Of a DNA stretch of 64,000 nucleotides, positions 1 through 64,000 are shown in pieces; the stretch's first letter is position 1; each line of letters begins with the position of its first letter. The notes under the pieces are model-generated. The model was not told where the DNA came from. It saw nothing but the letters and a program-made list of their open reading frames with translations, and did no database searches. The stretch spans positions 62,001 through 126,000 of the forward strand of contig CATKHK010000080.1 of NCBI GenBank assembly GCA_949751835.1. Direction: 5' to 3'. The position numbers were made by a program, and so were the translations under genes. This stretch comes from Blepharisma japonicum. Lineage: Eukaryota; Ciliophora; Heterotrichea; Heterotrichida; Blepharismidae.

Positions 1-2
1 CT

Positions 3-440
3 CAACTATTAGATTTTGCTTCTAAATGTGCTATAAGTATCAGAGAACAAGTGCAGCAATATAGAGACTCAATGGGCGGAAAACACTGCGTGCAAGGCTT
101 ACCTGGGGAGCATTTAGTTCCTCTTCAATTTGCAGGACAAGGATTTCAATGGGATATCGCTTGCCCAGAAAACAGCCCTGAATTTTTTGCCAAAATTTTA
201 TGCCAAGATATGGAATTACCTGCAAATGACTGTCCCAGTATTTCTTTTAAATTAAGAAGTGCTTTAAAAGCCCACAAAATGAGACTAGCTAAGGCTTTCA
301 ATGATGAAATTGCTAGAATTCCAGACATAAAAATGCACATAGAAGAAGCTCCAACCTTAGATCAGCTGGAAATAGAAAATTCTATCCAAGAAAGTCTGCC
401 ACCTCCACACAGAAATTTAGGGGAAAATTCATCTAAGTAA
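3..440 (+). CDS. SNF5/SMARCB1-like chromatin-remodelling subunit (C-terminal part, cut by window start)
   Basis: The frame is open from the window edge to TAA at 438-440, so the N-terminus lies outside and no start can be chosen. The visible 145 residues contain a pattern matching the second SNF5 repeat: LVPLQFAGQGFQWDIA, then ENSPEFFAKILCQDMEL, then a stretch ending in a basic helix. SMARCB1 has the equivalent QFEWDM...ENSPEKFA..LC order. SNF5 proteins are core subunits of SWI/SNF-type remodellers, where the repeats bind partner subunits and acidic factors. A Pro-rich tail (LPPPHRN) follows. The next gene starts only 7 nt after this stop on the same strand. The family call is from pattern recall over about 55 residues and is fairly secure; which complex it serves is inference. 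Confidence 0.75.
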   Translation, partial: QLLDFASKCAISIREQVQQYRDSMGGKHCVQGLPGEHLVPLQFAGQGFQWDIACPENSPEFFAKILCQDMELPANDCPSISFKLRSALKAHKMRLAKAFNDEIARIPDIKMHIEEAPTLDQLEIENSIQESLPPPHRNLGENSSK

Positions 441-447
441 TAAAAAT

Positions 448-1029
448 ATGAATAAAATTTTAGTCAGAGGAATTGATAGTAAATTGTCTGAATTTTCGTG
501 TGAAAATTATGCTAATTTTGTAGAAGAGTACTCAGAATGGACTAAAATTCCTAGAGAGCACTTAAGGATTTCTCAATGTTCAAGAGGGGTTTTGGAAATA
601 AATCCAGATTTTATTGTATGTGTTAGTTTGAAAGTTTGTGGAGGAAAAGGTGGCTTTGGGTCTTTATTGAGAGGACAAGGAATGTTTGCGAGAGTGGATA
701 ATTTTGAAGCCTGCAGAGATTTAAACGGGAGAAGGATAAGACATATAAATGATGAAATTAGGCTTGCTGAATGGAAACAAAAAAAAGCTGAAAAAGAAGA
801 GGAAGAAAGAAAAAAAGCTGAAGAAAAAGAAGAAAAGATAGTTGTACCTGCAAAAAGAAAAACTAAGGCAGATCCAAATTATAAGAGTGCAGTAGATGAT
901 TGCGTTAAAGGAGTTAAATCAGCATTGGCTGCGGGGCTGAAGAAAAAGAATGATGAGCCGACAAAAAAAGCAAAAATTGAAGAAGAGGATAAAGACAAAG
1001 ATAATAAGAATAATGATAAAATTTGCTAA
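448..1029 (+). CDS. SDE2: SDE2-like protein: ubiquitin-fold N-terminus with GG-KGG cleavage motif
   Basis: 193 aa, TAA stop. Residues 1-66 would be the SDE2 ubiquitin-like fold, ending in Cys-Gly-Gly and followed by KGGFGSLLRGQG (67-78), the hallmark of Sde2. After it comes ACRDLNGRRIRHIN, also conserved in the family. The rest is a Lys/Glu-rich helix (about 107-135) and a highly charged basic-acidic tail. In fission yeast and humans the ubiquitin-like part is cut off after the di-Gly, and the released C-terminal protein starting with Lys acts in splicing of selected introns and in genome maintenance. That role is family knowledge, not shown here. The start is fixed by the need for the full ubiquitin-like strand MNKILVRG. 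The spacing to the upstream SNF5-like gene is 7 nt, unusually small for separate eukaryotic genes. Confidence 0.88.
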   Translation: MNKILVRGIDSKLSEFSCENYANFVEEYSEWTKIPREHLRISQCSRGVLEINPDFIVCVSLKVCGGKGGFGSLLRGQGMFARVDNFEACRDLNGRRIRHINDEIRLAEWKQKKAEKEEEERKKAEEKEEKIVVPAKRKTKADPNYKSAVDDCVKGVKSALAAGLKKKNDEPTKKAKIEEEDKDKDNKNNDKIC

Positions 1030-1091
1030 TTGTTATAACTAGGTGCTAAAAGTAGATTTGGAGATTCAATACTTGAATTATATTTAGGTTT

Positions 1092-2486
1092 TTAAACTGA
1101 TCTTTTGGTTTCTAGGCTTGTTTGCTCTACATAGTCTTGCTTTTTAAGCAGTAAATAATCTTTGATTAGCCTTTCTAGTCATTTTAATACAGATTTGACA
1201 CTTGGCAACTTCGATAAAGAATTAGGAGGAGAATATTTTATTATAAGTAATACCACACTTTTATAAAACTCTTTTGAATCATTTGTAATTTTTGCTTCTT
1301 TTGTTACTTTCTGACAAGCACCTACAATTTGATCAGCATGCTCTACTCTTAGAATGATCATTATTTGTCCTATTATTTTCCTCATATTGCTTGCAACAAT
1401 ATCTTGAGATGCTTTGCTTATTTTTACAGGAGTTTTTTTTTTCTTTTTAGTAGTTTTTCTTTGTGTTTCTAATAATTGATCCTCAAGCTCATTAATTCTT
1501 TGTTGACTTTCATTTAAATATCTTTTTAGGGATTCGTTTTCAGCTGCAAGATCTTTGTTTTCTTTTTCATGCATCTCACTTTTCGCAATTAAAGTGAGCT
1601 CTTCTTGGCTTTTTCTTTTTGTCCTTTCGCTTAGAAGTGTTTCTACTCGATTTTTTATGCTTTCAGTTCCATCTTTCAATTTTGCTACTGTTTCTTGAAA
1701 TTGCTTATTCTGCAATAATAAATCATTGTTTTCTCCTACTAATTTTTTGTTTTCGTTTTCTATTAATTTTATTCTCTGCTGGATAGCTTTTAAAACCTCC
1801 TCAAGCTCTGCCTTTTCGTATGAAAACTGAATGTTAGCTTTTTCAAGCTCAGCAATTTTTTGGTAAAGTTCATTTTGCTCATCTATTTTCGAGTTTCTTT
1901 TCTCTAGCTCTTCCTGCAGCTTTGTAATTTTAATATTCAGTTCCTTAATATCAATTCTTGAGTTGTGCAGCTCTACTTTTAAATCTGAAATTATGCTATC
2001 TTTCTTTATAAGTTCTCGATTCATTACTTCTAAATCATCAATTTTTGCTTTGGTGTTAAAAATTTCTTTTTTTAAAACGTCAATTTCTTTGACTTCTTCA
2101 GCACCTTTATCCTGCTTCGAAAGCCAAGAAATTATCCCATTACTGTGGGGATAAGAAAGCTGTTTCTTTTCAGGCAGTTCTGGGATTAGTGGATAATCAA
2201 TTAATTCAGGTTTTTCGCTCACCCAATTGTCAAGCTTGAACTGGCTCTTTCCTGCTGCTCTTTCAGTATAAAATCCTGAATTAGCATCTTGATATCTTGA
2301 TCCTGATAGCTCCAAGTCGTCTTTTGATAGCTTTGATCCGCTATTCCAATCTTTTCCTTCTGAAACCCAAGACCCTTCTGAGCTTTCTCCAATAATTTGC
2401 ATCTGTATTTTTTTCATTGATTTTTTGATACTGGAAATCCTTTCATCTACATCATAATCCATCTTATTTATAAACATCGTATCCAT
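1092..2486 (-). CDS. Coiled-coil protein, unknown function
   Basis: 464 aa. The standard-code frame ends at a TGA (1179-1181), which reads as Trp here; the protein then runs on (WLERLIKDYLLLKK...) to TAA at 1092-1094. Residues 1-110 are Ser/Gly/Asp-rich and polar. About 130-345 is a long heptad-type coiled coil rich in Glu, Lys and Leu. A poly-Lys patch (about 344-350) precedes a C-terminal block with apolar helices (IIGQIMIILRV, VVLLIIKYSPP) that could be a small folded domain. No catalytic motif is visible and I do not recognise the family. Two further in-frame ATGs lie within the first nine codons. It is divergent from the furin-repeat gene (34 bp between starts) and convergent with the SDE2-like gene (62 bp between stops). 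Confidence 0.75.
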
Positions 2487-2520
2487 TTTAAAAATCAGCT
2501 ACACTGAAGATACTTTTATA

Positions 2521-4980
2521 ATGATTATTTATTCAGCTTTATTTCTAGCAACGCTGGGCCTTGCCGATCTCTATTTGAATAGCCCATTTCAAAGCTCGCT
2601 TAGAATAAAATCATCTACTCCAGTTTCTATGCAAAGCAACACTGATTATTTCATTCTTTCTCAAGAAACGGTAGGTATTGCAGTAAGAAGGATAAATACC
2701 CAGATGCAGATAGTATGGATTTATACTCTTTCAGGGGCAAACAATTACAATGCTATTGACTTAAAATTAGGGCTGTCTACTATTTATGTAGTTTTAAATG
2801 TGAATTATACAAATCTTTCAGAAATTCCAGCATTAATCCCTTCAGTGAATCCTAAAATATCAACATTTCAAAGCTTATTACTCGTAATTTCAATGGATAC
2901 AGGGACTTTGAAATCCACTCAATGGATTGGGAATTGCTTTGATAGCAACAGCTGGGCCTCTGAAATTGCCTATGATGGGCTTGATATTTATGCAGTTGGG
3001 ACTGATGACTGCAGCAGTGGGAGAACCTGGGTTATTAAAGTCGGAAAATGGCAGAATTTTTATGCTGGAAAAACTTCCAGTGTAAAAATAAGCTTGACTG
3101 GGAATTATGCATATATAGCTATGGGATACAGCTCAGATTCCAGCACAAAGGTATGCAAGTTTGATAAATATATGAATTGGCAGTGGGAAATTGTGCTGGG
3201 AAATCAAATTCCTAATGATATTTTGGCAGTTAATGTAGGAGGAGCTGACAATTCACTTGTGGTGACACAAAATCAAATTTTTTTATTAAGCCCTAGCTCA
3301 GCTATATTAGGGACAGCAACTGTCCCATATGTGAATTTTGTAAGCGCCATTTCAAACTCAGTAAGTGGATTTATTGTATCAGGAACTGCCACTTCAGGAG
3401 CTTTCAATACTATTATTCAAGCCCAACAAGCAGGAATTCTTATATGATTCAGCTCATCTTTATCAACATTAAGCTACAGAATCTATGACTCAGGCAATAC
3501 CGTTAAGATTTCTCAATTCAACCAATTAAACTATAAAAGTGTCGCAGTTCTCCTTAAAAGTTCTGAATCTTTCTATACAAATTCCTATTCCAGCACCTCT
3601 GTATCCTCATTACTTTTTTTCGCTTATGACCCTTTTGCCTATACAAATTGCAATTCTTTATGTTCCCAATGTTTCGGCAGTTCTTCAAATTCTTGCTATT
3701 CTTGCAACTTTTATAATATAGACGATTTTTCATGTGGAGAATGTGCTGAAAATTGTGCGACTTGTACCAGTTCAAGCCCAAAAAATTGCATTACATGTGC
3801 AAATGGCTATGTATTTTTAAATAATTATTGTGTCCTTAACTTAAACTGTACAGATGGGACTTATCCAGATAATGATGCTAAGGCATGTCTAGCTTGTGAT
3901 ACTTCTTGTGGAACTTGTTCAGGGCCTTCTTTTGCAAACTGTACATCATGCTCTTATGGTTTTATAAAAAATGATTTATTGTGTGTAAATCAGTGCCCCA
4001 GCTATAGGTTTCCTTATAATGGAGTATGCACAGACTGCAATTCTGCATGTGAGTCATGCAATGGACCTTATAATTCAAATTGCACATTATGCAAGACTGG
4101 ACAGATCATATATAAAGGATCATGCTTAGCTAGTTGTCCTTCAAATACTTATAGTACAGGTATTGAATGTTTTAATTGCAATGATGCATGCTTTGGATGC
4201 ACTGATAAATATTCATATTCTTGCAAAGCTTGTGCAAAAGGGTATTTTTTATTTCAAAATATCTGTCTTAATTCTTGTCCTGCAGGCTACTATTTTTCTA
4301 ACTCGACCTGCTATAGCTGTCCTTCTAATTGTGCAAGCTGTTCTTCACAAAATTGCTCGAAATGCAATAGAAATTATTTTCTCAGCTCAGGAAAGTGCTT
4401 ACCATCCTCAGACTGCCCAAGCTATACATATTTTAATGAAACAGACTGCGTTTCATGCCACCCAAATTGTTTAACTTGCTTTGGAGAAGAAGCTACAGAA
4501 TGCCATTCATGCATATCAGCCTATTTTTTAAAAAATAATTCATGCACTGAGTCTGTAGCTGTCTGCAATGCAACTCAATTTAAAAGCGAGGAAAATACCT
4601 GCATTGACTGCCAAGAAGGCTGCATCCATTGTAATACTACAAAAAGCTGCTTAAAATGTGAAAGTAATAAAGTTCTTTATCAAGGAAATTGTAATGAAAA
4701 GTGCCCAAGTAAGTATATGAATATTAATGGAACTTGTGAAAATTGTCCTGATAGGTGTGATGAATGCCAAGATGGGGCTTGCATTAAATGCTCAATGAAT
4801 TCCCAGACTCAAGGGTGATATTTATTAAGAAATGGAGTATGTTTAAAGAATCAAACAGTTTGTACGGACTCTTATAGTTATGATGAAGATAAAGGAGCAT
4901 GCTTATATGATGAAAATGATGAGATGGAGAAAAAGAAAGAGATGATAAAGACAGCAATAGGGTTGTATCAAATTACTTAA
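2521..4980 (+). CDS. Secreted furin-like cysteine-rich repeat protein
   Basis: 819 aa when two in-frame TGA codons (3445-3447, 4816-4818) are read as Trp; TAA at 4978-4980. Residues 1-16 (MIIYSALFLATLGLAD) form a signal peptide. Residues about 20-340 are a beta-rich region with repeated short strands that may be a propeller-like fold (uncertain). From about 371 to 760 there are dense CxxC and Cys-Gly/Ser repeats of the furin-like or growth-factor-receptor Cys-rich type, such as CNSACESCNGP and CPSNCASC. Ciliates have many such surface or secreted proteins. Most end in membrane segments, but this one has no clear transmembrane helix and ends in a short charged tail, so it looks secreted. Ligand and role are unknown. 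It shares a 34-bp divergent start region with the coiled-coil gene. Confidence 0.82.
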
Positions 4981-5380
4981 TAAAATAAATGTGATTGATA
5001 GAAAGCTTTATTTGTAAATAAACTTGATAATTGTTGATATACTAATTTTCGACTTATAACAATAAATAAGGAATTTCGTTAAATGTTATTATAATTAGCT
5101 AATGAATTATAATGGAGTTTTATCATAAGTTATTTAAGGATATCCAACAGGACAAATAATGATGTGTTAAAAACCCTAATAGCTGCCTACAATATTAAAA
5201 GCTTAAAAATAATTACTGAATCCTTGGCTGATCTTATTTTTAAAAAAAATCATATAAATCTTCCAAAACCCCAAAAGCGTATTACAAAAAAATCCTTCTT
5301 TTGAACGGTCTCCTAGCCTTGTCCTTAAAAAATATCAATGATGATAATTTTTAACTGTCAAAAATAATTAAGTAAGATTT
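4981..5380 (+). other. Intergenic region with possible coding relic
   Basis: AT-rich spacer between the furin-repeat gene and the CCT-motif gene. A frame open to about 5320 (with TGA as Trp) reads like protein (TLIAAYNIKSLKIITESLAD). A second frame, about 5263-5345, reads FQNPKSVLQKNPSFERSPSL and ends in TAA. I find no ATG in the first frame and no 15-16-nt intron joining the two, so this looks like an eroded gene rather than a working one. Confidence 0.35.
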
Positions 5381-6058
5381 ATGATCGCATCATTCCATTT
5401 TCAAAGAAATAATTTCTCGCCAATAATTAAATTTTCTAAAATGGTTGAATGCATTGACGAATACTTGGGATCAGAGTACACATGCCAATTTGATTTCATG
5501 TTAGATTCAATGCAAGCCGAATTAATGCACCCTAATGAGCGTAAGCTTTCATTTGTTGACTTACTGAGTCACTCCTACGCCCATCATGTTGATGTAATTC
5601 CTATTCAGATCATGCCCAGCATAGAATCTATGCCTGAGCACTTCGATGAGTTCACTCTTACACAATCCTTCACCCAAGACGATTGCGACGTAAAGCTGAA
5701 CCCCCTGATCTACGAGGTCTACGAGACTCAGATACAAAAACAAAAGAAAAAAAAGCCCGTTGCCTCAAAAGACACAATAGTTGTCATACATAAGCCTGTA
5801 GAATTGACGCCAGACCATATAATAGGCACAATCACATTAGAAGAGCGACGGAAGAAGATCAAAAAGTACCTGGAAAAGAGGCAGAGGAGGACGTGGAACA
5901 AAAAGATCTCATATGACTGCCGAAAACGAGTGGCGGATGGCAGGCTAAGGATCAAAGGGAGGTTCGTTACGAAGGAGCAAGCAATCGCTATTCTTGGGAT
6001 TGATCACCCAGCTGTACAAAATTTGTTGGCAATGGAAAGGGAAAGCCAAAATAATTAG
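5381..6058 (+). CDS. CCT-motif protein (CONSTANS/TOC1-type nuclear domain)
   Basis: 225 aa, TAG stop. Residues about 153-200 match the CCT motif: RRKKIKKYLEKRQRRTW, then KKISYDCRKRVADGRLRIKG, then RFVTKEQA. This matches the plant pattern of Arg/Lys-rich helix, KKIRY..RK.LA..R.R.KG.FV. In plants CCT motifs act in nuclear localisation and in binding DNA or NF-Y-like partners. The N-terminal 150 residues are acidic to neutral with a KKKK patch at about 122-126 and no other domain I know. No zinc-finger or response-regulator domain is present. The second half uses more G/C-ending codons than its neighbours. The first ATG is at 5381; an in-frame ATG at 5441 is an alternative start. A regulatory role is inference. 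Confidence 0.8.
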   Translation: MIASFHFQRNNFSPIIKFSKMVECIDEYLGSEYTCQFDFMLDSMQAELMHPNERKLSFVDLLSHSYAHHVDVIPIQIMPSIESMPEHFDEFTLTQSFTQDDCDVKLNPLIYEVYETQIQKQKKKKPVASKDTIVVIHKPVELTPDHIIGTITLEERRKKIKKYLEKRQRRTWNKKISYDCRKRVADGRLRIKGRFVTKEQAIAILGIDHPAVQNLLAMERESQNN

Positions 6059-6532
6059 ATATAGTATGGTAATCTGAATGGTGATTTTTTATGAATAAGC
6101 TGTCATGCGTAAGGATTATTTTTTTTAATTTTTTTGGAAGGAATTGGGCTTTCTTGCGATTTTTGAGGGATTAATTTAAGTTACTGATGAAAAGTCAGTG
6201 AAATAATAGGGCGAAACAGTAAAAAGAACGTTAAAAAAGCAGTTAATTTTGAAATTAAATTTATGTGATATAAATGGATTTTGGGTTGTTAAGATATTGT
6301 ACTTTGGCTTATGATAGTGTTTTATGCTGATTTTTAGAACCTTTCAATAAATGATGATCTATTTGTATATAAAGATATATTACTAACACTTGGAATAGAA
6401 AATTTAAAAAATTTATAAATTTGAATTTAGATTCTTTAATATAGAGAGCCTAAGATTTCTTGGTTTCTCTTATAATTTTAAGATAAAATTTTTCTTGAAA
6501 TTTTTATAATGGCTGAATTTAATTGATAATAA
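6059..6532. other. Intergenic, no gene seen
   Basis: AT-rich spacer between two plus-strand genes, with stops in all frames. It presumably holds the 3' end of the CCT-motif gene and the promoter of the thioredoxin gene. A small inverted repeat (ACTGA...TCAGT, near 6183-6201) is the only structure noticed, and it is too short to interpret. Confidence 0.5.
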
Positions 6533-6997
6533 ATGGTCATCAAGGCAATTGGTCTCTTCGCTCTTCTGAGCATTGCTTTCCTTGCATCAGCTGATGAAGA
6601 ATCAGATGTTCTCATACTTACTGACTCCACTATTGATAAGGCCATTGCAGATAATCAGCATATCCTTATAATGTATTATACATCATGGTGTAGACACTGC
6701 AAGATACTTGCTCCTGAATACGACAGAGCAGCCACCTTATTGAAGGAAAGGGGCTCAAAAGCTGTTATTGCCAAGATCGATGCTACCGTTGAGCAAGAAG
6801 CTGTCTCATCCAGACATATATGAGGATATCCAACACTTATTTTCTATCAAAATGGAAAGGAACCAGAAAAATATGAAGAAGGTAGAACTGCTGAAGCAAT
6901 TACTGAGTATATTCAAGGCAAGACTGGCTGGCTCTACAGTGTGGATCGACTATTTTCAAGTCTTCAGAGATTAAATTTCTGAAATTTCTATGTGTAA
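6533..6997 (+). CDS. Single-domain secretory thioredoxin / PDI-like protein
   Basis: 154 aa, with TGA at 6821-6823 and 6980-6982 read as Trp, and TAA at 6995-6997. Residues 1-20 are a signal peptide (AIGLFALLSIAFLASA). The thioredoxin fold follows: ILIMYYTSWCRHCKILAPEY carries the CxxC active site (Cys-Arg-His-Cys, versus CGHC in classical PDI), then AKIDATVEQ, then HIWGYPTLIFYQNG with the cis-Pro. PDIs catalyse disulfide exchange in the secretory pathway. Only one thioredoxin domain is present and the C-terminus (WNFYV) has no KDEL-type retention signal, so it may be secreted or held by a partner. I found no plausible small intron that would extend it. Confidence 0.85.
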
Positions 6998-7236
6998 GTG
7001 ACTACGCCTAATTTATTTTATATAGGATGGTCAGAATATGATAAATCTAGATTTGTTTATTGTGTACTAAAATATAGCGTTTTATTTTAAGCAATATATA
7101 AAGTATTAAGCTTCAAAATCAATATATATTTTATGAAATATATCCTATAGGGTCACAAAGGATAAATTCTAAGAAAAATTACATTAACACAATTTGAAAT
7201 AATAATTTTAGACTTTAAAATATCAATACGAATAAT

Positions 7237-8350
7237 TTACTTCGCTGAAATATCCAAGATAACTGCGGTTATATCGTCAGAATGGTTCGCGTTTGCTTTC
7301 CATCTATTATACGATTCAAAGCACAAATTTTCGGCTGATTTTTCAAGCTCGCTTGAGCTTATAAAATTTTGCATCAGTAGTAGTGCTTCGTCATTCGGCA
7401 TAAACTCCCAAAGCCCATCGGTGCCTATAATAATATACTCATCCTCTACATCAAGTTCATAGACATACACTTCCGGTTCGGCCAGAATTCCAATCCTCGT
7501 TGAAGCTTTATGGCCGAAGTTTCTTGAAAAAGCAAGTCCTGGGAATTTTTCATATTTAAATCATACCCTGTCCTGCCCATTTCTATTTCCATTTTCATCT
7601 AAAATTGGCTCTACTCTGCCTCCACAAGACTCTATTCTGCTTCTTTCGTCTGGTAAGCTTGGTTTATGTTCTCTTGTCATTTGTATTGGCATTATTTTAT
7701 TTCCTTCTTTTCTCCCTAAAATTGCTTTAGAATCTCCTAAATATGCACAAAACAAGCTATTTCCTTCTAATAGCACAATGATGCCTGTACTCCCTGAGGA
7801 ATTAAAATTTACATTTTCCAGTTGTAAAAGCTCTTCATTTGTCTGTAAAAATGCTTGTTTTAAGGCGTTTGACATGTTTGTTTCAGTATCCAAAATGATT
7901 TCTAAGTTGTATGGCAATTTTTCTTTTATATATGAAGAAACCATATGCCCGAACTCTCCATTTCCGTCGAAAACTCCGAATAAGTGTCTTGTGTCTCTAT
8001 CGCAAAATTGAGGCATAATTAAATAGTCGTCTTGGTTATGATTTTTGGTAATTCCGTTTATAGTACCAATTATGGAAAAGTTACTGTAGTTTCTGATAGC
8101 GTTTTGGGGTCGAGATATAGTTGCTAAATAAAAAATTACATTTTCGAGGAGATTTTTCAGGAGAGTTATTGCTGGGCAAATTTAAGGGGAAACTACCGCA
8201 TCTTCCACGACTCCCATAACTAAGGACAGAAGGCTGGCAAAGCACTGGGCTGATAGCAAAAGATTTGCCATGAAGCCTTGACCCAAGAATAGGACTTACC
8301 TGATCTTCCTTTTCGCTGTCTACTTCTGAAAGTGATGAAGAAGCTATCAT
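7237..8350 (-). CDS. PP2C-family Ser/Thr protein phosphatase (two exons, 16-nt intron)
   Basis: Exons are complement 8350-8140 and 8123-7237 (365 aa, TAA). Removing the 16-nt intron 8124-8139 joins two frames and restores the PP2C start (IGTINGITKNHNQDDY). TGA at 7561-7563 is Trp. PP2C motifs in order: HLFGVFDGNGEFG (family FDGHG; His to Asn here), SGSTGIIVLL, CAYLGDSKAIL, EHKPSLPDERSRI, PGLAFSRNFGH, IIIGTDGLWEF and HSDDITAVILDI. The acidic residues expected to bind the metal ions are present. PP2C enzymes are Mg/Mn-dependent phosphatases that are soluble or held by extra domains. About 90 N-terminal residues are Ser/Pro-rich and may be regulatory. It is convergent with the thioredoxin gene. 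Confidence 0.93.
8124..8139 (-). other. 16-nt intron of the PP2C gene
   Basis: Minus-strand sequence GTAATTTTTTATTTAG. Its removal shifts the frame by one and joins ...SPRK to STISRPQNAIRNYS..., without which the PP2C N-terminus ends at a TAA. Confidence 0.93.
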
Positions 8351-8661
8351 GATATTAATGTATAAATATTATATAATTTTGAGCCATTATGGCTATGGTA
8401 AATATACAGTTATTAATCACTGGAAGGATTAACTGGAGAATTAATTCCCATGCCATTTGTTAGGAAAATAATTTTAAAAATTTATGGTGAGAAGCTTGCT
8501 TACTTATTATAAAAGCAAAATAATTGATATTTTTGAAATTGGGATTTAAAAATTATACTCAAATTATTTAGATTTTATTATATTACAAAATGTAAGAGAA
8601 AAAGAAAAATAATGCTTTCTTGTGAATATATACAGGAAATCTCGGAATTAAAATCAGATAT
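8351..8661. other. Intergenic, start region of the PP2C gene and upstream side of the tRNA
   Basis: AT-rich, stops in all frames. Nothing was recognised apart from the tRNA gene that begins at its right edge. Confidence 0.5.
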
Positions 8662-8705
8662 GACTGTTTGGCCGAGCGGTCTAAGGCGGTAGCTTAAGGC
8701 GCTAT

Positions 8706-8736
<31 letters not shown>

Positions 8737-8741
8737 AGTCA
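8662..8741 (+). tRNA. tRNA-Leu (anticodon AAG)
   Basis: An 80-nt cloverleaf can be folded by eye. The 7-bp acceptor stem GACTGTT/AGCAGTC has one G-T pair, followed by discriminator A. The D arm GGCCGAGCGGTCTAAGGC contains the A box. The anticodon stem GTAGC/GCTAT encloses the loop TTAAGGC, giving anticodon AAG. A long variable arm of class II type is followed by a T arm with GGTTCAAATCC (B box). TTTTT at 8742-8746 fits a Pol III terminator. No intron and no encoded CCA. It would read CUU (and CUC if A34 is modified to inosine). Confidence 0.95.
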
Positions 8742-8746
8742 TTTTT
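8742..8746 (+). terminator. Pol III terminator of the tRNA-Leu gene
   Basis: A run of five T directly after the discriminator base of the tRNA. Confidence 0.7.
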
Positions 8747-9010
8747 ATCGATCTCAAAATTCTTATAGTTTTAGAATTCAAAATACCTACAGTTTATTAC
8801 TCAATTATTTTCTATAATCTCACCAATTTTTACTCAATTTATCTAAATATTTTCTTTTGTTTTTCTCAAATCCGACTTCTTCCATTATTTTTTATCAAAA
8901 TTTCCCGGCTGATAAAAATACTTTAAACCCTAGATACCTTTATTTTTCTTTCAATTTATTATCAAAAAATTCAAAATCCTTTAGATCCTGCTCTATATCC
9001 GTTTATAAAT

Positions 9011-12000
9011 ATGTCTGCTACCAAAAAGGAGTATTTATGCCAAGTTACAATTATCGAAGCAAGAGATTTGGCTGGGATAAATAGTGAAGGCTCTTGTGAC
9101 CCATTTATAAGAGTTACTTGTGGCAATGCTGGCTCTCAAGCTACAACAGCAAATGAAGATAACACCAATCCTTGCTGAAATCAGTCGTTTACGTTTTCCA
9201 AATTAATGCTAACAGACATGGAGCTGGAGACGTGGGAACTAAAAATCGAGTGTTTGAATCACAATCAATTTCTCAAAAATTCGCTTGTTGGATCTTTTTC
9301 ATTTGGCTTAGCAACTCTACATAGAAACTCAAATCATGAGTTTTATGGAATGTGAATCACGCTTTTGCATCCAGACCATGGATCAAGTCCTAGAGGCTAT
9401 ATACTTATGAACTGTTTTATTGTGGGGCCTGAAGATATCCCTCCCGCACATGCAATAGGGGAACATATGGGATTAGAAGAAGATGCAGAAGAAAGTGACG
9501 ACGACATGTTAGATGAACTTTTAACCCCAGAACAAAGGAAATTAAAAAAATTAAAAGCACAAAGCGTCAAAATTGTAGGCGCTCCTATGATTGCAAGAAA
9601 AAGCTATCAGCTTTCAGTGAATATTTATAAAGCTGAACATTTTGTAAACCATCCAAATGGATTTGTTAGTGCAAGGACATGTGGGTTTGTGGACAAAACT
9701 CATACAATGAAAGAAAGTAATGACCCGATTTGAAATGTAAAATTATCATTCCCCGCGTATAAACCAATTTTAAATGACAGAATTACTGTAAGAGTATGGG
9801 ATCAAAGGCCTTTATCAAGAGATATCATGATTGCAACAATCCCAGAAATCCCCAGCGATCACGATTTTTTCAACATCACCAATTTACTTAGCAGAGGTGG
9901 AGTAATGCCTTGCAGATGGATTCCCTTATATGGGCAGAATCTCGAAGAAAGCTCTATTTGGGATGGTGTCAAAGAAATGGTCGGCTCAAAGAAAAAAAGT
10001 TATATTGGGACTTGCTATAAAGGAAGACTTCTCTTATCACTTACAGTCTCCCCTAATGATGACCCAGAAACTGGCGCTTCAAGAGCTGCTCCCTATAGAG
10101 AGCCTATTGCAAAAATTCACTCCCTCCGAGTTATTTTATTCGAACTAAAAAACGCAAAAAATTGTGGCGATGCTGTCAGAATTCGCATTTCTATTGGCCC
10201 ATTTAGTGTTTGGTCTAAAAAAACAACCATAAGAGAAACAACTGATTCCAATACTAATGAAACTATTTATTATTTTCAATGGGGATCAGCTTATTCAGGC
10301 GAACAAATACCTGAAATTAAAGAACCGTTCCCAATTGATCCTTCCCAAGCTCCTGATATATTTTTAGATCTTTATTCAGAAGGTCTCTTGGGTGGAGAAA
10401 AAAGAATTGGGTATATAAGAAAGCCAGCTTCTGAAATTGTAGGGAGAGATTACCCATTTTGACTGCCTTTTAGGTCACTTGAAACACATTCTGAAGTAGG
10501 CTCAGATTCCCCTGGACTTGTATTAGTATCAATGAGCTATCAAGTTGATGAAGGATCAGGACAGAAGTCAGGAGTTGTTAAAAGTAAGCCAAGAAAAGCT
10601 GATAGGTGGCTTTGCTGAAATGTGTATGGAGGCCTTGATATGGCACCTTCTTTAGAGGATGAAGATACAAATCTTGCATTAAAAATTTACTGCGGAGACT
10701 CCGTTATCAAATTGCCTGATGAAATTGCAGAACAATGCTCTCATACAAAATACCCAATTTGGAAATGGTCAGGTGTAAAGCCTTTGCAGCTTCATGAAGA
10801 CTTGCATTTTGAACAAAACTTGCGCTTAGAAGTTTATAATAAATCAACCATTATGAAATGGTTTGATTCAACTGATGAAATAGGGCAGTTTTCAGTCCCT
10901 CTTTCTGTGTGTGACAGCCAATGGAGTCAGCCTCATTTTTTCCACATAATTAATGCTAGAGAACAAGGGGTGTCTCAAGGAAGAGTCCTAGCAGAATTTT
11001 TTATTGCAAAATCAAGCATTGACAGCTCTAATAACCCATGTAAACGCGAATCAGAAGCCACAATGAAATGTGATATTGAGTTCGCAATTATTGGGATCAG
11101 AAATTTAGTCCCAAAATATGAAAAGCCTGAAATAACAGTTTCAATACCTGGTTACACTATGGATAAAGACGTAAAAGCAGAAATCGTAGAAGATACAGTT
11201 AAAAATAAAGACAAATCAAACCCGAATTTTTTGACGATAATTAAATTCAAAAATGTCACTTTGCCAGTGACGCCTATTTACCTCCCTGCTTTATATATAA
11301 GGATTAAGGATACTGCATTTTTGTCCTGAAATGAGTGCTATACTTTTATTCCACTTATGCCTTATGCTCATTGGATCACAGATGAAGCTATAAAAAGAGA
11401 GGCGCTTGAGCTTTATAATAGAAATTTCACAGTAAAAGAGCTAATAGAGCAAGTCCCGCTAAGATCAGTCCCACAAGAAAAATTAAGAAGGACAGGAGAT
11501 GAGTCTTACACTGATTATGCAGAAGATTGTATCCCTGATGACTCTGCTAATGAAGAAGAAAACATCAGTCAAGGCAGGGAATTGGACATGTCTGATATTT
11601 TTGACCCAAAAAATTCCCGCTTAATCAAAAAAATCCAGTTTGATAAAGTAGAAGTTGACGAAGAAATCGAAATCAGAGTAAGAGAAGAAAAAGAAAAAGA
11701 GCTTAACAGTGAACTAGAAATTTTAAGAGCGCAAGCCAAAAAGCAAACTGAGAAAAAAGGTGAAATAAAAGAAACACTGAAGCTGGAAATAAGAAAAAAA
11801 GAAAGAGAGCTCGATGTGGTAAAAGAAGGAGTTATGACAGAAAAAAGGTTCATGAAAAAAGATGAAGTAATTGATGAAGATGGTTTTCAATATAATAGGC
11901 CAATATTTAAGCAAGGGCCTTATGAAGAAGCATTAGAGCTTCCATATGAACGATACTTTTTGTTCAGAAAAACTAAAAATACAGAAAAATTATCAGCGTT

Positions 12001-13492
12001 TAGGGTAGGTGAGCCTACTGGCGCTATATTAAAGTCAAGTGTATATATAAGGATTCTCGAGGATGGAAAGCCATATGATCCAAACAACGATTTTCCTGAT
12101 CCTGATACTTTTAAAAATGATTTTAATTTCTTTCATCCAGGATTTAGAGGAACTGAAACACTTATGTCAATTTTCAACGAAAGCAATTTTGATGTAAGAG
12201 TTTATATATTAAGAGGTCTCTCTTTAAGTGCTGTTGACAATGCGCCTGATTGGATTGCATTTTCTGGAGGCTTAGATGCATTATCCAGCGCTAATAGTTA
12301 CCCACAGCTGATAATCGGGGACAATAGAGATGTTGATGGAAAATATATCAATGATACAAAGCCTGAAGTGAAAAATTTAAACCCAGAGTTTTTTAGGACT
12401 TATGAGATGGAAGCAGAAATTCCATCTGATTGGAAACTCCAAATAAGTATTCTCAATTTAAACGAGTATGGGTTCGATAACTTAATTGGGTCTACTATAA
12501 TTGACTTAGAAGACAGATACTTTGGAGATCCTTATACTAGTAAAGTCCTTATGTTGAAAAATTTAAAAAATCATTGCGATAGAGAAATTGAAGAAACTCA
12601 AGAACCAAAGCTAAGAGAATGGCTTGTAAAGATAAGGAAAAATGTTAAAAAAGATAGAGCCAGATTAGATGTAAGCCAGCACGTTGCCCCTGTAGAATAC
12701 AGAGCTTTAGAAAACAGAGGAAAAAAAACTGCGCAAGGCATGCTAGAATTGTTTTTAGAAGTCTTAGACAGCCAAGAAGCTAAGCTAATCCCAGTCTCAA
12801 AAATCGCAAAACCAATCCCAGAAGAATACGAACTTCGTTTTATCGTCTACAAATGTGAAGGAATTCCTAGAAGGCCTGATAAAGAAGTTACAGATATATT
12901 TTTCAGAGTCGCCTTTGACTGTGCAGGCTGGATTGAGGAATCCGTCCAAAAAGAAACAGACGCTCACATGGGCTCTAGTGACGGCCATGGAGTTTTTAAC
13001 TGGAGAATGAAATTCCATTTCCAGCTCCCTTGCACATTTGCAAGACTTCGTGTAAATGCATATGATTTTTCTACTTTTGGGGACGATCAAGTGGTTTCTG
13101 AAGTAATTTTGGATTTATCAAGATATTTTAGCAGGGTGCTGAAAGAAGGAAAATTAAGTGTAGAAGAGTCTTGGACTGATTTACATTTGCCGAATAAGCC
13201 TGGGACAAATGGTGGGAAGCTGATGTTTTCTTTTTATATTTTAAGCTTGGCTGAAGCAAATCAAAGACCAGTGGGTGAAGCACAAGATGAGCCGAATAGA
13301 GATCCTGAGCTAGAAACACCAGAAGAAGGGAGAGGAGTCAGTGATTTCTTAAAGGGAACTGCTTTTGATGTGTCTGGCTGGTCATTGTGGGATTTTGGGA
13401 TTTTGAAAAAAATATTGGCTGTTTTGTCGCTGGGAGGTATGGCGATTGTCTTGTTTATTTACCCAGGTTTCTTGACTGGAGGTGCTAAATAA
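9011..13492 (+). CDS. Ferlin-type multi-C2 membrane protein
   Basis: 1493 aa, TAA stop, with six or more in-frame TGA read as Trp and no intron seen. The first C2 domain begins at once (residues 6-110, CQVTIIEARDLAGINSEG, DPFIRVTCG). Further C2-like units start near 195 (YQLSVNIYKAEHF), 375 (HSLRVILFELKNAKN), 690 (CDIEFAIIGIRNLVP), 1060 (DVRVYILRGLSLSAVD) and 1273 (ELRFIVYKCEGIPRR). The last carries the ferlin-typical TDAHMG..DG.G.FNWR.KF. A Lys/Glu-rich helical linker lies at about 850-950. One transmembrane helix (about 1464-1487) with a very short tail makes it a tail-anchored protein facing the cytosol. Ferlins act in Ca-linked membrane fusion and repair. Its 3' end and downstream flank are duplicated near 23.2-24.0 kb. 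Confidence 0.9.
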
Positions 13493-13926
13493 TTTCTAAT
13501 ATTTTAATAAAAAATGATTATTCTATGCTATATAGTTTAAAAATCTATAAAGATCAAAAACTCCATAACAACATATCACACAATCACTTTATTTCATTAT
13601 TTGTAGACTAAAATAGCAGCTCATATTGTTTTTGGCATTGCGATTTCTAACAAAAACTATTTATTAGCAAGGATTCATCGAAATAACCACATTTTTGCAG
13701 TCTTTACAAAATAGAAATTCGACTTGAATAGCTTTCCTACATCTCATGAAAATTAAAAAAGTCCTATGAATATTGAAAGTTTAATATTATATGCTAAAAA
13801 ATATATAGAGATTATCTTTAAATATTTTTATCTGCTCATTCGATATGATATAATTGATATAATTTTCTAAAAGGTAATCGAATTATTCATAGAGATATAA
13901 TATGATTAATAAAACTCAAGTGATTA
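13493..13926. repeat. Ferlin/receptor intergenic spacer, left copy of a duplicated flank
   Basis: AT-rich spacer between two convergent stops. Its sequence, including TTATTAGCAAGGATTCAT near 13661 and AGATTATCTTTAAATATTT near 13811, reappears with small changes at about 23536-23985. The part next to the receptor stop (about 13878-13930) also matches 25485-25540. It therefore marks the 3' boundary of the duplicated receptor block. Confidence 0.75.
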
Positions 13927-16900
13927 TTAACTATCATCTATAGAAGATGGCTCTATTTTCGTAGATTTTTTCACCTTATTAAAATCATCTGCGCTTACTC
14001 TTGCTTTATTTCCTATTTGAAAAGCAAATCTAAAGAGCGTGCTTGTATCTTTTACTTTTTTTCTGAACAACAAACTTGGATATTTTTTCTTCTGTACATA
14101 CAATCCAATAGCCACAATAATTAATCATCCAGAAATTACTAAAGCAATTCAAGGAAAACCATTGTCTCCTAACAAAATGCTGAGTGTTGCAAAAAACCCA
14201 AGCCATATAACTCCAATGATACTCACTCCTTGTCACCAACTGAATCTTGGATAATTGTATGGTTTATCTCTGAATATAAAAATAACATATATAAGTAGCA
14301 CAATCAAAAATATAAAGCCATGAGTCGCAGCTTGAGCTCTTTTAACAGTTTTATTGATAACAATTAAGACTATTTGAGTTATCGTTTTTACCATAAGAAA
14401 TAAAGGCAACGTTTTTACGTGTAAAACTGCTTGAAATTCTTGCCAAAGGGGCCTACAAAAGACAGCTAAAGGCTCATAAATTAAAATCGCAATCCCAGAT
14501 AAAATCGCATAAATTATATGGTCTCCTTTTCAGCAAAACTGATAACAATCTTTTGCAAGAAAAGAATCAGTGAAATTGTTTCCTATCGACTCATCGCATA
14601 CGAATACATCTAAGAGTATAGAAACAAAGGGAATAAAGCATAAGTTCCCCAAAATAGGCATTACTATGTCTGCAAGCTGGCCTAAAAATCTAAAAATAAA
14701 TATATGGTTATATTTTTCATCGAGCCTATAAAAAACACTTATGCATAAAATTATTCAGGCAGCTGATAGCCCTAATACTGCATCACAAACAATCCAGAAT
14801 ACTCCATTAGTCAATTTCACAAAATTTCCAAGGTTCAATGAAAGAGCTTCCCCAACTTCTGATAGAAGACTGTTAATCGGAGCTAAATCTGGGCCAATAG
14901 CGGCATATTGAAAAAATTCAATAGCTATGGTTGCTCCTACTATGAAATCTTCTAGTGAAATTTCATTTTTTTCTTTTAAATCTTCTATTTTCACATTCCA
15001 TCATTTTTTTCATATATAAAAAGTTATAACACTCGTAGATAATGCTATAAAAAAACAAATCCCAAATATAAGATATCGGCCTTTATAAAAAGTTTCGATT
15101 TTTGAATCTGGAAACGGACACTTTAAGTTTTGGTTTCTTAAGTCAGGCGGCTTTATCATAGTATTTTTATTGTCATAAAAAAAAGGGTTAGCTATAGTTA
15201 AATATTGTGTGCTATAAGGGCTGCCAAGCCCTATATGGTAAACTGTAAGAGTATTGTTTATTAATCTATTGCAGTCTATGCTCAAAGAATCCAGCTCTCT
15301 ATCATTGTTGCCTTTAGAAATAGCTAGCTTTCCTGTACACCCTGTAATTTTGATATTTCTGATAGTTTGATTGAGCTTATATCCATCAGTAAAATCTTGG
15401 CCTCTAGTTATCATAAAATCTATAGAATTTGCTATTAAATACGTAGAATCGAAATAATTGCACGCAGGATCGCTGGGAATCACCTGATAATCAGCTTTGA
15501 GGTTATTATATATCTTTTCTCCAAATTCTCCAGTCCAAACTGGCATTTGAAATACCATCATAGGGCATCCAATTTCAATTCTTTTGTACCTAAACGTATC
15601 ATTTTTTGCTCCTATATCAGTAAGCGCAGCAGAAACAATCGAAAAAAACATTAAGTCGCCATTCCGAGCTCCCAAATCATAAAATTTTTCTAATACTGCG
15701 CCTAATAGATCGTCAAGCATAAATACAGCTATAAGCCTTACATTTGAGTCTAAAAGTTCTTGTAGAGTATATGAGTAATTCCCTATTGTATCTCTTGTTA
15801 GATAAGAAGGTATTACTTCTGTTTTTATGATTTTAATCCCCGCTTCATCACTTATTGCTTGCTGAAATGAAAGGTATGCAGAAATTCCCCAAGTATCGTT
15901 TTGATATAAGACTACTAAACTTCGCCAACCTAAAGCTTTAAGTAAACTTGGTGTTTGAGATGATATGCCTATGGTAGAAATTTGAACCCTTGAAAATCAT
16001 GGATAAGTTGAAGTTGAGCTTAATGCTGAAGATGATGCAATAGCGCTAACAATAGGAACAGAAATATTCAAACGTTTAAATGTTTGAAGACTTGCTAATA
16101 CAACTGATGATGGATATGAAGATACAGCAGCCAAACCAAACTTGTCAATGTCCTTTAAAAAGCAATTATAACCATAAGTCTGGTCATAAAATGTAGCTCC
16201 GCAATCATAAAAAAATAAGTCCATTTGGAAATTTTCAAGAATTCCTAAGCCTCCATTAATCATTTTAATAGCTAATGAAGCTCCTCTTGCGTACCTCGGA
16301 ACATTAAGAGCAGGTGCTTGGCCATAATTGGTGGATCCAGCATTAATACTGATATGCAGAGTTTTCTTGGCAGATATTGGAGAAGTTGTTGTATTCCCTG
16401 GAAAAACGATTTTGCTAATAACTGAAATGCTGGAATTATTAAAATTACCAACTATGGTTTTTGAATTATTGTGATAATTCACTAATGAAAAAGAATTTTG
16501 ACAAAAGCGATAAGAGCATGATTTTTCCAAGATATTTTTTATTTGATAAGAGTTATCAGCAGTCAACGAGCCCTCAATTAAATAAATAATATTTAATATT
16601 GCAGTACTAATGTAAACTTCTTTAGAAGTAGCGTTTTCTTGATTTTTTTCAGAAATAATAAGACTCCCGTCAATTATGGGATTAAAGTAGCTTTCTTTGC
16701 CTAAAATGACTCCGTTACCAATATTAGCAAGATTTTTATCAATAAGAGCTTGCTGAATAGAGGAACTGTATGCATAATCTCCAAAAATATAATACATTGT
16801 AGAGCCAAGTGGCACAGCTATTCTACCGACAATGTCATCTATATTGGAGTTTGGCTCAATTATAACATTTTTAAAGCCATTCGAAAAATCCAACAAATAG

Positions 16901-17349
16901 TCTTTAATAAAGGTATTTTGATTTGAATTGAATATTATTCCTTGGCTCCAATTAAAATAGCCAAATAAAATGGTAAGTGCTTCCAAATAATTAATTCTCG
17001 AAGATGATCCAGAAAATGTTCAATCTGTTAAATAACTTAGGTTGTCTTCAATAAGCAAATGGATAACTTCATTGTTTTTGCACAATTGTGATAAAAAATA
17101 ATGATTAGTTCTATCATCGACTAAGTCAATCACAATTTTTGGATTTTCTAATAAATCAAAAAGCGACAATAATTCCTCAGAATTTGTCGCTGAGTAAATA
17201 AAATGAGAGGATAGCTCTTGATTTTGCTTGAGAAAATTAAAAGCTTCTCTTGAGGCTTCATCTGCGTAAAAAAAAATTAAATTTAAAGCTTCAGTAAAGG
17301 AATTGAATAGCATCACTCCAAATCACAGGTAAATAATCATTGTATTCAT
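13927..17349 (-). CDS. Receptor-like protein, copy A: two flytrap-like regions plus polytopic membrane domain
   Basis: 1140 aa, TAA stop. About ten in-frame TGA are read as Trp, and every step of the frame was checked to be free of TAA/TAG. An N-terminal signal peptide (about 1-22) is followed by a degenerate periplasmic-binding-type region (about 23-335), then a clearer ANF-receptor-like region (about 345-750). The latter contains RGASLAIKMINGG, SSSALSSTSTYPWFSRVQ and LLKALGW.SLVVLYQ. A strongly hydrophobic part with roughly eight or nine helices runs from about 757 to 1080, and a basic cytosolic tail of about 60 residues ends the protein. This layout recalls class C GPCRs, but the membrane part is not clearly their 7TM domain. 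Ligand unknown; a plasma-membrane or alveolar sensor role is inference. Confidence 0.82.
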
Positions 17350-17955
17350 ATTTTTTATAATTACATTATTTAGAAAAATATTTTAGAATAATAAAGGATG
17401 TGAATTAAATATAACCGCTGATATTAAAATTCATTTTGGTTGATACTTTTTTTTGGTTCAATTTAATTTTGCAACTTAATCTATATTTCAGTATATTAGG
17501 CAACATCATGTGATTTTATTTATTGATTTAAAAAATGTCAACTTCTCTTTTATAAGCATTTAATGACTTTCTTTATTTCATAATTTTTATTGAACTAAGC
17601 TAAAGATTTAAATATGAATCAATTTTGAAATTTTATTATTATTGTGATAAAATTATTTTGACGAATTAAATAGCTCAGAAAACTCATAAGGACCATATAG
17701 ATAAAATTAAGGACAGTAAAACTATTGCAATATCTACACACTTGATCGAAACTAATTTTCAAGAACTATAATAAATGTCCAGCTTGACCAGAAATTGCAA
17801 AAAGAAGGCAAAATATTGAATAATGGAAGCCTCAAAGAACTTCTGAGTTTTCGTTTGAGAAACTGCGTTTAGCAAGCAGATATATCTTAAGAACCGTTAA
17901 TTGTTCATACTGAGGTATTAGATAGTAGATAAATGCAAAGCGGTGAGCAGAACTA
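17350..17955 (-). repeat. 5' flank of receptor copy A (repeat unit)
   Basis: Non-coding upstream region of copy A. It is similar over most of its length to 18276-18860 (upstream of the broken copy). About 250 nt of it are similar to 28985-29215 (upstream of copy C), including a shared stretch like GTGATTTTATTTATTGATTT. Parts near the start codon and GGAAGCCTC are also found upstream of copy B. Promoter elements probably lie here, but none can be named. Confidence 0.7.
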
Positions 17956-17965
17956 AAATTCTTTT

Positions 17966-18275
17966 AGATTATCTTCAACTAGTAAATAGATGACTTCATT
18001 ATTTTCGCATAATTGTGATAAAAATTAATGATTAGTTCTATCATCAACTACGTCAATCAGCATTCTTGGGTCTACTAATAAATCAAAAAGTGGCAATAAT
18101 ACCTCAGAATTTGTCGTTAAGTATAGATAATGAAAAGATAGTGTGTGATTCCGCAGAGAAAATTAAAAGCTGTTCTTGGTGCTTGATATTCTGAAAAAGA
18201 ATCAAATTTAAAAGCTTCAGTAAAGTAATTGGACAGCATCACTCCAAATCATAGGTAAGTAATCATAGCATTCAT
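17966..18275 (-). pseudogene. Broken N-terminal copy of the receptor gene
   Basis: The start matches the intact genes (MNAMITYLWFGVML, with TGA as Trp). Frame is then lost after FNFL, with stops. Recognisable pieces follow (LFDLLVDP, DVVDDRTNH, then an in-frame TAA where the others have Tyr, then FLSQLCENNEVIYLLVEDNL). Only about the first 105 codons are present; the rest of the gene is missing. Its own 5' flank is retained on the right. Confidence 0.9.
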
Positions 18276-18860
18276 ATTTTATAAATAGTTTATTTATTAA
18301 AATGCTTTAAAATAAGAAGGATACAAATAAAAATAATCTTCTTTCTTAAAATTCATTTTTGGTTGAATAATTTTTTTTATTACAATTTAATTTTACGGCT
18401 CAAGCAATAATTCATCATATTATCAATCATCATGGATTTTATTATTGATTTAAAAATGTCAGCTTCTCATTTGCAAGTATTTTCTAATTTTTTTTATTAA
18501 ATAATTTTATTTAACTAAGCTAAAGACATAAATATAAAACAATTTTGATTTTATTATAATTGTCATAAAAATGTATTAAATATTTAAATTTCTCAGAAAT
18601 TCATATTAATGGGAAAATATTAAGATATTAAAATTTTTGCAATTTTCACTATATCAGAACTTGTTTTCAAGATCTATATATCCCTAGCTTTATCAGAAAT
18701 TGCAAAATGTACATAGCGAAGCCTCAAGAATTTTTTATTTTATTTTGATAAAATTGTGTATATCAAAACAATAAAATCTTAAAAAACGGGGGTTTTTCTA
18801 CTGGAAGATTTAAATAGTAGATTAATGGAAAGCTGAACATTAGCATTAACATTAATTAGT
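18276..18860 (-). repeat. 5' flank of the broken receptor copy (repeat unit)
   Basis: Diverged copy of 17350-17955. Shared landmarks include ATTGATTTAAAAA, AACTAAGCTAAAGA near 18514, and a GAAGCCTCAAGAA block near 18721. Confidence 0.7.
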
Positions 18861-19396
18861 TATAAGTCTTCTCCGTACTAAATCACCTGCTCGAGCTTAA
18901 CCCATTCTTCCGTACCCTCCCTCCCTCTAAATATCTAGCACTTGAACTTGATCTAAATTGTGCTTTTGCTTCGGGTATTCGGATTTCACCGTTCTCCTTC
19001 TAGTTCTCAGGCTAGCAACTTGTGTCCATCAGATATGCTAAAAGTCTCCACAATGGATAATATTTAGATACTAGCTTAATGCAATATAAATCTTCTTTTA
19101 TTAAAAATCGATGAAGGTTTATTATGTTAAACTTAATAATCCTGTGATAATATTTGCTTTATCTAGGTATCTTTTTCTTTATGAACAACAAAAAAAAGCT
19201 TCCGTCAACCTTTAAATCTGCATTCAAGTAGATATTCAAAAAATTTATTTTTTTGCTAAAGGACGTTGAAATGATAATTATATTGATAAAAAAATTATAA
19301 TTAGGTTTGAAAGTAATAATTTTTCTCATTTTGTGCTATTTATTAAAATCCTAATCTTCCTCAGAATCTTAATTAATAATCATAAATATCCATTTT
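18861..19396. other. Intergenic, 3' side of receptor copy B
   Basis: Left part (about 18870-19080) is richer in G and C than its surroundings and contains runs such as CCCTCCCTCCC, but has no open frame. The right part is AT-rich. The 3' flank seen next to copies A and C is not recognisable here, so this side of copy B has a different history. Origin not identified. Confidence 0.4.
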
Positions 19397-22300
19397 TTAA
19401 CTATCATTTATAGATGGCTCTATTTTTGTAGACTTTTTCACCTTATTAAAATCGTCAGCACTTACTTTCGAGTTATTTCCGAATTGAAAAGCAAATCTAA
19501 ATAGCGTGTTTGTATCTTTTACTTTTTTTCTGTACAGCAAACTTGGATATTTTTTCTTTTGTACATAAAATCCAATAGCCACAATAATTAATCATCCAGA
19601 AATTACTAAAGCAATTCAAGGAAAATTATTATCACTTAACAAAATGCTGATTGTTGCAAAAAAACCAAGCCACATCACTCCAATGATACTCATTCCTTGC
19701 CACCAACTGAATCTTGGATAATTGTAAGGTTTATCTTTGAATATAAAAATAACATATATAAGTAGAACAAGCAAAAATAAAAAGCCATGAGTCGCAGCTT
19801 GAGCCCTTTTAACAGTTTTATTGATAACAATTAAAGTTATTTGAGTTATCGTTTTTACCATAAGAAATAAAGGCAATGTCTTTACATGTAAAACTGTCTG
19901 AAATTCCTGCCAGAGAGGCCTGCAAATGACAGCTAAAGGTTCATAAATTAAAATCGCAATTCCAGATAAAATCGCATAAATTATATGATCTCCTTTTCAG
20001 CAAAACTGATAGCAATCTTTTGCAAGAAAAGAATCAGTGAAATTGTTTCCTATCGACTCATCGCATACAAATACATCTAATAGTACAGAAACAAAAGGAA
20101 TAAAGCATAAGTTTCCCAAAATTGGCATTACTATGTCTGCAAGCTGGCCTAAAAATCTAAAAATAAATATATAGTTATATTTTTCATCAAGCCTATAAAA
20201 AACACTTATGCATAAAATTATTCAAGCTGCTGATAGCCCTAATACTGCATTACAAATCACTCAGAATACTCCATTAGTCAACCTAACAAATTTCCCAGGA
20301 TTCAATGAAAGAGCCTCTCCAAGGTCTGATAAAAGGCTATTAATTGGTTCTAAATCAGGGCCAATAGCAGCATATTGAAAAAATTCAATAGCAATAGTAG
20401 CTCCTACTATAAAATCTTCTAATGAAATTTCATGTTTTTCTTTTAAATCTTCCATTTTCACATTCCATCATTTTTTTCATATATAAAAAGTTATAACACT
20501 TGTAGATAATGCTATAAAAAAACAAATTCCAAATATAAGGTATCGGCCTTTATAAAAAGTTTGGATTTTTGAATCTGGGAAAGGACACTTTAAGTTTTGG
20601 TTTCTTAAGTCAGGCGGTTTTATTGTAGTGTTTTTATTGTCGTAAAAAAAAGGATTAGCTATAGTTAAATATTGTGTGCTATAAGGGCTGCCAAGCCCTA
20701 TATGGTAAACTGTAAGAGTATTGTTTATTAATCTATTACTGTCTATGCTCAAAGAATCCAGCTCTCTGTCATTGTTGCCTTTAGAAATGGCTATCTTTCC
20801 AGTGCACCCTGTAATTTTGATATTTCTGATAGTTTTATTTAGTTTATATCCATCAGTAAAATCTTGGCCTCTATTTATCATAAAATCTATAGAATTTGCT
20901 ATTAAATACGTAGAATCGAAATAATTGCACGAAGGATCAGTGGGAATCACCTGATAATCAGCTTTGAGGTTATTATATATCTTTTCTCCAACTTCTCCCA
21001 TCCAAACTGGCATTTGAAATACCATCATAGGGCATCCAATTTCAATTCTTTTGTACCTAAACGTGTCATTTTTTGCTCCTATATCAATAAGCGCAGCAGA
21101 AACTATAGAAAAAATCATCAAGTCGCCATTCCGAGCTCCCAAATCATAAAATTTTTCTAATACTACGCCTAATAAATCGTCAAGCATAAATACAACTATA
21201 AGCCTTACATTTGAGTCTAAAATTTTTTGCAGAATATACGAGTAATTCCCTATTGTATCTCTTGTTAGATAAGCAGGTATTGTTTCTGTTTTTACGATTT
21301 TAATCCCTGCTTCATCACTTATTGCTTGTTGAAATGAAAGGTATGCAGAAATTCCCCAAGTTTCATTTTGATATAAGACTATTAAACTTCGTCAACCTAA
21401 AGCTTTAAGTAAACTTGGTGTTTGAGATGATATACCTAAGGTAGAAATTTGAACCCTAGAAAATCATGGATAGTTTGAAGTTGAGCTTAATGCTGAAGAT
21501 GATGCAATAGCGCTAACGATAGGAACAGAAATATTTAAACTTTTAAATGTTTGAAGACTTGCTAATACAACTCCTGAAGGATATGAAGATACAGAAGCCA
21601 AGCCAAATTTGTCAATATCTTTTAAAAAACAATTGTAGCCATAAATCGGATCATAAAACGTAGCTCCGCAATCATAAACATATAAGTCCATTTGGAAATT
21701 TTCAAGAATTCCTAAGTCTCCATTAATCATTTTGATAGCCAATGAAGCTCCTCTAGCATATATTGGAACATTAAGAGCTGGTGCTTGGCCATAATTGGTG
21801 GATCCTGCATTAATACTGATATGTAGAGTTTTCTTGGTAGATATAGGAGAAATTGTTGTATTCCCTGGGAAAATGATTTTTTGCATAATTGAGATGCTGG
21901 AATTATTAAAATTTCCAACAATAGTTTTTGAGTTATTGTAATAATTCACTAATGAAAAAGAATTTTGACAAAAGCGGTAAAAACATGAGTTTTCTAAGAT
22001 ATTTTTTATCTGATAAGAGTTATCAACAGCCTGAGAATTTTCTATCAAATAAATAATATTTAATATTGCAGTACTAATATAAATTTCTTTAGAAGTCGTA
22101 TTTTCTTGATTTTTTTCAGAAATAATAAGACTACCGTCAATTATGGAATCAAAGTAACTTTCTTTGCCTAAAATAATTCCGTTGCCAATATTAGCAAGTT
22201 TTTTATCAATAAGAGCTTGCTGAATAGAAAAGCTATAAGCTTCATCACCAAAAATATAATACATCGTAGAGCCAAGTGGTACAGCTATTCTTCCAATAAT

Positions 22301-22816
22301 GTCATTTATATTTGAATTCGGCTCTATTATGACATTTTTAAATCCATTTGAAAAATCCCACAAATAGTCTTTAATAAAGGTATTTTGGTTTGAATTGAAT
22401 ATGATCCCTTGATTCCAATTAAAATAGCCAAATAAAATGGTAAGTGCTTCCAAATAATTAATTCTAGAAGAAGACCCAGAAAAAGATCAATCTGTTAAAT
22501 AGCTCAGATTGTCTTCAACAAGTAAATGGATAACTTCATTGCTTTCGCACAATTTTGATAAAAAATAATGATTAGTTCTATCATCAACTAAGTCAACCAC
22601 AATTTTTGGGTCTTCTAATAAATCAAAAAGCGACAATAATTCCTCCGAATTCGTCGCTGAGTATAAATAATGAGAAGATAACGCATGATTTCCCTTGAGA
22701 AAATTAAAAGCTTCTCTTGAAACTTCATTTGCGTAAAAAAGAATTAAATTTAAAGCTTCAGCATAGGTAATGGATAGTATCATTCCAAACCACAGGTAGC
22801 CAAGCATTGCATTCAT
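19397..22816 (-). CDS. Receptor-like protein, copy B: two flytrap-like regions plus polytopic membrane domain
   Basis: 1139 aa, TAA stop, all TGA read as Trp. Same layout as copy A and very similar along its whole length. Signal peptide (MNAMLGYLWFGMILSITYA), first flytrap-like region, second ANF-receptor-like region with RGASLAIKMINGD and SSSALSSTSNYPWFSRVQ, first membrane helix YLIFGICFFIALSTSVITFY, then a further seven or eight hydrophobic segments. Several conserved Cys and many N-x-S/T sites lie in the outer part, as expected for an exported protein. At several conserved Trp positions this copy has TGG where copy A has TGA, for example 19700-19702 against 14233-14235. Differences from A and C are mostly substitutions, so it appears functional. 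Confidence 0.82.
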
Positions 22817-23155
22817 ATTTTTATATTCACATTATTTGGCAAAATAATTTAGAATAAGAGAGAAAAAATTTTAAAGGGATTTTTTAGGCCCATTAAGAGC
22901 TTTTTTAAAATTCTTGCAATGACTGAAAAAATTTTTCTTCTTTTTGATAGTGTTATCAAAACGCTGTCACCTATTGGTGACTTCATAATCCTTTGAAGAT
23001 CCCTGTTCCTTCTAAATCTAAAGATCTAGCGGCTGCAGGTCCTGCTTCGGAATTAATGGAAGCCTCGAAAAACTTTCTGATTTTTATTAAGATAAATTTG
23101 TTTAAAAAAAAGGAATAACTTACTGAGCGTTTCCTTAGCATTTCCAGTGTTAAAT
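22817..23155. other. 5' flank of receptor copy B, with two adjacent hairpins
   Basis: Close to the start codon the sequence matches the other receptor flanks, and a GGAAGCCTC block near 23057 also matches. The part in between (about 22862-23050) does not, and looks inserted or replaced. It contains two perfect inverted repeats one after the other, listed separately. Confidence 0.5.
22942..22981. repeat. Twin perfect hairpins
   Basis: TTTTGATA-GTGT-TATCAAAA (8-bp stem, 22942-22961) is followed 4 nt later by GTCACC-TATT-GGTGAC (6-bp stem, 22966-22981). Both have 4-nt loops. Function unknown. Confidence 0.6.
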
Positions 23156-23535
23156 TAGCAATTTATCCATTTTCTGCCAGCTGGAGGCAAAAATGAAAAC
23201 TCGAAACCCAGTTTGCAAGGCTTGGCTTTATGATTAGAAGTGCTCCGATTAACTAAGAAACTTTTCTGGAATTACTAGGAAAACTCTTTCGAGATCCTTC
23301 CCAAATTTTCCCATAAGGAAAAATCTGCCACAACATTGTGATTCCACCTACGCCAACCTGATAGACAATTGGCTGTTCCTCAAAGATCCCTATCCATTAA
23401 TAGCCAGCTATAGGAGTAAAGAGAGTTGCCGATTAGCCACACCTTTTAATGTACATGGGATAGAAACGCCAGAGTAAGGAAAGCTGTTAGTGATTTCTTA
23501 AAGAGAACTGCTTTTGAAATGCCTGACTTCTAGGC
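23156..23535 (+). pseudogene. Ferlin 3'-end pseudogene fragment
   Basis: A degraded copy of the last part of the ferlin gene (about 12980-13492), in the same orientation. The clearest match is TGATTTCTTAAAGAGAACTG with its continuation, against ferlin 13340-13376. The ferlin stop context GCTAAATAAT...CTAATATTTTAATAAA follows after an internal deletion of roughly 100 nt. Further left, pieces such as GTTTGCAAGGCTT and ACCTGATAGACAATTGG line up in order with the last C2 region. Frame is lost and there are stops throughout. Confidence 0.75.
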
Positions 23536-23985
23536 TAAATAATTCTAATATTTTAATAAAATATGAAACTGTTGAAATAAATAAGCTATGCTATTATAGT
23601 AATTTATATTAAGAAATCTATAGAGATAACTCCTTAGCCACTTATAGCAGCAATAATTTATTACATTAAATCTAAATAAACACCATGGCTAGCATATCAA
23701 CTCGATTGCTTTTTTTATTGCGATGCTCTAAAAATTTGACAAAATCATTTATTAGCAAGGATTCATTGAAATAGCCCTATTTTTGCAGCCTCTGCAGAAT
23801 CTAAATTCCATTTATACATATTAATTAAAAAATACTTGGAATTTAAGCTTTAAGATTTGCTTATATATTAAAAATAGAGATTATCTTTAAATATTTATAT
23901 CTGCCAATTAATATGGTATGATTCACAATATCTCAAAAAAAATCCAATTATATTTTCAGGTTATAATAAAACTGTGTAAGTAGAA
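23536..23985 (+). repeat. Second copy of the ferlin/receptor intergenic spacer
   Basis: Matches 13493-13926 in order, with TTATTAGCAAGGATTCAT shared exactly near 23751. In the original block this spacer leads into a receptor gene; here it leads into about 170 nt of AT-rich DNA and then the kelch-like gene. Confidence 0.75.
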
Positions 23986-24157
23986 AAGCATAAAAACTTT
24001 AGGTGAAGAGATCAAGGCAAATGCCCATGCTTATAATGCATTTAAGAGAGTAAACCAAGGATGCAAAAATTTCTGTATTTTCAAAAACATATTATGTCAT
24101 TTTTACTAATCCAAACTAAATATTTAAAAACATTAGAAATTTTTTTAGATAATCTTC

Positions 24158-25156
24158 TTATCATTTAAAAGCTATCTCATCCAATCTCTTTTCATTCAAA
24201 TTAAACTTGAATTTTTGAACGCGACCAAAGATTAGCCCGATGTATATTTCTCCTTTATTATATATGCAATACGGCTGATCAGAATAATAAGCGAGTGTTG
24301 ATTCTGCTATTCTTGTCCAATTCGTGTCACTTCCAATTTCGCATTCATATATTGATCCATGGTCGGATTCAATCAAATACAGTCTCTCTGCATTTATCAG
24401 GATCTTTCTTTTACAAGATGCAAACTCATAAGGAATTATTGTGAAAGAGTCGCTCTCAATTGAATATCGCAAAAGATTTATATTAGCCCATCCAGAAATC
24501 AAAATCTTTTCATTAAATATTATACTTTCGCAGCTAAAATTAGCTTCCGGCATTGGAGTTAATTGAATTCATCCTTTTCGAACCAAATCAAATTTATACG
24601 ATAGAGTTAAAGGATCTTCGTTTAGTCCTCCAAAGCAATAGACGCTGTTGTTGAAATAGATACATGATGATAGACAGCATGAAGTTCCAGATGGCAACAG
24701 TTCGACTCCACCATTCACATCAATTAGCATTGTAATCCCAAAAATTGGTTCAGATTTACCATAACAGAATAGCTTGCCATCCGGAAGTAGAGTTAGACAG
24801 GTGTATTTATCTAGTGGTTCTGGAGTCTGCAAGATTTTGATTTCTTCAGTTTCAGTCTCAGTGTTGTAAATATATAAATTAGTCGTGTTGTCATCATGCT
24901 TTATAATATGATAAAGTGAAGTCATTTGCTGATAAGCATTAAGATAATCTTGGAAAGCTTGGATTAGTTGTGAATCATGGGAATTAGAATTGGCTTGATA
25001 TGCTGAACAAGTTGCTCTGAAATTCATCTCTAATTCTCGATTGTTTGGGCTGCTTAAGATCGCAGCTGTTTTAATTCTTAAGGCCTCTATATCTTCACGA
25101 TTGGGATGATCCTTAACTTCAAAAGCGCTTGCTAATTTTTCAGGTAAAGGCTCCAT
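24158..25156 (-). CDS. Kelch-like repeat protein without B-box
   Basis: 332 aa. TGA at 24569-24571 and 24161-24163 are Trp; TAA at 24158-24160. The N-terminal 100 residues are helical. From about 105 on there are kelch-type blades: FCYGKSEPIFGITMLID, SCIYFNNSVYCFGGLNED, WIQLTPMPEANFSCESIIF, ILISGWANINLLRYS, LYLIESDHGSIYECEI. The same series of motifs occurs in the B-box/kelch genes at 41.5 and 56.8 kb, so all belong to one family. Kelch propellers usually bind protein partners. This copy lacks the zinc-binding N-terminus of its relatives. It lies inside the receptor array, between a duplicated ferlin flank and receptor copy C. Confidence 0.75.
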
Positions 25157-25535
25157 CGTTATTATGGTTATCTATCGAAATTATGGTTCTAAATAATTTG
25201 CATAACTTTAAAATTAGTTTATGCAATGTCCTATGCTATTTTCTTCCATTTATTTTAGCGAACAGATGGAATTATTCTATTATAAAATAAAAGAAATATG
25301 CATAGATTAGCAATAAAATAATAAAATATATTATACTTATTTTTAATTGCAGCTTTAATAAACGCTAAGAAAAGTAAAGCTTAATGCTGTTCTAATTATG
25401 AAAAATTTATTTTCGTGATTTGTGATGCAAAATATTAGACGATTTAAGAAAAATGGCTAGGCTATAATTTTCTAGCCGATATATGAATTATTCATAGAAA
25501 TATAATATTATTAATTAGACTTAAGTGATTATTAA
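25157..25535. other. Intergenic between kelch-like gene and receptor copy C
   Basis: AT-rich, no open frame. The last 50 nt (about 25485-25535) match the 3' flank of receptor copy A (13878-13930). Confidence 0.55.
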
Positions 25536-28500
25536 CTAATATGGCTCTATCTTCGTAGACTTCTTCACCTTATTAAAATCTTCAGCGGTTACTTTTGATT
25601 TATTTCCGAATTGAAAAGCAAATCTAAAGAGCGTGCTTGTATCTTTTATTTGTTTTCTGAACAGCAAACTTGGATATTTTTTCTTCTGTACATAAAATCC
25701 AATAATCGAAATAATAAGTCAGCCAGAAATTACTAAAGCAATTCAAGGAAAATTATTGCCACTTAATAAAATGCTAATTGTTGCCAAAAGGCCAAGCCAT
25801 ATAACTCCAATTATACTCACTCCTTGCCACCAACTGAATCTTGGATAATTGTATGGTTTATCTTTGAATATAAAAATAACATATATAAATAGCACAATCA
25901 AAAATATAAAGCCATGAGTCGCTGCTTGAGCTCTTTTAACAGTTTTATTGATAACAATTAAGATTATTTGAGTTATCGTTTTTACCATAAGAAATAAAGG
26001 CAAAGTTTTTACATGCAAAACTGGCTGAAATTCTTGCCAAAGAGGCCTGCAAAAGACAGCTAAAGGTTCATAAATTAAAATCGCAATCCCAGATAAAATC
26101 GCATAAATTATATGGTTTCCTTTCCAGCAAAACTGATAGCAATCTTTTTCAAGAAAAGAATCAGTAAAATTGTTTCCTATTGACTCATCACATACAAATA
26201 CATCTAATAATATAGAAACAAAAGGAATAAAGCATAAGTTCCCCAAAATCGGCATTACTATGTCTGCAAGTTGGCCTACAAATCTAAAAATAAATATATG
26301 GTTATATTTTTCATCAAGCCTATAAAAAACACTTATACATAATATTATCCAGGCTGCCGATAGCCCTAATACTGCATCACAAATAACCCAGAATACTCCA
26401 TTCGTCAATTTCACAAAATTTCCGAGGTTCAATGAAAGAGCCTCCGCAACCTCTGATAAAAGATTGCTAATTTGCTTTAAATCGGGGCCAATCGCAGCAT
26501 ATTGAAAAAATTCAATAGCAATAGTAGCTCCAACTATGAAATCTTCGAATGAAAGCTCATATCTGTTTTTTAAATCTTCTATTTTCACATTCCATCATTT
26601 TTTTCATATATAAAAAGTTATAACACTTGTAGATAATGCTATAAAAAAACAAATTCCAAATATAAGATATCGTCCTTTATAAAAAGTTTGGATTTTTGAA
26701 TCTGGAAACGGACACTTTAAGTTTTGGTTTCTTAAGTCAGGTGGCTTTATCGTAGTATTTTTATTGTCATAAAAAAAAGGATTAGCTATAGTTAAATATT
26801 GCGTGCTATAAGGGTTGCCTAACCCTATATGGTAATTTGTAAGAGCATTGCTTATTAATCTATTGCTATCAATGCTCAAAGCATCCAGTTCTCTATCATT
26901 GCTACCTTTAGAAATGGCTAGCTTTCCAGTGCATCCTGTAATTTTGATATTTCTTATAGTTTGATTGAGTTTATATCCATCAGTAAAATCTTGGCCTCTA
27001 TTTATCATAAAATCTATAGAATTTGCTATTAAAAATGCAGAATCAAAATAATTACACGAAAGATCGGTTGGAATCACCTGATAATCAGATTTGAGGTTAT
27101 TATATATCTTTTCTCCAAATTCTCCCATCCAAACGGGCATTTGAAATACCATCATAGGGCATCCAATTTCAATTCTTTTGTATCTATATGTGTCATTTTT
27201 TGCTCCTATATCAGTAAGTGCAGCAGAAACAATTGTAAAAAAAATCAAGTCACCATTCCGAGCTCCCAAATCATAAAATTGTTCTAATACTGCTCCTAAT
27301 AATTCGTTGTGCATAAATACAGCTACGAGCCTTACATTTGAGTCCAAAATTCCTTGCAAAATATATGAGTAATTACCAATTGTATCTCTTGTTAGATAAG
27401 GAGGAATTATTTCTGTTTTTACGATTTTAACCCCTGCTTCTTCTTCTATTGCTTTTTGAAATGATAGGTATGCAGAAATTCCCCAGGTTTCGTTTTGATA
27501 TAAGACTGCTAAACTCCGCCAGCCTAAAGCTTTAAATAAATTTGGTGTTTGAGATGATAACCCTAAGGTAGATACTTGGACCCTTGAAAATCATGGATAG
27601 GTTGAAGTTGAGCTTAATGCTGAAGATGATGCAACAGCGCTAACAATAGGAACAGAAGTATTCAAACGTTTAAACGTTTGAAGACTTGCTATAACAACTC
27701 CTGATGGATATGAAGATATAGCAGCCAAGCCAAATTTATCAATATCTTTTAAAAAACAATTGTAGCCATAAGTTGGATCATAAAATGTGGCTCCGCAATC
27801 ATAAACAAATAAGCTCATTTGGAAATTTTCAAGAATTCCTAAGCCTCCATTAATCATTTTGATAGCCAATGAAGCTCCTCTTGCATATTTTGGAACAGTA
27901 GGAGCTGGCGCTTGGCCATAATTGGTGGCTCCAGCATTAATACTGATTTGTAGAGTTTTCTTGGTAGATATAGGAGAAATTGTTGTATTCCCTGGGAAAA
28001 TGATTTTGCGAATAAATGAAATACTGGAAGTATTAAAATTTCCAACAATAGTTTTAGAGTTATTGTAATAATTCACTAATGAAAACGAATTTTGACAAAA
28101 GCGGTAAAAACATGAGTTTTCTAAGATATTTTTTATTTGATAAGAGTTGTCAATATCCTTCGAGCTGTCTATTAAATAAAGAATATTTAATATTGCAGTA
28201 CTAATGTAAATTTCTTTAGAAGTAGTATTTTCTTGATTTTTTTCAGAAATAATAAGACTCCCGTCAATTATGGGATTAAAGTAACTTTCTTTGCCTAAAA
28301 TGATTCCGTTGCCAACATTAGCAAGATTTTTATCAATAAGAGCTTGCTGAATAGATGGGCTATATGCTTCCTCTCCAAAAATATAATACATTGTAGAACC
28401 AAGTGGTACAGCTATTCTGCCGACTATGTCATCTATATTGGAATTTGGCTCTATTATGACATTATTAAACTCATTTGAAAAATCAAACAAATAATCTTTA

Positions 28501-28943
28501 ATAAAGGCATTTTGGTTTGAATTAAATATAATTCCTTGGCTCCAATTAAAATAGCCGAATAAAATGGTAAGTGATTCCAAATAATTAATTCTCGAAGAAG
28601 ACCAAGAAAAAGTTCAATCTGTTAAATAGCTAAGATTATCTTCAACAAGTAAATGGATAACTTCATTGTTTTTGCACAGTTGTGATAAAAAATAATGATT
28701 AGTTCTATCATCAACTAAGTCAATCACAATTTTTGGATTTTCTAATAAATCCAAATGCGACAATAATTCCTCAAAATTAGTGGCTGAGTATATATAATGA
28801 GAAGATAGCGCTTGATTTCTTTGGAGAAAATTAAAAGCTTCTCTTGAAGCTTCATCCGCATGAAAAAGGATTAAATTTAAAGCTTCGGTAAAGGTAATGG
28901 ATAGTATCACTACAAACCACAGGTAAGGAAGCATTGAATTCAT
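25536..28943 (-). CDS. Receptor-like protein, copy C: two flytrap-like regions plus polytopic membrane domain
   Basis: 1135 aa, TAG stop, TGA read as Trp. Same layout as copies A and B. The start at 28943 (MNSMLPYLWFVVILS) corresponds to the other copies; an in-frame ATG at 28982 would add 13 residues and is less likely. The membrane part is the most complete uninterrupted frame of the three (25743-26588), because it has TGG where A and B have TGA. The C-terminal tail is shorter than in A and B (ends KSTKIEPY). Hydrophobic segments at about 755-1080 suggest eight or nine membrane passes. Divergence from A and B is larger than between A and B, so C split off earlier (inference from reading, not computed). 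Confidence 0.82.
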
Positions 28944-29434
28944 ATTTTTATAATTACATTGTTTAACAAAATATCTGCTCATATAACAATTAATTTTTGG
29001 TTGGATAATTTTTTTTTAACAAATTTAATTTTCGACTTAAGCAATATATTAAACATATTAACTAGCATTATGTGATTTTATAATTGATTTAAAAATAAGT
29101 TCTCTTTTGCAAGCATCTTAGTAGTTTTCTTTGACTAAGTTAAAGACTTAAATATGAATCAATTTATTTTTATTTCTAATTTTATAAAAATATATTGATA
29201 TAATCGAGCTGTAATTATATATAGATATTGAACCAAATTTCCCTATTTTTTAATCCATTTAAAAAAAACTTTGTTTAGTGTGGATTTTTATTAAAATGCC
29301 TATTCTCTAATTCAAATAAATTTACTTATCGAGATATGATTTACTTTCTAAACGGGATGTATAGGATTTAGCTATAAGGTTAAAAAAGCTTCTATTTTAT
29401 TGCATCTGAATTTAATAATTTTAAATTAATATAT
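28944..29434. repeat. 5' flank of receptor copy C, then spacer
   Basis: About 28985-29215 matches the upstream regions of copy A and of the broken copy. The remainder is AT-rich and contains nothing recognised; it ends at the stop of the giant coiled-coil gene. Confidence 0.6.
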
Positions 29435-32400
29435 TTATATACTTAAAACTGCAAAATCATTTAGCTTTTCACCATTTTCTAGTTTCTTAATTTTTTCTTC
29501 GAGCTCCTTAATAATTCTTTCTTTTTCAACTAAATCCTCTTCATACCTTTCTATAATATTTTTATAATCCTCTATCAATGGTGCTTCAGGTTTAATTTTA
29601 ATCGAAGAATCAAAACTTGATGCATTAAACAGGCTTTCTTCACCAAATACAAATGATGATGATTCTTCATAAATTTCTGGAATTTCTTTAATTATTTTTG
29701 GTGGGCTTATGTAAGGCTCCAAGGAATCTACAACAGGAAATTGTGCAGGCTTTTCATATTTTGGGCTTCCAACTAGCATTCTAGCTTTAAACTCAGAAAA
29801 TACTTGCTTTATTAAATCAATAACAGCGCCTTGATCTGATTCTGTTAAATGTGCCTCAATTTTATCAAAAAACCGTTTTAGTCTTTTATTTTCAATTCTT
29901 ATAATTTCGTTTTCTTTTTTTAAATTTGAAATACTAGCTGAAAGTTCTTCATGTAAATATTCGTCGTGGGCTTCTTCAGTGTCTTCTTCAGGTATAACAT
30001 CTGATGCAGCTTTTAATTTTAAATTTGCATTTTCTGATTTGACTTTTTGTAGCTCTGAATTAGATATCATCAGCTCTTTTGCGATTGAGTCTATAATTTT
30101 TTCCATTTGTGCTTTTTCATACTCCAAACCACTCACTTTTTTCTGAAATTCATTAACTTGACCGGCAATTTCTTTTATTTGCCCATTAAAACTTTCCTTG
30201 ACTTTTTCTGTTTCTTCGTGGTTTTTTATTTCTTCTTGCAATTTATTCTCAAGTTCCATATTTTTTAATTGAAGTTTTTCCAGCTCATCTTTTAGGTTTC
30301 CTTCTGGATTTTCACTGGTAAAAATATTAATTTTATTTTTTAATTTTGCGTTTTCTTCAATTAAATTTGATACCTGTTTCGATTTATTTTCTAAAGAAGC
30401 CTTCATTAGTCTTTCTCTGCTTTCATATTTTGTGTAGATTTCATCAAATTGTTGTCTTAGTTTATCAGCTTCTTCTTCATGGACTTGTCCAGCTCTTTGC
30501 ATTTCATTAGTAAGTCGTATATTCTCTTGCACAAGCTCATCAAATTTTTGCTGAAATTCTGAAATTCCTTCTGTTACGGATTTTAATTCTTCTAGTTCAT
30601 CTTGTTGTTTATTGCATTGAATTAATAATTTATCTCTTGTTTCTAATAGTTTTGTTTTTTCTGCTTCTATTGATGCTTTATTTTTGTTTAAATCGTCTTT
30701 TTCTGATAGTAATTTTTCATAGTCCGACGATAATTTTTTCATGACAAAATTTAGGTCACTTTTTTCTTTTTCAAGTTTAGTTATTTTTAATTGGAGATCT
30801 TCAGAATTGAATTTATTTATAATTGAAGTGAGATCAGATTTTTCTTTTTCGAGCTTTGCAATTTTTTGAGGATATTCTTCAGCTGAAAATTTATTTATTA
30901 TTTGTGTTAGATCTGATTTTTCTTTTTCAAGTCTTTCTACTTTTTGAGGAAAATCTTCAGATGAGAATTTTTTTATGATTGAGCTAAGCTCAAAATTTTC
31001 CTTTTCGAGTTTCTCTACCTTCTGAGGGAATTTTTCAGCTGAAAATCTATTGATTATAGAATTTAAATCAGCTTTTTCTTTTTCAAGCTTTGCAATAGTT
31101 TGCTGGGTTTCGAGTGATGCCATTTCTGATTTTGAGCTATTTTCTAGTTGATTTTTTGAGTCTTCAATCTGTTTTTTCATATTATTCATTTGAAGTCTTA
31201 AGCTGTTATTTTCTGCTTCAAGACCAATAGCCTTTTCTTTTAATTGCATATTTAACCCAGAGCTGTTACCCCTAGCAGACCACGTAGCTTTAACGCCTAA
31301 TAATTTTTGTATCAGTAACTTTGGAGATACTAATAACTTTTCACTCCTTGCTAATATCTGTTTTAATTGATTTTCTAAGTTATTTTGAAAGAATAAAATT
31401 TGATTTTGTATTTGATTCATGGTATTTTTGTTAGGGATTAGACTCTTTAGTTCTTTTAATTTTTGTTTTTGTTTGGAAATTTTTATTAAAAGCAATTTTG
31501 AGTTATCTTTTTCTAGAGGTGTGGTTCCAACATCATTTTCAATCAAAAGCTCATTTTTTTCAAATTCTAAAATTCCAAGCCTTTCTCTAATTTCAAAAAC
31601 TTCGTCCGATAATTGCTTATTTCTTTGTTCAGAATTTTGAAGCTTTAACTCTATTTCTTGATTCGGCCTCAATCGTTCTTCTAGATCTTTATTTCTTTTT
31701 TCTGAACTTTGCAATGCTATGCTAAGCTCTTGAATCTGCTTTAGAAGCTCATCTTGAATTTTTCCTTTTTTTTCATAATTCTGCAGCCTTAATTCAAGCT
31801 CCCCATTTATTTTCTGGAGACCCTCAAACTCTTTAACTATTTTTTCATAATTTTCAATCCTTGTTTCCAATTCTTGATCTTGTTTTTTATCTTTTTCAGT
31901 TCTTTTTGATTTATTTTCCAAATCTTTAATCTTTTTTTCTGCTTCTTCATTTGTGTGTGTCATGTTTCTGATTTTTTCATTATTTTCTTCATATTTATTT
32001 TCATATTCTTTTTTTTCTTTTGTAAGCTTCTTAATTTCATCTTTAGAGTCAAAAAGTTCTTTTTTTACTTTCATAAGCAGCTTATTCATTTCTCTGTTAT
32101 CTTCTTCTAATTTTTCAGTTTTCTCAGCAAGTAATTTTGAAAGATCTTCAATTCCTAATCTTTCTTCATTCAATGTTTTGATTCTTTCTTCTGCTTGTTG
32201 CAATTTCTTTGCTAGTGCATCCTTTTCTTTTATTATTGGCTCAATTTCTTCACTTCTAGGCCCAAATGATAAATTTTCTTTTTCTACTCTTTCGATTTCT
32301 GCTATTCTGTCTGTAAGTCTTTTGTTTTCTTGATTTGCTTGAGTAAGTTTCTTAGTCAGGGCTTCTTTTTCTTTATTAAGTATACTAACTTCTTCTGAAG

Positions 32401-34909
32401 AGTAGCTGAGTGTTTCTTTTTCCTTCTCAACTTGTTGCAGCAATGACAATTTTTCTCCCAGCTCCACTTCTAAAGATTTAATTCTTTTTTCGAAGCGATT
32501 TTTTGCAGTTATTTTTTCTTGAGTTGATTTCTCCAATTGTATTTTCTCTTTTAACAGTTTTTCGCAAGCATCTTTTTTCTCATCAAGCTCTTTACTAATT
32601 TCATTAATGGTCTTTTCATATTTATCTTTAAGGCTTTGCATTGCTTTATTTTTTGTATCAATTTCTTTAGCCATTTGGTCACTTTTAATCCTAATCTCAT
32701 TTCTTAATTTTTCTATTTGGATGTCTTGTTCATTAATTGCTGTTTTATTAATAACTCCTCTTATATCTAGCGAAAAAACTTTTTTTATTGCTGATTTTTT
32801 TACTACAATAGGTTGTGGCTTTATTTCAGACTGGGAATTTTGTGTCTCTATCCTTTGTATGATTTCTTCATACTGTTTAATCCCATCCATAAGTTCAACT
32901 ATTTGTTTCATTAAATCCTTATTTTCAGCTTCCAGCATCATAACTCTTCCTTTTGAGCTTTGTGAATCTTCAAAAATTTTGTTCTTTTCAGACTCTAAAG
33001 AGCTTTTTTCTTTTTCCCATTTTTTTTTCTCTTTTTGTAAGTCACTCATATCTTTTTCTAAAGAATTGATTTTTTGGGAAACAGCCGAGCTGTCAACACT
33101 TTGGAAGGATTTTTCCATTTCATTGGCTTCTCCGAGGGTTGCTGCTATAGTTTTCTTTCTTAACCCGCCAATTCTTGAAGGTCTTTCTTCTATTTGTGTT
33201 TTTATGTTTGTAATTTCGTCTTCTTTATGCTTAAGTTTGTGTTCAAAAGTTTCTTTGGAAGCAGAAATTATTTTTTCTTTTTCTAATAATGATTTTTCTA
33301 GCTCTTTTACTTTAATTTTAGCGAACTTTATTTCTGATAAGTAATCATTGATAATTCTTTCTTTTTCTGTGAGTTGATGGCTGAGCTCTTCAATGACTTG
33401 CTGGGATTTATAAGGCTGCTCAATATATATGCAGCCAATTTGCATTAAACTTAGCACAGGCTTCTTTTTTCTTTCTTCTTCTATATCAACAATTTGCTTT
33501 TGAAGGCTTTCTATTTTAATTTTTAGCTCAGAAATCTCTTTCTCTTTTATTGCAATTTTTTCTTCAGCATCTTTCATCTCAGAAGTGTGCCTATTTGTGA
33601 GATCATTTTCTCCTTTTTGCCGATTTTCTTCAAAAGAGCTTAATTCTTTTCTATAAAACTCAATTTGGCTTTCCAATACATTATTCGTGCCATTAAGTTT
33701 CACTATTTTATTTTGCAAATCTTCTATATCAAGAGACAATCTTTTAGCATATTTCATTTCTTTTTGGAATTTTTCATTAATTTGGTTTCTTTGGATAGTC
33801 AAATTATCATTATCATCTATCAAACTTTTATTGGTTTCTGTGAGTGTTTTTATCTCATTTATCATATTTTCTCCAACTGTAAGAAATTCTTTTTTAACTT
33901 GATCTAATTGATGTTTTTGCATAATGAAAATATTTTTAAATTCTTTATTTTCATTTTTCATGCTTTCTTTTTCTTGCTTCAATATCCTAATTGCCTGCTC
34001 TGATTCTTCTAGTTTTATGTTAAGATCTTCTACAACTTGTGCATGATTATAAGTTAACTGTTCCATCTCTTGCTTCTTTTTTGATAATTCTTGAATTAAT
34101 CTGTCTGGAGATTTTCTTCTTTTACTTGGTTTCTCATTTTGTGCTGTCAGCTCTGAAATTACACTTTCCAATTCTAATTTTTCTTCATAAAATGCATTTA
34201 ACGATTTTTTTACAGCTGGATCATTAGCATCAAGCCGTCCATGCAGCTGAGCACCTCTCATCGTAAAATTTTTCAGTGCTCTCCCTATCCTTCTCATTTT
34301 ACTTTTCACATTCGTTAAATAGCTTTCCATTTCTTGGCTTTCCTTTAAGTGATTTTCTTTCCATGCTTTATAGGCATCTCTTTCTCTAGTAACTATTACA
34401 AGCTTCTCTTTCAATATATCAGCCTCTTTTAGAAACTCCTGAGACTTTCAGTCTGCTGGCTCACCAGGAGATTGGAGAATTGGAGAAATCAATAAACTTC
34501 CACTCATTTGTTTTGCTCCTCCATGAGGAGAGTCTTCTGATTCATTAGAGTTCGTCCCTTTTAGTAAAGAAATGTCAATATTATAGTTGGTAAGCTGGTC
34601 TTTTATGCTTTGCAAATTATAATCATGCTGCTCTTTAAGTTTTTCGATTTTTTCAGAGAGGGCATAGAAGTCGTCTTCTCTAGAAATAAGTTTAGTAGAA
34701 AGCTCAGCCACTTTTCCTTGGTATTGCTTTACAGATTCCGTTGATTTTTTAAGCTCATCTTGAATGAATTGTAGTTCTATATCTTTACGACGAAGCTCTT
34801 CTTGGAGATCTCTTATTTGGGATCGAGAAGTTAAGCTTCCTAGATTTGTTGGAGATTTTACATATCTTCCATTGTATTTTGGGTCGAGGCCTATGGAATC
34901 TGCACTCAT
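29435..34909 (-). CDS. Giant coiled-coil protein
   Basis: 1824 aa, TAA stop; TGA at 34448-34450 is Trp and joins the first 154 residues to the rest. Apart from short Ser/Pro-rich breaks (about 125-155 and after 1690) it is almost entirely heptad-type coiled coil rich in Glu, Lys, Leu and Ile. Five 26-residue repeats built on KLEKEKSDL..IINKFS lie at about 1274-1403. The C-terminal 120 residues are acidic and Pro-containing, with no membrane anchor seen. Proteins of this kind in ciliates are often cortical, basal-body or Golgi scaffolds. No motif here decides among these, and I assign no function. Long open frames on the opposite strand are shadows of the low-complexity coding sequence. Confidence 0.85.
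30701..31090 (-). repeat. Five tandem 26-codon (78-nt) repeats inside the giant coiled-coil gene
   Basis: Units start KLEKEKADL, KLEKENFEL, RLEKEKSDL, KLEKEKSDL, KLEKEKSDL. The first four continue with a core like IINKFSAEDFPQK before the next unit; the last decays after LNFVMKKLSS. The period of 26 does not divide evenly by seven. Confidence 0.88.
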
Positions 34910-35156
34910 TAGTTAATTATTTTATTGGGTAATTATGATTTTTAGATAAAAGAAATTGATGGAAAAATATTTGATAATAAATAATTTAAACAAGTATAAG
35001 CATATTAATGTTCCTCTTTTCATAAATTAAATTGGCACGGTATTAAAATCTAATCTTTTTAGTTTCTAAGATAGCTTTGACAGATAAAAATTCTCTCAAA
35101 AGACCATCAATTATAATTTAAGATATATATATAAAGAACTACTGAAGAAAAACTAA

Positions 35157-35675
35157 TTATCCAATTAATAACTTGATTTGTCGATAAAGAAACTTTCCGT
35201 AGTTTTCTTGATTAGGATCAAGGCCTAAGCCAATCAAATAATTTACATGCTCCAAAATTCCATGAAATCCAGTTCTAAAAGGTTTTGCCTCAAGATCGAT
35301 ATGAAGTTCTATGTTGCTTCTGTCAATATTCAACACTTTTTCTATAGATTCTTTATTCCCTAACTGAATCAAGGCTCAGTTTTCATGGATTTCAATAGTC
35401 ATAATAAGTTCTTCAGACGTTTCAAGATTCATACCTATAATTTCAACAATCGAGTGCTTAGAAGTTTCATTGTTTTTTAAAATTGATGAGCAGTTTAATT
35501 GTGTCGGCGTGCAATCAGGAGTTGTCGAAATTAATTCTTGGACTGAACCACATTTTCTATCAGATTTTGAGTAGTCGATAAAAATCAAGTTACCAATCTT
35601 GACTGGGTTATAGTCAAGAGTTTCGTTTTCTTGAATAAGAGGAGGCTGCTCTCTCTTTACACAGTTGTTTCCCAT
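35157..35675 (-). CDS. Small protein with N-myristoylation/palmitoylation-type start
   Basis: 172 aa, TAA stop, TGA at 35376-35378 read as Trp. The start MGNNCVKRE has Gly at position 2, a small residue context and a Cys at 5, followed by basic residues. This is the pattern of dual N-myristoylation and palmitoylation that ties proteins to membranes. The rest is a mixed alpha/beta sequence with no transmembrane helix and no motif I know. Membrane attachment is inference from the first nine residues. Confidence 0.7.
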
Positions 35676-35987
35676 GGATTATTAATTATTTGTGCGGAAA
35701 ACGAATTTCATTTATTTTTTAAAAATTAATTTTATTAGACAAATCTAGGAGTAAAATGCAAAAATTTATAAAATCTAGAGATTTATAATTAAATAATTCA
35801 AATTAATTATTTTAAATTAATTATTTTATCGAAATACCATTTCGAAATCTACTTTTATTTATTAATCTTGATTATATACTTTACGAAATCTTCCAATAAT
35901 CTTATGATTAATTTTATCATTCTTTTAGTTAATTTTATTTTACAGTCCGTTATGGCATTAAATTCATTGAAATTCCAAGCTATAAAT
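35676..35987. other. Divergent intergenic region
   Basis: Very AT-rich. The frame of the LITAF gene is open upstream to about 35868 (possible starts at 35904 and 35952), so part of this region may be coding. Otherwise nothing seen. Confidence 0.4.
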
Positions 35988-36701
35988 ATGAAAACTGAGG
36001 ATAGAAGCCTAACGTCTGATTACTTAGATCCAAATTTAAAAATCCCACTGGATTTCAGTCAAACTGCCACTCGCCAAAGCCTATTTTCTGATAGTATTCC
36101 TAAACCCATAATTACTCAGTCTCCAAGCGTAACTTCAGACCGCTCATTTACTAAGCTGAGATCTCCAGGCAACTTTCAGAACAGTATCGATCCATCTTTA
36201 TCTACAATGATCCCATCTTTGCAATCCCCTGATCTCAGAGGGTCAACTAGTACCTTTACTCCAGAAGCCACAGAAACATCAAAAAGTTCCCAGCTTCGTA
36301 CCTTAGGCCAAAGACTACAAGAAAAGTTCAAAAATCTACAAAACGAGTATGGAAGAGCATCTGAGCCAGTCCCAGAAAGAACTGCTCAAGTTAACCAAAG
36401 CAGATTTTCACTTCCTAGTATAATTTCTGGAGAAATCCACGAAGCAAAATTTATTGATGAAAACAATGAAATTGATGCATATGAGGTGGATTTGGATAGA
36501 CCATTATTGAGATGGTGTGCATATTGTAATGCAGAGACTACGACAAGATCGACGTATTCGAACTCAACAAAAACCTTTTGGTCAGCAGTTGGGATTTTTT
36601 TAATGGGAGGAGTTTTTGGATGCTTTATGATACCTTATATGACAAATCAATGTAAAGATATAAAATATATTTGTCATAAGTGTCAGCATACCATCAACTA
36701 A
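35988..36701 (+). CDS. LITAF-domain protein
   Basis: 237 aa from the ATG at 35988; TAA stop. The C-terminal 65 residues fit the LITAF zinc-ribbon: a first CxxC (WCAYCN), a hydrophobic stretch (WSAVGIFLMGGVFGCFMIPY) and a second pair in CKDIKYICHKC. LITAF domains insert into the cytosolic face of endosomal membranes by this middle helix while the two Cys pairs hold one zinc ion. The N-terminal 170 residues are Ser/Thr/Pro-rich and probably disordered. Starts at 35952 or 35904 are also in frame; the latter adds a hydrophobic stretch unusual for this family, so I prefer 35988. Confidence 0.82.
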   Translation: MKTEDRSLTSDYLDPNLKIPLDFSQTATRQSLFSDSIPKPIITQSPSVTSDRSFTKLRSPGNFQNSIDPSLSTMIPSLQSPDLRGSTSTFTPEATETSKSSQLRTLGQRLQEKFKNLQNEYGRASEPVPERTAQVNQSRFSLPSIISGEIHEAKFIDENNEIDAYEVDLDRPLLRWCAYCNAETTTRSTYSNSTKTFWSAVGIFLMGGVFGCFMIPYMTNQCKDIKYICHKCQHTIN

Positions 36702-36977
36702 GTAGTAAATAATTAACTGCATATAGAGTTTGTATATAATTATGAGATTTTTTTCTTTTTTACAAAATTCTAATGCATTTAATGTATATAATTTAAGCAG
36801 GATTTTGTTTTTTATTTAAAGAGATTTGAATTTATTAAAACATTAGATTTTTGATCATTTTAAGATGGAATTTATGCATCCTATTTAATAAATAAGTAAA
36901 TTTCAAATACCAAAAATTGCACCCAAAATGCTTATCCAAGCTCCCTAAAAATTTAAAAATCACTTTGGGGGCCTATA

Positions 36978-37463
36978 ATGGTTAGTAGAAATTCTATAGT
37001 ATTAGGAAGACTTCAAGAAGAACGAAAACTTTGGAGACGTGACCACCCCCACGGCTTTTTCGCTAAACCAATTTCTACAGGTGAAGGCTCTTGTAATCTT
37101 ATGAAATGGGAATGTGGGATCCCAGGGAAAGCAAACACTCCTTGGGAAGGTGGAGTATACAAGCTCTCCATGGACTTTACCGACGAATATCCAGCCAAGC
37201 CACCTAAATGTAAATTTGAGCCAGTCTTATTTCACCCCAACGTTTATCCATCAGGCACGGTCTGTCTAAGTATTCTCAATGAAGATCAAGACTGAAGACC
37301 CAGTATTACAATAAAACAAATTTTAATAGGAATCCAAGATTTACTAGACAACCCTAACCCACAAAGCCCAGCCCAAGCTGAACCTTATAACCTCTATATG
37401 AGAGACAGAAATGAGTATGTAAAGCGGGTGCGGCGACAAGCTTTAGAAATGATCCCAAAATAG
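36978..37463 (+). CDS. UBC9: SUMO-conjugating E2 enzyme UBC9
   Basis: 161 aa, TAG stop. E2 landmarks in order: N-terminal helix [17 protein letters not shown], the UBC9-typical [51 protein letters not shown] with the catalytic Cys96, then Trp106 encoded by TGA (37293-37295) before [10 protein letters not shown], and [14 protein letters not shown]. Length matches UBC9 (about 158 aa). It transfers SUMO from the E1 enzyme to lysines of target proteins, mostly in the nucleus. Its stop lies 32 bp from the stop of the convergent STAND gene. Confidence 0.97.
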
Positions 37464-37495
37464 GTTTAATTAATTCCGGAATAAATAAAATTAAA

Positions 37496-40400
37496 TTACA
37501 ATTTTTTTCTGTTTCCTGGCTTGATTAATTGTTTTTTTCTTCTTTTATTTGTGCTAGGAGAAGGCTCATCTAAAGATTTTTCGTAATGCACTGGGGTGTG
37601 CTCTTCAGTATTATTCATAGTAGAACTGGCTAAGCCTGGAGTTAAGTCTAGATCAGAACATTGGATATTTGAAGAGCTGGTGAGGACGCGGTTTTGGATT
37701 TGGTTTATAACTTCTACTGCTTTATCCCCCACAATTTGAGCAATTTTTAAATGGTTTTCAGGGGAAAATTCAATATTTTCTTTGATTTTTAAGGTTCTTC
37801 AGATATGCTCAAAAGTGCCTTTACAGGTGATATAGACGATTTCTTGCCTTTGGTTGGCTTCAATATAGTGGTTTAGCTTCTTTTCAGCTTCCATAACTGC
37901 TGCATTTAATTCTTCAATATTATCTCTAATATGTTTGTCTTCTTGCTGCTCTTCTTTTTTTTGTAAAAAATTTAGCTTAGCTTCTAAGGCTTCTTTTTGT
38001 CCTTGAAGTTCATCTAATTTTTCTTCAACGTTAAATCTTGACTGATAAAGCTCTTCATTTCTTTCCAACTGCAAAATCACTGATGTTAAATCTTGTGGGC
38101 CATGAATATTTACAACATGTTGAAGCCTTTCTATTAATGTCTCAAATTCTCCTAATTTTGACTCCAATATAGATTTTAGCCGTGAAATTTTTTTTAGCAT
38201 TGATTGCCTTTGTCTTAGCTTGATTTTATAATATCCTTCATGTTTTGGGAGCATTGAGTTCGAAATTATTTCATTTCTTTTTTTTTCTCCCATTTGTAGA
38301 GTTTCTTGTACATTTGTTTTTAACATGAATTGTTCAGCTACTCTGTCAATGGTGTGGCTTTGAAAGGTGACTTTGTCTTTATATCATAGCTGAAACTCGT
38401 CTATTTGGTTTTCTAGGGTTTCTATTTCATGCTCATATTCTTTGGTTTCAACGTCTTCAAGCTGTATAAGTGCTTTCATGTTTTCTATGCCTTTTTCTAA
38501 ACCTCGTTCTCATACGTCATTTTTGGCAGGGTTTTTAAAGCAGGAGGTTACAACTTGTTCAAGCCTTCTGCATTCGACTTCGGTACGGTTAATTTTTTCA
38601 AATATTGTAGCCATTTTTTTCTGCATGCTGGCAATTTTTGCTTTGACTTCTTCGCCTTCTTTAATTTTGTCTTCAGATTTGGCGATTTGGCTTTTGAGGC
38701 CTTCAAGCTTGATTTTTTTCATTCTGACCTCGTTGACTAGTTTATTATAATATTTCTGGAGCTCATAATTTTCTTTTTTTTTCCTTTGGATTTCGTGATT
38801 AGAATAATTTGAGACTTTATTGCCTAATTTTACAAGGATATTTGAAGGGGTCAGGTCTTTAAAAGAGAGGTCAAAATTGTACTCAGATGAAATTTTGTGG
38901 TGCTTTATGCGACCTGCAGAGCTATGACGTGACATACTTTTAGGGATTGAAATGTCATCTGTAAGTGATAAAGCGTTAAAAGTGTTATTTAAAGTAGCTT
39001 GACTGATTTCTGGGAAAATCCCTGCAGCTTTTGCGTAAGCCTTAACAGTCATACTTTTTGGTGAATCTTTTGGAAGAGATTTAGTCGTTGCTTGTTTGCT
39101 TAGTGGCTGATATCTTTTACTTAGCTTTAATTTTGACTCTTTTAGTATTCTTAGTGAAGAAATAGCCATATCATATTCATTTTGGCACGTAATAGCATGA
39201 TTGTCACTGCTGAACATCTTCATAATTTGTGATAAATCTGAATAAACATCTAGCCCGCATCAAGGAAATTGTATTCAAAGCCACCTTTTGTAGTAATAAT
39301 ATTCCAGTTTTCTCCTTTGAAATCTCAGCTCATGAGGTTCATTTAAAATTTTTTCTTTTAATTGCAGTCTAAACCCTTTATTTTCTACTGCAAAATTTTC
39401 ATCATCTTTTAATGGAGGCTGCTGTGTAGGAAAAAATAGACCATTTAGATTTTCAATCTCATTTAAAAGGTTAATTTCTTTAAGTTCGTAATAACCTTTT
39501 AAGTGAGGATGTCGGAATTCGCAGCAGTCTGAAGTCTCTAAATCAGCGAATTCTTTAAAAAAACGACAAAATTGGAGGAGAAGGACAAATAGGTCTTGAT
39601 TGCTGGGGGAGTATTGGACGACAAAATGCTCTAAACTTTTGTTGTATTCGACGACTGGGTCAAAATGCTGCCTTTCCAGCTTCAGCCAATAAAAGTATAA
39701 AGAAAGCCTGTAGTCTGGGGTAAACATTATTGAAAAGACCTCTAAATCTGAAAGAAGGTCTTTAAGCTTCATTCAGTCTTCACACTCATATAAATGATAT
39801 AAAAGCTCGTCAGAGTTTCTAAGGGTAATTGATTCTTTATCAAGAATCTCTATTATTTCTGTGTGAAAATGTTTAGGAAGAGGAACATATCTTGATAAAA
39901 TCACTTTTCTGTAAATATCATTAGAAAAAATATAGAAGCCATCATAACATACTAAGCAGGATTTGAACACAGATAATATTTTTTTGACAATTTTATGTGA
40001 TTTTCCAATTTTACTAAGCTCATCTTCAGATAATCCTGTTCTGCTTAACGCAATTTGTGACAAAACATTAAGCAAAGCCCCATCCTTAAAATTATAAGTG
40101 TCATTAAATTCTACAATTTTCTCAAAAAGCCTTTCTTTTGTGTTAACTTCTAATATGCTATCATACCTAAAAGGGTGAACACTTTCTTCTTTAGGCATAG
40201 TAAAATTAAGCAAAAGCTTCATAAAAAGCGGATTCCCACAGCACTCATGCGCTATATGCAGCCTGAGTTCAGCGATAGTTGGCTGATATTTTTGAAATAA
40301 TTCTTCATCAAGCGCATTAATATACTGATTAATCATTTCTTTTCTTTTATTTAAATCAAACGGCTGTAAATGTAAATGATACCCTGATTTTTGAAGTAAA

Positions 40401-41098
40401 TGATGAAAAGCTCTTGTATCATTATCACATGTGTAAATTAATTTGACAGTTCCGGGAACATTTGTGGGAAGCCAATTAGGGGCTTCTTCTTTATTGTTGC
40501 TGTCTCTGTATTTATCGACTCCATCAATAATTACGACTATGCTTTTCCTCATAATTTGAGATTCTTGCTGTCTTGAATCAGCATTTTCAAGTCATAGGGA
40601 AAAATAAATTCTCAATTTATCCTCAATAATTTCTACCTTTTGAGGTATATTGTAAGCTTTCTATATAAAAAATACTCGAATTTCATTATAAAGCCTATAT
40701 AAAGTAATAAAATAAGCTGAGTCACTTGGAGATAGTTTTGAGAAATGCACTAATAAGTAATCATTATCTTTTTTATGAGACCTTGTATGGAATTCTATTC
40801 ATTTTGCAATAAAAGAACTTTTTCCGCACCCTGAATCACCAGAAATTAGGAGAGGAGTATTTGTGACAGTTTTTGAGTCTTGATGAAATTCATCTTTTGT
40901 GATCCAAGAATCTACCTCTTGGACAAATGCATCAATACCGACTAGAGGACACTGCTTTAAATGGTCTAGGTATCCTTCATGGAGAGCTCTAAATAAAAAC
41001 TACTCTGTACGACTTTTTAGTGAAGCTGATTTAAAACTCATTTTTAAAGAATTTAAGAGCGGAATTTTGTGTTTAATTGGTATTGGTTTTCAAAACAT
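37496..41098 (-). CDS. STAND-type P-loop NTPase with long C-terminal coiled coil (three exons)
   Basis: Exons are complement 41098-41004, 40988-40676 and 40660-37496, giving 1190 aa and TAA. Two 15-nt introns are required to keep the frame. Residues 82-90 are a P-loop (GDSGCGKSS) and about 177-184 a Walker B (IVVIIDGVD). Then come KLIYTCDND (sensor-like), a GNPLF motif and winged-helix-like sequence (about 290-430), an order typical of NACHT/STAND ATPases of the NPHP3 or telomerase-associated type. A helical region follows, then a coiled coil from about 700 to 1060 and a Ser/Thr-rich basic tail ending in KRRKKQ..KPGNRKK. STAND proteins act as nucleotide-controlled switches or scaffolds. The coiled coil suggests an oligomeric structural partner; target unknown. 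Confidence 0.82.
40661..40675 (-). other. 15-nt intron of the STAND gene
   Basis: Minus-strand GTATTTTTTATATAG; contains an in-frame TAG. Removal joins ...LYNEIR to KAYNIPQK. Confidence 0.92.
40989..41003 (-). other. 15-nt intron of the STAND gene
   Basis: Minus-strand GTAGTTTTTATTTAG; contains an in-frame TAG. Removal joins ...LKSRT-E to ALHEGYLDHL. Confidence 0.92.
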
Positions 41099-41526
41099 AT
41101 AATTAATTGAAGGATCAATTTAAAATTAAAAAATTAATAAATTTTAGCTTAAAAATTCTTATTATTTATATTAACTTATCATTAAAAGTATATTCACTAA
41201 TTATATTTATAAAATCTTATTACTAGTTATTTCATACCAATAATAAATAAAGCTTGCAATTTGTTCAAAAATTAAGCTATGTTTTTTTATTACAAAAAGT
41301 GTTTTTAATATGATTAATGTATTAAGTATCTTTTGGTAAGGTTAAATTTTACTTTTCTTTATCTCTTCACTAATAAATTTCCAAAATTTGACAATATAAC
41401 TTCTTTAAAAATTAATAAACCACACACCAATTAAAGCAAACCAGATATTTTTGCAGTAAAATTAAGAGAGAGGCATTCTGTTTCATATTTTCTAATTTTT
41501 AATGCCTATATTAATTTAAGACTAAA
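41099..41526. other. Intergenic, no gene seen
   Basis: Very AT-rich spacer between two minus-strand genes. No open frame, repeat or RNA gene recognised. Confidence 0.5.
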
Positions 41527-43635
41527 TTAATGAAGTTCTTCAAGTGCCTTTCTCCCCATATCAAACTTATAGCAATGCATATTATTGTTATAGTGCAGAC
41601 TAATATAAAACTTCCCATTATAAAATGTTCTAAAAGCTTGGTTATAGCTCACAAAATTTGAACTTCCCACATTATTCCAAACATTTTCATTAAGTTCATC
41701 ACTTTCAAATATTGATCCATTATCTTCAAGGACATAAAGTCTTGACCTAGCAGTTAATAAAATCTTCCAACAAAGGAATTTTTTCAGATTTAGTGAAGAA
41801 ATTTCAAAAAATTCATTTCTACTGATATTGAATTTATATATTTTTTGAAGATGGTAGCCAACTATGAAAATTGCGTTTTTAAAGGCAACACAAGAGCATC
41901 AGCTGGATTCAAATGGGAGGGAAGAAAGATTGATTCATCTGTTTTCTAATAGATCAAATTTTTCTGCATGATTTAATATTTTGGTACCATCACAGCCTCC
42001 AAATATAAAAACTGAGTTTTGGTAATATACACCACCTGAGTTATAGCATGGAGTTCCTGGAGGAAGCCATCTTTCTACAGAAAACGAATTTGTGTTAAGA
42101 ATGCAAGCTGCTCCTGTAAGAGGGAATGAGTTTCCATAGCAGAAAATTCCATAATTAGGAATCTGAACTATGCATGTATCTGAGCTAAATGGTTCTTCAA
42201 TATCAATTGATTTTTGCTGCCTCTCATGAGACTCTATATCATAAATATGCATTTTAATCAGTGAGCCCCACCTATCAATATTATATAGACTTTTGATAGT
42301 ATCAAAGCTGAATTCTTTATAATATTTCTCAATAAAAGTCTGCGTTTGTGTTTCTAATTTTTTAGCAACATCATTATAGATTGCTAAACAATTTGAATAA
42401 AGTGCTTTTATTTCGCTGCTATATTCGCAAATAAACTGAAGCTTTTCTTTATACTCTTCTGAGCACTTTAAACTTTTAAGCTCATTTTCTAGCTCTGTAC
42501 GAGAATTTCCAAAATTTTCAAAATCTTCAGTTGTCATTAATTCTTGTTCAATTTTTAAGAAATATTCTAAAAACATATTGTCGATTTTATTTTCAATTGA
42601 GGAAAGATTTAACATCCTGTTATTTAGTTCATCAAAAACTTGAGAATAGTCGGATAAAAAATCATTTTTATTGTCAATAGGGCTGCTCAGATCAATTTGG
42701 TAAGGTTTTAGATCACTTTTGTCTTTTCTTTTTGCTGGTCTGAGATCTGGAGAAAGAGCTTTAATACTAAGATTTGCTCGAGCGGATTCAGTAAGGTTAA
42801 GGATATCGCTATTTCTTCTTAAGCCAATGAGCTGCTTAGCTATGGGCACGTCTCGTTTACTTTTTTCTATTTCTTTTAAGGCTTCTTTGAGTGCATTTTT
42901 GTTTTCATTCATTTGGTTGCTTAAATAATCGACTTGGTTTTTCAAGTCTTTTATATGATTATTTGCATTTTCAATAGTTTTCTTGAAGCTTTTTTCTATT
43001 GCATCTATTCTCCATTCAATATCCTCAATTCTTTTAGCCACTTCATCATTATTTGATGAAAAATTTCTTCCTTCATTAATTTGAATTATTCCAGCCAATT
43101 GTTCTTTGATTTTTCTCTCAACTATATCTTCGACCATTTTATTCATATTCTCATCAATAAAATTTTCATCAAATCTAGAATTTTTGTATATAGATTGCTT
43201 CAAAATTTCTAAAGCTTCAGATGAAGGTAAAGACAAGGATTTCAAAATAGGGTCTTTTTCATATCTACTAATTTTATCTGCATTAGAAACTACAGAAAAT
43301 ATTCTCATTATTACTTCCAAATTCTCTTCAATTTTCTGTATTTTTTTCTCATGAAGATTTTGATAATAATTTGCATTTTCTCTGAAAAATTGTTGAGTTG
43401 TAGTTTTTATATTTTCTAAATTAGCTTTTTCTGCTATAAGATGACTAAGTATTGCTTCTTTAGTATCTTGGCATAAATTGGCAAAGACAGGCTCAATATT
43501 ATGAGGCAAATTTGAAGAATTTATATGCTCGTTTTGATGTGTATGACATATAAAAGTCGCTGGGGATGTGCATTTACAAAGAATTTCTGGTTTATTTATG
43601 CAATTCGCTGAGAAGCAGCTTTGTATTTCTTGCAT
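41527..43635 (-). CDS. B-box-like zinc finger, coiled-coil, kelch protein
   Basis: 702 aa, TAA at 41527-41529; TGA at 41935-41937 and 41899-41901 are Trp, which adds about 135 residues to the standard-code frame. Residues 6-45 contain CFSANCINKPEILCKC, FICHTHQNEHI and a final His, a B-box-like zinc-binding pattern. Residues about 55-460 are coiled coil. From about 480 kelch-type blades follow (GIFCYGNSFPLTGAACIL, GGVYYQNSVFIFGGCDG, WINLSSLPFESSWCSC, AIFIVGYHLQKIYKFN, LYVLEDNGSIFESDE). B-box plus coiled coil plus propeller resembles TRIM-like proteins without the RING; with no RING it is unlikely to be a ubiquitin ligase by itself. Closely related to the gene at 56833. Confidence 0.82.
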
Positions 43636-43883
43636 AAATAATCAGCGTTTAATAATGGAGGATTAAAAAGGCTAAAAACGAATTAAGCTTTTTAAATTTA
43701 TTTAATTTAAATATAATTAACAGTGGAATTATTTTTGGCTTATTTTACTCTCTAAATGTCTTAATAATTAATTAGCTTATGGTATTATATCATAAGAAAT
43801 TTTATTACAAAATTTCTCCTATATAATACATCAAAAATTACTAGGATACCATTTGTTGAGGAAATACTAATATCATGCAAGGA

Positions 43884-44453
43884 TTATTTAAATTTAGAAA
43901 ATAATTCGAAGTTCTTTTCAATAAAATAAGAAAAAACATTTTCTATATTTGTCCCATCCTTTGCTGAAGTTTCAAAGAATGGAAAGCCAAGCGTTTCTCC
44001 TAAAGCTTGCCCTTCATCGTACAATACTTGTCTCTCGCTTTCTAAATCACACTTATTGCCAATTAAAACTGCAAAAAAGCTTCTATCAATATTTTCTTTT
44101 GCTTCTTTAAGCCAATAATAGATATCTCTAAACGTATTTCTGTTTGTAATGTCATAAACAAATATTATACCATTGGTTTCTTTTAAGTAAATGCGTTTAA
44201 CTGATTTGTATCTATCAGTAGCCGAGCTTTCTCAAACCATAACTTTTAATTGCTTTTCTTGGAAAATTATATTGCGGTATTTCTATATAATTCTCACAAA
44301 TTCGATTCCTATAGTTATTTGTGCATATCCATGAAAAATCGATTCGGAATATCGAGTAATTATGCTAGATATCCCAACATTATAGTTGCCATAGGTATTT
44401 ATTTTCAAAAGATAGTCGCTTTTTAAAAGTTACTACTCATTTTCTGTCCCCAT
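43884..44453 (-). CDS. Rab-like small GTPase homologue lacking key GTP-binding residues (three exons)
   Basis: Exons are complement 44453-44434, 44418-44298 and 44282-43884: 179 aa, TAA, two 15-nt introns. The Rab fold is plain: DYLLKINTYGNYNVGISSII in the P-loop region, TIGIEFKYRNI after switch I, LKVMVWESSATDRYKSV at switch II, GIIFVYDITNRNTF, VLIGNKCDLESE (NKxD intact) and FFETSAKDG (SAK intact). However, the P-loop Lys of GxxxxGK is Ile, and the switch II DTAGQ is changed to ESSAT. The base-binding motifs are kept. The C-terminus (LFSKFK) has no Cys for prenylation. It is therefore probably a pseudo-GTPase. Divergent from the DHHC gene (185 bp between starts). Confidence 0.88.
44283..44297 (-). 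other. 15-nt intron of the Rab-like gene
   Basis: Minus-strand GTGAGAATTATATAG, with an in-frame TAG. Removal joins TIGIEF to KYRNIIFQ, as in Rab proteins. Confidence 0.93.
44419..44433 (-). other. 15-nt intron of the Rab-like gene
   Basis: Minus-strand GTAACTTTTAAAAAG. Left in, the frame meets a TAG right after MGTENE; removal gives MGTENEYDYLLKI. Confidence 0.9.
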
Positions 44454-44638
44454 TATTATCTTAAGTCAATATTAGACTAGTTCAGATTTATGTTTTAAAG
44501 TGGAATTATTTTTATAATAAAAGCAATATTTGACTAATTAAAATCAATCCCAAATTGATTATTTGATGATTTTTTTGAGACATTTACGAAATTTGTTTAT
44601 GAACGATTACTAAATTCTAAGTTAAAATAGAATAATTA

Positions 44639-45481
44639 ATGTTTTACAATGACAGATACCTTGTAAGATTTTTATCAAGCATCCCAGTAGTTATTGTCTT
44701 ATGTATTATTTCTGGAATTGTTTATTGCTATCACGATTCTTTTATCGCTACCCAAGAACTCACACTACCTCTTTTAGCAATTTACGTATTTTTCTATACT
44801 GATATCATTTTACTCTACTGGTCCTATATCTATTCCGTTATAACAGACCCAGGCTCAATACCATCATATTTTGACTTTTTATCTGATGAATCTCGTATAG
44901 AAATTGACAATGATAAGTACAATGATGAAGACTGCTTAATATCAAAACCATCCTTTTGTACTAAATGTGATAGAAGCCGACCTCCAAGAGCTCACCATTG
45001 CAGAATTTGCAATCGTTGTGTCCTCAGAATGGACCATCACTGTCCATGAATCGGAAATTGTGTAGGATTTCACAATTATCGGTATTTTATACAGTTTTTA
45101 ATATATGCTTGCATAGGAAGCACAATAGCTGGGGTATGCTGTGGATGATTAGCTCTAAAAGAAAATGAATTTACATCAACAACAAATACTATTGGAGCAT
45201 GTGGAGGAATTTTTATAGGCTTAACACTTATACTTTTGTCTGGTTTTCATTTATGATTACTGTTTACTAATAGAACAACATTGGAAATTAGCTCTTCTTT
45301 GGAATTTAATACATTTGATAGTGGAGGGCAAAATAATTTTCAGATTATTTGTGGAAATTTCTGGGCAGCTTATTTTTTACCTATAAATGCCAAAAATATA
45401 GGAGATGGAGTCATTTATCCTGTTAAATTAAGAGAAAAGGCAGGGGGTGTTGAATATTTCGAGTCAAAAATTCTTAAATAA
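44639..45481 (+). CDS. DHHC-type protein S-palmitoyltransferase
   Basis: 280 aa, TAA stop; TGA at 45047-45049, about 45147 and about 45255 are Trp. Two membrane helices (about 10-32 and 42-66), then a complete Cys-rich domain: FCTKCDRSRPPRAHHCRIC, NRCVLRMDHHCPWIGNCVG with the catalytic Cys of DHHC, then two more helices (about 149-166 and 184-205). The TTxE motif (TTLE) and the aromatic C-terminal region of the family follow. These enzymes attach palmitate to cytosolic Cys residues of membrane proteins, usually at Golgi or plasma membrane. The Trp after DHHCP is nearly invariant, so this gene alone argues for UGA=Trp. It is convergent with a minus-strand gene (30 bp between stops). Confidence 0.95.
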
Positions 45482-45511
45482 TAAAAATATTAAGTTAGAT
45501 TTAATGCAAGA

Positions 45512-45814
45512 TTAACTATTCTGAAAATGATTAAAAGATGGTTCTGATTCACCATTTGGATCTAATATGATTTCTCCTATCAAAATAAGACCTTTTTCAT
45601 CATACTGATTAGAATTGTATTTAAAAAGAAATTCAGTATCAAATAAAGCAAATTGCACAGCTTTTTTAAGTTCATTTCTATTAAAGCCTTTTATTATGTA
45701 ATTCTTCAGATCTAAGCAGTAGAAAAAGCAGCTGTCATCTTCAAAATTAGGAGAATATCAAAGGTATTTGGATTCTTCAGGTTTTTGATGTTGATTAAAA
45801 GTTAACAGCTTCAT
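45512..45814 (-). CDS. Internally deleted miniature paralogue of the next kelch-like gene
   Basis: 100 aa, TAA stop, one TGA as Trp. The first half (MKLLTF...YLWYSPNFEDDSCFFYCLDL) matches the start of the 45914-46783 protein, and the last third (DEKGLILIGEIILD...PSFNHFQ) matches its end. The middle roughly 190 residues are missing, yet the frame is kept. It may be a young pseudogene that has stayed open or a small functional protein. It lies 99 bp downstream of the full gene on the same strand. Confidence 0.75.
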
Positions 45815-45913
45815 ATTTATTGCAAATTTTGGTGAAATTATTATTCAAAATGTATTCATATGCATTTCATCGCGGATCAGTTTGATTTTACCCAGCGTTA
45901 AGAAATATTTTAA

Positions 45914-46783
45914 TTAATTTGAAGCTTTAGAATTATCTTGAAAATGATGAAAAGAGGGGATTGTTACTCCTTTATCATCTTTATCTAAAACTATCTCGCC
46001 TATTAAAATAAGGCCTTTCTCATCAAAATCAAACCTATATATCTTTCTTTTAATCGATATATAAAGAGAGGCCTTATAATATGAATGCAGTTGTGGAAAT
46101 CATTCTGTCCCAATATCATTGAAATCTTCATTAATTTTTGCTAAAGTCTGTCATTCTCCGAAGCAGCTTAAGGATACATAAATAATATTTTTTCCATAAT
46201 CAAATATATACAATTTATTCTCATTTGTATACAAATGCTTCATACCAGATTCATCAAATATTGATTTAATTTTTGAATAAGAATTTGTAAAGCAATCATA
46301 GATGAATAGTCACTTTGAGTGTAAAGTAGTGATTACAATTTTTCCATCAAATTCAGCAATTGATTCAATTTGTGCAGATTTAGGAAGTATCGATAATCAT
46401 TCTGCGCGTCATTTGAATAAGTTAAACCTAAAGCCAGTAACTCCAATATATTGAGTCTCTCTAAATCTATATATAAAATTTTCAGAGTTGCATAATCCTT
46501 TAGTCCATCCTCCGACACGCGAGAGAAGATAAGCACCAATCTCTAACTCATTATTATCGCACCTAGAAAAGAACCGATTTATCATTCTGATGTCTCAAAG
46601 GAAATCATTATCATCCAAGTGAAGCAACCCAACTCTTCGAAGTCTATTTGCATTGAATTCTTGAATATCATAATTTTCAAGGTCTAATCTATAAAAAACA
46701 CAATTTATGGCTTCAAAATCAGGAGAATACCAATGATATTGGTGCTCTATTATTTTTGCCTTCTTAAAAGTTAACAGTTTCAT
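45914..46783 (-). CDS. Kelch-like propeller protein, unknown function
   Basis: 289 aa, TAA stop. The standard-code frame breaks at several TGA codons (46595-46597, 46409-46411, 46397-46399, 46310-46312, 46151-46153, 46100-46102), all read as Trp, and no TAA/TAG occurs between. Short repeated blades are visible: IAEFDGKIVITTLHSKWLFI, HLYTNENKLYIFDYGKNIIY, WQTLAKINEDF, SYYKASLYISIKRKIYRFDF. They resemble the C-terminal blades of the B-box/kelch genes, though more weakly. No B-box and no coiled coil. Partner unknown. Confidence 0.72.
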
Positions 46784-46932
46784 AATATTTATCTATATAA
46801 TAAATGGCCAAGAAGAAAGTCTCACATACTGCTTGACCAATAAATTTTAATTTTAAAATAACTTTGCCATCAAGATATTCTTTTTTTAAATTATTTCTTA
46901 AAATATATAAATATTATTGAATAAAAAACACT

Positions 46933-49682
46933 CTATTTATATTTTCTGAACGTCATAAAATCGGCTCGGTTCCCAAGAAAAGATGCAGGCGACACTCGCT
47001 TAATTCGATTATAATCTAGATACTTAACGTGCCTTCGTGAGTTATTTAAATCGTCTTTGATTATCAAACTTCTATAATTCCTCCTGGAGGACTGTTTATC
47101 AACGCCTCCACCAGTAGAGGTTATTTTTACAAATTCTGTCGGAGATAATGGTTTTTCGCTTTTAGGTGGCTTTGGCTGGGAGTTTTTAACAATTTCAGGT
47201 AATTTTTCTTCGTTTCTAGCTGGGGAGTTATTTGCTGAGGTATTCAAATAGCTAGTCGCTTTTAAGAGCTTTTTATCTCACGATTGAACTATAATAAAAG
47301 TTACTGAGATTATAAATATTTTCAAGATGGTCTTCAAGCACTTCTTCAGTTGTAGGCTGAGGTTTTTCGAATTGCATTTGCCTTAATGGAATATATTTTT
47401 CAAGTCTTGATGTTGACGGTATTATCGGTCTATGCTTAGGCGGTGGTACTGAAGACGCCTGTATTCTTTTCACTGAATTTTTCAAAACTTTTTTGTCAGT
47501 TTTTTTCTTTTTGGCTAAGACACTTACTTCAGGAAGCTCAAATCTGGAATCATCAGCTTCAGACATAGAGGATTCGGAGTCATTATCACTAATCTCATCA
47601 ATGTTTCATAGCTGCTCCAAATCCATAAGAGATTCATTGTTTTGTATGGTTTTTAATGCTTCTTCTAAGTGAAATTCTTCTTCTTCTTCATTTATATTTT
47701 CTTCTTGCTCTTCTCTAATTTCACTATCACTGCTGTCTTTTTCTAAAATTTCTGCATTTTCTGTATTTTCTTTATTTTTTTTGATGCTAAAATTAAATGG
47801 AGCAGCCCTTCTATATTGTTTTAAAATTTCCATAAGCTTTTTTTTGAACAAATATGGGTTACAGAAAATAAGACAGACTTTGCATAAATCAGAGCCTAAA
47901 TTTTCCAAATGACATCGCTCCATATGAGCATCTCCTGAGGCTTCTCCATCATAAGGGTCTCTATTTTGTAATGATGCCTGATGGCTTGGCCCGTAAAAAG
48001 AGCATTCGAGTGTATAGCTATTTAATAAATTAATTTCTCTAAAAATAACAATTCTGGCTGTCGACTCTTTACATTTTTCAAGCCTGAATTTTGTGTCTTT
48101 AAATGAAAAAATTTTATTTTTTTCTGCCAGAAGTAACGGAATCATTTTTATAAGCACATTATTTCTCCTATCTTCTATTTCTTTACCAATTGAGCAGCAA
48201 GAATACATGAAAACATTTTTCTTCATAGAATGCCCATGGATATCACAATACATAGCAAGCTCCATGTCTTCTGAGAACATTTTTATCAATCTTTTTGTAT
48301 AATAAATTGTAGGGTGAAGATGCCTGTTTGGGCGAATTCAGCGTCTATTTAAGTCAACTCCTAATAAAGAGCATCGATAATTCCCATATATAACTCCGTC
48401 AGGGTTTAACATAGGTATAATTTTAAATACAAAATTTTTCCTCAAAATTTTAGCTTCTTTAGAATTTCCTAATAAAAATTCAATTACTCCTTTCATTGCG
48501 TACGATGAGTTGCTTTCCCCTGGATGGACTCTGGCTGATATCACAATCCCTTTTTTCTTGCTATGCTCAGATTCTATCTTCATAGATCATACCTTTTTTT
48601 ATCATTTTATGCCTCATACTTTTAAGTCTCTGCAGCTTCCTTCATGCAGCACTTTTTTCAAGTTTTTGAAGCTCAATTTCTCATGATTCATAGGTGTTTA
48701 CTGACTCAGTTATTGTAAGAACTGGACAATCATTTCCAGCTAAAGTTTGACAAAGGGTATTTATCCTTAGAATTTCTTCATAATTTTGTATAGAGTTTAA
48801 AAGGCTTTTTAAATCAGTATAGGTGTATGGATAACAATGTGCAAAATAAACAAGATCATTTTCGTACTCAAAATTGTATATAAATGATAATGTGTAAGAA
48901 TGGCTTCGCTTCCTGTCTTCTTTAAAGGTTAAATTGTTCCTGAAATACGAAATATTTTCACCAGCTCTATGCCATTGTATGCCTGATTTTTTATATTTTT
49001 CCGTTGAATTTACAAGTGGCTTCATTCCATTATTATATAAAGAGTCATACTTGCTCAAGTTTACTATATTTAAAGTAACTCTGTGGTTCCTCTTATAGCT
49101 TTTTATTGAAAAATAAAACCATTGTGTGTGTCCTTTCGTCCCATAATCATACTCCAAATACAAGTTATACTCATTTTCACTGATTTTTATCGCTTTCCAT
49201 AGATTTCCACTTTCAAATTTCGAATCAAAAATCAGTACGTTTTCTGTAGGCGCCACCAAGGTGTATTCACATTTCACATACTTTTGAGGAGTAAAGGCAG
49301 GGAGGCTTTTAAACATATTCTTATCTAGTTATCAATTACCATACTCTTCAGCGTTTTCAATGTCTTTTAGGATTGCTGGAGGAGTCATTCTAGGAGGAAG
49401 TGGGTTATACTGTGTGGAATCGTCAAAGCGTCTTGAATGAGAATCATATACAACGCAGCCGTCACTTTCATAACGATAAAGTAACGACTTGTTGGTAGTT
49501 GGAAGATCCTGCTTGGGTTTTGTGAGATTTGGGAGAAGTTTGTTGAGGTAATTCGAAACAATTTCGTTAGTCGTAGAGTTTGAAGCGAATTTTTCTTTAG
49601 GATCATCAATTAGTAAGGATAAGCTTTGAGGGAACGGTTTCGGGCATGGAGAATCTGTACTTAAGGATTTTGTATGATTCAT
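46933..49682 (-). CDS. Cytosolic carboxypeptidase of the AGBL/CCP family (M14)
   Basis: Exons are complement 49682-49340, 49324-48593, 48573-47305 and 47288-46933 (899 aa, TAG). The CCP N-domain is recognisable ([31 protein letters not shown]). The catalytic domain has [12 protein letters not shown] (zinc His and Glu), [28 protein letters not shown] (Trp from TGA), [14 protein letters not shown] (zinc His) and [10 protein letters not shown], with the catalytic Glu expected in YTLE. These enzymes remove glutamates or terminal residues from tubulin tails and other proteins, and are common in ciliated cells. The C-terminal 270 residues are acidic then basic and probably disordered. Introns of 15 and 16 nt are clear; a third joint near 48580 needs 19 nt and is less certain. 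Confidence 0.9.
47289..47304 (-). other. 16-nt intron of the carboxypeptidase gene
   Basis: Minus-strand GTAACTTTTATTATAG. Removal moves the reading to the frame that is open through [18 protein letters not shown] to the final TAG. Confidence 0.88.
48574..48592 (-). other. Candidate 19-nt intron (or frameshift) in the carboxypeptidase gene
   Basis: The frame before (…MIKKG) and after ([20 protein letters not shown]) differ by one. The only GT..AG segment that joins them is GTATGATCTATGAAGATAG, 19 nt, longer than the other introns here. A one-base sequence error or a true frameshift cannot be excluded. Confidence 0.5.
49325..49339 (-). other. 15-nt intron of the carboxypeptidase gene
   Basis: Minus-strand GTAATTGATAACTAG with an in-frame TAA. 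Removal joins NAEEY-D to [10 protein letters not shown]. Confidence 0.9.
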
Positions 49683-49763
49683 TATTTTTAAAATATTGTA
49701 TAGAAATTATTTTAATTGAGAAAGCAGAATTAATAAGTTTTATTATTAAGTGAGTTAAATTAA

Positions 49764-52700
49764 TTATTCTCCTTTATCACTGCTGGAGCTTGAACTTTTT
49801 CTGCTATGTCTCTTGTGACTGTGCTTTCGGGAGCTTGCCCTGCTATGGCTTCTTGAGCTGCTTCTACTTCTATCTCTCTGTTTTGTTCATTCTTCGAATT
49901 CTTCGTCTTCTTTCTTTATATCTTCTTCTCCAAACTGATAATTATACCCTTTTCTCTCAGCTTTTTTGGCTAGATTTTCACATTCTATCTGGAACTCGCT
50001 TTTTCTTGGAGGTTGGGCATCTTTAAGTCCTTTGGTTTCAAATACCCCAATCCCATGGGTTCCAAGTCCATGATTAATAACTAATCTATCAAAATCTGAT
50101 ACCTCTATTTTACTTCTCCCTGAGCTGGCTTTTACCCAAAACTCAGCCATTCTTTCTTCACTCATAGAAGAGTCGTATTTTTTGATGATATCTTTGAAGT
50201 TATTCATATCTAAAGAAGAAATCCCTGATGATTCTAATTCAGAATGGAGGAGTGCAGTATCGTATCTTTGTTTAGATTTAAATACGTCAATTAAGGTGTT
50301 CAAGTAACGAGCTTTACTGATAATCCATTCATCATGACGATCCCATTCCATAAGGTTTTTCATGTTTACTTTAGCCATAAAGCTACTTTGGGAAATTTTT
50401 TTGGTACCTTCAGGGTCTAAGGCTCTCCACAGGGCTTCCATTTCTTTGTTGGAAATCCAGAGGTCAAGCTCTTGTTGCGTTCCTCTTATAAACTCATTAG
50501 GGTCGATTGTCCCGTTGTGATTTCTGTCAAGCATGTCAAAAATAGCTTGTGGAGACTTTCCGAGTCTTGCCATTTTGTGGAGGATTTTATAAGCCACGAA
50601 ATCATCATCATTAGACATATCTGGTTTAAGGAGCTCTAAGGCACGCATACCACTGTTCTTGTCATCTCTAAATTGATTGTAAATTAAGTCCATGGCATCG
50701 CTCATAGTTGCATATCCTCCTGCTGTCGCCATTTCATAAGCACTTCTTCCTGAAGTCTTTTGTGCAGCATCAACTGACATTCGGGACGATCGAAGTTTTT
50801 CACATAAAGGATGGAAATCAAGCCTAGCTCTTACAATATATATAGAAAGATGGTATGGGACTGGGTCTGGGTGGAAATACTGTAATAGTCTGAGATAGAA
50901 TGTTGCATACAAGTTTCCTTCTTTATGAAGTTTTTTAAGTGTTGCTAAAATGGCAGCAAGCCTAGACATCGCAAGATTCGGGATTCCAGATGTTCTTTTA
51001 ATATAGTCTACTAAGCATTCTGCAATAGAAACCGGTCTATAGCTGCAATTGAGCTCTTTGAAGTCATACTCATGCTTTCGATCCATAAAGTTTTCTAAGA
51101 ACCTAAAGACATACAAAGCGCTGATCGGTGGCTCATCTAAAACTCCTGCGACTTTGAGTGAATGGGCTAAAAAGCTGCCTTCGATGGCAAGTCTGCTTTC
51201 TTCTTTCATAATCCTGATAGCAATATCATAGTATCTCCTCATGCGGTCATCTATATAATCAGGGATAATTATATCAATATCGATGATTTCTTCTATCCTT
51301 ATCTTTATAGATAGATATGATTTCCATCGACCGAAGAAAAATGAGTATTTACTAAACCCAGCAAAGACCACTGAAACCAATTTTTCTTTCAAATGGAACT
51401 GGTATTTGAGCAATAAACTTTCATAATGGGCTTTAATAATTACCATTTCGCTTGTAATTTCTGAAATTCTGGTCTCTGATTTAGAAATTATTTCTTGAGC
51501 GAAAACTTCAGCTCGGATTTTTTCCTCCCTTAAGAACCCGATAGTTTTTTGGTTGATTTCCATATCTCTTCGAAGAATTATGACCTCTTTTTGGTATTCT
51601 TCAAGCCTCTCAATTTTTATTACAAGCTCCGATTGATAAGCGCTAAGAACTTTTATTTTATTCTCTAAATAGCCGATGTAAATGATTTTTTCTTTAATTT
51701 CTTGGATCTGCAAATCTCTAATTTGGGAGACTTCAAAGTAAAATTCTTTGTATCTCCAACATTCTTCGAGCTGAAGCTCCAGCTCAGTAACTTCTTTGTA
51801 AGTTTCTTCTATGATTATAGCCATTTCTTCATAACCAGTTCTTCTTAAGAACTCAATTTTCAGCTTCAATCTTTCGATCATTTTCTCATATATCGTTATC
51901 TGGATCTTCAAGTCTGAAATTTCTTTTTCGTGGAATTTAATTGTAATTAAAAGTCTCTCTATTTCTACATTCTTTTCCCTTATTTCACTCACTGATACGT
52001 CAAGCTCGTATTTGAGTTTCACAATTTTGCTTATTTTCTTCCTAATAGTCTCTTTGAAGATCTCAAATTGTTTTTCGTAATCTCTTATTGTTTCTTCTTT
52101 AATTTCAATACTTCGAATCTTTAGTTTGATTTCGCTTTTCAGTTTCTCGTTTTCGCTTTCAAAAATAGCGATTTTTTCTGACTGCTCTCTGTACTCAATT
52201 TTAATTCTTTTTAGCTCTTTTTCTTTACTTTCCAAAATTTCTTTGATATTCGTAATAGTAATTTCAAAAGTCGAGAATTTATTCTTATATTCAATGAGAA
52301 GGCTTTCTTTTTCCTGCAAGCTTTGCTGTAGGATTTCTATTAGAACTGCTTTTTCTTCGAAGTTTTTCTTCAGCATTTCTATAGTAGTTTCATAACGCTG
52401 CTTTTCTTTAGATATCAAAGCTTTGATATCTATGATTTCAGTCCTTTTACTTTGAATTTCTACTCTGAGTCTGCTAATAATTGACGAATATCGGTCCCTT
52501 ATCTCTCTTCTGATCTCTTCTAGCCTCTTCCATCTTTCTAATACAAACACAAATCTTTGAATTGCTCCTGAGAGCTTTACTTCGTGCTCTTCTCTATTGC
52601 ATTCAATTGCCCTTACAAAATTCTCGATTTCATCTTTAGACTGTTTAGAATCCTCTAGGATGATGCTTAAATCAGTTTCTCTGATGGCTCTTTCGATCAT

Positions 52701-55337
52701 TTCTTCAGCAAGTTCATAACTTTCTTCTATTTTTATGAAAAATCCATTGATTTTCTGTATCAGCATATGATGGAACCTCGTTTGTCTGTGCTTGATATCT
52801 TTAACTCTTTGAAGGTTTATCATAATCATGCTAAAAGTGTCAAAAATCCCTTGGGCATCTGCAATAAGGTCAAATGACCTGTCCTTTATTAAACTGTCAG
52901 CTTCAGCTTTTTCGCTTACAGTTCCACAAAATCTCAGTAAAACTGATGAAATTGCTTCAACTTCTGTATCATCAAGCCACGTTTCTTCAATAATCCACTT
53001 GATAAGCTCCACAATAATAGCTTTTAATGGGGTGGAGGTGGCGATTAGCTGTTTTTCGTCTTCTAGGTCTTTAGAAAGTTTGAAGCCTAATGATATTGAT
53101 TTCACGAGCTCTGAAATTTTTTTGGCATTTGGACAATTAATGCTCTCTTTCAGCTCTGCAAGACCTAATAGCTTTTTAGGATGGAAATGTTTTGCCATCG
53201 TTTCTAAGGTCACGTAGGAGCATTTTAAGAATTTATATTGTTTTTCTTCAATGCTTTTCAGAATTTCTATCATTTCTGCTTCATGGTTGTCTTTTGGCTT
53301 TCTGTTAATAATAACATCATAAATTTCTTTTTCAATAGAAATTCTTTCGAAAATCCTTATGACTATTTGGCGAATATTGGTGATTTCTTCCTTTCTTAAT
53401 CTAAATTCTCTATCTTTGAATCTTTCATACTCCATCCTCAGTTCTATAGATTGCTTAACAATTATTTCTGCCATGCCTAGAGCTTCCTGAACGGCTGATG
53501 CTTTATCTCTGTCAATTTGTTCAATCATTTGGAAAAACATAAAAAGCTCGTTATTTAAAGCCTTAAAGAGTCTGAATTGGTCATTCCTAAACCCAGAATA
53601 CTTATCTATTGACTCTATGCCTTTTCTGAAAAGTGTTTGAGAACTTATCCTTAATAATTTTTCATTAGTAACATGCTCTTCTGTCCCAAAGTACTTTGTA
53701 AACGATTCCAGCAATGGAACGAGATCAGACTGCTCTTCAATAATTAGGTCAAAAATTCCGTCAGAACTTCCACCTTTTGTCACTACTTTTTCAGTTCTAC
53801 TAATGGAGGCTACCTGATTAATGACTCCGCCTCTTTTTGTCGTAGTAATTTTGATTTCTTCATCAATTTCTCTGAATACTTCTTTAATTGGCCTATTAAA
53901 TCTTGACTCCAACAGTCTTAAAATAAGTTTTGAATATTTATCTCCCAGATGAATAATGGAGTCATTTGGCAAATCAATTAATCTTCTATAATCTTCATTG
54001 CATTTTAATATATGTTTATCTGCGCTATGCCATTTCATTTCTGTCAAAATTTCTACAGCCTTTTGGAGTCTTAATATAATCCCTACTGCGTAGCTCGACA
54101 AGTTGTTATCGTCGTGGTGATGAGATTTATTAGAAATAATCTCAATAAGCTCACGAATTTTGGAACTTACTGAGTTATCTAATAAATAAGAGATTAACTG
54201 TTTAAAAATGATATCAAGGTTTTTTGTAGTTTCTGGCAGATCTTCCCATGCTGACTCAATGATCATTTTTGAATCATTAACGTGGTCTTCTCCTGCTAAT
54301 TCTGCCAAAAATAATAATCTCTCAATATCATTCTCTTTTCTCTGCTTAAAAGCTCTCAATAAATCAATTGGATCGGCATCGCTGCTTCCAAAGTCCATAA
54401 CTTTTCCTTTTCCCCTTGCACTTTTCTTTGTCAGCTGTCTGGTAATGCCAGAAATTTTAGAAACAGTTGGTGCTTGGGAGGGTGATCCAGATCTGACTTC
54501 TTCTGTTGTTTCGGTTTCTGAAATTTCTTTATATGCCCTTTTTTTGATGCCTTCAAAATAATTTCCTAAAGAAATAAGGTCTGACATTTTTGAGGTGAGA
54601 GAACTAGGCTGATCGAATTCTGGATCAATAAAGCTATTTAAATCAATGACTAGCTTATTGGCTTCTTGTAAAAGGCTACTTGATAACGATCCTATTGTTT
54701 TTATAGTATGACTAGAAGATTCAATTAATGCTTTTTGTTGTTTATAAAGCTGATTAAGCATGTTTAGCAGCTTGGCTTTTTCAATTTCTAGCTGGTGAAT
54801 TGGTGACTGGTCTATATCTGGGCTTTTAATCTGAAATTCTGTTTCTTTTTCGAACTTTGAGATTTTTTCTTTTCCCCAGAATTTCTCAGAAAAATCTTCT
54901 AATCCAGTAGATGTGAATTTGGGCTCTGCCAGCCTCACTCGTGGCTTTATGTCCTCTTTATGCTTCTCTGTGCCGATATCCCACTTGGTATGATGCTCTT
55001 GGTCGTTAGAGTAGATAACGACTATTCCCCATTCATGGGATTCTTTAAGCCAAGTTTTGGAAATAATATAGGAGCCGTCTTTATAATACCAATGCTCGTA
55101 GAAATAAGTATCTGAGTCTTTATCATGGCTGAATTTTTCGCCTGTCTGAGAGGTAAAATCAAACCATTGATACATGTCGCAATTTCTTAATGTTGAAAAC
55201 ACGACTTGGATTGAAGGTTGATGCTCATAATTTTGTTTAGCCTCAGCAAATTTGCGGAAGATAGGCATTTGTTGAAAGCCTTTTATTGAGTGAGTAGGAT
55301 AGGAGTTGGATTTCCAAAGCTGAAAATTTGACGCCAT
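49764..55337 (-). CDS. Large coiled-coil protein with EF-hand and SR-rich tail
   Basis: 1857 aa from ATG 55337, TAA at 49764-49766. The standard-code frame ends at TGA 49887-49889 (Trp) and the true tail adds about 40 residues rich in Ser-Arg and Ser-His pairs (RDRSRSSSRSHSRASS). Residues 1-190 form a mixed region with several Trp and aromatic residues (HWYYKDGSYIISKTW). About 200-1000 is largely helical, and about 1000-1400 a dense coiled coil rich in Ile, Glu and Arg. About 1590-1660 holds an EF-hand (DRNHNGTIDPNEF) and a second degenerate one (DPEGTKKISQSSF). An upstream in-frame ATG at 55475 would add a hydrophobic stretch and is less likely. Calcium binding by the first loop is likely; the cellular role is unknown. 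Confidence 0.8.
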
Positions 55338-56832
55338 TAATTTATATATGCAATTAAGAATATAGTAAATATTAGGATAAAATATGAGGAAAAGATGGCC
55401 AAACAATACAATCAGAAAATCTCTATATAGAAAACTGAAGAAAGCTAATCCAAAGTAGGTAGGATTTTTGAGCAAAATTTGATTATAAAGAGAATAGCTG
55501 ATTTATAATAGAAATGGGGAAGAATTAAAAATTTTTGATTTTCGGGTCTGGTGAAAATATTTTTCTTGATCAGTTTTAAATCTTATCTAGTCTTTTTGGA
55601 GCATAAAGCCTAATTTCTAGAGCACTTTTGACAGGTTTTATTGAGAGTTATCAGTAAATAACTGTGTGATATCCATATTATCAATTAATTAACTAAAAGT
55701 ATTCTGGGTAATTTAATTTAAGCAATTGATTCTGCCCATAAATTTCAGTTTATTAACTTATTTCTTTCTTTATAGAGGAATGATTAATCAAAATTTCCCT
55801 TTTCCTTTTAACCTTAAAATTTTTATTTTCAGTTATTTTGCAAATGCTTAGGACTAGGATTAAAAAATGAGCACTTCTATTTTTTAGGGCATCACCCAAG
55901 AAAAGTTGCTAAGACTTGTTCAACTGTAGAAGGGTCTTTTTTGATTTTTAGCTGTCACCAGAGATAGTTTTTCTCCAGACCTAATCCATTATGGGGTTTC
56001 AAATTAGAATTACAACTACAGCTTCAGGGCCATAGTTTCGTAAACATCTATTTAAGCGCAATTTATACCTTCGTTGTCAATACTGATAGCCCTTAGCACA
56101 AGAAAATTAATATTAATAAGAATTACTTACTTGTATATATAATATAAATTCGAAGTTTGAAATAAAAGTCTTCTAAATCTTAAAATCAAACTTCTTAATA
56201 TTTCATCCTTATGCAATTATTGCTTAACCATTTTCGTCAACAAAAATGAAATTCTTAAGACTGTATCGAATTTTATAAAATGTAAAGGGATTATAATTGG
56301 CAAAAATTGCTTTATATTTTCCAAGTTTAATTATTTGAGACTTTAAATCTCTATTATACTAAATGCGTTAAAAATAATAACTCATAAGAATTTCAGGAAT
56401 TAAAAACCCAAAAATTATAGCATTCATTTGTTATCAATTAAATAATTCTTAACCACTTCATACATGCTTTATATTTTGCTATCATTTTACTTAATCAATT
56501 AAAATAGATTATAAATAATATATTTAAAATAAGTATTTATTTGATAAGTATTCGCTTTCGAAAGTTTTATTTCAGTTTAATATGTGAACTTTTTTTAAAA
56601 TGTTTTATAAATAAAATCGATCACTCAAAGGAATTTCAATCTTGAGTTCGATTTAATTTATCAAGCCAAAGATAATAAATTTTAAATTAATTTTAAAAGT
56701 ATTTATTTTATTAAAGACAATCCAGGCCTTATATTAGACAATTTTATTTAGTATAATACTCCCATATTGCCTTGAAAATCAATGTAGGAGAAACAAATAC
56801 ATCAGAAATGAATAATAATTAATTCACCTTCA
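55338..56832. other. Long intergenic region, nothing identified
   Basis: About 1.5 kb between two divergent genes. Mostly AT-rich. A stretch at about 55850-56110 is less AT-rich but has no open frame on either strand and did not match any snRNA, snoRNA or tRNA pattern I know. Promoters of both neighbours must lie here. Confidence 0.45.
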
Positions 56833-58152
56833 ATGAAGTGCTGGCATAAGCATTGTAACTCTAAGCTAGAATTCGTCTGTCCTTGCGCAAGTCCAGCAGT
56901 TTACTCATGTGGGCTTCATATCGTTGAGCATTTAAGAGATGAGAGCCAGCAAGGTCATCATCCTGAAAATCTCTATACGAAGCCAAAACCAGAAACAAAA
57001 AAAGCGCTGGTTGAGCAGCTCGCCAAATTATCGTCAGATCTATCCAATTTCAGGGAAAATCTAATAAAGCAGGTATCAGAGAAGGTAAATGCTTTGGTTT
57101 CTCAGATGAAAAAATCTTTAGAAGAAATCGATAGAATAAAGGCAGAGCAGCAAAATTTAATTCAGAAAATCAACGCAACAACAGAAATTTCCAAAGAAAA
57201 CAGAGGTTTTATTGAAGAGTTACTTAGTCTTTCACCTGAAGATGCTGTAAAAATGCTTAAAGATCTAAAATTTACAATAGAAGATATAAAATTAGCAGAA
57301 TCTCCAGAATGCTCTCCAACGAAAATAGAAGAAAAAGTTGAGACAAGGGCGCTTTCAAGAGAAAAAATTGAGACAAGGCAACTTTCAAGAGAAAGCTTTG
57401 AAATGGAAACCGATGAAATTGTAGTTTTCAGAAATAGCACAAAGAAAATTGCTAGATTAAATTTAGCTACTTTTAACACCACAGAAGTAGAAGTTGAGGT
57501 CGTTGATCCTATATTTTATTATGCAGCCATGTGTGAAATCCCTAACACTGGAGTTTTTTGCTTTGGAAATTGAAACCCTTGTAGAGGCTCAGCGTATATC
57601 ATTTACCCTGATAACCGCATAAAGCAGCTTGAAGATGGAGCCCCATGCTGCTATTCTGGAGCAGTTTATTATAAAAAAGCAGTTTACGTATTTGGTGGGT
57701 GTAGCGGCAACTATTTGACTTTGGCTGAAAAATATAATTTTTCCAGCGAAAAATGGGAAAAACTAAGCCCGATGCCTGATGCCTCACATTTAGTGACAAC
57801 TTTAGTCTACAATTGTCAGATATTGCTGTCTGGGTACCATCATGGCAAACTTTATAGCTATGATATTAATTATGATGCCTATTTGGAAATTCTTAATCTA
57901 AAACCAGACGTGTGTAGGATGCTTTGTAAAGGAAATGACAAAGCTTATTTAATAGAGTGGACTGGGCAGATTTATGAATGCGAAGGAAATGTAAGCATGT
58001 GGAAAGTTGTAGGTGAAGCACTTCCATCAATGGGATGCCCAATTAGCTATGGATCAACGTATAAAGGAGTCAGCTATTTTGTTGACCATACTTTTGCTTT
58101 ATATCAGTTTGATTTAGGCCAATTGAAGATAAATAAGTCCAAACAAGTTTAA
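56833..58152 (+). CDS. B-box-like zinc finger, coiled-coil, kelch protein
   Basis: 439 aa, TAA stop; TGA at 57571-57573 is Trp. Residues 1-45 contain the zinc-type pattern CWHKHCNSKLEFVCPC, YSCGLHIVEHL and a following HH. Residues about 50-160 are coiled coil. Two near-identical units of VETRALSREKIETRQLSRE lie near 173-192. Kelch-type blades follow from about 230 (GVFCFGNWNPCRGSAYIIY, GAVYYKKAVYVFGGCSG, KWEKLSPMPDASHLVTTL, ILLSGYHHGKLYSYD, AYLIEWTGQIYECEG). It is a shorter relative of the 41527-43635 gene, with most of the coiled coil missing. No RING domain. Convergent with a PH-kinase gene, 87 bp between stops. Confidence 0.82.
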
Positions 58153-58239
58153 TAGTTAAGCCTTATTAATCCTTATTTAAATAACTTTTTACCCAAAATA
58201 TTTAAATTATTATTCCAAAATAATTTATATAAATAATTC

Positions 58240-59589
58240 TTAATAAACTTTGCCTTTAATTAACCTCTGCAACCTAGCTTTCTTTATTGGAACAAAATTG
58301 TTCGGGAGTATTCTGGTCTTTATTTTTACACATTCTACCTCAAAATCTCCTCTTTCCCTATTTATTTCTTGTGAGCGACTTTTCAGACTTCTGGATCTGA
58401 AACTCATAGATTTTAGTTTTTTACAAAACCATCTGTGCCCTACCGCTATTTCAGGAAGGATTCTATTCTCAGGATTAGGATCAGTCAACCTTTTGATTAA
58501 GTTGATAGCGTCTTTTGATATGTATTTTCATGCATGGTCATTGAAATTTATTATACACTCAGTGTTTTTTACAAGGATATCTTTTACTGACTCACTGTAA
58601 AAAGGCATTTTTCCGGATAGTAATATATACATAATGATCCCTACAGAAAACAAATCACTTTTGGTGCCATATGGTTGCCTCCTGAGGATCTCGGGAGCGA
58701 TATAGCCAGGCGTGCCACATCTGAGCTTTAGGTCTCCTGTGGCTTCTGTGGCTAATCCAAAATCAGCAAGCTTAAAGTCGTAGTCGTTTTCATAGGAATC
58801 CATAAGGATGTTTTCGAGTTTTATATCTCTATGCACAATATTTTGGGAATTTAAGTAATCTAGCACACATAAAAGCTTTTGGCTCATCTTAGCTACATCT
58901 TTCTCAGTGAAATTATCTTTCATGAGAACTCTGGTATAAAGATCTTCTCCTTTGGCATAATCTAAAACTAAATGTACATTGTCTTCATCTTCATAAATTT
59001 TATGAAGTTTTATTATATTTGGATGATTTAATTTTCTCATAATTTTTATTTCCTTTATGAGTGCTTCGTAGTTTTCTTGGTTTCCTTTGATTTCTCGCTT
59101 ATCGATAGATTTGATGGCATACTTTTTACAATCTTTTCGATATTTAGCTAGAAAAACTTTGGAGTAGGCTCCTCTTCCGAGAACCATTTCAAGCTCATAA
59201 TCATCTTCGAGATCAGTTAGAATCCCTACATATGACAGTTTTTCGAGCCATAAATCCAGCTCTTCTTTGTTTTTTACATAAAAATCTTGGCTTGCATTCT
59301 GGTGTCCAAGGCTAAAGCCATATCTAGCAATATCATCTTTCTCCTCTACAAAGGGCTCTATCAGCTTCCATTGGATATTTACAGTACTTACAGGGATTTT
59401 TGAGCCAGCTTCAAGCCTTATAAGGGCTTTATCAGACAAAATGTAAGTGTTTTCTATTAGAAAACCCGGCTTTTTAGCCTCTGATAGCTGCCCTTTGAAG
59501 ACTTCTTTGATTTCCTCATGGTTGAAAGGCGTTCAAAACTCATAAGAGCCTTGCTCAAGTTGGTTTATTGACAAGAATAGCGACTGCAT
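58240..59589 (-). CDS. PH-domain Ser/Thr protein kinase 1
   Basis: 449 aa, TAA stop. TGA at 58528-58530 joins the kinase core to its C-lobe, and a further upstream TGA (Trp 19) lies in the N-terminal part. The start at 59589 gives MQSLFLSINQLEQGSYEFW, aligning with the FW motif near the start of the two sister genes. Residues about 30-125 look like a PH domain (FKGQLSE..., IQWKLIEPF, FYVKNKEELDLWLEKL). The kinase domain begins at about 131 with GRGAYSKVF and AIK, then HRDIKLEN, DFGLA, GTPGYIAPEI and a C-lobe ending near 400; all catalytic residues are present. CAMK-like. PH domains usually target lipids or partners at membranes. Substrate unknown. Confidence 0.92.
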
Positions 59590-60491
59590 AACAAAATAAA
59601 CTTAATTTAAAATAGAGAAAACTAAGTGGCTCATATTTAAGATTTCGACCCAGTGCAAGAGCTACGTCATTTTTATAAAAATAACTTTTCTCAGGTCTTT
59701 TCTTGATCTTTATATAGCCATAATTTAGAGAATAATTAGGGCAAGCTGCCAGATGATGAAACATTTTTACTGTGTATTAAACTGGCCAACTTTAAACTAA
59801 ACTAGTAAATAACTAATTAAGGATGCTTTTGCCTTTTCATAAGTAAATAACACATAATGTAATAGTCCAAAGTGGATTAGACAAGGCCAAATTTACTTTT
59901 ATCATTGCTAACCATTTTTATTATGCAACAGCTAGAAGGATAATGATTAAAATTAAAAGGGATAAATAGTCTTTTGATTAGAAATACCTTGGAAATTTTA
60001 AAATATGCAAACATAATTCATTTTACTCAAATTATTTGTATTTCTGCAAATATAGAAGCACCAAAAAAATTTAAATTCTATTTAGTCGTTTTTAAGCTTA
60101 GATTTTATTTTATTTGATTCGATTTAATTTGACATAATTATTTCTACCTTAGACGACTAAATTTCTATCAAATTCATATTACAAAAAAATTATCACAAAG
60201 TGCTTCAATAATGCACAACAATTAAATTAAACTTAAAAAATGAAACAAATGCATCTAGTTGCTTCTTTAACATTCTTAATAATATAATAATAAGCTTCTT
60301 AGGTAAATTTAATTTTTGAAACAAAAAAAAATGAATATGAAACAAATTCTGAATTTATGTCAAAAAATTCTTATATTTAGAAAAGAAATGAATATTTTAA
60401 AAATATATATTTTAATAATATTTTACTACCAAAAATAACTGAAAAGTCTAATATGGTCCATTTTTTAATAAAATCTGTAATTATATTATTC
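59590..60491. other. Divergent intergenic region of two PH-kinase genes
   Basis: AT-rich. An open frame on the minus strand (59555-59764) overlaps the kinase start in another frame and is not supported. The stretch 59590-59680 reappears in degraded form at about 62150-62235. Confidence 0.5.
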
Positions 60492-61841
60492 ATGTCAATC
60501 TTTTCATCGTTCGATAAAAGCTCTCAAAATCCGGCTGAATTTTGGAGATCCTGTAGCAGTATCAATTTAACCCTTCAAGAGCTGTATCGAGGAAAGCTTT
60601 TGGAGGTAATAGATATTGGTACTGCTATTGAACGCAATTTCGCCCTTACCAAAAAACATTTGATAAAACTAGATTTATCAGAAAATCCAGAAATGATAGT
60701 ATCACTCGAGTGGAAGCTGATATCACCTTTTCAAGAAAATCACGAAAATAATACTAGATTTGGGTTCACACTTGGATTTAAAAACTCTGCAAAAGATTTT
60801 TATGTCGAAAATGAAGATGAACTTAACAAGTGAATGAGTTATTTATCAAAAATTGGAATCATGACAGATATTGAAGACTCTTATACACTTGAGAAAATTA
60901 TAGGAAGAGGCGGAAATTCTACGGTTTATTTGGCGAAAACTGTTATAAATTCAACAATTTTTGCTGTGAAGTCTATTTCAAAAAGCTTAACTTCTCAAAG
61001 CATAGAATCTATAGCGTGTGAAATCAAAATTATGAGAAAGCTCAATCACCCTAATATAGTCCGCTTGCATCAAGTATTTGAAAGTCAAACCCATATTTAT
61101 ATGGTTTTAGACTATGTTGAAGGAGGCAACTTATATGAAAAAATTATCAAAAAAAAGACCCTTCCAGAGTCTTCTGTACTTAAATTTTGCAGAGAATTGC
61201 TAAAAGTACTGAAGTACTTAAACTCAAAAAAGATCGTGCACAGAGATATTAAATTAGAGAACATTTTATTAAATAGTCAAGATGATAATCTTGATTTTAA
61301 GTTAGCTGACTTTGGCCTAGCAACAAAAGTAACTGATGAGCTAACCTTAAGATGTGGATCGCCAGGATATATAGCCCCAGAAATCTTGAGAAAAGAGAAG
61401 TATGGGTACAAAGTTGATGTTTTTGGAGCTGGAGTTATTATATATACTTTACTTACAGGCAAAATGCCATTTTTTGGGCATTTTCAAGAAAAAGTGCTAG
61501 AGAAAAACAGAGAATGTAATATAAATTTCCATGATGATACTTTGCACCACATCTCCAAAGAATGCATTGAGTTACTTCAAAAAATGACTTGTCCATGTCC
61601 AGGTCTACGAATTTCTCCACGAAGAGCATTAAAACATAAATGCTTTACAAAATTTTTAGCAAGAAAAAAACCATTCAATCAGTCTGTAAGTTTGTTTGAG
61701 CGCAAAAGCTCAAGAAAAGGCTTAATAGTTCTTTCAAAATCTTTTGAAATTTCGAAAGTTAAAACTATTGTCCTTCAAACAAATTTTATGCCTATGAAGA
61801 AAGTAAATGAATTAAGAAAAAAGCTTATGAAATTGATATAA
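60492..61841 (+). CDS. PH-domain Ser/Thr protein kinase 2
   Basis: 449 aa, TAA stop; TGA at 60831-60833 is Trp. The start at 60492 (MSIFSSFDKSSQNPAEFW) aligns with kinase 3; an in-frame ATG at 60453 would add a hydrophobic stretch. PH-like region at about 27-118 (YRGKLLEVIDIG, FALTKKHLIKLD, LEWKLISPF, DFYVENEDELNKW). Kinase domain with GRGGNSTVYLAK, FAVKS, HRDIKLEN, DFGLATK, GSPGYIAPEIL and TGKMPFFG; catalytic residues all present. The glycine-rich loop reads GRGGNST, slightly unusual. The basic C-terminal tail (about 380-449) is also seen in kinase 1. CAMK-like in character. Same length as kinase 1, and the pair is divergent. Confidence 0.92.
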
Positions 61842-63187
61842 TTAATTTTAGGTTTTTATTAAAATTTTTGCACTCATTCTCAGATAATTTAATTTAATAA
61901 ATTTTATGATAGATAAGGATACTTTGCTAAAAAAAATTGCCTTTTCTCAATCAAAAGGCCCTATAAGTTTTCAATGAACATTTAAAAAACTTTCGAGCTA
62001 GTTTATATTTTATAAGAGTTTTACCGGACTAAATATAAGCATTTTCTATTATAGAATAGGCTTTTAGCCTCTGATAGTTTCCCTTCCAAAAGACCCTTTA
62101 TTTCTCGAGCTCGAAAAATGCCTAAATTTTGATAGATTATGCCTATCTTGAATTTTTGATAAAATATTTCGCATAAGATTTAATTCAAAAATTAAAAAAA
62201 CTAAGTGACGAATCATTAAGAATTTAGCTATAGAAGCAGTTGCGTTTTGTGTACTCATCTGTTATAATTTAAATAGTTAAATACTTTAAAATAAATAGAT
62301 TTATAATTAAAATCTTTAAAGTAATTTATTAGCCATTTTTAGATGCCGAAATATTATAATTAGACTAAATTAAAAGCTTTAAGGCTAATTTACAATAAAC
62401 ATTGAGGAATCACTTATTTTTAAATACTGATAAACAAATTTGCAAAAATAAATAAAATCTACGATACAATTCTGTGAAATTTTATTAAGCAATAGAATAT
62501 ATTATATTATAATTATAAAATTAAATAAATCAAAACCTTTTTATTTGGAAACTAGGTAACTTGAAAGCAAAAATATTTATACTATTACCCCTTGCATTAA
62601 CTTTGCTTTAAATCTCTAATTAGTCATTAACCTTAAATCTTTAGGGTTTCTCATCTGTAGCGAGCAAGCTGGATATAAATTTCTTATGACGTATTTCATA
62701 GCAAATTTTAAATGGAGAGGAAAAAAATATAAATTCGTCCCAATTCTATGCTTCTATGGTAATTTCTCTATTTAGAAAGTACGATGAATTTAGGGAAATA
62801 TATCGCTTGATATTAATTTTGTATATATAGCTTTGAGGATGTTTTATATTGGCTTTTAAGAAGGTAGCAGCACCATTTTCTGAGTTAGAGTTCATATATA
62901 TATGTCTTCTCTTAGTTTTAGCCAGGATTTATCTTCTTAGATCTGAGATATGCGTAGGCTCTAATTATGAACCAGCTGCGGTTGCAATTTTATTCTGACA
63001 GCTTATTTTCTCTATTCTAGTATAAGATTTTGAAGAGTCTTTTGTTTTTGAAACTAAATAAAAAACAGAATTCAAATTACTACTCAAAAAGTAAAACTAT
63101 AAAGAATAAGCAATTAAAATTAATAATTAAACAGATATATAAAATATGGCAAGACATTTTGATAAATTCTAAAATTAATATATTAAA
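61842..63187. other. Intergenic between PH-kinases 2 and 3
   Basis: AT-rich, no working gene. It contains the kinase-head relic listed next. The part at 62560-63050 is less AT-rich and has no open frame; its origin was not identified. Confidence 0.5.
62036..62235 (-). pseudogene. Relic of a PH-kinase 5' end
   Basis: The plus-strand string TTTTAGCCTCTGATAG near 62061 also occurs in the N-terminal coding part of kinase 1 (59477-59492). The following sequence keeps the same order of landmarks, including AAAACTAAGTG in the kinase 1 upstream region (59618) and here (62197). Only the head and upstream region remain, without an open frame to a kinase domain. Confidence 0.7.
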
Positions 63188-64000
63188 ATGACAACATTAG
63201 GATCGCTTGATAGAACCTTTCAAAATCCACTTAAATTTTGAAAGTCCTGCAATAAAATTCCTTTAGCTCCTCGTGAGCTATACCGAGGAAAGCTTTTGGA
63301 AGTTATAGAGACTGGAATAACTATAGAGTGCAACTTTGCACTTACAAAGAAATATTTAATTAAACTAGATATATCAGGGTCCCCAAGCATGATGGCATCC
63401 CTTGAATGGAAGCAGATTACAGTTTTTCAAGAAAATCTTGAAATAGGGTTTTCCCTTGGATGTAAAAAATTTTATGTTGAAAATGAAGACGAACTAAACA
63501 ATTGGATAAATTATTTATCAAAAATTGCAATAATGTCCGACATTCAACACTATTATACATTTGAGAAAATCATTGGAAAAGGGTCAAATTCTACTGTTTA
63601 TTTGGGAAAAAAGGTTGCAAGCTCAAAATTTTTTGCAATAAAATCCATTTCAAAAAGATTAACTTCTCAAAGCTTAGAGTCCATTGCAAGTGAAATAAAA
63701 ATTATGAGGAAGCTTAACCACCCTAATATTTTAAATCTCCATCAAGTATTTGAAAATGAAACACACATTTATATGATTTTAGACTATGTTGAAGGAGGGA
63801 ATTTATACGAAAAAATCATTAAAAAAAAGACCCTTCCAGAAACTTTGGTGATGAAATTTTGTAGAGAGTTTTTGAATGTACTAAAGTATTTAAATTCAAA
63901 AAAAATTATACACAGAGATATTAAATTAGAGAACATTTTATTAACTAGCCAAGATGATAGTCTTGAATTTAAACTAGCTGATTTTGGTTTAGCAACAAAA
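63188..64000 (+). CDS. PH-domain Ser/Thr protein kinase 3 (cut by window end)
   Basis: 271 codons are visible and the frame is open to the last base. Starts MTTLGSLDRTFQNPLKFWK (Trp from TGA at 63239). PH-like region (YRGKLLEVIETG, FALTKKYLIKLD, LEWKQITVF, FYVENEDELNNWINYL), then the kinase domain with GKGSNSTVYLG, FAIKS, HRDIKLEN and DFGLATK. It is clearly a tandem duplicate of kinase 2, sharing long identical runs such as EIKIMRKLNHPNI. Catalytic Lys, HRD and DFG are all present in the visible part. The C-lobe and tail lie outside the window. Confidence 0.92.

Follow-up and report, generated by a model that had tools for sequence, protein, structure and literature searches.

Candidate surface chemoreceptors with two flytrap-like domains form a large gene family in Blepharisma japonicum

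The receptor genes of the window

The window, i.e. the whole stretch of Blepharisma japonicum DNA that was analysed (64,000 nucleotides), lies on the 209 kb contig C80. This contig starts with CCCTAACA repeats, and the available text of the Blepharisma somatic genome paper (PMC9942806) gives CCCTAACA as the telomere repeat reported for Blepharisma and UGA as a codon read as tryptophan. The window genes were read with TGA as Trp (TGA=W): under table 11 the three receptor ORFs are broken into fragments, while with TGA=W they are open from ATG to stop. The initial annotation had placed three intact paralogues here in an array; this is borne out, and its coordinates fit the open frames. The features are the following.

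13927-17349, minus strand: receptor gene 1, 1140 aa, intronless under TGA=Trp
16345-17286, minus strand: gene 1 first (degenerate) flytrap, residues 22-335, homology through relatives
15298-16281, minus strand: gene 1 second flytrap, ANF_receptor residues 357-684, Pfam E 1.1e-23
14086-15081, minus strand: gene 1 membrane domain, residues 757-1088, with eight clear helices plus one weaker helix
about 17965-18275, minus strand: 5' relic of a fourth copy, with residues 1-104 spread over two frames (tblastn)
19397-22816, minus strand: receptor gene 2, 1139 aa, intronless
21812-22753, minus strand: gene 2 first flytrap, homology through relatives
20765-21748, minus strand: gene 2 second flytrap, ANF_receptor, Pfam E 5.6e-25
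19556-20548, minus strand: gene 2 membrane domain
25536-28943, minus strand: receptor gene 3, 1135 aa, intronless
27939-28880, minus strand: gene 3 first flytrap, homology through relatives
26901-27875, minus strand: gene 3 second flytrap, ANF_receptor, Pfam E 3.3e-23
25683-26675, minus strand: gene 3 membrane domain

Gene 3 has two candidate starts, the ATG at 28982 (1148 aa) and that at 28943, the latter matching the paralogues. The domains of genes 2 and 3 share 87-92% identity with their counterparts in gene 1. Each protein is composed of a hydrophobic start (hydropathy peaks of 1.45, 1.56 and 2.01 in genes 1, 2 and 3), the first domain, the ANF_receptor domain, a linker with a conserved CPF, the membrane helices and a short basic tail, which in most close relatives carries a FAF-FGK-like motif. 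The similarity of the fourth-copy relic (17965-18275) to the window's own upstream DNA extends to 18707. A kelch-repeat gene is found at 24158-25156, between receptor genes 2 and 3.

The two flytrap domains

The region previously described as clearly ANF-receptor-like is matched by the Pfam family ANF_receptor in all three genes, with 84.3, 88.6 and 82.7 bits for a curated cut-off of 25.4 (E 5.6e-25 to 3.3e-23). The match covers residues 357-684 in genes 1 and 2 and, when gene 3 is read from its earlier ATG, residues 370-694 of that protein. Judged from these profile matches, the second domain belongs to the ANF flytrap superfamily. The best matches of the second-flytrap profile (A2) are GLR3.4 (5.2e-27) and GABA-B1 (3.3e-21). 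In GABA-B1 the residues of the serine motifs hold the carboxylate of the ligand. Aligned to GABA-B1, gene 1 has serines at both serine-motif places, and its lobe 1 motifs resemble those of this class C receptor. Genes 2 and 3 carry SG where gene 1 has the first pair SS, and among 28 family members the two motifs are variable.

The first domain had been annotated as a degenerate binding-protein-like region, a description that holds in the sense that kinship with flytraps is detected by way of paralogues. In Pfam no direct flytrap match was seen for the first domains of the window's own three copies. Among 29 first domains of the family ANF_receptor is matched by seven at E <=0.001 (best 2.3e-17), including four of the eight from distant paralogues and one of the 19 from close relatives (1.1e-5). 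The first domains of the 19 close relatives were combined in one profile (A5) and those of the eight distant paralogues in another (A6). A5 matches A6 at 99.3% (E 2.7e-20, score 150 over 278 columns), with 30 column-shuffled controls scoring at most 19.7 and the reversed profile 15.9, and A6 matches A2 at 96.5% (E 8.5e-10, score 78), with 30 shuffled controls at most 20.2. The direct comparison of A5 with A2 gives 5.6% and a score of 28.4, the same level as shuffled controls (up to 26.4). Because A5 matches A6, A6 matches A2 and half of the A6 members match ANF_receptor themselves, the first domain is read from these profiles as a flytrap decayed in the branch of the window genes, with a homology that is reached only through its relatives. 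An AlphaFold prediction of the first domain, with the three window sequences as its only input, has a pLDDT of 31.2, a confidence too low for a fold to be read from it.

Two binding regions in series on one chain are also the layout of the iGluRs (NMDA receptors, plant GLR), and the likeness extends to the first domain. The best match of A5 alone in a PDB search is GluN1, at no better than E 0.26, while a profile that combines all 29 first domains finds the amino-terminal domain of GluN1 at 5.7e-11. The first domain ends in a PGN-P stretch, recalling the WPGG-P linker that is found in NMDA receptors. Unlike in iGluRs, the second domain is of the ANF type and not of the iGluR ligand-binding type, and Pfam detects neither the iGluR ligand-binding domain nor the iGluR pore, whether in the complete proteins of the three genes or among 28 membrane domains of the family. 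Two flytraps in tandem are likewise present in BvgS. Both EvgS and BvgS are bacterial histidine kinases with another flytrap type and a kinase output, and differ in these respects from the window family. For EvgS, the available texts of PMC5573083 and PMC8174306 describe the same tandem of two flytraps.

The membrane domain and its possible partners

In residues 757-1088 of gene 1 eight hydropathy blocks exceed the cut-off of 1.5 for helices. A ninth segment (IEFFQ, about 798-822) peaks at 1.39, below this value. Across 28 members the IEFFQ segment passes 1.5 in 11 and 1.2 in 24, and an AlphaFold model made from the three window sequences only (pLDDT 37.9, a low confidence) draws a helix at this position. 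As eight blocks pass the cut-off and the ninth peaks at 1.39, the "eight to nine" helices counted earlier are the right number, eight of them clear and one weaker. Helix 2 of the domain is weak by hydropathy. Per protein, the loops and tail assigned inside carry 18.5 lysine and arginine residues, and the parts assigned outside carry 6.0 (9.4 with the stretch before helix 1). Apart from the loop after helix 6, which is basic though assigned outside, this distribution fits a predicted arrangement of nine helices with the flytraps outside. The ectodomains of ten proteins show no clear enrichment of glycosylation sequons.

Twenty columns of the membrane domain are invariant in the 28 members, including two in predicted helix 2 (E67 and Q70, domain numbering), one in predicted helix 6 (K244) and three cysteines in one loop. 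No pore motif was recognised in the domain. No credible Pfam family was found for the 28 membrane domains: eleven families appear at E <=1, the best at 0.02 and most of them in a single member. The domain profile has one match in the PDB at E up to 10, a short bacterial protein with E 0.096. Judged from the 28 sampled members, the membrane domain matches no catalogued family.

The initial annotation had considered this domain to be unlike the class C 7TM domain and had named a significant 7tm_3 match as one of two findings that would refute it. No such match arose in the HMM search: 7tm_3 is found in none of the 28 membrane domains at E <=1, nor in the three full window proteins, although a 7tm_3 search of the genome detects three other places. 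These places (L039, L040 and L041 on C5, C25 and C81, one of the three above the cut-off) encode other proteins, whose tails look like RGS domains by eye.

It appears improbable that the window genes encode strongly diverged class C GPCRs which gained a second flytrap and extra helices and signal through G proteins. Class C receptors (GABA-B, mGlu, calcium-sensing, taste) share with them the order of an ANF-type ectodomain followed by a helix bundle, and plant GLR and class C receptors are the closest relatives of the second flytrap. To this can be added that in Tetrahymena, according to the available text of PMC3226668, the knockout of a GPCR lowers G-protein activity. The window family differs from class C in having two flytraps per chain, eight to nine hydrophobic segments instead of seven, no 7tm_3 match, and a genome without a clear G-alpha gene. 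On this last point 19 genome matches were obtained and none is a clear case: 17 belong to reading frames 153-242 aa long, as would be expected of small GTPases, and the remaining two share a 676-aa frame whose summed score passes the cut-off with the same part of the profile covered twice. Since the controls of the G-alpha search were prokaryotes, this negative result is uncalibrated.

A transporter with tethered binding domains, serving the uptake of amino acids or similar nutrients, is even harder to credit and we regard it as very improbable. A precedent is GlnPQ, in which tandem binding domains are tethered to a transporter (available text of PMC8025302), but none of the 28 membrane domains has a credible match to a transporter family in Pfam, and flytrap divergence in tandem arrays would be more usual for receptors.

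By layout the window family also resembles the fungal TRP-like/Flc proteins (PF06011), which have a signal peptide, a ligand-binding ectodomain, about nine helices and a tail inside. Kinship with this family, likely by eye, was not supported: none of the 28 members matches PF06011 at E <=1, and hhalign gives a probability of 0.4% against four close PF06011-matching proteins of the genome, which is a weak test. The genome has 14 places that match PF06011, five of them on C139. Four such loci (L066-L069, on C51, C15 and C139) encode cysteine-rich multi-helix proteins.

Family size, divergence and proposed function

The genome searched comprises 45.2 Mb in 224 contigs. The membrane domain of gene 1 has at least 112 matching places in it, and these 112 scored matches are far beyond chance. 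Three further queries add at least 20, 6 and 5 places, giving a family of at least 143 membrane-domain places on 45 contigs. Some of the places are partial or broken, and those on C143 and C77 hold TAA and TAG. Among the matches listed, the first domain lies upstream on the same strand in 106 of the 112 places, at a spacing of 937-1422 bases (median 1237) that is about the length of one flytrap, and in at least 85 of these 106 the second flytrap is also found in between (a count that used 134 of 207 ANF rows). The six places lacking an upstream first domain include two at a contig start, two with TAA/TAG stops, one partial and one diverged. A family neighbour on the same strand within 8 kb is present for 87 of the 112 places, and the largest groups are on C19 (24) and C112 (16).

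The alignments contain 28 or 29 sequences picked for spread from the at least 143 places, with L009-L038, L042-L045 and L070-L076 outside them. L055 was omitted because it and L001 are one gene, and L059 because a stop interrupts its frame; L054 is partial and contributes its first domain only, L060 and L064 are read from an inner Met, and A5 and the entropy count exclude L052, L054 and L001-L008. Scans of viral, bacterial and archaeal contigs with short peptide patterns from the membrane-domain alignment (one or two per scan), checked by tblastn, yielded no relatives.

Among the three window copies dN/dS is 0.19-0.24 for the whole gene, 0.14-0.19 for the membrane domain, 0.17-0.26 for the first flytrap and 0.22-0.30 for the second. 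Because of the whole-gene values all three copies look maintained. Values above 1 (1.16-1.74) are confined to the 21-codon signal region, and elsewhere dN/dS gives no sign of positive selection between these copies. In an alignment of 19 paralogues, column entropy averages 1.19 for the membrane domain and 1.66-1.78 for the second flytrap, and the first domain, taken in two parts, has averages of 2.21 and 1.86. Divergence of the sensor parts with conservation of the membrane part is the pattern of receptor families that have varied ligands. The earlier suggestion of selection for varied ligands is therefore supported in part: the flytraps do vary more than the membrane domain across the 19 paralogues, but the three window copies themselves are under purifying selection.

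The same pattern bears on a third alternative, a family of variable proteins for surface coat or recognition, in which the flytraps would have lost the ability to bind small ligands. Such a family could account for tandem arrays, a conserved membrane part, a variable ectodomain and a degenerate first flytrap. It would account less well for a second flytrap that is well kept under purifying selection, and several helices with invariant charged residues would exceed the needs of an anchor. We hold this alternative to be improbable.

The description of the layout as one not known before stands as far as could be followed. No description of a double-flytrap receptor family is among the literature matches listed, and by a word search "receptor" and "ligand" do not occur in the main text of PMC9942806, the paper on the somatic genome of Blepharisma. 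The double-flytrap proteins thus appear, as far as these literature matches show, to be an undescribed family of putative receptors. They join known sensor modules, in a way new to us, to a membrane domain of no catalogued family.

Taking the evidence together, we consider it probable, with moderate confidence, that the window genes belong to a very large family of flytrap surface chemoreceptors that work independently of classical G proteins and are perhaps ligand-gated channels. The flytraps would be outside the cell and the tail inside. The flytrap near the membrane would bind a small amino-acid-like ligand, and its closure would move the membrane domain. In NMDA receptors the amino-terminal domain (GluN1) pairs subunits and tunes gating; by analogy, the outer degenerate flytrap would pair chains or tune the response. 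An output that avoids G proteins is favoured because no clear G-alpha was found, and would most likely be an ion conductance through which the swimming response is altered. Of the parts of this explanation, the channel step has the least certainty; it is put forward tentatively, as a possibility short of even chances.

A bolder form of the same proposal, which we think rather unlikely, is a new eukaryotic class of ligand-gated channels in which tandem ANF flytraps drive a nine-helix pore that belongs to no known family. This class would have grown to more than 100 chemoreceptor genes, of which one or more could be the gamone 2 receptor. Small amino acid derivatives are the type of ligand that such flytraps bind. 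Gamone 2, a mating pheromone of Blepharisma, is such a derivative (PMC10892320), and the available text of that paper names no gene for its receptor. Should the membrane domain turn out to be a channel, or a signalling domain of a new kind, a very old sensor module would have a new type of output. To our knowledge little has been learnt about the receptor genes with which ciliates recognise chemicals, and the family, with its at least 143 places, provides a concrete gene set for the study of ciliate chemical sensing.

Other genes of the window include one at 9011-13492 with four C2 stretches, read as ferlin-like, a match to zinc carboxypeptidase (M14) at 47273-48583, a long protein with weak EF-hand matches at 49764-55337, and two protein kinase genes on opposite strands at 58240-59589 and 60453-61841.
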